Shown one piece after another: positions 1 through 64,000 of a stretch of DNA of 64,000 nt (position 1 is the first letter of the stretch; the number at the start of each line of letters is the position of its first letter). Both the position numbers and the translations under genes were made by a program. Source of the stretch: Antitrichia curtipendula. Its lineage: Eukaryota; Streptophyta; Bryopsida; Hypnales; Leucodontaceae. The stretch covers positions 13,618,254 through 13,682,253 of the forward strand of contig OX579641.1 in assembly GCA_951230915.1 (NCBI GenBank), written 5' to 3'. Under the pieces are notes generated by a model. That model searched no databases. It saw only the letters and a program-made list of their open reading frames with translations, and was not told where the DNA came from.

Positions 1-2138
1 CGCGATCGTCTTCGTGGTTTATATCACTGCTACTAAATGTGTCTAGTTACTGCTGAATTAGTAACGTCACATCAAGTATTGCTTCAATTGGTGTTGGTTC
101 TGGGATCTTGCATGTCTCTCGTAACCCTAATTTTCTGCAACTTGCTTTACTCGAGCCTTATAATACCAGCAGCGAGGTTGGATTCTTGCTCTTGTTTCTG
201 ACAATCTGCCTCTTTGTGTTATTCTTATCTTATATTTCAATCGGTCGTTTTGTCAAATTCAGAAAGCCCCTGCTAGCGATCTGTTTCCAGGATCCTTAAA
301 TTAGCAGTGAGCTCCATGGGCTACAAGGTTATTGGACATAATGCCAAGTCGTTTCATTGAATCTTGGACGTCTGGATCTGTGTTTTCTGGTTGAACAAAG
401 GACTCATATTGAACTGAAGATCATGGTTGATATCCTTATTTTTTTACTGGCCAGCGAGAGAGTGTCATGGTTGCCTTGAAATTAGGATTTTTGCGTTATG
501 GATTGATGAAAAGTCTGACCTAATAGGACTGATAGTGGCTAGATAAGAAAAGTGATGGTCCAGAAGTCATGCTTGGGTTTTGTGCACGAATCGTATCAAC
601 TTGTGAAGCAATTCGTGATACCGGAGCCATGAGGGTAATCGTCATCTGTCGACAAATTTCGGAGCAACCTTGTTCTCCGTGCACTCTCCCCGAATTATGT
701 TCTCCAACCGAGGCTTGCAAGTGGATTGCTTTTAGGTCTCCGTATGACTTTTGCCACACTGCCCCAGAAGAGTACAATGGCTGTTCAGAAGTGTTTTGAC
801 GAACCTTTGCAGTACAAATTTCTTCTCTGCAAGTCCAACTCATGTGCGCAGGTGGACATGCAGATGTTGCGTTATGCGTTTACCTGCAATCTTGGTTTTA
901 CCACTCTTGAAATCGGCCTTTTCCCGAGATATCTTCAAACTAATTTCATGGCCACGGGCTATTGTCAATAATCGAATTTCATGTCCTTGACGCTTTGAAT
1001 TTGTTTTCATATATTGTGTATGCTAGAGGTAGGATGAAAGGTAAAGGATACTATTTGTTCCATTCTAGAATGAGCGATTTTTGGAAGATGTGTAGATGTA
1101 TGGAGATGTTTTGGGTACAACAGCCAAATCTGTTGAGATAAAAAAAAATTCCACTTTGTATGAGGTTGTTGTGCAAATTCGAAGTGGAAGTTGTAATCCT
1201 ATCTTTATTCTGAAATCTTTGGTTGGACATATAGACAAGCCATGCTGACATCACTTGCTACTTTCTGCAACCAAGTTTGTGAATAAGTGAGTTTTTGAGA
1301 TCAAGGATCAGTTCTGGGGACGGGATCAAGTTAGTTTCCTCTACCTTACAAGGCAAATTTCTCAAATTTCTCTAGCAGGAGAATTAGCTGAAAACACAGG
1401 AAAAGATGAAACCAAGTTTTTTAAGTTGTGGGATGAGACAGTTGGATGTTTACAGTTGCATGTTTACAGCTGCATTGTGGGGATCACATCTTTTAGCCAC
1501 GTGAGGTGGTTCTGCACAATGTAAGTCATCTGCCATGAATTGCTGAAAGTTTGTATCTTTTCTTCTGACTCCTAACCATTTGCAGAATGCAATAGGAGCA
1601 TCACCCATTCACATGCTTTACAGTGCCAAGGGCACATTATTTTCTGGATAGTTCTGAGTCCAGGCCAAGGAGCAATAATCTACTTTAGTATATGTTCTTA
1701 TCCTGGTGGCAATTCAATGTGGACTCAAGAAATATCTTTCACTCAGTACATATCTGTATTTGCTAGAAGTAGTCACATGTAGAAATCAATGGATATGGAT
1801 GCTCCACTTGCTATAAAAAAAAATATGAAAACCTTGCAAATTGTTTTGTCATAAAGGTAAAACATACTCAACATCCCCAACTGAACTACCCACGTATTTT
1901 TTCATACAATTGTAGCTGTTCCCACTCAGTGGTTGAGCTTGCAAGTCCATGTGACTGCTGACAAAACTTGCTTCTCACCCAAATTGCTTGAAATTGACTG
2001 GTTCAAAAGGAGTACTGAAGGTGTCTAGGCTGAGGTGAAGGTGAGCACCGTCCTGCAATGATAGTCTAGGTTGCCAGAGATGGTTTGCTTAGGTGACAAA
2101 GATGTGATCCTTGCTTTGACGTCATGGTTGCTCGCTTC
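1..2138. other. unassigned intergenic stretch
   Basis: No coding region with recognisable domains is visible on either strand; open frames here are short (107 codons or fewer) and overlap one another on both strands without family motifs. The sequence is more balanced in base composition at 550-970 than in the AT-rich blocks that follow, so an untranslated or intronic part of a gene outside the window is possible, but nothing in the sequence proves it. Confidence 0.4.
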
Positions 2139-3120
2139 TTAACCCCTCAAGGCCCAAGGGGCCCAAAAGTAGCCTCTCATAGTTTGGAAGTCCAATTCAA
2201 AGTGATGTAACTTTTGCATCCAATGTCCAAATTCAACAAAACTTGTTGGGAAAGTTGCGCATACTAGTCTAGTTTATGTGATAAAATTTTCAGACCAATT
2301 CAAAATGAATTGAGTTTGTAACAGTCGTTCAAAATTCACAGGTTCAATTTGATTTCAGCACATTGCATTGTCATGGCTGCAACTTTGGGGGCTTGTATCT
2401 CCTTCATCCAATGGTTGTTTTCAATAAAAATTTGTTGTATTTTGTTCCTCTAGACATCTAGTTAATGTGATAAAATTTTCATGGCAAGCCAAGTTGTTTT
2501 GAATGTTTGGGAGCAATTCGAAGTTCAAAACCCTAACATTTTTTGGTTAGTGTGAACTTTGGCGGCTTGTTACTTTTTCATACTGTGTCCGTTTTCAATT
2601 TTGTTTTTTTGGAAAGTTGCGCATACTTGTCTAGTTTTTGTGGCTAAAATTTTGTATCAATCAAAGAAGTATCGAGTGACTGAGAAGCATTTTAGTAGAA
2701 GTAGGTTCAGCCTTAGATGTGTTTTTTGCACCCTTTTTTGCTATTTTTTTTTACATTTCAAAGTCATTTTACAAACACAATGATTTAATTTAATGAATTT
2801 TTTTTCACCAATGTGTTTATGTGTTGATTTCAAACCACTTTCTAGTGTAAAGTTTTTTCAGTTGAGTAGGTTTAGAAATCAAATATCACCTCCGAATGTG
2901 TTTTAAGGAAAATCTCAGCATCTTTTTTCAACACTAAAACATTATAATCTTGCAATCTATGAGGTCAAACGACTCCAAATTTGATCCACGTCATCTACAA
3001 TATGCACACTACAAGATTGTACGGTTGAGATTTTGATACCTTCATGACATGTACACTTATAAGGCTTGAAAATCAATGATGTTTTTGAACCCAAAATGGC
3101 CGTGGGCCTTGAGGGGTTAA
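2139..3120. mobile_element. family A TTAA-flanked MITE, copy A1
   Basis: The element starts TTAACCCCTCAAGGCCCA and ends with the exact inverse of those 18 bases. TTAA stands at both ends. The interior has no transposase. The right two thirds is the reverse-complement relative of 29262-29835, and the left part that of 30249-30656, so A1 and the copy at 29262-30656 are the same subfamily. TTAA target use with CCCC/GGGG termini is known for piggyBac and Sola3 elements; which superfamily drives this one is not shown. Confidence 0.8.
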
Positions 3121-4963
3121 GGTTAAGTTTTCTAAAGAGTAGACAAGGGCAGGAAAGGGATAGAAATGGTCTGTTGGGGGCATTTGATTTCATTTTTAAA
3201 ACCTAGGGTCAAAGCCCACTGAGTTGAACATTTTGCATTTAGGTACCCTGAGTGCTGAAGAGAGCGCTCATTAAAAATACCTAAAAACCCCACCCTAATA
3301 ATATTAGACGCATACTGAGTGAAAGATGTAGACCATTGGAACATAACCACTGGCAGTAAACAGCAAAATGATGTCAGCATCCACAGCAGAAGCAGTGTTG
3401 GTCTTAGACCATAGATCAATGTAACTTTGGATCTTCATAACTTTTGCATGTATTTTCCAAATGACACATTCTTTGGTGGGACAAAATCCTCTTTCCATTT
3501 GCTAACAAAAAAAACATAAAAGAGTTGACTGGTTAAAATTAGGAACACTGCCAAGTGCTAGAAGAAGAGTACAGTACACTTGGTCTGTCCTTGAACATTG
3601 GGTTCAATCTGTGGAGACAAGAGTGGACACCATCACCCAGTTGGCACAATGGGAAATTGTCATAAGTTTGTTGTATCCTTGTCGTGAGACCAAATGCATT
3701 GTGGTTGTAACTTATGATCATATAGTCATTCCAGAGCATGCTAAAAGTAGTCATTTAAATGTTGTTTTTAGTCACAACAATGGATCAAAACTGTGCTCAA
3801 AAACTGGCTCATCCTAGGGGTATGAAGTGTTTGTTCCCACTTATGCTCAATATTAGCAGATCACCACCAACAGTAAACAGCAAAATGATATCAGCCTCAC
3901 CAGAGAAAAAAAAACAGGTTCAATGGCTCCAATCCCTTGATGATGAAGTGAAAATGATGGTTAACCTAGTTCCGAGCAAGTGAGTGATCTTCTCCAATTG
4001 AATAGAATTTTAACAGAACTTTTGCATAAGTAAGTAAATGGTGATTAAGCTCATTGCATGACTGTCAGGTCCTTGTTGTCCCCCATGTTCTTATTGAATA
4101 CTTGAATCATCAATAAAACCACCAAACCAACTGGTTGAGCATGCATTCAGTTACAGCTTTTACATGTGAGCTGTGGCTTTGAAGTTCAATATGGACTACA
4201 AACTGTAAATTTCTGGTGAACAAACTCGGCTGTACACTCACAGTTCTCAAACGCAGCTAACTTGGGTGACTCTACAATCTGAAACAACTGAACTCATTTC
4301 ACTGAGCAGTGTGATCAGATCTTGTTCAGCAGAGCACTCAAACCAAGCATGTTCACCCTGGTGCAGCAAGGCAGCTAGGCAGCTCCGTATCACATGACAA
4401 TTTCAGTGCGAGATTGTGAGTTATTTTTATTGAAAATACAGGTAAGGGTTTGTTCTACAAATTTTATGGTGATCATGGGACCTAAAATTTTGGACTGATG
4501 TAGATTTGCATTGAATTGGGTTGGGGGTCTAAAATGGACTCCTACCTTACCTTACTTGTGTGGAATGTACAAGGGAGTAAATGGTTGTCGATTACTTGAT
4601 TATTACAAAGTATTTTTCCAATATAATCCATCTTAAATTAAACTAAGCAGTATAAGATATGATGGTTTGAAGGTCCTCTGGCCACCTTGTGTGTGGCATG
4701 ATGACAGCACCATTGCTGTAAGGCTCATGGGTGATGAGAAAGGGCATCTAAAATCTAGGTTCAAAAGAGATAGCTCTCTATACAATAACGACGATCACTT
4801 AACTCACAATTACTTTAAAATGGTCCCATAATGAAGTACAGTCATTTTCAGGTTTGCCTGGATGATTGAAGGAATGAATGGCTCCAGAACTAACCTAGGT
4901 CCTGAACCCAGTCAGGACACTTGCGTAGCTAAAGGGTCCGATGGATGACTTCATTATTAACCT
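3121..4963. other. unassigned intergenic stretch
   Basis: No recognisable gene or complete element. Short open frames at 3304-3983 overlap on both strands and show no domain. The phrase CAGTAAACAGCAAAATGAT occurs at 3353 and, with one change, near 3877, a trace of an old local duplication. Confidence 0.35.
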
Positions 4964-5772
4964 TTAACCCCTAACTGCCCGATCGACCATATATGGTCGA
5001 TCAAAAACTTTGAACTCCTTTTGCTGTGGGCAGTTAAATTCGGCTGACCGTTTTTAAATTTTTTTCGGGCAGTTTTTAGGGTTAACTATTGAAAACTTTC
5101 ATTTTTCACTGAAAAAGATACATATCTGATTATTGAGAAGTCTCCAAAGCCATACATGGCCATTAGTGGAAGAGTAAAGCTTGCTAATTTTACTTCATTT
5201 TCCAACTTTGAGCAATTTCATTTGATTTGAGATCTAAAAACTTGTACTTATCCATTTGCTTTGAAAATTGTCCCAATCGAAAGAGTAAAGTGATTTCAAG
5301 ATTTTCACCATTGAAATTTTTCTAAAGAAAATATTGATTTGGAGTTATTTTTTATTTTTATATTTAAAAGAATTTGCATCTCAACAATTGCAAGGTGGAT
5401 TGTGTGATGAGTTTAATAGCTTTTTGTATAAAATTAAGTTTTTGAAAGTATACTTTAGTGTGCTAACACAATTATTAGTTGTTCATGTCACCTCTAATCT
5501 CAAAAAACTTTTATATGCAAATTTCAGTTCCATTGTGGGGATGTACATCATGCTGAAAATATAAAACACAAACTTCTCTTGTTATAATCTCACAACTCCT
5601 ATGCAATTTTGCGTTGAAAATTGGTATACATACTAATTAGCAAGCTCTTTAAACATCTATTCGGTTAGATTTTGAAAAAAGAACAATTTGCTTTGTTGGG
5701 GCTAACTATAAGTCCATGCTCTTTTTTCATAAACAAAATGCACATGGAAAAGCTTGGGCATTTAGGGGTTAA
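4964..5772. mobile_element. family A MITE, copy A2
   Basis: Termini TTAACCCCTAACTGCCC and the inverse of TTAACCCCTAAATGCCC; TTAA at each outer edge; 809 bp. A small perfect palindrome, GATCGACCATATATGGTCGATC with its centre at about 4991, lies just inside the left end. There is no coding capacity beyond short AT-rich frames. Confidence 0.75.
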
Positions 5773-6412
5773 AAGGATGCGTCCCCATGATCAAGGTAGT
5801 CGTGAAAATTGCTCTGATTATTGGACCAATAAATGTATTTTTTGTTTCTACAATGAACAATGAAGTCATCCATCAACCACTTTGGGGCCTCAATGTCAAT
5901 GTCATTCAAAGATTAAGTGCACAAACAAAGAATGCACCTATTGATTCAATACTCTATGTGTAGGTCAATTTTGTAAATAATTTAGGAAAAAATTGGAACA
6001 TGTCTAAAATATGAAAATTTTACAAGTATTTCTGAAAATTTGAGAGAATTTCATTGTTGCCAATTTGTGTATTCAAAAATTATTATTCAATTTTTCTAGA
6101 AAAAGGAACACATTTACACATGAATAGACAAAAAAAAACATTATTGCAACGAGGAGTGTGGAAAAATTAGGAAGATGGATGTGCTGAAAATCAAGAAAAT
6201 TTACTTAAGCTATCAAATTGTCCAAATGCCATAATTAAATTATCTGTTAGCCAAGTACCAAATTTGACCTAAACATATAGTTAAATAATTAGAGTATTTT
6301 GGTGTCTACACTGGTCACAAGAGGTTGCATTCTTCCAAAATTAATACTTATTCTATCTTGTAAAGCACTAAGGATTTGTGTTTGAGGATACAAGTAGTGC
6401 TCTATAAGAATT
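5773..6412. other. unassigned AT-rich intergenic stretch
   Basis: AT-rich, no open frame with recognisable content and no terminal repeats that I can pair. Confidence 0.35.
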
Positions 6413-7341
6413 TTAACTGCTAGAGTCCTAAGGCCATCAAAAACCATCAAAAACCACTCAAAATTGTCATTTCTATTGCAAAGAGCAAAAAATATATATT
6501 ATTATTTTATTGCATATCTAACCGTAGTATCTTGCACTAGACTAGTATAAAAATGTGTGGAAGAAATTTCGAAAACTTTGACCATGTAGATTGCAAGATA
6601 TTTGCATTTAAAATGAAGAAAACAAATTTTTTACACCTTGCTTGACTAGAGTCTTTGACTTTAAATCTTCTTAACTTAGAGTTATTGCACTACTAATTTT
6701 GATTTTTAAATTTTGTATATTGAAGAATTGAGTTAAAAATCTAAGAAATAAAATTCAAAAAAAAAATACTTAGTTTTTAGTCATTAAAAATTTGTTAAAT
6801 AGAAGTACATTCAAGATTGAAAGGAAAACTAAACAATTAATAGCTCTAAGATAAAACTGAAACATGAAAAATAATTCCAACCATAAGATTGTTCTAGCAA
6901 GCAAACTTAACCATGTCTAACAAAAAAAAATTGAGTTGTAAGAATTGCATTCAAGAACAAATTCTACAAATTCTTTTTTCAAAAAAATGCTTAGATTGAC
7001 CAAAAAACAAAATTGTCCATGTCTTTCTCATCACTAGTCCAAATAGAATGAACCAAAACTTCAAATGTAGACAAAAACATAATCTTTGAGAAAAAAAATT
7101 AAAATAAAAAAATTCCGTTTATTTTATTTAGGAGGGCTACCCCTCGAGTTTCTTTTGGACATAGGGTGGCATAATTTTTGCTCCTAGGCACCGACTGAAA
7201 AAAAATAAAAATTTCCAAGAAGCTAATATAATTTCTTATTTTCAAAAAAAATTCAAAAAATCATGTCAAAAATTGAAATTACACAAATCTATCCAAAATC
7301 CCAAGAATCTTCCAGAGGGACTTTGGGACTTTAGGGGTTAA
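6413..7341. mobile_element. family A MITE, copy A3
   Basis: The right end is CTTTAGGGGTTAA. The left end is worn (TTAACTGCTAGAGTCCTAAGG). The interior (about 6430-6620) aligns by eye with 20110-20290 and more loosely with 11490-11660, so A3, A5 and A9 are one subfamily of roughly 0.9 kb. No transposase is present. Confidence 0.65.
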
Positions 7342-8791
7342 TCAACAATAACTATTTCAATTTATTGATAATATTGTAAGGCAAGGTTATTTTTTGTGGG
7401 TGTATACTTGGGAGGTGTGTATAGGTGTGTTGGATTTGTGATTGGCATTGGAATTCCAAGCCCTATTCAATGCCCAATAGAAGACACCTTTTGCACTACA
7501 TTCCCACGCAATTTGCACCTGCAACATCATTCCCACGCAATTTGCACCTGCAACATCATTCCCCCATATAATACATGCAGAAGCAAATTCACTACATATC
7601 CATCTTTATTTTTGTGAAAAGCACACTAGGTTACAATGTACACTCCAAAGTTAGTTGGCCCACACATGTAACAAAAATTAATCCCACCAAGAAATGGCAT
7701 TTAGTGGGCGGGTGATGAATGTTTTTAAAACTTTACTACCTTTAAAAATTCATGGTTTATTCATGTGATGTTCAAAAAATACAAGACAAAAGAATCTTGA
7801 ACTTATTTCAATTGCTAACAAGACTCAACAAAAGTAAGGAAGGAACCATGTTTGAGCATTTATTTGGACATTTTTATATGTAGGTTAGTTTGGACAAGCT
7901 ACTTTATCATTGATGATTTTACATGTTTTGTCTTTATCCACATGCATTTTAGGATGAAAATCTTTTTACCAACCAAAACTCCTTAAAAAATGAGTTGCTT
8001 TCAATACTAAATTATTAATAGAATAGAACTTAGATTGTAATGTTTATTGGAATTGGAGAATTGCAAAGAATAATTGTGAGTAGAAGGTTTGTAATGCAAA
8101 TGTTTATTGTTAATTGATCACAATTTTAAAGGTGATGGAATCATTATATACCTTGGATTATTTTTTTTAAGATTCTTCTTAAGAGAAAAATGGGAGCCAC
8201 ATCTATTATAGGTTATAGGTAAGAACAAAATCTACTCACCTTTGTCCATTGACAAATTATGAGAGAGTCAAAAGTAAAATGAAGGCATCAAAAGTAAACC
8301 CATATAGTTTGTAAATGCATCCACTTTAAGGTTTGTCTTTGCATTCTTAAACCAAGATATATTCTCCAGTTGGACATAAAAAATGCTCATAAGATATTAA
8401 CTTATTTAATTAGAAGAGGGGCTTGTATAACAAACACTATTTGTTTGAATTCGACCCATTGCTCATCTAAAATCTTCAATGTAGGTATTCTAATATTATA
8501 CCTTTACTAATGAATGGACCATTTTTTGATTATCCGGACTACTACATTGTCTTATTTTGACATAGACTTGAATCAATATATTTAGATTATTTGCACTAGG
8601 GATGGTTGTAATGTACACTAAGCAAACAAACTACTCACTATACCTTCTCTATGGTAGTAGAAGTTATCATCATCTGGCTTTACCTTTGCGGGGTAGGATT
8701 CAATTTTATTTTTATTTATTTTTCAATAAACTTTCAATGTGGGTCTAAATAAAATAAAATAATAATCAACAAACCTTTTTAACACCACGTA
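7342..8791. other. unassigned intergenic stretch
   Basis: Contains a 29-bp unit repeated twice in tandem (7501-7558, TTCCCACGCAATTTGC...). Otherwise AT-rich sequence without a supported gene. Confidence 0.35.
7501..7558. repeat. 29-bp tandem duplication
   Basis: Two identical head-to-tail copies beginning TTCCCACGCAATTTGC, read directly from the sequence. Confidence 0.9.
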
Positions 8792-9399
8792 TTACCCCCT
8801 AAAGGACCAAGGCACATTCTCGGCGCAAATTGTGAAAAATTGCTATTATTTAGCACAGTGAGAAAAAAATTTAAAAAGTTTTTTTTTTCAAAATTAAACC
8901 AAACAAATTTGTACTAGACTACTATAGGAATGTGTAGAAAAATTCTCATAAACTTTGACAGCACAAATTGAAAGATTATAATGTTGGTTAAAAGATTTAT
9001 TTTCTTCCTAACCATGCCCGTTTAAGGCCTTTTTAAGGCCAACAAACTTTATTCCTCCTAAAGTGAGATTTTTACACTATACATGATTATTTTTTTGACA
9101 TTTGCATCTTATTTCATGTAAGTTATATATCTATCAAATTTCAAAATTATTGGAGGAGTTCTACACATGCTACCTGAAGCTGTTTAGGTTGTCCCCAAAG
9201 TTTAGGGCAACATAACTTTTGATCCGGGCACCTAATTAGGAAAAAAGTTATATTCCCATTAAGGGGGTACATGTTCAAACCATGTGTCAAAAATTTAAGA
9301 ACATTTGTTAAAAACAACTTCATATGCACCTACTTGAGACCACTTGCATATATTCGATAGTCTTTGGGTCTTTTAGTCTTTTGATCTTTTAGGGGTTAA
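8792..9399. mobile_element. family A MITE, copy A4
   Basis: Left end TTACCCCCTAAAGGACCAAGG (TTAA worn to TTAC), right end TTTTAGGGGTTAA; about 608 bp. The interior contains the family's 'tagactactataggaatgtgtag' type of motif, which recurs in A3 and A9. Non-coding. Confidence 0.65.
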
Positions 9400-11114
9400 C
9401 TACTTCAAGGCTCTTCATAGAAGTGACTTCAAGGATGTTTGTAGGGGTGATTTCAAGACCTCCTCTGTTAGCTGAAACGCGACCACTTTCCCTTATCCAT
9501 TGGTGAAAGCTAGGGACAAATTGCTAGAAAAGGACCCGTCATGTGTCAAAATTCTTAAGCAAAGACCCAGTCTAACCAATGTTGTAAGAGGGTCCTAATC
9601 CCACCCACCAGCAACCCCCCTGTCCCTAACGGTGTGAGCCAATTCTTGACCTAACCTAAGTGTGCGAAGCGGTGACCTGCTTTCTCTCACGGGATTGAGG
9701 GTAACCACGCCCGTCCTTGCCTTTAAAGTGGTCGCCATCTCAAAGTGCAGTTCCGACTCCATTTTGTTCCCCTACTCACTTAACTTAACTGTGACCCAGG
9801 CCTTGGGTTTTGGGTTTCTTGACTTGCACCAAAGTTCGTCCCATTGGACTAATGGACAGGGTCGCAATCCATGCCCAATGCCGTGTACTGCAAAAATGGA
9901 AGTATTCATAGTTGCCTTATGTGTCACTGTGACATTGCGGCACACAGAATAAAACTTCCTGTCTGAGTGTGTAGTGTGCGTACAGTAATATATCAAAGAA
10001 ACAAAGTCAGTTGCGCCTCTATCCTGAATGTGTTTTTTGAAAAAGAGAATGATATCACTACTGTAGTCAGGGCTGTGGTACCAAAATTCATTGGCCACAT
10101 TACCCTCACATGAGAAATGAGCGAATTTGCCTGTCCACTAAAGTAGCAAAATAGAAAGGGTGTACAAGTGCACACATGTAAGAAAGTAAAAGGAATGTGC
10201 AACACAAACCTTGAAAAGCATCTTGAAATGATTGCTGATGTGCTGTGTTAGAGAATTACATCAAATTGGGACAGACATTCTCATGTAAATTGTACACCTC
10301 CATGTGTCATTTACTAACCAAATTTTTGAATACTTTTGACCATTCTGGCTAATAACAAAAGTTGTGTGTTCAAAATGGTAATTGTATTGCACTTTGGTGT
10401 GCTAACCACACTTTGCCAATCCCAGTCCCTGTAGCAGTGGCTATCTTACCCCGCACCCCGCACCCCATTTCATTTTCCTCCCTTGTGTGTTAAATGAAAC
10501 AAAACAGTGAGGGGAGGCGTCCAGAAGTGGTGTGGCAGAAAACTTTTATATATGTATTAATATATATACGAATCCACACCAAAGGGATGATTACAACAAC
10601 TGATCAGCAAGCACCAGGCTGGGGTGCCATTCACAAAGATACAAACAGAACCGAACCATAAAAAAAGGATGTACTATTAATTCACCTCTGAAATAATAAG
10701 GAAGTCAGTTACAAAAACTAGTTACACTGAGACTGAGAAGTGCAGATCACAGAGCCGACCATTCGCAAGTTGAGATTGTTGAAGCAAAGTTGTCGAAGTA
10801 ATGAGCCTTAACTTACTTTAATTCAATCCCGCAGTTGCAGACGCAGACGCAGACGCACAGGCTTCAGGATACGAATGCAGGATACGTACACAGACTGAGG
10901 ATACTGGAAAGTTTGGGAACCCATTCCCTTGTCTTTTAGCAACTCTGAATAGTTCCAATTTTATAATAAAACAACTCATTTAGTGGGGATGTTCTCTAAA
11001 AATAATTGAAAAAACATTTTTTTTTAAATTCAGAAAATAGTATAAATTGACTGATACATATTTAGATTTTTCTTACAGTTGATGATCTGTGAGAATGTTT
11101 GGACTTGTCATTTC
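9400..11114. other. unassigned intergenic stretch
   Basis: Open frames of 60-108 codons at 9662-10205 overlap on opposite strands and show no domain. The stretch includes an AT dinucleotide-like tract near 10546-10568 and the run CCCCGCACCCCGCACCCC near 10450. No gene supported. Confidence 0.35.
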
Positions 11115-11417
11115 AGGTAGTCTGCTCTTAAAACGACCATTTAAGAACTGATTGCCTTTTTGAGGAAGCCAAAAGTCCTTGAAACAATTTTCAGTAAATT
11201 TCCATAGGAAGAAAAATGGAATTGGCATCTAACCCAAGTCGTTTCATATTTTTTGAACCTTCGTGGAATTAGTTACGAATTTTTGAAGTTGAAGTGCAGT
11301 GGTCACTAAAAGCGACCACCTCCTGAAATGTACATTTCTAGTACATAGAAGAAAGAAAATTGTACCTCTATGTCATGATCGCTTTTAGAACATGATCACT
11401 TTTAGAGCAGACTACCT
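11115..11417. mobile_element. family B MITE, copy B1
   Basis: Terminal inverted repeats AGGTAGTCTGCTCTTAAAA and the inverse of AGGTAGTCTGCTCTAAAA; 303 bp. The interior contains the diagnostic phrase AACCCAAGTCGTTTCATA. The copy at 19247-19548 (302 bp) is the same element in the opposite orientation. Other copies show a TA target duplication; here the left TA has been lost. Superfamily not assigned. Confidence 0.8.
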
Positions 11418-11480
11418 TACTACTTCCCAAGCAATCATGTTCTCAAATCACAATTGCATACAATACCCCCCCCAAAATGC

Positions 11481-12350
11481 TTAAATCCTAAAGGCCATTA
11501 TTCTGTCAAAAACCACTCAAAACTGCCATTTCTATTACATTAACCTAAAAAAGCAAAAAAAAATTATTTTTTTAGAATCCAATTGTAAGGTCTGTTTGAG
11601 ATCATGTGGTAAGAATTTCATCAAGTTTGACCACATAGATTGAGAGATATAGGCATTCAAAGTTGGAAAAATAAGTGAATTTGAACAATGGCCTGCAATT
11701 TTAAATGACTTTGACTGCCATTTGTAGGAAAAATTTGCACTATGGACTTTGAATTTAAAATTCTTTTGTGTTGAAGAATTGAATTGAAAATCTAAGAATT
11801 ATTGGGAAAAAAGAAGAAAAAATCCTTAATTTTCATTCTTTAAGAAATTGTTCAATAGAAATAGATCCAAGCTTGAAAAGAAAACTAAATCATTAATAGG
11901 ACTAAGATGGGATTGAAACACAATAATCTCAATGGTGAGATTATTCTAGAAAGAAAATGTATCCTAGTCAAAAAATTCTTTCTGAAAAATTCTGAAAATT
12001 GCATTTCGAAATGAGTACTATAAGTTATTTTTTCAAAAAAATGCTAAGATTGCCCCCAAAACAAGATTGTTCATAACTTTCACATTACTAATCCAAATGA
12101 AATGAATCAAAGCTTTACAAATAGACAAATACATGATCCATAAGAAAAATAATAATTTTACTTTTACTTTTTTGTGGTATAATTTTTGTCCGTAGGCATC
12201 GATTGAAAGAAATATTATATTCCTATAGAGCTGATAAGTTTTCCTATCTTAAGAGAAAGTTTCTAAAAGTTTTACTAAAAATTGAGGTCATAGGAACTTG
12301 CCCAAAATTCATTTTGTACTCCAAGGGGACAATGGCCTTTTAGGGGTTAC
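11481..12350. mobile_element. family A MITE, copy A5
   Basis: Left end TTAAATCCTAAAGGCC, right end GGCCTTTTAGGGGTTAC; about 870 bp, same interior as A3 and A9. Its right TTAC is shared with the left end of the next copy (A6), so the two elements abut exactly. Confidence 0.7.
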
Positions 12351-13251
12351 CCCCCTAAATGACTGACTATGTTTTCACCCAAAATACTCTAAAAATGCCA
12401 TTTTTAGTTAAAGCACCAAATTTTAGAAAAAAACACGCTTTGGGACCCATGTAAATGTAAGAACTTGTAGTATGCTGGTTAAAGAAAACGTGGAATTTTT
12501 TTCAAAAATTCACCCTTGTATATTGCAAGATATTAGTGTTTGAATTGACAAAAATCCTTTTTCTGGCCTTGCAAAAAAATGGATAGCTACTCTTCACAAG
12601 GTCACATTTGTATGAAAAAATGTCTTATATAGTGGTGCTTGTTTGGATTCATTCTTCAAGGCAAGTTGGCAACATGCTTGAAAAATTTCATTTGGAGTTG
12701 TACAACATGTAGGGAAAAAATAGAAAATGATTCAAAATACTAAATTGTTGAGAATTTACTTATGGAATTGAAAAATTCAAATCTGATGGTTGTAATGTTG
12801 TAATAAATAATCCACATACTATAATTTTTTTTTTCTATTTTTTTTTTAAATTCAGTGAAATAAAGGACTTCAAAGTTAATTTTAGAGTAGAGAATATATA
12901 AGTGCCCACAAACTAAAACTCCTCATAATTTTTGACTCATTGATCAAAATGGAATGATTCATAGCTTTCTACATATATATAACTCTAGAAAAACAATTTC
13001 AAATTTTTGTTTATGAAAAAAGTGATTTTAAAAATCTGACTGGATTGCCCATTTAAAAAAACAAAACCATATTAGGCCATAGCTTTTGACTCAAATTTCC
13101 AAATGTCATGAAATTTAGTGCATATGAAAGATATTCCTTATCTCCACCTTCTATTAAAATTTCAGCCTAAAATATGCAAATCTCCAGTCACACATACCTT
13201 CCCAAAACTTCTATGTTGCCAATAAATACATATTGGTCCTTCAGGGGTTAA
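12347..13251. mobile_element. family A MITE, copy A6
   Basis: Left end TTACCCCCCTAAATGAC, right end GGTCCTTCAGGGGTTAA; 905 bp. The right third (about 12950-13251) is repeated in inverse orientation at 34823-35122. It starts on the same four bases that end A5, as expected if it inserted into the TTAA flanking A5. Confidence 0.7.
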
Positions 13252-14369
13252 CAAAGAAACAATGTGAAATTTAGGTGGTTTTGAAGTCTTTTAACGCTAG
13301 AACATCTTGATGGTCACCGTGAAAATTATCCTTTGGAGTACCATGTGAATCATTTGTTTAAAAATTTTTAAGAGCACTTATTGGAGGTAAAGCTACTCTA
13401 TAAGAAGACCTTTTCTTTTCATGCAAATTTCCAAAGATGAGCATTTGCACTTCTATCTTGCATAAAAGGATTTTTTAGTCATCCATCGAACACTTAGTGT
13501 TTGTGTTTTTTTTTCTTTTTTTCATCGACATTGAACACATGATGTCAATGAAGCCTCATCGATGGAAGAAAATGTTTTTTCATCCAATTCTTGCAAGGGG
13601 AGGGGGAAGTTGCTTGGACCCAATTTCAGTGAAAAGTATTGAAAATTCCTTCCTTGTAACAATATATTTTGGATTTCTTACATTAAAAAATGAAAAATCT
13701 ATGGATCACTAAGTAGTATACTTTAATAACTTATTTTCAAATCTCAAGATATAAATTTTAGCTGTACAAATGATCTTTTTTGAATTTGAGCACAACTATT
13801 GTAATTGTAGGGCAAGGTCGGAATAAAATAATTCTAAAAATAGATGCCAGAATTTTAGAAAAAAACATTTTTTCAATAAAAAGAATGTTGGCTAAAAGAA
13901 TTATATTTTTAGCATCTATCAAACCTTATTTTTTGAAAAAATAAGTATTTGACATAGAGTTGCCAATCCAACCCTATACTTACGATAATGAAATGAAGCT
14001 TATCAAATCTAGTTTCTACTCCAATTAGAAAATTAGAGATTTTCTAAAATTAAATATTTTTTTGAAAATTGAACTTTGGATCCACAATCTTGGAGTGTTG
14101 ATCTTTCAAGCTTAAGATGACATGATAAAATGATTTATATCTTGATGTTCTATACTATAATGTACATCTAATAAGCAATCTAGAAGTGTTTCTATTATTA
14201 AATTATCTATTTTTTGGTTAAATGTTGTTGGAAGTTAAAAAAAAAGATTATAGATTTTTTTATTGTTCCTACAAGAAGTTTTACAATAGATAGTAAGTAA
14301 TTATGAAATGGATATGTAATGGCTATTGGATAGATTGTTGATAATGTGAGTGTAATAAGATTTGTTAGA
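13252..14369. other. unassigned AT-rich intergenic stretch
   Basis: No supported gene. An open frame at 13497-13712 has no domain and begins in a poly-T stretch. Confidence 0.35.
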
Positions 14370-15229
14370 TATTAGTTCATACTTTGCTAATGGGTGGAAT
14401 AAGAGTTAGGGTGGGGCCATTTCAAACTAAGTGGACACTAGACAAATGAGAATCAACAACCCAACTACTTTCTTATGGATGCTAAAAAAAATCTAGGGTT
14501 TGATTAAGTTTAATAATAGTCGCATTTTGGAACTCTAAGTATTACTTTCTATATGCCGCACTGCTTGTTTTGAGTAAAGCCATATTGTTTTTTAGATTGC
14601 GTATATGGGTTTTTTGCAAGGCCTACAAATGAATCATGAATAGGTGCCCACAACAGAGTTTGTTGGAATCCATAAGTAATTAATAAATTCTCCAAAAAAT
14701 ATGAAACTACTTGTATTAAATTTTGCATAAGTTTTTCTTTTGTTTAAGTAAAAAATAAGGAAAAATACTTTTGTGCTTTATAACTCCATTAGAAAGGTCG
14801 ATCAACCCTTAACCCTTTAGGGCCTAAGATTACCCTTTTGAAAGCTAGTCTATAGTGTATAAAATCAAGTAAACTTGACTTTGTCCCGATTTGGGAGTAT
14901 GGAAGGAAAGTGAACTTATTATATAATCATCAGAGGTGGGGACAAAGTCAAATTTAAATGAATCTATAGATAAATGGAATTGTTTGCAAGATTCAAAAAA
15001 ATTCATGGTTCACTCGGATTCCCTCCATGTGGAGTTAATATTTATTCAAAATCATTGTACACGGGCTCTTTAGATGCACAATTTTTGTGCTTTCCTACTT
15101 CATTAAAACCTTGCTTGTAGATGGACCACTGGCTTTAAATCATTTCCTAAATTTGAACTAAATCAACCAAAACAAGGAAGCTTGACCCTAAAGGATTAAA
15201 GGGTCGCTTCATGAGTACACTACCTTAGG
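14370..15229. mobile_element. family B-related MITE (C1) interrupted by a family A copy
   Basis: 14390-14808 aligns with 32235-32596, including AATATGAAAC..ACTTGT near 14700 and 32510. After the family A insertion (14813-15199) the element resumes with GGGTCGCTTCATGAGTACACTACCTTA, matching the uninterrupted copy at 32601-32626. The terminal CACTACCTTA is the family B end. The left boundary is approximate. Confidence 0.6.
14809..15199. mobile_element. family A MITE, copy A7, nested in C1
   Basis: Ends TTAACCCTTTAGGG and the inverse of TTAATCCTTTAGGG; 391 bp including both TTAA. The homologous site at 32588-32626 reads CAACCC-TTAA-AGTGATGG with a single TTAA and no insert. This is direct empty-site evidence that the target duplication is TTAA. 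Confidence 0.8.
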
Positions 15230-17864
15230 TGGAAAGGTTTGTACATGGACCATATTATGACATTTGGTTCCCTTCCTCACCTATATATTTTATATTTGAC
15301 ATGCATTTGATACTATTGAAATTAGTTATTTCATTTTGAAGCACCCCAATACTTCATAACGGTGGTTGTGAAAACAAATCCATCTATCTTCAAATTAGTT
15401 TGCTATTCCAAGAGGCTATCATTCAAAAAAAAGTGTCTTAATGTAACTCTTTTAAATATGTAGTCTAGATTTTTGCCTATTCCGCAAAAAATCATGACTA
15501 TAGTAAAGGAATTCAAAATCTAAAGAATGATCAAATAGTATAACATTTTGTGGCTAAAGTCACATCTTGTAATCACAATTCTAATGGAAAATATAACTAA
15601 AACTTTCCCTTAGTTTTGGATAAGGGTTTACTCAATTAGCTAATTTCTATTTTTTGTCTGATCCATAATTATGGATGCAACAAACAAATATGCAATCCCC
15701 GTCTTATTATAGTGTGGGGTATTCAAATAAGAAGCACACTCAAGCAAGGAAAAACATAACATATAGCTTAAAGCACAAAGAATATCACACGTTGCTCCAA
15801 CTCTTATTCAAATTCACAAAACTATTTAATCAAACAAGTACACACACAAATAATTATTTTAAGCACAAGAAATCAATAATTCCTCTCACATTAAATTATA
15901 CACATCATACAAATAATGCCCAATCATTGGAACTTGAAACTTAAATAATACACATATACAAAGATGAACAATCATTGGGACTTACACAAAGTTCAAAATG
16001 TATGCTTAAATCTTTTATTACACACAAAGATTAATCACAAATATACATAAAGGTGTTCCAAAACTCACACAAAAGTAAAAAGAGAGAGAGAATGAGAATG
16101 AAGCCATTGTCCAAATCTTCACCAGTTTAACCATTAAGAACTCATCAATTGCCCACTTTGGAATCCCATGGTAATTCCTCAAATCAATTAACATTTAAAC
16201 ACCTATCACCATGTACTCCTAAAACTAAAGATAATATGAACTCTATTCACACCTCAAAAAAAAAAAAATCATTTACAATTTTCTGCATTTATAAGGTACA
16301 TTCATGCCAAGGGTGAATAAAAGACAAAGTATAAATTATAACTTCATGGTGGTAGTAAGAGTTTAAAATACAATTCATATAAGGATAAATATTCTTCTTG
16401 AGATTGAGAAGTAGTTCATATAAAGGGAAGAAATATAATCTTTTAAGGGATGAGTAAGAAATCAAAAGACTCCACCTTCTTTGTGATAGTTAATCCTTGA
16501 AGTTCTTTAGGCTCTTATGAAACTTCAATTAAGGTTTTTGAAAGCTTAGGTAGGTTTGTTTGAAGTCAATTTTTAGTAGATGAAAGTGCATGTTTTAACA
16601 AAAGATGTAATTTTGTAGAAGCTTTTTGAAAATATAACCTTTTTCAATCGAGTGCCTAGGTCAAAAGTTACAGGGCCCCCAAAGTCTAGGGACAGCTAGG
16701 CAAAGTGCTAATAGAGAAGGTTAGTAGTTGGGCAAGCAATCAAGAAAGTTGTGAATTTTTTTCATTAACTTTGAATGCTCATATCTTGCAATCTATGAAG
16801 CCACATGGATTCAAAAGTTTTCCACACTTTTTCATAGTATTATAGGTCAAAATATTATAATTATAAAAAAAAATATTATAAAAAAATCAATTTCTCACTC
16901 AATGCACATAAAATGATAGTCCTAGAACAATTGTAGAACCATTAGCTCAAATTCTTGGTTTATATTCATGAGATTTATATATTTTTCTCTTACATGATTT
17001 AAGAGAAGGAAGGAAAGATTTGTATTTATTGTTGAAATTTGATTCTTCTAAAGGATGGATTCTAAAAAAAGTTGAAATCTTCCTCATATAAGCGGGACAT
17101 CTTATCAATGCAAGATGATTTTGGGTATGCTAGACACCTCTATTATCTTTGAAAATTGGCATACAAGTAACTAACATAACTATCTACACAGTGGTGAAAA
17201 TTTATAGAGTTGACTCAAACTATACTAGATTTTTTCTTACACATTCCTATTGTAGTCTAGCACAAATGATTGTTTTAAAGATAATAATATGATGGGTGTA
17301 AACATGAAACAACAAGAGTTTTAAGAAATAAACCACCAATGTGTCCATGTCATACATCACATTGGATTATGATGAAGATTTACCTCTTTGGTGTATAAAG
17401 TGTAGTGGGTTTGAAATGTTAATCTCTTGTGTTTTATATTTCCTTGTCAAAATGTACCCTTAGAGGTCAAAATTTCAATTTAAAAATAAATATATGTACT
17501 CGGCACACATCATAACATTATTAAAAAAATGAGTAAGGTACTTTTGGAGTATATGCAAAAATGATAATTTATTCACAAACACAAAAAATGATTAATATTG
17601 AAGACCTTTTGCAATTGATGATACGCTTCTAAATTATTGATGTTTATCTAAAATGATTTGCATTGCATGATGCCAATTTATCTTCTCAACTTGAACCTTT
17701 TTTTGAATTTTCAACCCTTTTAGACAACTACAAATTATTTTACCTCTATTTTTTTGAAAGAAATCATTTGCTTTTTTGAATAATGTTATGGAGCATCTTC
17801 ATAGACAAGATGTAATATATTCATATTTGAGATATATCTTATAACTTTAGTGTAAAAAGTTGAA
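15230..17864. other. unassigned AT-rich intergenic stretch
   Basis: No supported gene. An 89-codon frame at 15675-15944 is low-complexity and without a domain. Around 16660-16870 the sequence resembles family A interiors (cttgcaatctatgaagccacat), so an old, end-less copy may be present. Confidence 0.3.
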
Positions 17865-18578
17865 TTAACCCTTAAAGCCTAGAGGCATCATTTTAAGTCA
17901 TTTTTCACTAGGACATGTCCTTTTCGGTGCAATATCAGTTGGATGCCATATTTAACTACTTTTGGACTTTTAAGGGAATTTTGGACTTTGTCGATCGTGA
18001 GATCTCCCAATGTCATAGATATCTAAAAACTAAACCTGTTGTACATTTTTCAAACCACCTAGTCCAAAATCTATATCATTTCTAGATTCATAAAATCTAT
18101 AGAAGTCAAAATCTACAATTGTCTTAGATGTCCCTTTACCAATTTTGGACTTTGCAAAGTCCAAAAGTAGTTAAATATGGCATTTGGATTCTTGCAAATT
18201 TTTTACTGAAGGTGTATTTTACTATTAGCTTCATGCCTAGAATTTTTTTGACCAATTCAATTTATGGCTAAGAAGTTATCTCTCAAGAAGACATTTTTTT
18301 GAATTACAAGTAGTTTTGAGCAGCCATGATAGATAGGTCCAACTAGGTCTATTTATCATTGCTAACCAAAACTATGTGGAACTCTAAAAGCATGTCTTTT
18401 TTAGGCACAACTTTTTGATCATGGCTTGTATTGGTTTGAATTATTTTAGGCATCAAGCTACTAGTGAAACACACCTTTGGAAAAAAATTCACAAGAATAC
18501 AACAAATATTGCACTAGAAAGGATTTGCTACAAAGTAGAAAATGGATTCAAATTATGCCTCAATGCTCTAAGGGTTAA
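17865..18578. mobile_element. family A MITE, copy A8
   Basis: Left end TTAACCCTTAAAGCC, right end the inverse of TTAACCCTTAGAGC, both followed inward by GAGGCAT; 714 bp. It contains a separate internal inverted repeat (17943-17970 and 18156-18183). Confidence 0.7.
17943..18183. repeat. 241-bp foldback element nested in A8
   Basis: Perfect 28-bp inverted arms (ATGCCATATTTAACTACTTT... and its inverse), flanked on both sides by TTGG, a possible 4-bp target duplication. No open frame. Confidence 0.7.
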
Positions 18579-19246
18579 ATCCTAAACAATGATTGGGAAT
18601 TTGGGGTAGGTCCCTCTTAAGTTGATTTTGGATGATTTTTTTTGAAATTTTGACAAAAGTTGTGAAAATGTGTCTCCTTTGCTAGAATCTAACTTTCCAA
18701 TCTAGTGCTCAGATAACAAACTATTACACCTAGTATTTTAGAAATAGATCCTTGAAAACATGTTTATGAGGGGCTAGCTTGATATATGGTGAGCCCATTG
18801 TAGACACTTCCAAGGAAAAAAAGAGTCCAACCTCTATAAAATGAGCCCTCAATCCTTCATCTTAATAGGCCCTCCTATCTCTTGACTGAGCTTGGATTTT
18901 GGTTGACTAACTATGTTTTTGTAACAGTTTTTGAAATGTTTAACAATTATAGCAACTCCCACCAATGAGAGTGCAAACCTACTAGAGGTATAGAGAAAAA
19001 GGATGGGGAATTACTTTGTTGGTGGAGCCCAAAAGGACAACTAAGCCCTCAAAAATCCATTTGGCAGTTCATTTTCTCTATGAAAATGGTGGAAATGCTC
19101 AGAGGATAGAAAATCAAAACAAAAACAAGGTTGACTATAGATGCAGGAATAACTTAAGTTTTGGGACGTCTTTAATACAGGTATATTTGATACTGTTAGT
19201 CCACCTGCCCATCCTGTCTGTCATAGGTTACCATAATCAACAAGTT
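18579..19246. other. unassigned intergenic stretch
   Basis: No supported gene. An 87-codon frame at 19016-19279 has no domain and runs into the family B copy. Confidence 0.3.
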
Positions 19247-19548
19247 AGCATCATGTCTCTAAAAGTGCTTATGATCTAAAAATGATCATGACACACGGTT
19301 ACATTTTTCTTCCTGCAATGTACCAACAATGTATATTTGAGGAGGTGGTTGCTTTTAGTGACTATTGCATTTCAACTTAAAAAATTATTAACTAATTCCA
19401 TAAAGGTCCAAAAAATGTAAAATGACTTGGGTTACATGCCAATTCCATTTCTCTTCCTATGAGAATTTACTGAATTTTTTTTTAAGGGGTTTAGCTTCCC
19501 CGAAAAGGTAATCAGCTCTTAAATGGTTGCTTTAAGAGCAGACTACCT
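19247..19548. mobile_element. family B MITE, copy B3
   Basis: Right end GCTTTAAGAGCAGACTACCT followed by TA. The left end is worn. The interior is the reverse complement of B1 (11115-11417), including AGGAGGTGGTTGCTTTTAGTG. Confidence 0.7.
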
Positions 19549-20086
19549 TAACCTACCTTATTTTAATTCTGGATCCATTAACTTAGTTTTCAAGATTTGA
19601 TGTAAGGCTTCCGTGGGTACATTGTCCTGGAAGAGCCACTGCACTGGGGCAGATCTACCATGCTGAAAATTGAGTCCCATTGACCCCCTGCAAGTGAGAC
19701 TGAACCCTCACTGAGGACGGGGCTGCCATGTAAATTAGGTACCATACTAAGTGGGGGAAGGATAGAGAAACATGGCTTGTGGGAGCTGACAACAACTAAG
19801 CTTACAAGTTTTGTAAGGAATGTCAAGTCTGAGGTCACAGAATAGAACTAGCCTAGCCTGACCATATGCAGGGGTCTGTGGCTATTTCCAATCTGCAAGT
19901 GTAGGTTTGAAGTATCCGTCAAGGTCACGAGACTTCACTTGCGCAGAACCTCCTCACAGAGGAAAGGTGGTTTAGGGTTTAGGGTTACATCACGGGTTAC
20001 TGGCATCAGAAATTTACGTCTATGTCTATGTGTGGACTACTAATTCGGTCACTTTTGCATTTGGGTACAAGTTAGAGAACACAAGG
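19549..20086. other. unassigned intergenic stretch
   Basis: Moderate GC, no recognisable gene. An 82-codon minus-strand frame at 19590-19838 shows no domain. Confidence 0.3.
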
Positions 20087-21022
20087 TTAACCCGTAAAGG
20101 ACCGAGGGCTTTTCTCCATCAAAACACACTCAAAATTGCTATTGCAAAGAGCAAAAATCTTTAAATTTGTTTTTTTGGCATATCTAACCGTAGGATCTTA
20201 TAATAGACTAGTAGACGAATGTATGCAAGAAATTTCAGAAACTTTGATTGCATAGATTGCAAGATATTTGCATCTAAAGTGAAAAAAACAAGTTTTTTTG
20301 CACCTTGCTTGACTAGATTTATTCACTTTGAATCTTCTTTAACTTAAATTTTTTGTACTATCGATTTTGATTTTCTAAGTTTTTATGTTGAATATTGAGT
20401 TGAGAATCTAAGAAAAATAAATAAAGAAAAAAACACTTAATTTTAACTCATTGAAATATTATTAAGTAAAAGTAGGTTTAAGATTGAGGGAAAAAATAAA
20501 TCATTAATAGCTCTAAGATGAAATTGAAATACAATAATCCCAATGGTGAGATTGTTCTAGCAAGAAAACACAACCCTATCTAACAATTGGTTTTGGAAAA
20601 TTGTAAAAATTGCATTAAAAAATGAATCTTATAAGTTATTTTTTCATGAAGATGCTTAGATTGACCAAAAAACTAAGATTGTCCATAATTTTCTCATCAC
20701 AAGTTCAAATAGAATGAATCAAAGCTTCAAATGTAAACAAAAATATATAGTTTTAGGAGAATTTTTGTTTTAATAATTATTTTGAATATTTGTGATTTTT
20801 TTGTGATTTTTTTGTGTTGCCCGCCAATCTCTATTTTTGGCTTATTGTGCCATAACTTTTTCTCTCAAGCAATGATTGAAATAAAAATTATATATTCACA
20901 AAGCTCTTGCAGAATCGAACATCCTCAAAAAAATTCAAAAATTTCACTAGAAATTGAGGTCATAGGAACCTTCCCGGACCCAAATTGTCCCCCGAGGGGA
21001 CAGACGGTCTTTTAGGGGTTAA
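20087..21022. mobile_element. family A MITE, copy A9
   Basis: Left end TTAACCCGTAAAGGACCG, right end GGTCTTTTAGGGGTTAA; 936 bp. The interior is closely similar to A3 and A5. The best preserved member of this subfamily in the window. Confidence 0.8.
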
Positions 21023-21839
21023 GTGAACCCACATGTCACGTGGAAAGAGAGAATGGAAACCTATAGTTTGAAGATGTGGCAATAGAAAACTGCTCTCCCG
21101 CCATAGAAAGCAATAGCCAACATTTATCAATAACAATTGATAACCAAAAATACAATTGCTAGAAGTTTAGAAACCTTCATATTTATTTGAATAATGGCTG
21201 AATTTTGTCCATATAATTATTTCCTCAAGTTACATGATACATCTTATTTTTTATTTTTTACAAGTGAAATGAATTCCATTGAAATTTTCACATTTGGGAA
21301 ACGTGTTCAGGCTCGGTTGGATTCCACCAACTTCCCCATGTTCTTTAGGAGTTTATGGTAGAACCACCCATAGTTGACCACTTAAGCGATTCCATGCATG
21401 TTAGTTCTAGAGCAGTAGAAGGCAAGGTAAATTTACTGCCCTCTAGAAAGATAAAAATGTTAGGCTTTGCCAAATTTTTCATGATTTTTTTCCTTAAAGT
21501 TCAAATTCTATGAATTTTGGAAGCCAAAAGTTGGCCTCAACCCATATCCCCAATATGTAAAGTCTTCCTATTCCAATCATTCTAAAACTATTTTCTTGCT
21601 CATTACTTCCTACTTTCTTGCTCACTACTTCCTACTTTCTTGCTCACTACTTCAAGAGGTATGTCATGACTTTATAGTCCTAGCCTTGCAAAGGAGCAAA
21701 AAAACACTTTCTAAACTTTGGTTGGAAATATCTCCACCCTATAGGTTGGGTATGGATCCCTGGTTGGCAATAGGTGGTTCTATCATATATGGTGGGAGGT
21801 TCAAACTACATTCAAGCATTTTAGAACCGCTCACCTTTA
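21023..21839. other. unassigned intergenic stretch with a short tandem repeat
   Basis: No supported gene. At 21591-21654 a roughly 22-bp unit (ACTTTCTTGCTCACTACTTC) is repeated three times. Confidence 0.4.
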
Positions 21840-22001
21840 AAATGTACACGGTTTGTACATGCTATTTTTTCATGGCCTTCACTGATGTATAGACTGTGCA
21901 TATGTAGTGGGTGGGTGGTTTTGGAGCCCTGTGCCAGTTCAACTTCTAAATTTTATAACTAATTCTAGAAAGCTCCAAAAAACATGAAACGACTTGGGTT
22001 A

Positions 22002-22385
22002 AGGTGGAAGCACCCAAAACCGTCACTTTAAGGAATTCAGCATACTTGGAGGCATCATTTCAAAAAAATAAAAAAATTCTGATGTTAGCGAGAGAAAATC
22101 ATGAATTTTCAAAAAAAAATTAGATTTTTCGGATGTCATGTAATTTCTATGATTTTTCAAAGTTGCGGGTCTCTAGACCACTGGATCTGTCCTATAGGTG
22201 CAGCCAAAACTGAACCCTGCGGAAATCAGCTCTTAAGCCAGTCAGATATTGGTAAGTGTCCTTCAAATATGTCAGCCAATTAAAGCCAAGCATTTGGCTG
22301 ACGGATTAACTAAAGTCTAGGGACATAATTGGGTGAGTCTAGGGTCCATGGCAAGGTACAGGGACGGGAATGGGTGTTTTCACCT
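22002..22385. mobile_element. 384-bp MITE nested in the foldback arm
   Basis: Ends AGGTGGAAGCACCCAAAAC and the inverse of AGGTGAAAACACCCATTCC, with TA on both sides. Removing it restores GGGTTAGATGCC, the continuous sequence seen (inverted) in B1 at 11227-11240, so the insertion point is well defined. Confidence 0.75.
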
Positions 22386-22843
22386 TAGATGCCAATCCCA
22401 CTTCTCTTCCAAGGAAAATTTACTGGAAAAACATTTCAAGAAGTTTCACCTCCCCAAAATTCAATTCCAGCCCTTACGTGGTCGATTTATGGACCTACTC
22501 CCTTATTAAGATTGCGTGTGTGTATGGCCTGATTGATGCATCTGAAGTCACCAGCTGAAGCCTGCATTAAATTTGGTTTACCCCCATCAAATTATTACCA
22601 TTGAAGGCCATAAGCAGGACAGACAAGTGAAACCTGAGCAGATGAAATTGATGAATTTGACTGTCCGCAGGCAAGAGAAGCCAAGCCGGGGCAGGAAGGC
22701 ACTGAATGTTACTGGATGGAATTGTACCCAAGTTACTTGCTGGGTGAAAGCCAAGCAGTCTTCAGTCTTCAGTCTTCACCTGTTGGATAAGTCTAGCTGG
22801 GAAGCTACTGTAATTTATTAATCCATTTCACTTAAGGGGGGTG

Positions 22844-22876
22844 TCCCTTCCCTTCCCTTCCCTTCCCTTTCCCTTT
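22844..22876. repeat. CCCTT microsatellite
   Basis: Five to six head-to-tail CCCTT units, read directly. Confidence 0.9.
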
Positions 22877-23577
22877 TGTAAGGTGGCCATCATGTCTGGA
22901 AAATCTTCAAGCTTAGATTTATGAATCTAAGAGGCCACTAACGTAACTCAAGCAGGGTCGGGGATTGGTAACCACATGAGTCCGACTTCTCCTCTGCCAA
23001 CATGAATTCTCATCAAGATGGAAGATGGCAAGCAACTCTCGCTCGTATCCGAAATAAGGTGGTAGGTACATAAATCAACCACGTAAGTTCTGGAATTGAA
23101 TTTTGGGGAGGTGGAACTTCTTGAAATGTTTTTCTAGTCAATTTTCCTTGAAAGAGAAGTGGGATTGGTATCTAACCCAAGTTGTTTCATATTTTTTGGA
23201 GCTTTGTGGAATTAGTCACAAAATTTAGAAGTTGAAGTGGCATAGGGCTACAAAATCGCCCACCCCTAAATCATACATTGTTTGTACATCAGTGAAGACA
23301 ACAAAAAAAACATCATGTATAAATAGTGTAGATTTTAGGAGGGGTGGGTGGGTGGGTAGATTTGGAGCCTATGGGCTTTTAGAACCTCCTACTTTAATTC
23401 CCAATTTTTGGCTCACATGGAAAGGCCTTGTTTTTTTTCTAGTCAAGGAAGACGACTTCTAGATCCTTTGGGGAGGCCAAGTTGTTAGTTTCTATTTTTT
23501 TTTATAAATTTCTCAAGACTATCCTTGCTCTAACTATAAATGTTACTAGAGAGAGTTTTGACACTTGTAGGAAGTAC

Positions 23578-24182
23578 ATGAAGAAATTGAGACAATGATC
23601 AAGATCGCCGAAGAGTAGTCCAAGAGAAACTATGATCGAGCTTGTCAACTGCAACTGAATTTTCAAGTCGGGGACAAGTGTTGCTTTGTCATGATTATAT
23701 AACTACCACAATGCCATTCAAAAAGTTGGCTTCAAAATTTTTGGGTCCATTTCCAATCACATCTAAAATATCAGACTTGATGTATCGACTCAAGCTCCTA
23801 AGGACACTCCGCATTCATAATGTCTTCCATGTATCCCTCCTTGAGAAATATTGGCAAGACATGATTCCAAATCGATAGCAAAAACCACCACCACCTATTT
23901 AACCCCGGAGGGAGATATAGAATGGGAGGTGCGCAAAATTTTGGATTCTCCATTAAATGGTCGTTGGAGAAAGCTCTACTATCTCGTTTCATGGGAAGGC
24001 TATGGACCGGAACACAACTCTTGGGAACCAGCGGCGAACTTGCGGAATGCTCTTGACATGGTCAAGGAGATTCACCAGCTCCATCTGAATGCAACATGAT
24101 TAATTTTATGTAATGACAATTCCCAAGTCTCAAGGAGGGGTAATATGCAAAAAAAACATTCAGACTTCATAAGGGGGGGTAT
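23578..24182 (+). pseudogene. 3' end of a Ty3/gypsy chromovirus: integrase C-terminus and chromodomain
   Basis: Three plus-strand frames joined by stops and frameshifts give the end of a gypsy integrase. First comes an FQVGDK stretch (about 23661). Then a GPF/Y-type module with LGPFPI and YRLKLL..RIHNVFHVSLLE (23730-23850). Last is a chromodomain at about 23920-24090 with YYLVSWEGYGPEHNSWEP. In this family the chromodomain follows integrase and is thought to steer integration to marked chromatin. Upstream reverse transcriptase and RNase H are absent, so this is a fragment. A purine run at 24172-24178 precedes TGTTACAAC, the likely start of the 3' LTR. Confidence 0.85.
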
Positions 24183-24345
24183 TGTTACAACTAGGTCATA
24201 ACAACTAGACTAAAGGACAGTTGCAGCGGTTAAAGTTCTAAGGTAGTTCCAGAGGTGGCTACCATCTTCTTCAAAGTCTAGTGAGGGAGGTGTTGTCCTT
24301 CATGCAACATATTATCAATACAATGAACTGTTAGTGATTATGATT
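24183..24345 (+). repeat. probable 3' LTR start of the chromovirus
   Basis: TGTTACAACTAGG begins directly after a G-rich polypurine tract downstream of the chromodomain. The second LTR is not in the window and the right edge is a guess; only the left edge is supported. Confidence 0.45.
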
Positions 24346-26987
24346 TCCCTCACATTGCTTAATCTCGGTGACCACATTCCAATGTCTCATACTTGATAGC
24401 AAGATGGAGAGTTTGGTGAATCATGGATTTTGAGATTGAACCTTGAGAGAGTGATAATCAGACTGGAGCGTCGACAACCCGATCTATGAGTGCGAATCTT
24501 GACATTATATTGCATCTTTGACTGTCTATACTCATAGAGCACGCCAAAGTGACCGAGATGGTTTTGTTACTCATTGGTATGTAGAAGGATTAGTGTGCAC
24601 AATGAAGCTCTATGGAGATTGCAATTTTGTGAAGGCGTATACTTGGAAGCATGTAGGTATTTCTAGAGTTTTATGACTGCAATGATATTGAGAGACTGTA
24701 AATATATGTTACTATCGCAATCTTGCAGCATTGATGTGGCTTTAGAAGATGCATGAAGTTTATTAACTGAATTGGTTGTGGAAATTAAAGAGTTAAATAA
24801 ACAAATGGATATAGTTTTGTTCACTTCACATTCACAATTTTATGAAGGAGACAATTGGAAGAAATTGCATAGGCATGGGTCCCAAAGATTCAGTTCACTT
24901 TTACTCTGGTAGTTTTCACAGGCCCTGTGAACCACCATACTAGTTCACTTTTTAGATTATAAAAAACATAAACGTTATGGGTGGATTTGCAAGTCCGGAA
25001 GTGTTAGTACTAAATAAGCCATAACCATGATTTAGGGAGTTTTCCGTGATATAGAGATAGGAACTGTAGAGACTTTGGTGAAAATCTCAAAATGCAATTA
25101 GGAAAAACAATGGAAAAAGTTTAGGGAAAAAATAGGGATTTAAGACTAAAAAGACTGTAAGCAAGATTTGGTAAAGTAACCAAATTAGGCAAATAGTAAA
25201 ATGTTTAGAAATGAAAACAAAATCCTAGAAGTAGAAAATGACATTAGAAACCAAAAGAAAATACCAAAGATAAAAAACATAAAAGTGAAAACCAAAAAAT
25301 AGAAAGTAAAAAATAAAAAATGAAAATGAAAATGAAAACCAAAATACTTCAAGTAGGAATGAAACTAAAAGTAACTTGAAAAGCACAAAACAAGCTAGTA
25401 AAATTAAAACTACTACTAGAATACTAAAATAGTGTTAGAAACACTAAAATAGAGTAAAACAACAAATTTAGGTAAAAAAATAATAATTTAGGGGGGTATG
25501 CACTAAATCGGCACAATTTGTACCAAACTAGCACAATTTTCACTATTTGGCGCGTTTCACACTAAATTAGCGTTTTTATAGTAAAAGTAGTGATGGATGA
25601 ACGAAATTCGGAAAGGAATTCCGTTAGGAGTGGGGGTATTAGCAAAATTAGGGTTGCAAGCTCTTTCTCTCTCCTTTTTTGTAAATTCTTGTATGTATAT
25701 GTGTTTTTGGAGGAATGTTGAGGATGTGGGTGTTTTTGAACACGAATTGAGAGGAATTAAGAAAGGGAACTATGTAAGAAAATTTGTTGAAGTAGGTCCA
25801 CTTGTTGGTGAAAAATGAGTGAAGAGAAATGAGTTTATTTAGGTCAGATGGAAAAGTAGATGGAAGGATGGAAGGAAATTAGTTTTTTTTGAAATTCGAA
25901 GGAGACTGACAACTCTTATGGGAGATTGTAGAAGATCAGCAAGCTAGATGGAGCTGAATTTTAAAGGGGTAGTGCGCTTTGAAGTAAACTTCCCAGAAAC
26001 ATATGGCTCAACCAATTTGGAGCAGGGACAAAGAATTGGTGGACGTTTTTGTGGAGAGAAGTCTGTTGCCACAAGAAATTTAGAGCCGCAACTTTGGAGG
26101 GTGAGATCTAACAAAATACAAAGGCGATGCAACTGAAAATTAGTGGGATTGTGCAGGTAGAAAGTGGATTTCCATGAAGCCTAGGCTCATCCCATTTGGA
26201 GCAAAATCAAAGCAACGGTGGTCATTTTTGTGGCTGGTAGTCTATTGTGAAATTCAAGGTTCTATTTTTCTTAGCTTTCCTACTTGTTTTAAATTGCAAT
26301 GTTCAGTGCACCTTCCCTAAACTTGCTGAGGGGGGGGGGGGGGAGGACTATATGATTTCATGCTAATGGCTTGTGAAATTGGAATCTATGAGTGGGTGAA
26401 TGTTGTAAATGCTTGTGGGTGTATCTACGAATGCATGATGAATGAGTTCATTTTTAGGATTTTAGAGCAAGTATGGAAGCGGAACCCAAATTGGGCTATA
26501 AATAGGGTTGGATATGTGAATGATGAAATAGAAGTAAGAAATTAATTACCTAAGTTGAGGTGGTGCATGCCTTATGTTGAATTCTATGAACTTAAGTGGG
26601 GGTCAAAATGGGAGACCTATGTAAATGTGAATTTCAATCTTGGTAAGAATGATTTGTGTGCTGTGAACATTTTTTAGGATTCCATTTGGCCATTTTGGAT
26701 CCAAATTGGGAGTTTTGGGAGGGAGGGACTTTTGGTCAAGGAGGTTACCCTACTTTTTAGACATGGATTAGGATGATTTTTGGAGTATTAGGGTATGTTT
26801 TTAATGATGTTAGGTGGGTTGCCTCGACATTGCAGTAGAATTTTAAGACAATTTGGAGTGTGGTAAATTAGGAGTCCATTGCTTGGAGGCTAAATAGTTT
26901 AGTGGTCCTATACACTTCCCTCGGCCAAACTCTAGGGGTGGTTTTTGCTACGACAGTAAAAATTACTCAAGGCCTAATTGGCACTTA
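24346..26987. other. unassigned AT-rich intergenic stretch
   Basis: No supported gene. 25200-25400 is an A-rich low-complexity tract (AAAATGAAAACCAAAA type). 25960-26240 holds a degenerate direct repeat with the phrase CCAATTTGGAGCAGGGAC / CCCATTTGGAGCAAAATC. A run of 13 or more G lies near 26330. Confidence 0.4.
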
Positions 26988-27441
26988 GGGCCGCTTCACA
27001 CTATGGTCGATCAAGTTGAGAGGCCATGGGTTTAAGTGGCCAAACTTTGTTGAGAGTCCAAAAAAATGAGCAATAAATAGGCAATAAAATATAGGAATTG
27101 GAGCCTTCAGTCGGCCATACTGTGAAGACTCCAAAGGCCAAGGCCAAAGTCCAAACTCTTAGCAATGAACTCCCACCTACCAATCTAACGGTTGAGATCT
27201 TGTTATAAGTTGGCAAACTCTCATCCACAGTTTGGGTCTCCATTTTTAGTCGACCCAAACTTTCCTTGAGAGTCCGTTGCCATGTAGGCAATTTATTGCC
27301 ACGTAGGTAGTTGGAGGGTGATGGCCTTTGGATTTGTGCGTTCTAGTGTGAAGAATTGAGAGTCTGAACTTTTGGTTTCTTGAAATTTGATTGGTGAAAA
27401 TCTACGGCCTCTTGACCTTTGACCACAGTGTGAAGTGGCCC
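26988..27441. mobile_element. Tourist-like (PIF/Harbinger-type) MITE
   Basis: Ends GGGCCGCTTCACACTATGGTC and the inverse of GGGCCACTTCACACTGTGGTC. The flanking trinucleotide TTA is duplicated directly (26985-26987 and 27442-27444). TTA target sites and G-rich termini are typical of PIF/Harbinger. 454 bp, non-coding. Confidence 0.8.
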
Positions 27442-27444
27442 TTA

Positions 27445-29261
27445 TCTCTTAGCCTTCTTCCTAGGCTGCCTTGTCCGCTGGAGCTGGACTAATTGTTTTC
27501 TTCTCTTGTATTTTTAATTCAAATTTGCCACTATCTCTTTGAAAGGAAAAAAATGTTGTCCTGCCAGTGCAATCTTGAAAATGAGAGTATGGATGTGGTG
27601 ATCATTCTAGTGAGTCCAAGTTTCTCAGATACGTCAAGACTAAGGTAAACCAGCCTATGACAGGCCAACTGTCTAATGCAGACATCTACATAACCCCCCC
27701 ATTACAATCCATTTCAGATTTTTGCTTCTACAATTTAATTAGGTTGGTTAGTGGCCCACATTAGTGCATTAGGTGATTGTAATAGAATTAGTAATGACTG
27801 TCATAGGACACTTACACATTGTGAGTGTAAACTCATTATAAAGAATTTTTTTTTTTTCCTTTGTGTAATGGCCACATTAAAAATTCTTGTGGTTGTGTTA
27901 GGAAATCTGAAGACTGCATTAGGTGGTAAGATGACCATCATGAAGACATATTTTATTGATTTTAGATAGTCTACAGACTGTTTTGGAAAAATACTTAAAA
28001 AATTCATAACAAATTCCTGCTTTGTCCAAAAACTAAAATTTTAACTGCTTCTTTCATTTCTCAAAGTTGTCTCTGCTAGAAAAAAATCTGATTTTATTTT
28101 GCTAATGGCAACATACCAAATCAGTCATTCTGCCTGTCATAAGTTGGTTTACCTTAGTCCTAATGCAGATTTTCAATGATGTCTCCACAAATCTTTTCAA
28201 TTGAATCACAAAATCAAGTTGTTTTATTAAAAAAATCGTACGTGTTCTGCAAGCGGCACGCGGCAAGAGCAGAGCACCCTAACAAGCCGCACTGATAAAA
28301 CTACTGTAACTGCAGCACAGCCAAGATACAGATACGGTATTCTGTGCTTTTGAGCAAATACATCAAAGTTTCGCCATCAAAACATTTTTGCGGACTGCCT
28401 GACAAGGGGATTCAGGGTAGTTAAAATTGCGAATCTGGAGAGACAGTGTGCAGCAGCCTGCCCTCTGAGCCGAGTCCAACAAAGGGAAATGACACGACGG
28501 CTTGACTTGCTCTGTTGGACCTTCATTTGCTGGAACACAATCTACTTCCACTCTACCCCTTTTTTTCGCGCTCAGGGGGAACCGCATTCAACCAATTGCC
28601 CAGATGATTTAGGACCTGCAGTGCTCCGTCTGGCACTTTCCCTCCCTGGATGGAATTTATTTCTCGTGGTTGCACAAATCTTCCAAATCCTGCATGGAAA
28701 TCGGTATCATGACGCCCGTTTTTTTTTTTTATCATCTCTACGTGAGGCTGCGCTTAATTGCTGCTATTGGCACCTGGGTGGTGTGTGTTGAAACCAGTGA
28801 TGAAGCAACACAAGGTGCCAGTCAGTAGTGACATTACAGTTCATCCATTGGTCTCGATCAGATTAATTCAGGGTTGGCAGTGAGGGTCTTGGTCCGCAAC
28901 TCATCCATGCAAGTTTCCCCGGACGCACACTTTGGGAATGAATGGACCCGAGGATGAAAGTGCACTTGCTGTCAGACCTTGAAAAAACAACAGCAGTGAA
29001 CGACAGTCGAGAGCTGCGTTCAGTCAACCCCCCATCAAGAGATGACATGGACCAAGTAGCATACATGGAGGTGACTCAGCATCTGCCCCCCCTCCAAAAA
29101 ATCATTTGGTTTATTCTCCCAGATCATTTGGCAGTTTCTTTATTCATTTATTGACACAAATGGAATGGAATCATTTGGCAGTTTACATTCAGGAACTTGA
29201 GGCATGACAGAGGTGGAGAGCAGAGACGATGGAGCACTTTGTTTGGAATGGGTGTCACTGA
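27445..29261. other. unassigned intergenic stretch
   Basis: 28240-29100 has more balanced base composition, but overlapping frames on both strands (60-100 codons) show no recognisable domain. It may be a remnant of a gene or an element; nothing decides this. Confidence 0.3.
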
Positions 29262-30656
29262 TTATCCCCAAAGTGACATTCAATTTCTGGGGTTCAAAAA
29301 CATCATTGCTTTTGAAGCTTTATGGATCTAAATGTCTTCAAGTTATACAAATCTCAACCGTACAATCTTGTAGAGTACATGTTGTAGATGACATGTACAA
29401 AATTTGAAGTCAATTGGTCACATAGATTGCAAGATCATAATGTTTTAGTGTTGAAAATGGATGCTGAAATTTTCCCAAAAACACATTTGGAGGTGAAATT
29501 TGATTTCTAAACCTACTCAAATGAAAAAACTTTACACTATAAAATGATTCAAAACTAGTATACAAACACATTGGTGGAAGAAAAAAAATTCATTCAATTG
29601 ACTCATTGTGTCTACAAAACGGCTTTGAAATGTCAAAAATTAGCAAGAAAAATTGCAAAAAATAGATCTAAAGCTGAACCTCCTTCTACTATAATGCTTC
29701 TCAGTCACTCATTAATTCTTGGATTAACATGAAAATTTAGCCACACAAACTAGACAAGTATGCGCAATTTTTCCAAAAAGAATTATTGAAAATGGAGTCT
29801 GTATGGAGAAGAAACAAGCCGCCGAAGTTCACTATAAGGTAGTATGCTCTTAAAGTGACCATTTAAGGGCTGGTCCGCCTTTTTCACAGGCTTTCGTGAA
29901 CGAAAATATTTTTAGATCATTTTTCAAAGAAAGAAAAATAGATGTGGAACCTAACACAAGTGGTTTTGTATTTTTTCAAGCATTTTTGAATTACTTATGA
30001 ATTTTCAAAGATTCAGGGCTTAGGCACCTATTTGTGACCATAGATCTTCCAAAATCTGCCCATATGCAACTTGTAAAGAGATGTCCGGAAATCAAAGACA
30101 ATGATTGGCTCTTGCAACAGAAAAACAATTTTTCCTTGATACATTCAATTGCTAAACTGGTCCATTTAAGGATCATCCCATCTCCATTCTCCACCTAAAA
30201 ATAGGGTCGGTTTGAAGAAGATGGGCGCTTTTAGAGCACACTACCTTACTCCAAAAATGGCAAGATTTGGAACCTCAAATTGCTCCCAAACATTCAAAAC
30301 AACTTGGATTGACATGAAAACTTTACCACAATAACTATGCTTCAAGGAGAACAAAATCTAATTTTTTATTTATTGAAAATGAGCAATGGATGAAGGAGAT
30401 ACAAGGCCCCAAAGTTGCAGCCCTAAAATACAATTTGGTGAACTCAAATGGAAGTTGTGAACTTCGATTGGCTTCCAAAAAATCAATAAACCTTGGATTA
30501 ATCTGAAAAATTTACCACACAGAGTAGAGGGCAGAACGCAACTTTTACAACAAGTTTGATTGAATTTGGACCTTGGATGCAAAAGTTACAGCACTTTGAA
30601 CTGGACTTGAAATTGTGTGAGGACACTTTCTGTCCTCTTTGTCACTTTGGGGTTAT
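29262..30656. mobile_element. family A element, copy A12, split by a family B MITE
   Basis: Ends CCCCAAAGTGACA and the inverse, with TTAT (worn TTAA) at the outer edges. The sequence is the reverse-complement relative of A1 (2139-3120) on both sides of the inserted B2 (29837-30246). Without B2 it would be about 985 bp, almost the length of A1. Confidence 0.75.
29837..30246. mobile_element. family B MITE, copy B2, nested in A12
   Basis: Ends AGGTAGTATGCTCTTAAAG and the inverse of AGGTAGTGTGCTCTAAAAG; 410 bp. Flanked by TA on both sides. A1 supplies the uninterrupted version of the target region, so the insertion and the TA duplication are supported. Confidence 0.8.
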
Positions 30657-31233
30657 GGCAGACGACCTATTTCCAACCACTCAAGCAATTACGCATATTT
30701 GGAGTGCAGATTTTTTGAGTGCCGAATTTTTCCCATGTACAAAAATAGAATTTGGAAGGATTGCATATTTTTCCATAATTTTATTACACAAAATAAACCT
30801 ATAATAGTCATATAGACCTTTCTATTCCTTACTATAGGTTGATTGCAATATCAACCAAGGGATGGTTACCATGTGGGTGTATTGCATGGCAAAAGTTCAT
30901 AAAGGATCCACAAGGACCCTCCACTATTCGGGTTGTAGAATTGGCTTAATTTGATCACAAATAGGATCAAATTTAACCTCTCTGCTCTTGGAATCATAAA
31001 CATTGTTTACTAATGAGGCAAAGGTCCTTTTTTTATATCCTTAGAAAGGGGCCCCTTACAGTCAACAAAATTGTCTTATTAAAAGTTCTTTAGCCAACCC
31101 CAATCCTTGAAGTGATCCCTAAAGTTCTTTGACTTTGTTTCACAGAAAAACACTTGAAATGTATTGTTCTAATGACAAGGCCCCCCAAAAATGGCAAATG
31201 AAATCTTGTTGCATCTTACCATAAGAACTAGTA
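30657..31233. other. unassigned intergenic stretch
   Basis: AT-rich sequence without a supported gene or element. Confidence 0.35.
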
Positions 31234-31683
31234 CACTAAAGATGATATTTAGTGTCTTGTACACTAAATACGAAGGCATACACTAAAAGCCAATTACCCT
31301 ATGAAAGTAAGTAACATTAAATGTCAATTCAAACACTAAATGTGAACCAGAGTTGTCATATCAGACGGAATATCACTGTTCACGGACAGAATCGGACCGA
31401 TTAGGGCTAGGCAGCTGCAAACTTCAGAGCCTTGTAACTTTTGCAAAAATTCTTCAAATAAGGAAAATGAGATGTTTTTCGGCATCTACAAGTTTTTGTA
31501 GATGCCGAAAAACATCTCATTTTCCTTATTTGAAGAATTTTTGCAAAAGTTACAAGGCTCTGAAGTTTGCAGCCGGCACATTCAAGTCTAACACTAATTG
31601 TGGACAAGTTCAGATTTAGTGTTGTAGCTAGTAGGGGGGTAAAAACACTAAATGTCACTCAACACTAAATATCATCTTTAGTG
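31234..31683. mobile_element. 450-bp inverted-repeat element with a central perfect hairpin
   Basis: Outer inverted repeats CACTAAAGATGATATTTAGTG at each end, flanked by the direct repeat TAGTA (31229-31233 and 31684-31688). Further CACTAAAT motifs are scattered inside. The centre is a perfect palindrome at 31414-31573. Although it starts CACTA, the 5-bp flank does not fit the usual 3-bp CACTA target duplication, so the superfamily is left open. Confidence 0.75.
31414..31573. repeat. perfect 78-bp-arm hairpin, 4-nt loop
   Basis: 31414-31491 (GCTGCAAACTTCAGAGCC...) is exactly inverted at 31496-31573; the loop is GTTT. The two overlapping open frames on opposite strands here are only the palindrome read twice. 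Confidence 0.95.
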
Positions 31684-31689
31684 TAGTAG

Positions 31690-32204
31690 ACTACTTCATT
31701 ATGTTGTAGTAAGAAGACGGGAGGTTTTGATCACATAGATTAGGAGATTATAATGTTTGAAGCTAGAAAAAATATTTTTAGAGGGCATCCAAAGGCTTTT
31801 TCATAATTTAATTTTAACTTTTTCTTTTCTTTAACTTTTTCTTTCTTTCTTTTTGTAACAAAGTTGGTCTCATGTTCAAAATTTTCATAACATTGCAAGT
31901 TGGAGAATATGTACAAAAAAATTCCAATAAAGAATTAGCTTAAAAAAAAGTCTCATACAAAGCTCTTTTTTCAATTTATAGCTTACACACGTAGTAATCT
32001 CTTCAAAATGTGAACAATGGAGTTCTAGATTTCAACTAGCCTAGGGGAAGAAAAATAAAAAATAAAAAATAAAAGGTGCTCAAAATTTCAAGTTTTAGCA
32101 AGCTTGATCAATCTATATTAGAAAGTTGGAATTCCAACCCTCTTCTTTGAATTGCCCCTATATATGGCTTCAAAACGAACAGTGAGCAGTTGTGAGATGG
32201 ACTA
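31690..32204. other. unassigned AT-rich intergenic stretch
   Basis: Low-complexity T- and A-rich runs; resembles family A interiors near 31725-31750 but has no paired ends. Confidence 0.3.
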
Positions 32205-32626
32205 CTCATAGTGTTAGAGCATAACGAGATCTATTTATACTTTTTTAATGGATGGAATAAGAGCTTGGCTACCTAATTTCCTTCTTACAAATGTTAAAAA
32301 TATAGAGTTTGTTTAAGTTTAGTACTGGTCACATTTGGGAGCCTTGTGTATTACTTTTAGTATGCCGCAGTGTTTGGTTTGGGTCAAGCTATAACTTTTT
32401 CTAGACTGCACATGTGGGTTTTGCAAGGCCTAGGATCATAAATAGGTGCCTATGGCAAAATTATTTGGAAATTCATAAGTAATTCATAAATGCTCCAAAA
32501 AATATGAAACCACTTGTGTTAGATTTTGCATCAATTTTTCTTCAAGTAAAAAAAAAATTCGGGCATCTGAAATCCATTACAAAGGTTGACCAACCCTTAA
32601 AGTGATGGTTTATGAGCACACTACTT
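32205..32626. mobile_element. family B-related MITE, copy C2 (empty-site allele for A7)
   Basis: Right end GAGCACACTACTTA, left end approximated by the worn TAGTGTTAGAGCAT near 32210. It aligns with 14390-14808 plus 15196-15226 but has a single TTAA at 32597-32600 where the other copy carries A7. Confidence 0.65.
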
Positions 32627-34822
32627 ATGTCTAGGCTGAAGTAAAGGGTAACTAGGCATACATTATGGGTAATTGAGCATATTGGGCTTGGCATGGGAAG
32701 AGACCGGGTCAAGATTAGTTAAGCTTGACTCATCATAAATTGCTAACACTAGATTCCGTTCTCCTTGATTTTGAAGATGTTCTCTATTCCCTCAATTTTG
32801 AAGATGTTATCCTACTCCGAGAATTATAATTTTAAAAAGCTTGTGATTAAAATCCAAAGATATAATATTTTTGGTAATTATTACACATAGCTTCTAAATC
32901 AACTTAGTTTGTGTGTGTATTGATGTCAAGAGAATTCCTTTATACAAGTGGGGTGGTAGGAGGTAGAACAATCCATGTGGAATATGTAAATTATAATTAA
33001 TAGGGACTCAACTGCATATAGTTAATTGAAAAGTAGGAATTGTGTTAAAACTAGAATATGAAGCCTCATTTTTGCATAGTAGAATAACTTTTTTCAAAAC
33101 AATTTGAACTTAGAAAAGTTGGGAAATCAAGCTAAACTTCCTCATCTAAAATCCTTTTGTAAGTTTGAGCCTTCAAAAAAAAGTTATGGGCAAAGTTCAA
33201 AGAAGATGTTTTAATTGTCAAAGAAATGCCCCTTCCAATCCCTCTCTTTAATTTTGCCCATAGTGTTTTTTTTATTGGAGACTCTAAATTTAAAACGTTT
33301 TTAAAAAAAAATGAAAGTTAGCTTGATTTTCCAACTTTTCTTAGTTCAATTTCTTTTTGACAAAAGATATTCTATTGTGCCAAAATGGGGTCTAAAATTC
33401 ACCTTTAAACACAATTCCTATGATTTGACAATAAGCGGTCAAGCTCTCATCTTCAATTATCCCATACAACTTGAGGATTTATGACAAACAATGGATTTCA
33501 TTTAAAAAATGACCTCTCCACCCTCCATTACCACAAATGCTAATGAAGCAATCCTTTCATTTTGGCATTGAGTTTTTTTTAGTATTAGTTTATTAAATAA
33601 CAAACTAATATGTGATTTAGTGGATTTTTTGGGTGTTTGAATTTCCTAAGTTCAAACTTCATAGTTAGGAGCAATTGTTACACCAAGAAAAGCCACAGAT
33701 TAATCTTGTCCGTGCTACCACTTTCTTGTACATTGAGACAAATTTATAAGTCCAAAATAATGTTAGAGAAGTACCATGGTCTGAACTTGGGATAAGAGGT
33801 TGTCCAAGTCTTGTCCAAGCTCCTCTAGGCATTTTTTAATGCAAATTTTATTTTAGTATAGATAACTTTGCCAGTGCTAACCCCCCATTTTTAATAAATG
33901 GCATTTTCCTCCCATAACTCTTCATGGGCCCATCCTATTGTAATTTTTTGGGGTGAAGCAGCAAGGTATTCCTTGTCGCCCACATTTTAAAAAATTCAAA
34001 AAATATAGTGAATATTTTTGTTTGTGGGGAGTTGCCCAAAATTGCCATGTTGTCCCCCAAAACATTGTTTTATCCTTTAGGGGTTAATTAATAAGTCCCT
34101 CCCTTGCATTTAACAAAGCATATTGTCAACCTTCTTTAGGGAAGATCATTGCTTGGTTATACAATGGTGTGATAAGATGAAGATCAAGTGGATAAAAATT
34201 GCCCTAGTAGCTCATAGCCATGTGTGGTGAGTCTTGGCACCCTTGCTTCATCTCTAGGTAGTTTAGTATGGGTTTCTTTTTTGAGGTTAAAATAAACTTC
34301 AATTTGTAGTCCCTAAAACAACAAAAACAACTTTAAAAAACTTGAGGCATGTATGAATTATTGAGAAGATTTATCAACAATTTATTTAATATTACAAATT
34401 CAATTGGTTGATTGGCAATTTCACTTGCCTATATGTAAGGTAGAACAACCCATTATGGTCGAAATTAGGAGTTTGCTCTCATGCCATTGCTAAACTTTTT
34501 TTTTAATATTTTTCTCCACGTAAAGACAAGCATGAAAAAAGGGAAGTGCAATTGAATTTATTTTTTGACAAAGTATGGAATTGTTATAAATTTTTGAAGT
34601 ATGTTGACCATCATGGACCAAAAAGAGTCTTTAGACTATCTCCAAACCAACAAAAAGTGTATCCATAATGGTCATCTTACTCACATAAAGCAATTGCTAT
34701 ATTTTTTTAACTTGGTCACAATATAGAGGCCTACAAAAGTCACTTCCTTCAATGGATATACACTCAAAAGATGGAATTTCCTAGTGTAGTCACTAGTCAC
34801 TCCATTACTATCACCTAAGACA
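32627..34822. other. unassigned AT-rich intergenic stretch, ending copy of family A at 34087
   Basis: No gene. At 34073-34087 a family A right terminus (CCTTTAGGGGTTAA) is clear, but I could not find its left partner, so the copy is truncated or worn. Confidence 0.45.
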
Positions 34823-35122
34823 TTAACACCTAAAGGATCAACATGTGGTTTTGGGTAGTATAGAAAATTTTGGCAAGTACATGTGATTGGAGATTTTCAT
34901 ATTTTTGGCTGAAATTTTAATAAAAGTTGTGCGCAAGGAATATCTTTCATATGCACTAAATTTCATGACATTTGGAAATACGAGTAAAAAGTTATGACCT
35001 AATATGTTACTTTTATCCTTGGCCGGGCAGTCCGGATAGATCAGAAAAAATCACTTTTTCTATAAACAAAAATTTGAAATAGCTTTTTTAGAGTTCTATA
35101 TATTTGAAAAGCTTGAATCTAT
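34823..35122. mobile_element. truncated family A copy, A11
   Basis: Left end TTAACACCTAAAGGATC. The following ~290 bp is the inverse of the right end of A6 (12950-13251). It stops at about 35120 where the copia LTR begins, so the copia element inserted into it. Confidence 0.7.
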
Positions 35123-35344
35123 TGAGAATAGGAAACAAAACAAAACTATAAAAGATTGTAAAGCCAAAGTATGCAAGATGAAAGAGAGAGATATTAACCA
35201 TGGAGGTATCAAATATATACAAAGGAGAGAAGGTGAAACCCTTCTCTCCTATTGATCCAAGAGATTCTAATATAATCCTTAGGTTCCAGTAGAACTAAAA
35301 TAAACTATAATGAAGAGCGTATTAATAGAATATATTTCTTAACA
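35123..35344 (-). repeat. copia 3' LTR (minus-strand element)
   Basis: On the minus strand a purine tract (GAGCGAGGAGGAG, 35345-35358) immediately precedes TGTTAAGAAATATATTC, the classic PPT-LTR junction. This sets the right edge at 35344. The left edge is placed at TGAGAATAGG, where the family A sequence is interrupted. About 222 bp. The other LTR is absent. Confidence 0.65.
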
Positions 35345-37330
35345 CTCCTCCTCGCTCGACATAACATTATTAAATAAAATTATATGCAATGTCTTATATG
35401 CTATTGCCCGTAATCTTGCAGGATCTACGGATGTTGCCTTATTAAAACCTCATCAAGGAAAACCTTGATTATAATTAAGGACAAAACGACAAATTAAGGA
35501 AAAAGAGTACAACACCTTTATCAATTCATTCTCATGATAAAATCCAGTGGACAAAAATTATGGAAGAATATCAAAGATTTCTACAATAATAATTAAATCT
35601 ATTTAATCTATTGTTCCAAAGTATTGAGTTGTCACATTCCAATGCCATGAATAAGTTGATAATGAATAGATAAGGGAAGAGCTTTGGTGAAGAGATCCGC
35701 AAGATTTTCCGCAAGATTCTCCGCTAATATAACTTTCTTGATTTCAAGTGTTCACTCTGTAATCAAGTCACAGGTATAGTTGAAATATTTTGGATCAATA
35801 TATTTAGTTCAATCACCCTTAACAAAACCCACTTGCATTTGTGCAACACAAGCACTATTGTCTTCATATAAAATAGTTGGAGAATCGTCATATGGTAATC
35901 CGCAATTTGTTCAAATAAATTTATTAATTGATCTCAATTAGATGCATTCCCGAGATGCTTTATGCAAAACAATAATTTTTGCATGATTAAATGATGTTGT
36001 AATTATTGTTTGTTTCATCAATTTCCAAGATATTGCAGCTCCATGTCGTAAGAAAACGTAGCCTGTTTGAGACTTAGTTGTTATAGGGTCAGATTTGTAG
36101 CCAACATCAGCATATCCAACCAATTTGGGATCTACTAATCGAGAATAATGTAGTCCCAAGTCTTCGGTGCTTTTTAGATAACAAAGAAGATGTTTAATAC
36201 CATTCCAATGTCGTAATGTAGGACGGGCACTATGTCTTGCAAGCATGCTAACTGCAAATGCAATATCAGGTCTTGTAGATGTAGTCAAATATAAAAGTGC
36301 TCCAACCGCAACGAGGTATGGATATTGTTCGCTTAATGGTTCTTCCTCCTCCTCCTTGCAAGGGCAATAAGGATCATCATCTTTGTTGCTACGACCAACC
36401 ATAGGTGTGGATAGTGGATAGGCATCTATCATATTGAATCTTTTCAAAATCTGGTTGATATAAGCCATTTGTGAAAGAAAAATATTGCCATCTTTCAAGT
36501 GAAGAACTTGTAGACCAATGCAAAAGGTAGTTTTTCCAAGCAATTTCATCTCAAATTCACGAATAAGTAGTTGAATAGCTGCAATACATATAGATTTAGT
36601 ACCCACAAGATTCAAATCATCAACATATACTGCAATGATAAAAAATTCATGCTCGTCTCGTTTGATAAAGAGACATGGAAGCAATGGATCATTTATAAAA
36701 TGATGCTTAATGAGATAGTTCCGTAGTTGTTGATACCACATGAGTCTAGATTGTTTAAGACCATATAATGCCCATTGTATTATAACGCCACAATATTTGC
36801 CCAGAATGGGAGCAACTTGACTTGTAGTTTTAAGACTAGGTGGAACTTTTATATGGATTTTAGCATGAAGAGAACCATATAGATAAGCTGTGACTACATC
36901 CATAAGACACATCTTAAGGTAGGTGTGTACTGCCATTCCAACAAGATATCGGAGGGTAATAGAGTCCATAACTGGTGAATATGTGGAATCATAATTAACA
37001 CCAAACTTTTGAGTGAAACCTTGAGTAACTAAACGGACTTTGTAACAAATAATTTGACCTTTTTCATTGCGTTTGTGCACAAATACCAACTTATATCCAA
37101 GAGGTCGAGAAGAAAGATTATTCAAGATAGGTCCCAAAACTTATTTTTTATGCAAAGAAGCATACTCCTCCTCAATAGCAACTTTCTACTTTAACCAATC
37201 AGAACGACGCATCACTTCTTCAATAGTATTTGGTTCAAGATCATCTCTCTCGGAAGAAAGATTTTCAGCAATCATACAAATGAATGATTCATCTATTTCA
37301 ATTGTTACTCTGTTCCAAACATCACTGGGG
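35345..37330 (-). pseudogene. Ty1/copia polyprotein fragment: reverse transcriptase and RNase H
   Basis: A 399-codon frame (35938-37137) holds copia reverse transcriptase: MDVVTAYLYG, then the active-site YVDDLNLVG, then RNase H with STRPDIAFAV and GYADVGYKSD. Downstream, interrupted by stops, the RNase H end continues to about 35650 (ADLFTKALPL, HGIGM). Upstream, 37140-37330 matches the start of the RT region (EVMRRSDWLK) with two stops. Gag, protease and integrase are missing. Copia RT copies the RNA intermediate in virus-like particles; this copy is dead because it lacks the 5' half and has nonsense codons. It lies with its 3' LTR at 35123-35344 inside a family A MITE. Confidence 0.9.
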
Positions 37331-37399
37331 AATACTGGGAAAGGAGCATGAAGCGTGGAGCGGCAAGTATGGAGCGGGGATTGGTGAGCAGGGAGCTGA

Positions 37400-37745
37400 A
37401 ATATTGGAAGGGAAAAAAAAAGTGGAAAAAAATGTGTGAAAAAGTGGATGAAAGTTGATGGAAAAATGGATGAAATTTGAGAAAAAATTCATGAAATTGA
37501 ATGGAAGAAATGGAAGAGAGCGTTTGGTGAAAATGGAATTCGAGAAAAAAGAATTGGAAGAAATTGATGAAAGTGATTAGAAAAATTGGATGTAAGATAT
37601 GGATGAAAATACAAATGAAAGTACATTAAAATAATGGATGAAAGTGGACCAAAAAATGGATGAAAGTAGATAAAAAATACATATGAAAGTAGATGAAAAT
37701 TGAGGATGACAATAGCTGGAAAAATGGATGAAAAAATTTGATTAC
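37400..37745 (+). repeat. purine-rich degenerate minisatellite
   Basis: Repeated variants of AAAAATGGATGAAAGTAGAT, strongly G+A on the plus strand. No coding potential. Confidence 0.7.
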
Positions 37746-38367
37746 ACTAGATGGAAGGGGACCGAGGCTGATTTTGCAGTGAACTTCCCTACTGTGACCT
37801 ATAGGTACAAAACATAAGATGAATGATGATTTGGCACTAGTAGAGGAGACTTTGGCCATCTAAATTGGTAGACCTCTCATCTAGGACTTCAAATTTTATT
37901 TAAATCTTCTTAGATCTACTTTTAGAAAATCATGCTCGTACGGCAACAAAAGATAGGGACCTTCAAACAGAATTGAACTGGAAAAACACAAGAGACAGGG
38001 ACAAGCGGACAAAATTGAATTGCAGCAATATCTCCATTCTTTATTCTAAGAGGCTTCTAGCCATTGCTTCAGGGTCGGAGTTCAATTTAGCATCTAGAGC
38101 ATTAGCTTCCCCTTTATTATCATCACATGCTAATTAGCTCAACATCTATCTGACATTCATCATGCATCTCCTACAGCAGACGACGCTCTCATCCATCGAT
38201 ACCATTGAACTAATGAATTGCATGTTCCATCAAACACCATCTCACAAGGGGCTCTTTGGGTGGTTGCAAGGACAAGCAAGTCAAGAATTCAAATGTGTTT
38301 ATAGAGGAGTGTGTAATTTGGCTGAAGAAGATGCACGATGAATGTCACAAAGATGTCAAGCATGTTG
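37746..38367. other. unassigned intergenic stretch
   Basis: No supported gene or element. Confidence 0.3.
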
Positions 38368-38370
38368 CAT

Positions 38371-40270
38371 CACTACAACAAAATCAGTGTTTTATGACTG
38401 CAAAATATGACTGTAATGAGTCGTAAAATCGAAAAATATGACTGGCTGCAGAAATCACTGTAGATGACTGCAACATGACTAACATGAGTCATTACCGACG
38501 AGTCGCTTCGGACATCAGTCATATTGACAGTCATATTTTTTGAGGGGTATAATTATCCATAATTAGCCGTATTTTTTGCCAACAGGGTGTATATTTTGAC
38601 TATCTTTGAGGGCTTGACTTTTTTTTGAGTTACCCGGGCAAACAAAAATAAATCCTACGTGGCATGTGACTCCATGTAGTCATTTTTTTGGCTGACGTGG
38701 CATGTAACTCCATGTAGTCATATTTTGGCTGACGTGGAATATGACTGCGGTTAGTCATATTTTGGGTAATGTGGCATATGATTTTGTACAGTCATATTTT
38801 TCGCAGATGTGGAATATGACTCTTGTGAGTCATATTTTACTAATGTGAAATATGACTCTTATGAGTCATATTTTGGTTGATGTGATAGTTCATATGGATG
38901 TCATTGGTAGTTTATAACTATTTGCAGTCATATTTTGAAAAATACAAAGTCATATTTTGGAAAAGACTCCATGTAGTTAAAAATGAATATATATGATTTT
39001 AGAGATATACAAGAGATAATCATATTGGAAAGGAGAATGTAAAAAGGAAAGCAACTCTCTTCATTGACATTTATTAGTCACCAATACAAAACATATATAC
39101 CACAATGAATCATTTCACAAAATTCAATAAGGCCTATATTTCTTACAATAATGTGAAGATGGCTCTATTGGGTTGCAAGTAGCCTCCAATGACTTTGTTT
39201 CAACTTTTGATGCCTACATAAACAATTAAAGAAATGGGAGGTTAATTTTTAGTGAATGAACAACAAAGCTCAACCTTCAAAGGCTTACAATAACACAAAA
39301 TATGTAGCTCAAGTTCAAGGTAGGAAAAATAAAAATGGTGATGGAGAAAACAAGAAGAAAAATAAACAAGTACTAAGAAAAAACAACAAGCAAGAGTTAA
39401 AATGCAACAAGAAACAACAACTAAGACACAATAAGAAATAAGAAGCAACAACTAAGATACAATAAGAAACAAGAAGCAACAACTAAGACACAACAAGAAA
39501 CAACAAGAAACAAGAGTTAAGATGCAACAAAAAGAAATAAGAAGCAAGAATTGAAAAGTAACAAGAAGAAACAAAAAACAAGAACTAAGAAGAAGAAAGA
39601 GTTAAAATGTTAGAGAAAGAAAGAGTTTAGATGCAACAACAAGAAATTAGAAGCATGATTAGAACTAAGAAGCAACAAGAAAGAAGAGTTAAGATGCAAC
39701 AAAAGACAACAACTAAGAAGCAAAAAATAAGAAGCAATAACAAGTATGAACTAAGAGACAATAAAAGGCAAGGAAGAAGGGCCCAAAGAAGTGGCAGCTA
39801 GGGTTTCGAAACCCTAAAAAGTGACGGCTAGGATTTCAAAACCCTAAAAAAGTGGCGGCTAGGGTTTCAAAATCCTAAAAAAGTGGTGACTAGGTTTTAA
39901 AATCCCCCCAAAATAGGTGAGTAAGATTTCAAAATCTTAAACAATGGCTTGTCCAATTTTTTTTTGAATTGTCTATATATTTCTTGGATTGCTCAAAACA
40001 AAAAAAATGACACTACCATGGAAATATGACTGACAATATGACTTAGCGTTCCCCAAACATATTCCCTACGTTCCCTATGAAGTACTTTGGTATGTCTAAT
40101 GGTCATATGGTGTATACTTGTGAAGTAGAAGGCCCAAAAATGACTGACAATCATATTTTGCAGTCATATTTTTCCTCAAAGTGTTGGCCTTCAAGAATAT
40201 GACTACAACTAGTCGTCAGTCATCCTCAGTCATATTTTTGCAGTCATAAAATACGCATTCTCTTGTAGTG
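38371..40270. mobile_element. non-autonomous CACTA element, copy E1
   Basis: Begins CACTACAACAAAATCAG and ends in TTGTAGTG; the inverted ends also share TTTTATGACTGCAAA and ATATGACTG. Target duplication CAT (38368-38370, 40271-40273), the 3 bp expected for CACTA/En-Spm. Inside: palindromic units of the form AATATGACT..AGTCATATT (38645-38945), an AAGCAACAACTAAGA-type A-rich minisatellite (39240-39770), and five roughly 31-bp units with core CTAGGGTTTCGAAACCCTA (39791-39940). No transposase; it would depend on an autonomous partner. Confidence 0.92.
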
Positions 40271-40273
40271 CAT

Positions 40274-41530
40274 AATGATTTAAGTACATATCACTTGTAA
40301 TAATCCAAAAGCAACAACAAGACTGAACACTCCAGAAGAGAAAACGCGACCCCAAAGATGAATGATAATTGAAATCTTTAGTTTCTCTATAAACTACGTC
40401 CACTCGAACTACTAGAATGTAACGTCACCTTGTACTACTAGTCTACTAACACTAATTCCAAGTATACCGTCACTATCTGATGTCTGCGACTCAAGTTCTA
40501 CAACACTAACCTAATGAAAACTAAACTTATGCAGGGATTCTTAAGGTCGGCAAAGACAACCTCATCCTATTCAAGTGTCACAACACGATGACGTGTGGTA
40601 CAAAGTGATAAGTTCAGAATAGATCATCTTATCCGACTCTAGTGTACAAACTACACCACACATGCTATAAAACAATCATGAGGGCAAAAATAAGCTTACC
40701 CTCCTCTAAGGACACAACGCAGTTACACTGGGTAGTACAACCTTCAAAGCTGCAGCATCTAGAGCAGTTGAACGTTAAAAAAAAAATACATGTCGATGAA
40801 GGTCAACTTCACTCTAAATAATTTGCAAGGAAAAACGAATCCATTCAGTTGAGCTAGGCAAGATGTACAGACTAGCCACCTCGGCAAGCAAGGCAAAGGG
40901 GGGTGGTGGTCTGTCTGCAGAGTCAATCTAGGCAATGAGTGCGGTTTTAGAGACTGCAGCACGGAGACCAGGGTAGAAGGGGGGGGGGTAGCCCATCTAG
41001 CATGGCTGCCCTTGGCATTGAGGTGGGGGAGATGGAGGCATGTTTATCCCGGCGAGCTGGGTAGGGATGGAAGGCTATCCAGACCGTTGAGCTATATAGG
41101 GAGCATGGGCAGCTCAACCCGTTACGCTATGTAGGGAGGAAGAATTTACCCTTGAGCTGGACAGGGGAGACAAGCGGAATTAGCAGTTGATGAATCCAAT
41201 GTGGACAATCCGTTCAATCCGTTGAATTGGGCAAGGTGACCGGGCTGCGTAGCCGTGTCTTTACCAATGTCAACTAATTGTTTTGGCGTATTGATATGCA
41301 AGGATGGCATAGGAAATTCCGAAGACTCTCTATTTGCTTACCAGATTATTATGATGGAGGTGTTAAATGATTGTGGTTAAGCATGCATACCAAATGGTTT
41401 TTTGATTTCATAATGCATATAAATCACGAAAGAAACCTCAAATACAAATATAATAAGAAATCATAATCCTTGAAAGCTATGATATGCATACAATCCATCC
41501 GTAGTACTGGATATCAGTACTTCACATAGA
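40274..41530. other. intergenic stretch 3' of the methylase-like gene
   Basis: Lies between element E1 and the stop of the minus-strand gene. Short frames without domains. 41060-41240 repeats variants of CCGTTGAGCTATATAGGGA. Confidence 0.35.
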
Positions 41531-42176
41531 CTAGGCTGAGGTAGAACTACCCTTACTATTTGATGTCTGTAAATCTGACTTTGCAGTACAATCATCTACA
41601 AACTTGAGAGCACAAGGATATACCAAATAGGCCCTAGAATAGGGTCTCGGATTTAGTGACACAAAATCCTTGGAAAGCGCCTCAACATACATAGGTAGTT
41701 GAAATGCTTTGGGTGGACTTGAGGAAAAACCTGGATTGGCAAAAAATGGAACTTGTTGAGAGGACTTCAATTCTTTGGCTTTCCTATAAACACCAAGAAA
41801 CACCAAGTTAAAATACAAGAGAGTCAGATCAATCATTGGAAACAAACAAGGAGATTAATGTGAAACTTACTTCCTGAATCAAGATGTCTTCACAATAGGT
41901 TGCACGGGTACGTCCTTGTCGTCCACGTCTAAAAGCTCTACCGGCGATCGTGGTAGTGGTGGCTGAACGACTGCAGTGGTGCGCATGATTGGAGCAATGA
42001 GGGCTTCAAAGATAGCCTTGTCTTCCTCGAATGCAAGAATATGCCAACGCGTGGCGCGGCAGGCTTGGATGCAGGAACCTACCAACATGCCAAGCAAGGA
42101 TTAGAAAAAATCATTGGAACATGAAGTTCACGGCATGGTACCATTGATATTAAAGTAAACAGTTAGCTAAGAATAC

Positions 42177-42884
42177 CTATGGCCGTTGCGCAATCGATGA
42201 TGATGTCTCTTGGTTACATCATCTCTTCCACTAGCATTTGCATAAATTGTCGGGCCTTGTTGCGAGGGCCTTGCCACGGTACAGCCCCATTCATAGTGAG
42301 TCCTTCTTTGAAACAAAGTTTGGAAATGATGTCGTCATTGGCCACGGTGACCCCAACTGCATCTTGGAATGGTACAAATTAGAACGAAAAATCCTCTTCT
42401 GTCTTTGGGCCCGAGTCTTTGACAACTAGAGCGGCAGCAAAGCGCTTGGTTTAGAAGAAAACAAATGTCATAATCGCATATACGAGAAATATAAGTTCAA
42501 AGGAAATATACATGATGGTAGAAGAGTTGTTACTGTTTTCTTTGGATCTATAGGTGATATGAGATGGAGATGATTGTTGCTGAAGTGCTTGAGAAGTATG
42601 TAGAACTTCTATTCCTGAATGCATTTGAGGAGCTGGCTTCGGTGTTTTCTAGAAAGGGCAGGGTATATCACAAACAATCCATTGTTGTCGTGGAGGTACT
42701 TCTGGGCAAAATAAAAAATTGCTATGAGGTAATCCTTGTCGAATTCATTCCACTTGGAAATGGATGCAAGCGGTGCTGAAATAGTTGGTACATGAAGTCT
42801 TTCAGGGACATCCACAATGATCAAATCGATAGTGGCCTATGTGCTCAATGTACCGTCGAAATAGCGATCCTTGTCATTGGAATG
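42177..42884 (-). other. methylase-like core exons of the pseudogene
   Basis: These two exons plus 42078-41871 hold the catalytic-domain signature. In beta-class N4/N6 amino-methyltransferases the target-binding motif IV (usually D/N/S-PP-Y/F/W) precedes the cofactor motifs X and I. Here motif IV reads DVPE at 42801-42815 and motif I reads DCATAIGSC, split by the intron 42176-42079. The order and spacing fit; the key residues are altered. An RNA (METTL3-like) methylase origin cannot be excluded, since that group shares the same topology. Confidence 0.6.
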
Positions 42885-45800
42885 CTGCATGAGACAACAA
42901 ATATACATTAAAATAAAAGGAGTATGAAGATTCCAATGCGCAACAAGAAGAAGCGCAAGGTAGCCAAGGCGGATAAACAATGAAATCCAGATTATGTAGT
43001 CCAAAAGTGTAACAACATCATATACACTGACCATTGCCAAGAAGGCTTTGACATCCTCAAGGCCCTTTTGATCGTTGCAGAGCTTGCCCAAAGGCAAGTT
43101 GAAGATGCACTCGTTGATGTTTGGAACATGATGTATGTTGTGAGTTGTCGGTGTTAGCCCGTGCACCAGTCGCTCCTGAGTGAGTAAAAAATCGGAAGAC
43201 TTATCCTTCATCTATGCTGTGCTTGTAGGTGGTTCTTGTAAATTTGTTTCTGCTTTTTGCTTAGTTCCCTTCTTCCCGGCCTTCGCTTCCTCCTTCTTTG
43301 CCTTGGCTGCCATGCGCTTCTTTTTGTTGTCCTTTGTCTTCTATTTGCTTCTTCCCATTTGTCCGCCTTCTTCTTGTCGCCCACCTCCCTTCTTGCGATA
43401 GCTTTGGCTCAAGCCTCGGGATCTAGTCTCACAAATTCATCAAACTTTGGCTTGACGTTTGTAGATTCCTTGAGTCTTTTGAAAATGGTTTCCTCTTTTG
43501 GCGGAGTAGTGCCGAAGTTGCACTCAAGGTACCATGGGCACGACTGCAAATATGGAGTCGTCCAAAGGCGCAGCTGGGAACCAGAGAACATGCAGTCGGG
43601 CGATGATCTGTCCAACCACGTAGTAAGGAACGGTGGTAAATCCGCCTTTTGTATTGCCTTCTTTGCATATAACTCAAACTTGAAATATCTATAATTGGAA
43701 AATTCAGTAGACATGAAGACAAATTAAAAAAAGTTATTGATCAAAAAATAGAATATTCATGCATGAGTTGCCCCCCTTTAGAACCCCTCTCTGTACCAAG
43801 ACACCCGCCAAGTGTACCTACTTCTTGACCCACTGAAACCTTTGGGTCCCAACCCAAAAAGGCCAAAGGCGTTTAGAGAAAAGATTTTTGTAATTACTGC
43901 ATGACATGCAACCCCTTTGAATGCGTCTTGATACCAAGACACACGCATGGACTACCTATCTCTTAGCAAATCAGTAATTCTAGATTCCCCCCAAAGTCCC
44001 AAACTAGATTTATAAATATATTTTATTTAAACTAGTGCATGAATTGCCCTTCCTTGGTGTCCATCTTGGTACTCAAACGCCATTTTGTATTGCCTACCTA
44101 TTCAAAAAAAGAATTCCAGGATAGCCATTTTGAATCCCCAAACTTGAGTTTAACAAAACATTGTTAAAACTGACGCATGAGGTCTTCCCCCCCACATAGG
44201 CCCTTTTGGTACCACATTCTAGCTTTCTTATGTCGTACAAACACCTGCACACCTTCAAGAATTGATGATGATTGGTACTTGTAGAGCAGCCTCTTCACTG
44301 CAAGGGTAGCTCCACGGTAGTCTGCAAAAGTATCAGACTTCTTGAAAGGCTCCAACCCCTTGAATACGCCAGTGTATGCTATATCTTATAGTTTCATTCT
44401 CTACTCTTTTAGATATTTTGGTAGTGTTTGTGGCTCCGTTGGAACATCAATATTGATTGGAATATTGTTAGCCTTGCAAACGGTATCAAAAAGTGTAATA
44501 GCTGACTCCTCTAGCTGCAATAAGAATGGGATGTCATTATGAGTTAAGTAGTGTCCGCGATTAGTTGGGAATCTAGTGTAATTTGACAAAGGGACATGTA
44601 TCAACAAATGAGAAAAAAATTTCAAACAAAAGAAAAGAAAAAGTTACAAATCCTTACCCCAGCATACCAAACAGCCTTTGCAAGGAACAACATCAACTTG
44701 TCCTCGTTGATAGGACAGGCTGAAAATCTGTGAGCCTCCCTTGTAGGAGTACATGCGTTCATTCACTTCAGCCATTTCACTTTTTGTACAGGCGAAGTAA
44801 TGGCAGATGATATCATCTGCAACTTGTCAAGAGTTAACTCCGGTACTATGAATAGACTCTAGTGCCTCTCGATCTGCATAATTATAGAGAATAGAAATTA
44901 GTCTCAACACTAAAATTGAGTCTTTGATCATTTCCTCGGCAATTGCGGAATACAAAATTACCTCTTGTAGAAACTCTGGACCCAGAATGGAAGCTGCAAT
45001 GGACACTATCTTTGACATCTTTTGGCAAAAAGAGGCTATGGAGTCTTTGATAGATCTTCTCATTGCCGCAACCACTCCATCTAGTGTCATCTAGTCCTTC
45101 AAAGTATCTTTGTGGTACTTGTGGACGGCAAGGTCTGCCATCGTTGAAATCTCTTGCTGGTAGGATCCACATATGAATTTAAAATTAAAATTATTTAAGA
45201 ACGTATAGAATTTCATTGAGTACATTTGATGAATAGTAACTCGTCCTACAGGACATAAAATGAATAGTAACTTGTCCAATGTGACAACTATGATTTCAAT
45301 CCAAGTAGAAATTAAAATAAATAGAAAAAGAATTCATACCTTGAAAATGAAGGATGTGAAAACTCCGAGGGGCATTGAATACCATGTTTTTCTTGCCGTA
45401 TTTTTGCACGTTTTAATTTCGTCGGGGCTCAGAAGCTCATGGAACTTCTCCAGATCCATGACACCATATTTTTGCACTTGGTATAAGGCGTGCATAAGAT
45501 TGGTCTTCACGTATGAATTTTCCATTTGTCTGGAAAACAGAAAGGTCTCGAGGTTGTCAAATTCATCATAAAAATGATTAGTGACTAACGATCGATGCAT
45601 CAAAATATGAATAGATACTCGATCTAGACAACAAGAAGTACTTACTAGTTAATGTCGTGCATAACCTGCATGGCTATGCTAATTTGACTCCTCGTGTCTA
45701 GATCGATAGAGTCTACAACATAGTGCCAATCAATGTCGGTGGGGTGCTTGCACTTAATATGATTAAACCAAGCTATACACCAGTGATTGCCGTCGCAGAC

Positions 45801-47300
45801 ATATAACTTGTGGTCAACCAAATGCTTGAGCGCCATTTGGGAATTGAGGTGGGCATTGAATGTGTCGTTGACCTGGTTCCACAATGGCCCCCATTCTTCC
45901 TTCTCTGCAGCAGAGAACATGCCTGTTTGCCCTTTCTCATTTGCAATGGACACATAAAACATTCATGCTCCCTCTTTGTATCCCCAAGCAAACTGGTTCT
46001 CGAGTTGCACAAGGTCACATTTTAATGTAGGCCGGACCATAGGCATAGGTATCATTCGACACAAGGGGATACACATCCTGGACAGATGGGATGATGTCAA
46101 CTTCAAGCTTGATATGATAGAAACAACATCCATTTTTTGTGTCTTCCTAATGTTGTCTTCCATCAATTCCCGACCCAATCCCGGGATGTTGCCTTCTTCC
46201 ATGTTGTTTACTTCTGAAAACTTGATGGACAGTTGTGAAACTGGATCCGTCTCTATAGCAAAGGGTGACTTGGAGGGAGAGCCTACATAGGCATCAGTCT
46301 GCATCTGGAACACCACAAAAAAAAACAAATTAGAGTAGAAACAAGCATTATGGTGGAAGACGAGTGAAACAATGAAAGAAGTGATACTGGTGAGAATTGA
46401 TAATAAAAGTAAAGGTACACCAGACATAGTTGTATCTTGAACTCATTATCTAGCCAACCTCAAAGTCTGCATGTGCAACTCTCAGTGAGAGGCATGTAAT
46501 GACCACAATAGTAGATTAGAATGTCATCATCCGAGGCTAAAGTAGATGTGACCTCTACCTCGATACGATTACAAGTGCAAAACTCTGTACTATGAGGAGT
46601 AGATGATTCAATCTTCTCTAGGAGATTCTCCCCTACTGAGGTGTACAATGAATTCCTACAAGAAATGACTTCTCTATTAGAGAAGTCATATAATGTTGAT
46701 CTTGATTCCTTCAGTAACCCTTGGCGGCTTATCGGAATAAATGTGGCCGAATCACTTTCAGCCATGTCATTATGGACCTCTTCTTGAACAAAGTTTTGTG
46801 TATCCCAAACCGAATCCATCTCCTTCAACACCTAATCAAAAACATAGCAGACAATGAAGAATATAGTTAAGAAATGAAAGAAGAAGGACGGATTTAGGAT
46901 CATCAGAAAATTGGGGCTACCCTTTCCCAAGAAAAATGGGAAGGGTAATGACTTCCATGCCCCATATTTTGCTTATGCGTAAGAGATTCCCCAGCCTAGG
47001 AGATGTCTCGGTACCGAGATTGTATCTATGGCAAGCGGCCATATACAACTTGGATGACCGAGAAATCCTCACTTGCCGCGATTGGGGCCAATGTTTAATT
47101 CTATTATGAAATCCAAAGACAAGAATGAAAATCAAAGCCAAAAGACTGTGCTTCATACCTCAACGATTGGAAGTACCACATCCTAATTGAGGATGTCACC
47201 AGTTCCTACTCCAGGTAGTCCTCGTCGCAATCTCAGATTTCTATCCATGGTTGTCCTCTCTTTGTTGCAGGTGATCAGGTTTAAGAATGTAGTAAGCAAA

Positions 47301-49411
47301 CACTACAACAAAACCAGTGTTTTATGACTGCAAAATATGACTGCAATGAGTCGTAAAATTGAAAAATATGACTCGCCGCAGAAATCAGTGTAGATGACTG
47401 CAACATGACTGACATGAGTCATTACCAACGAGTCGCTTCGGACATCAGTCATATTTTTTGGGGGGTATAATTATCCATAATTAGCCGTATTTTTTGCCAA
47501 CAAGGCGTATACTTTGACTATCTTTGAGGGCTTGACTTATTTTTGAGTTGCCCGGGCAAACAAAAATAAATCCTACGTGGCATGTGACTCCATGTAGTCA
47601 TTTTTTGGCTGACGTGGAATATGACTGCGACCAGTCATATTTTGGCTGACGTGGAATATGACTGCGGTCAGTTATATTTTGGCTAATGTAGCATACGACT
47701 GCGGTCAGTCATATTTTGACTGACGTGGAATATGACTGCGGTTAGTCATATTTTGGATAATATGACATATGATTGCGGTCAGTCATATTTTGGCTGACGT
47801 GGAATATGATTGCGGTCAGTCATATTTTGGCTAATGTGACATATTACTTTGTACACTTATATTTTTCGTAGATGTGGAATATGACTCTTGTTAGTCATAT
47901 TTTTGAATGATGTGGAATATGACTCTTGTTAGTCATATTTTTGAATGATGTGGAATATGACTCTTGTGAGTCATATTTTACTAATGTGAAATATGACTCT
48001 TATGAGTCATATTTTGGTTGATGTGGTAGTTCATATGGATGTCATTGGTAGTTTATAACTATTTGCAGTCATATTTTGAAAAATACAAAGTCATATTTTG
48101 GAAAAGACTCCATGTAGTTAAAAATGAATATATATGATTTTAGAGATATACAAGAGATAATCATATTGGAAAGGGAGAATGTAAAAAGGAAAGCAACTCT
48201 CTTCATTGACATTTATTAGTCACCAATACAAAACATATATACCACAATGAATCATTTCACAAAATTCAATAAGGCCTATATTTCTTACAATAATGTGAAG
48301 ATGGCTCTATTGGGTTGCAAGTAGCCTCCAATGACTTTGTTTCAACTTTTGATGCCTACATAAACAATTAAAGAAATGGGAGGTTAATTTTTAGTGAATG
48401 AACAACAAAGCTCAACCTTCAAAGGCTTACAATAACACAAAATATGTAGCTCAAGTTCAAGGTAGGAAAAATAAAAATGGTGATGGAGAAAACAAGAAGA
48501 AAAATAAACAAGTACTAAGAAAAAACAACAAGCAAGAGTTAAAATGCAACAAGAAACAACAACTAAGACACAATAAGAAATAAGAAGCAACAACTAAGAT
48601 ACAATAAGAAACAAGAAGCAACAACTAAGACACAACAAGAAACAACAAGAAACAAGAGTTAAGATGCAACAAAAAGAAATAAGAAGCAAGAATTGAAAAG
48701 TAACAAGAAGAAACAAAAAACAAGAACTAAGAAGAAGAAAGAGTTAAAATGTTAGAGAAAGAAAGAGTTTAGATGCAACAACAAGAAATTAGAAGCATGA
48801 TTAGAACTAAGAAGCAACAAGAAAGAAGAGTTAAGATGCAACAAAAGACAACAACTAAGAAGCAAAAAATAAGAAGCAATAACAAGTATGAACTAAGAGA
48901 CAATAAAAGGCAAGGAAGAAGGGCCCAAAGAAGTGGCAGCTAGGGTTTCGAAACCCTAAAAAGTGACGGCTAGGATTTCAAAACCCTAAAAAAGTGGCGG
49001 CTAGGGTTTCAAAATCCTAAAAAAGTGGTGACTAGGTTTTAAAATCCCCCCAAAATAGGTGAGTAAGATTTCAAAATCTTAAACAATGGCTTGTCCAATT
49101 TTTTTTTGAATTGTCTATATATTTCTTGGATTGCTCAAAACAAAAAAAATGACACTACCATGGAAATATGACTGACAATATGACTTAGCGTTCCCCAAAC
49201 ATATTCCCTACGTTCCCTATGAAGTACTTTGGTATGTCTAATGGTCATATGGTGTATACTTGTGAAGTAGAAGGCCCAAAAATGACTGACAGTCATATTT
49301 GCAATCATATTTTTCCTCAAGGTGTTGGCCTTCAAGAATATGACTACAACTAGTCGTCAGTCATCCTCAGTCATATTTTTGCAGTCATAAAATACGCGTT
49401 TTCTTGTAGTG
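47301..49411. mobile_element. non-autonomous CACTA element, copy E2, in an intron of the methylase-like gene
   Basis: Same ends as E1 (CACTACAAC ... TTGTAGTG) but a different target duplication, AAA (47298-47300, 49412-49414), so it is an independent insertion. The right 1.3 kb is almost identical to E1. It is 211 bp longer, mainly because the array of GGCTGACGTGGAATATGACT-type palindromic units (47577-48075) has more copies. In the gene model it lies between the exons at 49711-49594 and 47259-47159. Non-coding; the 61- and 69-codon frames inside are duplicated low-complexity. Confidence 0.92.
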
Positions 49412-50224
49412 AAAATTGAAAGCATGAGGCACAGATAAATGTCTCACGATATTGAAAAGAAACCCAATGTGTATAATGTTGGCAATGTCTTTCCTGTAGA
49501 TCCAAAGTTGAGTGTGCGCAGATAGAGACGACAGATCTCCATCAAGATGGTTTGAAATTGTTAGACTTTGGGAATGGCGGTAAAAGGGCTTACCAATCCC
49601 ACCACGAGGTCTTCGCGCGGTAGTCAGTGAGGCTCTGGAGATGCGGAGAGGATGCTTGGAGGAGGGGAGGATCGAGGAAGGGGAGATTCGGAAAGTAAAA
49701 GGGGCCTCATACTAAATTGGTTGGGAGGGTTGTGGGCGCAAGATTACCCACTTTTGGTAATCAGGCGAACACCGACCAGGTTCTATGCCTTTATCCACCT
49801 TTTGAATATATGGGGGTGTTGTGAGCGTGGTCAATTGTGCCTTCCAAGCAATGGATCTTTTTGTGCTAACATTTTATAAGTGTCGTGGATGGCAGCAAAT
49901 ACTACTAGAAATGCATGGGTAACTAACAAGCTGACTGTGATGATCAAAGGTGATGGTAATTCGTAACTCCCTAACTGTCTATCCTATGTATGGGGTTGGC
50001 TAGGTGGTTGGAGTCATTTCTAACGTCCCTAACTACATGAGCGGGGCCCCTTATGTTCCTTCCATGAGTGTCGAAGACTATCTTTTGAGGGTTGACACTT
50101 CTCTCGGAAGTTTTAACTCTACGGCGAATCCTAAGCTTAGTCTTTACTCTAGTTTCCAACTTCTAATTGTCACTCTAGATTTTTGGTTCTATGGTTTGAT
50201 TTTTTTACCTTTGGGTTTTTATTC

Positions 50225-50600
50225 CCGAGTAAATTAGCTCTAAATTCTACCCCTAAATTAACTCTAAAGTTTTTACTCCTAATTTTACTTCTAAGTTTTA
50301 CTCCTAAAACTAACTCTAAGTTTTTACTCCTAATTTTAACTCTAAGTTTTACTCCTAATTTTAACTCTAAGTTTTATTCCTAATTTTAACTTTAAGTTTT
50401 ACTCCTAATTTTACTTCTAAGTTTTACTCCTAATTTTACTTCTAAAGTTTTTACTCCTAATTTTAATTCTAAATTTTTACTCCTAATTTTACTTCTAAGT
50501 TTTACTCCTAATTTTAACTCTAAGTTTTACTCCTAAAACTAACTCTAAGTTTTTACTCCTAATTTTAACTCTACAATTTAGCTTTTATTCCTAATTTTTA
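50225..50600 (+). repeat. minisatellite of 24-26 bp units
   Basis: About 15 head-to-tail variants of AACTCTAAGTTTTTACTCCT / AATTTT. It would lie in the first intron of the minus-strand gene model. Confidence 0.9.
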
Positions 50601-50772
50601 CTTTACCTATTACGGATTACTATTCACGTGACGAGGGCTAAATTTAAAGGAAGAACCACAAGCTAATTGGGAACAACACACCAAAGATTAACTCAAACGA
50701 AAACTCACCCCTTCACTGCTGGTTTCGGAGAGAAATTCGTCCACGTCTGTATGCACATTCTCGTGCTCCATG

Positions 50773-53700
50773 GTGGTCCTTGATTTCGGTTGAAATTTCT
50801 TCAAGCTCACCGCTTATTTTTGGGAAAAATTATGACCTTGTGCGATCTAAACCTTTCTACTTCCCTTCCCCCTTCTTTCTCCTTCCCTTCTTCCTCTTTT
50901 TCTTTCTCTTCTTCTCTTTCTACCCCAATACTATTCTACCTAAACCTTTATGGATGTCTTACAACTATAGATTCAAACCCTAAGGAGGTTTTAATGCCCT
51001 TCCTACTCTCTTACACCATTTTATCTTGGTGTCATCCTAATCCCGCTTCTAATAGTTGCTATGAATCCTCAAGATTTCCCTATCTAAGTCTCCCTAATCC
51101 TAGACCTAGGTCACTATTTATTGTCTCTCTCGCTCCCTTTTCTACATAGTCATCTTCTACTCTACTTCTCCTTGTATCTTTTTGTGGCTTTGCAGGTTTT
51201 GGACGGCATATGTCCCACGTGGAGCTTATCTTGGGCTTCACCCCATTTTTCTACTCTCTTTTCCCCTCTACCTTCAAATTGCCCTTGATTAACTTCACGT
51301 GCGCACGATGGATCCGACTCCCCACCCGGACTCTAAACCTTGAGTAGTGTAGAGACTCGATTTTCTTTTTTGTGGGAGTTCCCCCCCCCCCCTCTCTTAG
51401 TTGTTTTCCCTTTTTTTATTTTCCTCTTTGATTTCCGAATTGCCTGGACAACTCTGAACTGCCTGGACAAGACCTCAAACTGCCTGGACAGCAAAGAACC
51501 CCCACCCCACCCCGAACTGGACCCCAACTCCCCTCCCGACCTGACTAGACAGGACCTTTCTCACTGGCCGGGACCTTCCTCACTAGAGCCCCGACTTCCC
51601 CCCCCCCAACCTGACTGGACGGACCTTGCTCACTGGAGCCCCGACTCCCCCCGACCTGACTGGACGGCGACCTTGCTCGCTGGAGCCTTAGGACTGGTCC
51701 CTTAAGCTGGTCCTTAGGCCGGTCCCTTGGGTTGGGCTCGGTTTTTACTACAATATTTTCTTCTCGGGTTCCACTATGGGAACCCACTTAACACAACCTT
51801 AAACCGGATGTTCAAGGTTAGAGCTTCGCCGTAGCGGGGGGAGTGAGCTAGACCTTTTAACAACAATAATAACAAAAATATCTCGCGACGTGGTTGTTTT
51901 CTTCACTTCTCTACAACCTTGGGCGACTCTTGGGGACTAAACTTTGGGCTCTCCCAAGAAGGTCTTGGGAACTAAACTTTGGAGTTTCAACTACCCGGGG
52001 GTTCAAAGCTTCGCCGCAGTTTGGTTTTGACACCAACTCTAGGACTTGCGAGTCTCCCCAGTTCAAAGCTCCGCCGTATCGGGCCGGTTTTGACACACTC
52101 TAAGACTGGTGTAAGTTTACAGGTTCAAAGCTTCGCCGCCTCAAGGCGGTGGGGCCCACTTACAAGCAACACAAAAAAAGGTGACTACATATGGTTAGGA
52201 CTCACATACAAGGCAACCGTTCCCACAAAGCAAGAATAATCATGGGCAACACTCACATACTAAAGGCCCCCCAAAGCGGCATCGCCAAGGTACGGTGGAG
52301 GGTGGCTTTAGGATTAGTACAAGACACAAGAAAGACACACGAGTGTAAATAAAAAACCCTCACTCACAACAAGATACAAGGTAAGATAGAGGGACCTCAA
52401 AGGACCTTCAAAAAAGCTTGAAATGAAACAACAACAGAAGCCAAAAGTGCTCCAAAAACACCGTAGAGGTTTCTTGGCTAAAACGCCAAAAATCCCAACA
52501 TAAATTGGACCCACGGACCCAAAACAAGAATTGGGGGTGTTCTTGAGAGAAAAATGGGGACCTTAAATAGGTTTCCAAGGCCCCACCCTTCCCTCAAGAG
52601 TTCTAAAGTAACCTTATCAACTTGGATTTTCATCCTCATCTTCAAAAATTTTCATCCTAATCCCTAAAAAACTACTTTTACCTATCTACGCTGGACCAAC
52701 CTTCTAACTTTTGGAGATTAACTCCAATCGTCGAACGGATTGCGCTATTGGCTCCAGATCGCCGTGTTTAGTCCAAGACCCCCTTGCCCCCCGTACCGAG
52801 GACAAAAAACCATCGTAGGCTAATTTAGTTTTAAAAACTAAACCATGGTAAAATCCTAGATCTTGGGGGTCTCCTATTTTGAGAAATGTAAATAGCCTAG
52901 GGTCTCCGATAGGTGTGAGGGAGTCGGAAAAGACTCTTGGTTGACTTCGTTTTGCCATCATATGGTCCCGGGATGCCGGTCAACGCGGCGGGGACCCCGC
53001 CACGTGATTAATTCTCGAGGAATCTCGCCGGTTCGGGTACTTTCTGCTATCGGAATGTCGCACTTCTGGCAACCTGGGTAGTTTCCATGAAATTCCTGTT
53101 GGAGGTTACCAGGGTTGACCACCCGCAAAAGGTTCTTCTGCAAGTCGGAAGATGACAGGATTTTTCACATGACCTCTCGGGGAGTCATATAAAAGATGTG
53201 CAGGTGCGTTTCCGTACCTGTCACAATTGGTCAGTGGAGACGAATTGGCCATCTCCTTGAATTAGCGATGGTGCGGGAATCTTTTGCGGATAGAGGAATC
53301 TTGGCGAATCGATTTCGTCGTTGAACTCCTGGCATGGGATTTACCCTAGGACACCATCCTTGGGCTGTAGATTCCTCCACGGGCCTGGTCTTGCGTTAGT
53401 GGCTCCTGCATGCTAACAATCGGGGTTTGGGGAATTTCTAAACCTAACTCTAGGACCCGACCTAGTGGCCTCGTTGTGGGTCCCTCGGATTGACTTAGCC
53501 ATGAATTGCCACATTCATGGTGGGATTTAGCCCTTTTGGGCCTATGTGACTTGAATCCTCCAAATCTAACCGTTTCGCTCTTTCTACCTATTTTTAGGCC
53601 AGGTTTGGTGGGGTTCTAAGTCTAAACACAAATCTAGACCAAATACTATAATGGATATATTACAACCCTATTTTGGTTCTACACTCTTTTTATGGCTTTT

Positions 53701-54443
53701 TGTATATTTTTCTTAACTTTAAATTGCAAATTTCAAAAAAAATAATTCTACGAGTCCCAAGTGACAAATTGGGAGCTCACAAGGGTCCGTGATTTAAGGG
53801 ATTGGGGTCTTGGAGGCTCAGAGGATCAGGCCTTAATAAACTTTTCTAGAAGATGGTACACGTATAGTACTTCATATTATCTATACATTGCAAGCTTAAT
53901 ATTTATATTTTTCTGCAATGATGATTTCACGTAGTCATTAGGAATTTGCAGGATACAAGAGGCATCCATATTCAATACTTCTTTGATGTTGGTACCTAGA
54001 CGTGACCAATCCGACTTGTAGATTATAGACACTTCGTCTTAGAGAGATTGCAATCAAAGAGGTATTCAATTTATTTATGATGTTGGGATGATAGTAACTT
54101 GATTATTTGGACATTACGATACACAATGACGGCTAATATTGGCCTGTATCTAACATGACATATCATGCCATAGATGTAGTATTCAATGAACCATCAAGCT
54201 TACAACAATCAATTCAATGTAAACTTCTCCCTATGTTTATGCAAATTTTAAATCCACACCTTTGAATTGTCGCGGAATTCATGTCATTTTCCTGTTGTTG
54301 ATCATTGCGTTTGTCTCATCATGTACATTTTTATCGATCCACAGCTTCATTTGTAGACTGAACCGCAAATACACTTGCTCTTTTTTTAGATCTGGGCTCT
54401 TGATTTTTGATATTTTCAAAAGTAAAAGTTACGTTTAGTTGCA
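50773..54443. other. higher-GC stretch of simple and tandem repeats, no gene recognised
   Basis: 50855-50930 is a C/T-rich run on the plus strand. 51440-51720 holds tandem variants of ACTGCCTGGACA and of CTGACTGGACGGACCTTGCT. 51990-52150 has three copies of GGTTCAAAGCTTCGCCGC-like sequence. A TATA-like TATAAAAG is at 53190-53197. Base composition differs from both flanks. Parts may be a worn LTR or retroelement leader, but I found no reverse transcriptase, integrase or paired LTRs. Confidence 0.45.
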
Positions 54444-55604
54444 ATGGTGGACTTCTCAGACATAATTGTGGTCAGTGTGAATGGGGATGAGGTTCCCATC
54501 ATTTTTCCAGTGAGTCAAAATAGAGTTGCCTTGGTTTCAACTATTAGATTGAGTCTAAGGTTTAATTTCAAGGTAGAGTCGGTTCATGTCGATGAGGACA
54601 TCTACGACTCTGAGACCGAGAACATTATCCACAATATAGGACAGACACCTGCTTTGGATGTTGAAAACAAGTACTGGAATCTGAAGCTTGAAAAAATAGG
54701 GTGTATGGATTACGTAGGCCTGGTTGGTCAACTTCTACGAACACCTTGACACCACATCGTTAATCGTCATCATTGTTTCAAACCCCACCCATAATTTGGG
54801 TAAAGACAGAAGTTATTTTTGACAGTGTCACAATTTTGAGTGATGACTCGGACAGTGATCCATTTGAGGATGACAGGAACATTTACACTTCTACTCATCG
54901 TATGTTACCAAACCCTATTACTGTAAACCCTACCGTGAAAAACAATTTGTCGTTGGTTTCTAGGGCAATAGTGTTTGTTGCAGATTGTCTGAGGGGACTC
55001 CGTGCGTTGAAGGGATGCAGAAATATATTGTTCAAACTTGATTACAACACGATTTCCATTTAGAGAGTCCATGCGTTGCTTTCAATTTTTAATGGTAATG
55101 TGATATTTGAGTTGCTGGCACTAGAGTCCTATTCTTCTTAAGGTGAAGCCTAGCCCATGGTTGGGATGGATAGACAATATGATGGTCACTTGTGGACTAA
55201 AACGGTGACCACAAATATTACCAACCCCATGGGATTTTCCTTCCGCACATCTACTTGTCTAGGTCATCTTCGTTGTATAAATTCAAGTTGTGAGTTTCTC
55301 AATCGCGTCCACCAAACCATGCCCTTGAATAAAATGGAATGGAAAGGTCTGTCACCTATTCCACTCGATGTCGAAAATGGTCATCCTCCGGGTTCAACTC
55401 TGGTATGTAGAGTTTGCACGCAACCCCCATTGCGTATTGCGAGGTGTAATGTGAAGGTCTATTACGTGATTAGAAATGACAAGCATACACGTGCTTTTGT
55501 ACATTTGGGCACTCATGAGCATCCTGTGAAGGGTGGAGAACTTTGAGACATGAGAGAGAGAACTTGAACTCTCACTGGAGGGCAGATGGAGAGAACACTG
55601 ACTG
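54444..55604 (+). pseudogene. Mutator-like element, N-terminal part
   Basis: Three plus-strand frames (54444-54749, 54773-55063, 55157-55546), separated by stops, form the start of a MULE transposase gene. The last piece has a zinc-binding pattern TSTCLGHLRCINSSCEF, then LVCRVC, then HLGTHEHP, resembling the WRKY/GCM1- or FLYWCH-type DNA-binding module found N-terminal to MULE transposases. The frame continues after the hAT insertion at 60762. This copy cannot make protein: it has several stops and is split by a 5-kb element. The left end and long terminal repeats of the MULE could not be identified. Confidence 0.75.
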
Positions 55605-55612
55605 GCTCAAAC
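55605..55612. repeat. hAT target-site duplication, left copy
   Basis: GCTCAAAC, repeated exactly at 60754-60761; 8 bp is the hAT standard. Confidence 0.95.
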
Positions 55613-55870
55613 CAGGGTTTCTTTTTCTGGCGATTTGGAGCAAAATTGCACCAAAAAATATTCCCTGGCACCACGACTATAGAAAAAAAATGAAGAAAAA
55701 CAGGGCAAAATCGCCTGGGGACCCGCACGTTTTTTTCCCCCGGTGTCGTTTCTGCCTAGAACGGTCCTCCACTCCTGGTTGATGTCGCCAGCTCCAGTCC
55801 CGTTGGAACTTTCCACCGTTTTTGCTTGGAGCCGCCTCTGCTCCAATCTGTCCAGTTGATTGTCACTTTC

Positions 55871-56045
55871 ACGCCACCTTCGCTCCACAAATCATCTCCT
55901 GAGCGCCACCTTCTATCCGCATTCGAGTTTCATTAGCGCCACCTTCGCTCCACAAATCATCTCCTGAGCGCCACCTTCTCTCCGCATTTGAGTTTCATTA
56001 GCGCCACCTTCTCTCCCACATTAAGTTTCATTAGCGCCACTTTCA
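55871..56045 (+). repeat. 65-bp subterminal tandem repeats of the hAT element
   Basis: GCGCCACCTTCGCTCCAC begins units at 55871 and 55936; shortened units starting GCGCCACCTTCTCTC and GCGCCACTTTCACG follow at 56001 and 56034. The core GCGCCACCTT recurs within each unit. Subterminal repeats are typical transposase-binding sites in hAT elements; binding here is inferred. Confidence 0.8.
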
Positions 56046-56499
56046 CGCTGTAATGGAGCTTGTTGTAGCCCACTAAGCGATGCCATACCTGCATAGGGAG
56101 CCAGTACTGGGATTTAGGTTGTGCATTGACAGCCAGTTCTACAAGTGTACCTCGATTACTTACGCTACATTGATTTCCACTTCGTTGTGGGTGAGGGTGC
56201 ATTGCTTTTGGGTAATTCAAATTATGGCTTGCTTTGAAGCACGCAATCATGTAGGGGTTTGGTTTAGGGTGTGCTTGCACATTGAGCAACAACGGCTTTC
56301 CTGGGCCACATTTAACTCAGCAATTGGTGAACAAACATCCACAGTATCCTTTGCTCAATTTGGTGAATGTTGGATGTGTCTAGCTGTTTGCTTTGTGTTG
56401 TTGTTTTTGAATTGGGGTTTAGGATTCTTCTGTTGCTTGGTTCGGCTTGGGTTCCGCACTGGGGACTCGGGGATTTCGGTTGCAAACTTGTTGGCTCCA

Positions 56500-59400
56500 A
56501 TGGCGGATTCTCCTTCTGCTCTTGAAGACATTGGTTTCACCAATGCTGCGAAGGCTACACATGACAGTCTCATGGCAGAGAGACGGAAACGAAAGCTGGC
56601 CCGATTGCAGCGGGAGGCCAAGGCAGCAGAGCAACAGGCACAAGCTTCCAAACAAGCGCTAGAAGTGGAGGCACGCAAGAGAGCGAGAAGTGCCAATACC
56701 ATGCGTAGTTACTTCACATCGAGCAGGAATTCTCTCAATCGGGGACCTTTGCAATCTACTACAAGGGAGCTTGAGAGCTCAGTGGCTGTGCCTAGCCTTT
56801 GCAGTGAGTCTTCGCAGTCTTTCGACACAGAGATCCTTTTGTCGTGCCCCGCTGTGGTGGCGGTCTCAGACGATGAAGAAGTATCCGATAATTCAGAAGA
56901 TGAGCCAGACCTCAGCGCCGATGAGATGTTGGGCTTCGACGACGACGCTTTCCAAGATCCGCCGTGCCAGGGCGGTAAGAAGCGCAAGAGTGCAGATCTG
57001 AGGTTGAAGACTACAGGTTTGTCTTGTGCAACCACAATGAAGAAACTGAAGAAAAACTACAATCTACACCGCAAATTTCACAGCGAGTGGGCGGCAAAGG
57101 AGCCTTGGAGCGAGGCTGTGTTGGCGGCAGATGGGGTCATGCAGACAGTGCGTTGCATACCGTGCTCCATAGTGCGTGGTAAACCAGTTCACATGGCTCC
57201 CAAGTGGGATATAATATCCAAGCATGGCCAACGTGACATTCACAAGAAGTGCATGCTTCTATTTGCAGTTCGGGGGCCTATGTCTGTGGCTGAGCAGATT
57301 CAGGGTTGCAGCACACTAGAATCACGGAAAAAACGTGTACAATTTGCAACGCTTTTCCAATTGCTTGTAGGAGGAAGGCCAATGACTGAATTTGAGACCC
57401 GCTTTGAGTTGTATAACTTCCTTAGTGTGCCGGAGCTCCCTCGCAAGCACTGGGGTGACGGCTCAGGCTGGGTAATGGCCGAGCACCTTTACGACTTCGT
57501 GAAGCACAAAATCAAAAGCCTTATCTCTGGTGCAATGTATTTTGCATTGTCTACAGACGAGACAAGTGCATGCGACAACACGAGTTGGATTGCGATCCAC
57601 GTTTACGTTATGCTAAATTGGGTCCGAGTGCCTCTTCTTTTGACCATTCAAAAGATGGATTCAGATGGAGCCACGGCTAATAAGTTGACCACTGTGATCA
57701 TATCGGCTTTGAGTGTTGGAGGGGGATAACGGATGCAGACATTACAGAGAAGCTTCTTTGCTTCGGAGCTGACGGGGTCAGTAGTTTTCAGGGGACAAAG
57801 TTTGGAGTTACGACCCAAATAAAAGAGAACCACGCTCCTTTCGCAACTGGGGTCCACTGCTGCGCACACCGTCTCAATTTAGCTGCACAGTCACTCTTGT
57901 CATTCCCTGTTATGCATGCGATAGAGGAAGTCCTTCGCACAACACACACCTATTTTGCCCATTCCCCCCAAAAGGCGGCCGAGTTCAAGGCATTGGCACA
58001 GCAGCTCGAGTCCAAAGGGCTCAAGTTGCTAAAAAATGTGAAAACTCGATGGATGAGTTGTCTGGGTCCAATTCGTAGGCTGCTTGCGGAGTACAAGGGC
58101 GTCATGGCCATGATGAATCATGACAAAAATGATAGAAAGTGGGGACAGAAGGCCAGGGTGAGTCATACTTTGTTTTTCCCTTCATCGCTGTTTGTTTGTC
58201 GTATTTGTAGGACAAGAAATGCATGCTCCTTTTCTATTTTGTTCTTCATTTTCATTTTTTTTAATTAGCCGTGGTCACTATTCTTTTCTACTGTGGTTTT
58301 TATTTATTTTTATTAAATGTATGGTGACTATTCTTTTCTATTTCGTTTTTTGAGTGATCTGTACTGGATGTACTGCAATCTGGTATAGTGAGCTCAGAGT
58401 TTTATTGGCTGCATTCTAACATTGTTATATTGAAAATCTGGACAGGCAAACCTAGCCCTACTCTTGGATCCCTATGTGTTGCTCAGCATGCTCGCTATGT
58501 TACCAATGTTGGAGGCTGTGGATACTTTAATCCAGTGGGCTCAAAAAAGAGATGCCTATATTTGTGATTTCATTGGTGCTCTAGGCACATGTCAGACCAG
58601 CTTGTTCACCTTCTATTTGAACATTGATACAGCCTTCCGCAAAGACGAGTTTCATGCTTACAACCAAGTCCTACAGTGCTCCCATGAGCAAATCTTGATG
58701 AAGTGGGATGCCAATTTGAACTTGCCTTGTGAGTCTTTGACATTTGTAGTTGGTGGAGAGACGCTTTATGCTATGCACGATGGTGCGATGGTGAACCGTG
58801 AGGGATACGCTGCCATAATTGCCAACATCCAGAGCGATTGCAAAGGTAGGTTCCACCTTTTTTTTTATTCCACCAACAGCCTTCTCGATTTGGGGGGTGC
58901 ATTATGCATGCTTTTTACATGGGAATGTCAGAGGTTACTCTGTAAGTGCTTTCCAATCTGCTTTCCTATGTATCCACTTGCAATGCACTAACCAGAGCTG
59001 CTCCCTTCGTCATGTGCAGAGGCCGCAAGGAAATTGATGGATGAGATGACCAGCAGGTTTCCAGATCACGGGCTCATGGACGCTTTGGGTGTCGTGTACC
59101 CGCAGTATTGGCTCCAGGGGGACTGCAGTGAAAGCTTCAGAAAGCATTTGGACGTTATCAAAAACTTTTATGGAGAACCTCGGTGGATTGGTGAGAGTGA
59201 CAACAAGCGTTTTGTCCCAGCCGTGCTTGATAAATTCCTCCTCGAATCAGAGCAACCCCTTTTCAGAATTGCTATGATAGCAAATGCCCACGCTACCATG
59301 GAGATGCCTCTGTTGCATGCTCCTGCCCACCAGTTGGTGAATCCACTCACGAAACTGTAGAGGACCTTAGACGCAAACTCTTCTCTTGGCAAAAACTTCG

Positions 59401-59645
59401 GGGAGTATATCAAATTGGCCCACATTGCCATGGTGCATGTGCTGGGCAGCGTGGAGGATGAACGCACATTCTCTGCGTTGTCTTTTCTCAAGGACCGGCT
59501 ACGTAACAGACTTGATCAACACTTGAGCGTGGTTGTGGGCATGCATTGTCAGAGTCTATATACTTTGCAGAATTTTCCATATGACGATTGTTTTAAGCAG
59601 TGGGTGCTTGCTACTGAACGACATCGTTATGCGCTCACTGCGTGA
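56500..59645 (+). pseudogene. hAT transposase, three exons, nearly intact
   Basis: The start is set at ATG 56500 (MADSPSALED); the frame is open further upstream without family content. Exons 56500-58157, 58446-58845 and 59020-59645 join in phase at GT-AG introns (GTGAGT and GTAGGT donors). Order: coiled, charged N-terminus (ERRKRKLARLQREAKAAEQQ), acidic stretch, BED-like zinc finger (CIPC...KWDIISKHGQRDIH), catalytic-core segments LSTDETSACDNTSW and LLCFGADGVSSFQG, HRLNLAAQSLL, TRWMSCLGPIRRL, and the C-terminal dimerisation region SALSFLKDRLRNRL. One extra base in a G run near 57722 shifts the frame, and TAG near 59359 stops it. Both are single changes. It cuts and pastes hAT DNA in the nucleus; the family resembles the ZNF862/DUF4371-type hATs. 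Confidence 0.9.
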
Positions 59646-60753
59646 TAAGCACTGTAGATGGAGGACTTAGTCCAGGGTAGCCAATTGGGGGCTAGGATTT
59701 GCTAGTTTGTTGGATTCAGCAAGCAGGCAGGCAGGTGAATAGGTGATAGACTTGGAATTGCACCTCATTTTTTGATGCATTTGCTTTTTGGTTATCAATT
59801 CCAGGAAAGTCCAAGCTACATTGTATGCCTTTCATGGAACACGGCTTTTATTTCTTTGTGGTTGTGAATTTATCGTGTATGGGTGATGTCTTTGGTTGCT
59901 TGCAGGTGGGGAAAGCAGGAGTGCGTGCTTGAATCTTTCTAACTCTAGTGAGGTATAGTAAATGTTCTCAATTTTCACAGCTTCATATCATCACTTTGTC
60001 AGGTATGGCACTTTTTATTTCCATTGTTTCTAATTTTGTGTGCATTGATTCCACTCCATTCCCTTACTAACTTTGGCATCGGAGTGTGCAATTTGGTTGG
60101 TTGCAGGTGACATCACAACAGTCACGAAGTCAAATGTCACAAAAGTTTTGGAGACTTTGAAACTGTCAGCTTGGCGCTTGTTATTCATTGTAGTTGCATC
60201 CTCGCATTGTACTAACATGTGTAAGATTTGTGTGTTACATCTTTTCTAGTTTTCTGTTGTTGTAGTGTTGTACTAAATCAAGCATCGAAGTGCTTGTGTT
60301 TGTTTTGCAGGTCTTGTTCTGGTAGTTGCAGAGCTAGGAGAAGTAGAAGCATTGTGTTGAAGTTGTATTTGTTGTGTAAATCTATTTTTTCATGAAAGTC
60401 GTTCCTTCTCCTTTTGAATAAAATTGCCATTTTTGTGTTAAATGTTTCCATCGTATTGCTAAAATGTCTACACAATGTCAGAATAACAAACCAAACGCAG
60501 CCTAAGCTGATTCAGGCCCGCATACTAAACAGCCTAAATTTAGACAAATATGAATCTCTGGTCGCCCATGCCTGCGACATACAGAATTTAGAAGTAGCCA
60601 ATGACCTCCAATACTAAGGCAAAAGTTTACTTTGAAGCCAGTCACTTAAAGAACAAAATGTCAAATCCATTAAGAAAAAAGCCACATGGCCTGTCCCTAT
60701 TTGCTTCTTGGCGAGAAATAAGCACCCAGCCCAAAACGAAAAAAAAAAACCTG
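59646..60753 (+). other. 3' non-coding part of the hAT element
   Basis: No reading frame with hAT domains. Three acceptor-like TTGCAGGT sites (about 59903, 60104, 60307) suggest 3'-UTR introns or decayed exons. AATAAA at 60417 is a candidate polyadenylation signal for the transposase transcript. Confidence 0.5.
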
Positions 60754-60761
60754 GCTCAAAC
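60754..60761. repeat. hAT target-site duplication, right copy
   Basis: GCTCAAAC, identical to 55605-55612. Confidence 0.95.
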
Positions 60762-63420
60762 TCCTCAATTGTCATGGAGGCTACCAAAGAACTCTTGGGT
60801 GAACTTCTACTGGTACAAGAAGGGGCGGTACCTAAGATTCTTGACTTTGATGAACTTGTCCCCGTGTTGGACAAGTACAAATACTTTAGCTCTCCGAGTA
60901 TTCAAAACGAGGTAACATCTTTCAAATATCTAAGGAGGTTTGGTGTGATAGATAGCAATACAAAGTTAAGGGGGTCAAGCACGTGGGCCTTTGTTCAAAA
61001 GAGTAAATTCCCTGGACATGGGACATATTTAGATAAAATATTTGTGTTCAAAATGTCTAAAGTAGGACTAGGAAGTGGACTTGACTTAGTGAAGCGAATG
61101 CAAAGTGGAGGGGACCTTCAGGACGCGTGGCTGATGTTTGATCATGTCAAACGTATAAAAGGGTGGACAACCATGGCGTATCATGTATACGACTCCAACT
61201 ACAGTTGAGTCATAACCATCGTTGTATGTGACATGCAATTTGAAGATTGCGGAGCTCAAATTTTGTTTTGGAAAAAATTGAATTTTGTTATTGAGAGATA
61301 TAGGATAGGAAAGCCTCAATTCAAAGGATTCATGGCAAATAGTACACAAGCAAATTGGAATGTTGTACGGATGGTGTATGGATCGCAGGACAACAGCGTA
61401 TCAATGGAGAACCGTGAATGAACATGTCTCTTCTATTAGACTCAGTCCATGGAGAAACATACAAAAGCAAAGATTTTCGGGGACTTACAAGATCAACATC
61501 GTTTGCTTTGCAAGCAGTACAAGAAATCGGAGACACCCTTAGAATCAGAAAGTTGTTATCTAGCCATTAGAGCATGGTGATTATCATCAGGTGCTACCAT
61601 GCAAGTTGGACTTCGGTGACTAGAGCTGTGGCTTTCCTTCTAGCATTTTTATTACCGTCAATGGGGTGGATTTATGCAACTCGTAAGTTCTTCTCTTATT
61701 TTATTTTAATTGATAATACCTCCTTTGTCATTGTATCTCAATATTATATTTTTCCATGATGTGAGTACCTTGAAGAGGCTTCTCGGTTCTAGGAGGGGTT
61801 CGTGGCAGGTCTGTCTTCTATAATTATTTGAACCATTATTTCACCCATAGTTCTGCTATGTGAATGACTATATATTTGTTCTCTGGAATTTGATAACAAA
61901 TGGTGGTAACTGGCCTCTTTCATTGCAGGATCTTAACAACTCTAAGTTAGTAAATGTGCCATTGTGCAACCTCGCGGAGACGGTACATAACAAATGGCTT
62001 TAATAATTTGGAAATCGTGGGAATGATTTGTACATTGCTATTGTAGATGATTTCGTCCAAGCGTTCATGCAGATGGTCAAGTACTACCAATACTTCAAGG
62101 AAAATGAAGGTAGTAGGGGACCAGGGAAGAAAGAGCTACTGCTCCTAGCGGCCCAACGTTCAACAGAACAAACGAGAAATCCGAAATCGCTCACAGAAGC
62201 TATTTCCAACATTTCAGTTGTGGAAGAATTTTTTAATAGAGAGCCTCATCTAGAAGGTGAAGAGGTATTTGGATTGCAGAAGAAAAAGGTAGATATGGCA
62301 CTTGGATGCAAGCATGATTCTCACAAGCCAGATAAAGTGAATTTCTCTCATCCATGCATTCAAACACAATCATGGAGAGCCACAACATGTGCATCGGATT
62401 TGAACACATTTTTTGAGGACAATCTTCCATGTGTGGATGTGGATCTTCCGATCACAACATCATATAAGCACATTGGAGGCCAAACTAGTACTCCAAATTC
62501 AACTCATGTGTCAGCAATTCAAGAGACCATGTGTGACGACAGCCAATGGCACATAGCACAGTTATCGAAAACATCAGCAAAGGTGTGCTTTGTACTACAA
62601 GCAATTACAAAAAAGAAGTGCACATTACAAATAGTGCATAACAATATTGCTATTGCTACACCAATGTATACAGTTATGATGGTGAATTACAAAAAAAATC
62701 GTCATGACCATATGCAATTTTTCTTTTGCAACAATGACATTGAACGTTGTATGAAAGGAACACGGCGGAAATGGGTGTTATCCTTGCCACTTATTCCGTC
62801 CATTTGGCCTGTGAAAACGGGTACCTAATTGTCAAAGGCCGAGATTTTAGCCTTAGAAGCAGATGACTTTCAACTTCCGCAACGTCAAGTCATTTCATCC
62901 CGGAGACTGTTTGGTGGTGAAGCAGGCACAAAAATTGTGCATGCCTACCATGTTCCGTCTTCACCAAATGAACATCCTACAATTCAAGCAAGAAAGGTTG
63001 TCCGTCGCAACTTGAAGGCCCCAATTGTAAAGCACCTGAACAATTTTGCATTGGCCCTAACACTGAATGCACGTATTCAAAGGGTGACCATGGTTCCTCA
63101 CCTTGGATTTGGTTGCATAATATCACTCATTTTTGGTGTAGAGCCTCGCCATGAAAAATACATGCTCACGGGATCCTCATTTACAGATTGCACTTGTCCG
63201 AGTTTCAAGGAGATGAAGTTGAAGTACTTAGGCAAGCGTAGAACTTGATGGAACTATAAGCATCTTTATTTTATTTTCACTGTCACCTGCAACCTACAAC
63301 CTACATTGGAGGCCTTCATTTATGCCACAAGTTTCAGTTTCAATGAAGTCAAGCAAGTGCTTCTTAGCGGGATACTAAATCATTTTGAAAGAATTTAGGA
63401 TTTGTCTTTGTGTACATAGA
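60762..63420 (+). pseudogene. Mutator-like transposase, catalytic and C-terminal part
   Basis: Continuation of 54444-55604. 60762-61208 then 61209-61421 hold the MULE DDE core: WTTMAYHVYDSNY, VVCDMQFEDCGAQ, FKGFMANSTQANWN, MENRE-TCLFY-TQSMEKHTK. Frames 62028-62828 and 62829-63248 are the same frame split by one TAA and carry the long C-terminal region. A SWIM-type zinc finger follows: TDCTCPSFKEMK (63185-63220) and, after a stop, WNYKHLYFIF, with the second cysteine apparently lost. Stops, frameshifts and a likely Asp-to-Asn change in FMAN show a dead copy. Function in the intact family is cut-and-paste transposition; right terminal repeats were not found. Confidence 0.8.
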
Positions 63421-64000
63421 CCATGTCTATGTTTACTGAGTCATTAACAAAAATGTACTGAGACTAAAAGGGCCAGTACTTGCATTTAATTGGACCCATC
63501 CTAAATCTATTTGAAAATATTTTCATTGTACTTGTATTCTGTATAATGTTTTTATCCTTGGAGCCATGCATACCATGTGTTCCATTCTTTTAGTCTTTGG
63601 CATTGTGACGACATTGTTAGCCTCAAAGCAAACGTATGGAGCAAGCCATCTTCTATCCAAAATCGGAGTTTAGCTATACCCTTGGACAAGCACACAGGTC
63701 CAAGCCCTAGGCTGTTCTACATTTTCACGAAAATAGGCGTATTGCACACAACTATTGTTATGTGCGTGCAAAATGACATTGTGACCAAAACCATGGGCAT
63801 AGGGCAGCCTATTCCTTGGCCATAGGACCAAGCACCCATAGAATTTTATTTACATGGCAGAGTAATTCAATCTGTGATTTTCTCATTGCATTGTTACTTC
63901 TTTTTTAAAGTATTCATGTCTGAACTTTCGTTGGAGATGGTTTTACCAATATATTGACCTACTTCCATTCAACATTTACATCCAAATTTTCATCCATTTT
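63421..64000. other. unassigned sequence after the Mutator-like element
   Basis: A short plus-strand frame (63577-63825) has no domain. The stretch may be the MULE's 3' non-coding end or host sequence. Confidence 0.3.

Follow-up and report, generated by a model that had tools for sequence, protein, structure and literature searches.

The window analysed here, a stretch of 64,000 nucleotides of Antitrichia curtipendula DNA, contains at 41531-50772 an intron-rich gene on the minus strand, in which an exon with a DGNH box precedes the exons of a DNA methylase domain. The true unit at this locus is a transposon that extends far outside this segment (Table 1). Including its nested insertions, the element comprises 26,954 bp at 37327-64280, and the partner of its target-site duplication, AAATATCACT, follows the other element end at 64281-64290, just past the window edge. 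The initial annotation had assigned the gene to plant nuclear DNA rather than to contamination, in agreement with the moss-like LEAFY locus and the spliceosomal introns. A lone host gene was also considered for the segment and is ruled out by the copy number and the target duplications.

Table 1. Features of the transposon and its accessory gene, in window coordinates.
Feature	Position	Strand	Basis
Transposon holding the accessory gene	37327..64000 in the window, on to 64280 outside	-	ends and colinearity with intact copy A
Target-site duplication AAACATCACT	37317..37326	.	element-end analysis
Sister CACTA-like element in transposon tail	38371..40270	.	
Exon 13	41531..41783	-	intron 12 borders in 20-21/21
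Exon 12, remainder of motif I region (GS.IQACRATR.HILAFEEDK)	41871..42078	-	copy alignment and PF01555
Exon 11, first part of motif I region	42177..42444	-	copy alignment and PF01555
Exon 10, methylase motif IV region (VDVPE)	42534..42884	-	profile and copy alignment
Exon 9, frame change and stops; tail is the 60-aa pre-methylase piece	43032..43688	-	joined chain and copy alignment
Exon 8, 3' end doubtful	44122..44514	-	joined chain and copies
Exon 7	44658..44873	-	copy alignment
Exon 6	44962..45156	-	copy alignment
Exon 5	45340..45529	-	copy alignment
Exon 4, DGNH (ParB/Srx-like)	45646..46304	-	23 relatives; 20 copies
Exon 3 region, 3' border doubtful	46421..46831	-	parts matched in copies; donor GT in 1/21
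Proposed exon 2, unsupported	47159..47257	-	one stop; without clear counterpart in 20 copies
CACTA-like element inside proposed intron 1	47301..49411	.	
Proposed exon 1, unsupported	50709..50771	-	open in frame; without counterpart in 20 copies
Remnant of divergent transposase-like gene, first part	54444..55605	+	copy comparison
Later insertion splitting the transposase-like gene; hAT-like frame by eye	55606..60758	.	gap relative to intact copy A; sequence
Remnant of transposase-like gene, middle part	60759..61695	+	compared with intact copy A
Remnant of transposase-like gene, last part, CxC...CxH motif	61926..63491	+	compared with intact copy A

Exon chain of the window copy

The exon borders were judged by aligning the window and 20 other copies (n = 21). 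In this alignment the borders of minus-strand exons 4-7 and 9-13 recur. Exons 1 and 2 have no clear counterpart, and exon 3 has its donor GT in a single sequence. Introns 4-7, 9, 11 and 12 possess a donor GT (or GC) in 17-21 and an acceptor AG in 19-20 of the 21 sequences, and intron 10 has its donor in 21 and its acceptor in 14. Exons 10 and 11 exist, but with corrected limits, exon 10 ending at 42534 and exon 11 starting at 42444. Contrary to the initial claim, phase is not kept at all junctions: exon 9 can be read only with a change of frame, TAA stands at the exon 4/5 junction, and 16 in-frame stops interrupt the joined chain, so that the window copy of the accessory gene is dead. Decay by C-to-T change alone is not upheld, as copies L132 and L135 have TAT, GAG, GAA or TGG codons at several of the nine stops compared.

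The transposon family

The initial annotation had proposed a search for intact paralogues, and less damaged relatives of about 15.4-15.7 kb are present in the same genome. They have sharp ends, 10-bp target duplications and two divergently arranged genes, one encoding a transposase-like protein and the other the DGNHR/methylase protein. Two of the copies are 98% alike across about 15.7 kb, and both ends are abrupt. Terminal inverted repeats are present as imperfect ends with the common sequence GGAAGCGAGC, in addition to subterminal inverted repeats. Target-site duplications of 10 bp flank all seven elements examined (five perfect, two matching at 9/10), which falls in the range of 8-11 bp reported for MULEs (PMC6446971). 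The transposase-like protein has no match in Pfam up to E 10; reading by eye gave a segment with an aspartate plus CxxH, and a CxC...CxH motif of SWIM type. The superfamily assignment consequently rests on the duplication length and on these motifs, from which the family is best classed as a Mutator-like DNA transposon.

In the 400 Mb genome of the host moss, four pieces of the family each have at least 150 scored matching places. Among the matches listed, 66 of 150 places have the divergent transposase-like gene no farther than 30 kb away (null mean 3.5, maximum 9 in 500 runs). Conversely, 74 of 150 transposase-like places among the matches listed are without a scored pre-methylase piece within 60 kb, suggesting that some elements may do without the accessory gene. 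Beside the gene start, two subfamilies have tandem arrays (256 bp and 447 bp); copy L129 has none.

At 110 of the 150 exon 4 places among the matches listed, the pre-methylase piece lies on the same strand, in the right order and at a distance of 1.5-6 kb, against a shuffled expectation of 0.15 on average and 3 at most in 500. This linkage bears out the proposal that the DGNH and methylase modules belong to one gene. That reading had missed, however, that a high-copy DNA transposon carries the gene as an accessory, that the window copy is dead and that the copies read have another sequence in place of the catalytic motif. The gene holds the same position in diverged subfamilies, as judged by copy comparison. 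It is under strong purifying selection, with a dN/dS of the methylase part of 0.09-0.22 in seven of eight pairs; pairs with the window copy were left out because the frame rule misreads its exons 7 and 11.

Methylase domain and DGNH exon

PF01555 is matched by seven of eight family members at E<=1, one listed member scoring above the curated cut-off (32.7 versus 26.7 bits), and phrog_3008 by all eight. Phage methylases align over residues 18-239 of 244 (E 6e-6), and the methylase part is colinear with DpnA and phage methylases. Motif I, DCTAATG or DCTAGTG, is located in the C-terminal part after motif IV, which corresponds to the beta order. The relatives thus confirm the predicted N6/N4 amino-methyltransferase domain (PF01555), as well as the earlier proposals that this domain is in beta order and that its motif I is created by splicing 42177 to 42078.

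A methylase profile match of the exons at 42884-41871, which speaks for the initial annotation, was obtained only with the relatives; the window copy alone has no match in Pfam. Its methylase part scores 11.5 bits against a profile of 17 methylase proteins, above 2000 of 2000 shuffles (at most 8.5), and the full joined chain only 2.3 bits. Comparison of the window copy with phage fusions in hhalign gave 18.8, below the best shuffles (22.3). Protein searches returned nothing at E<=1 among 6988 candidates for the joined chain, and nothing at E<=10 among 21 candidates for the two methylase exons joined.

The catalytic motif IV of amino-methyltransferases is (D/N/S)PP(Y/F/W). This form occurs in none of the 28 copies read, 21 having D[V/I]PE and seven a near variant, and the protein may therefore not be an enzyme.

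The DGNH exon has 23 relatives in the protein database at 49-69% identity, and its box reads DGNHWC in the window copy and DGNHRR in the relatives. Five of 22 relatives match phrog_1033, a ParB-like partition protein (best E 0.039), and DndB is matched by two of 22 and by one of 22 in two profile searches; unrelated families match equally weakly, for example Imm63 (0.038) and a beta-lactamase (0.024). Exon 4 has no match in the PDB, and no relatives of it were found in IMG/VR viral contigs and prokaryote contigs. In hhalign the ParB half scores 11.0 against phage ParB-methylase fusions, below the best of 100 column shuffles (26.1). The 'ParB-like' label of the initial annotation relies on the DGNHR box and these faint matches, and the phage-fusion comparison falls below several shuffles; the ParB/Srx assignment is a weak one.

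Possible role of the accessory protein

The segment is best explained as a dead copy of the accessory gene carried by a large moss transposon of Mutator-like type. The most likely reading of the protein, at about an even chance, is that it serves the element by acting on the element DNA itself. Such a protein would bind S-adenosylmethionine via the conserved motif I and might recognise the element termini or the repeats that lie between its two genes. In this way it could counter host silencing, as VANC does for VANDAL elements, or mark the element DNA; its role would be anti-silencing or help with transposition.

A similar helper role has been proposed for mudrB of MuDR. It is an appreciable possibility, though short of an even chance, that the methylase domain has ceased to be an enzyme and that the protein binds DNA and helps the element to excise or insert, its ParB-like exon serving to nick or bridge DNA. 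The altered motif IV found in all 28 copies read, the divergent two-gene layout and the strong constraint on the gene are consistent with this role; however, the cofactor motif I is kept, which a pure scaffold would not need. More tentatively, and rather unlikely on present evidence, the family may encode an amino-methyltransferase of bacterial type, unorthodox in its catalytic motif and joined to a ParB-like module, that writes or reads a mark other than 5mC (4mC or 6mA) on its own DNA.

Mutator-like elements are reported often to capture pieces of host genes (PMC6446971), and the gene could be such a host gene or fragment, a mere passenger that does nothing for the element. This is improbable for a gene found at the same place in diverged subfamilies, at 150 or more scored places and under purifying selection, whose exon 4 has relatives from other sources. 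Large DNA viruses carry bacterial-type DNA-modifying domains, but descent from an integrated giant virus or polinton-like virus is scarcely credible, given the 10-bp duplications, the two-gene layout seen among the large frames of one copy, and, in IMG/VR contigs, no exon 4 relative and nothing more than one weak methylase locus of 55 residues.

The proposed role on the element's own DNA has a close parallel in the VANDAL elements of Arabidopsis with VANC, plant Mutator-like elements that likewise carry an additional gene. The targets of VANC are frequently arranged as tandem repeats (PMC5735166), and two subfamilies of the moss element have tandem arrays beside the accessory gene; in contrast, the available part of the VANC description mentions no methylase domain (PMC5735166). 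Retrotransposons of dinoflagellates and charophytes are reported to carry cytosine methyltransferases, and DIRS elements Dam-like enzymes (PMC5890265). These are also transposon-borne relatives of DNA methyltransferases in eukaryotes, including algae near plants, but they belong to retrotransposons and are of C5 or Dam-like type, whereas in the moss it is a DNA transposon that encodes the methylase relative, which has a PF01555-type domain and an altered motif IV. Fungal DNA transposons encoding a TET/JBP dioxygenase (PMC12730594) similarly combine a DNA transposon with a DNA-modification gene, differing in enzyme class and host.

In phage and bacterial ParB-methylase fusions, among them Bce_0392 (PMC5512222), L026 and L028, a ParB-type box also precedes a beta-order methylase in one protein. 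Their domains are close and compact, whereas about 600 residues and several introns separate those of the moss protein, which has the altered motif IV. Eukaryotic N4-cytosine methyltransferases of bacterial type are described from bdelloid rotifers and from a bryophyte, Marchantia (PMC8885841); according to the available description the Marchantia enzyme has no extra N- or C-terminal domains, which sets it apart from the moss protein. In the open-access literature, covered by titles and the beginnings of abstracts, no description of such an element was found.

To our knowledge, few plant transposons have anti-silencing proteins. The transposon-borne DNA methyltransferases found in the literature are in retrotransposons, and the moss case concerns a DNA transposon, in which a combination of domains characteristic of prokaryotic conflict systems persists inside eukaryotic mobile DNA. 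The family has at least 150 scored places, and its accessory gene is related to bacterial methylases and under constraint; it allows a direct test of the ways in which DNA marking is evaded or put to use by a DNA transposon of an early land plant. The recurrent DVPE motif also prompts one to ask whether a methylase fold has turned into a cofactor-gated DNA reader. If the element does mark itself, it would be the first land-plant DNA transposon for which self-labelling is known, and 4mC or 6mA marks in moss genomes might come from it.

Genomic copies and limits of the transposon

The window occupies C9:13618254-13682253 of an assembly of 400 Mb in 303 contigs. The LEAFY locus on contig C6 of this assembly has as its nearest structure 4bhk, from the moss Physcomitrella, with 3 differences in 106 residues, which makes a moss the probable host; the LEAFY N-terminal (SAM) family gave five genome places above the cut-off and the C-terminal family one locus only.

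With 150 places per query scored among the first-look candidates, at least 150 genome places were scored for each of the pre-methylase piece, which is the 60-aa tail of exon 9 (222 candidates), the DGNH-containing exon 4 (1275), exon 10, the motif IV region (1135), and the transposase-like piece (1253). The pre-methylase piece lies 1.5-6 kb downstream of exon 4 on the same strand at 110 of the 150 scored exon 4 places (109 places with a distance of 2.0-2.95 kb and a single one with 5.5 kb), and the reverse order occurs at none of them; random placement gave 0.15 such linkages on average and at most 3 (500 runs). Among 20 aligned gene copies of 9.9 kb each, matches start at exon 3 or 4 in 17, and only at exons 5, 6 and 7 in L136, L144 and L143, respectively; L142 is without part of exon 4, and several of the 20 contain stops or frame changes.

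Copies L129-L135 share long blocks of about 98% identity. In two copies extended outwards the similarity continues and then stops abruptly, delimiting elements of 15,743 and 15,358 bp with flanking 10-bp duplications that match at 10/10 and 9/10 positions, respectively. Duplications of 10 bp flank four further copies (10/10), as well as the window element, the transposon enclosing the window copy (9/10, adjoining 2 kb included). The ends of the elements are CAACGTTGCTAGGAAGCGAGC and GGGGAATGCTGGGAAGCGAGC, the latter given inverted, and both are followed by subterminal repeats in inverted orientation. Four copies of another subfamily have the end CATTCCCC in common, each with a different flank. 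Copia-like sequence was recognised by eye at either flank of the window element, so that its insertion site appears to be a retrotransposon.

Features of the window and of related genomic stretches
Feature	Sequence	Positions	Remarks
Copia-like flank	window	36000-37326	
Copia-like flank	L153	from ~281	
CACTA-like element	window	47301-49411	inside proposed intron 1
Sister CACTA-like element	window	38371-40270	inside transposon
Tandem array	window	50231-50605	unit ~26 bp (ttaggagtaaaacttagag...), in proposed intron 1
Insertion splitting transposase-like gene	window	55606-60758	long frame ~56500-59644
Tandem array	L138	6507-8462	256 bp x 7.6
Tandem array	L141	612-2967	447 bp x 5.3
Distant copy L168	C1	33189300-33190400	
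Distant copy L169	C4	21580000-21581050	

The methylase-like gene

The minus-strand exon chain proposed in the initial annotation can be rebuilt, but as joined it contains 16 in-frame stops, exons 4 and 5 meet in a TAA, and the frame changes within exon 9; exons 1-2, compared with the copies, still lack support. Nine stops fall in the eight exon pieces examined, and opposite every one of them copies L132 and L135 have a sense codon. The DGNHRR box of the relatives reads DGNHWC in the window copy. Judged by its sequence, the window copy is a pseudogene. The two CACTA-like elements of the window, both inside the transposon, are 98.4% identical across 1544 bases and have 35-nt inverted ends, and the flanking triplets CAT and TTT resemble, by eye, 3-bp duplications.

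Pfam gave no match for the window copy by itself, but DpnA is matched at E 0.016; the methylase part of this copy scores above 2000 of 2000 shuffles, the full chain not being outstanding. When eight family members are used, the window copy among them, the match to DpnA is at E 4e-4, PF01555 is matched by seven of the eight and phrog_3008 by all eight. Against phage DNA methylases, family copy L148 gave a best match over residues 18-239 of 244 (E 6e-6), and 717 phage records matched it at E<=10, 16 with coverage of at least 80%. Motif I is retained in the family. Motif IV is D[V/I]PE in 17 of 21 aligned sequences and 4 of 7 distant copies, the remaining seven showing slight variants (DVPK twice; DVSE, DILE, DFPK, DMPE and DVLE once each), and (D/N/S)PP(Y/F/W) occurs at this position in none of the 28 copies read. 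L168 and L169, of a distant subfamily with 57-60% identity in exon 10, have 395-aa open frames around this exon, with motif IV still DVPEGL.

Eight pairs of less damaged copies were compared by the simple Nei-Gojobori method, which is rough at such distances. Three pairs were unsaturated, with whole-gene dN/dS of 0.19, 0.06 and 0.10; in the remaining five, pS was 0.75-0.80 and pN 0.20-0.23. The methylase part gave 0.09-0.22 in seven of the eight. Constraint on this accessory gene is clear, and it is carried by a mobile element and retains its cofactor motif.

From 104 candidates, exon 4 has 23 protein-database relatives (49-69% identity), all exon-sized frames. Many terminate in N-K and a stop or in N-K-Y-V, which we read as expected from read-through of a GTAAGT or GTATGT donor. 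Six (P0008, P0009, P0013, P0014, P0016 and P0019) are 80-95% alike yet lie on contigs that differ in length, which suggests several copies within one genome. The ParB-like module of the initial annotation survives as a DGNHR box with weak matches to phrog_1033 (5/22), DndB (2/22 and 1/22) and DUF1015 (1/22), unrelated families scoring equally in the same searches; its profile scored under several shuffles against phage ParB-methylase fusions, exon 4 had no match in PDB or among plasmids, and phages gave two matches only at E 3. We keep exon 4 as a putative ParB/Srx-like box, not as a family member.

The transposase-like gene and the class of the element

In copy A, an intact copy of the transposon, two large frames of 725 and 541 aa are divergent from the methylase gene. 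The remains of this second gene in the window, 57-76% identical to these frames, are interrupted by a 5.2-kb insertion, the long frame of which has a terminal segment resembling, by eye, the hAT dimerisation region. The transposase-like protein found nothing in Pfam at E 0.1 or E 10 and no meaningful match in PDB; features read by eye are CLFH after an aspartate segment, as well as a CxC...CxH motif. Target duplications of Mutator-like elements range over 8-11 bp in a passage of PMC6446971. Because of the 10-bp duplication and these motifs, Mutator-like is the best, though unproven, class.

The transposase-like gene lies, divergently, within 30 kb of 66 of the 150 scored pre-methylase places, and near two more in another orientation; random placement, with any orientation counted, gave 3.5 on average and at most 9 (500 runs). 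At 74 of the 150 scored transposase-like places no pre-methylase piece was among the matches listed within 60 kb, which counts against a fixed pairing of the two genes.

Possible role of the accessory protein

The nearest kinds of system in print are C5 enzymes carried by retrotransposons and Dam-like enzymes of DIRS elements (PMC5890265), TET/JBP encoded by fungal DNA transposons (PMC12730594), VANDAL/VANC (PMC5735166) and bacterial ParB-methylase proteins, of which Bce_0392 is reported to nick DNA (PMC5512222). Searches of the open-access literature listed no account of such a protein in a DNA transposon of plants.

The chief rival explanation makes the accessory protein a non-enzymatic transposition helper. 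We favour a self-directed DNA-acting factor, given the parallel with VANC proteins, which clear their own elements of DNA methylation and often target tandem repeats (PMC5735166), and given the arrays of two subfamilies. In L138 and L141 a subfamily-specific tandem array lies upstream of the accessory gene, between the two divergent genes (none in L129), and the accessory protein may bind to these arrays. As a self-directed factor, the protein would act on DNA of its own element; its DNA recognition, its target and its effect on silencing are what we infer.
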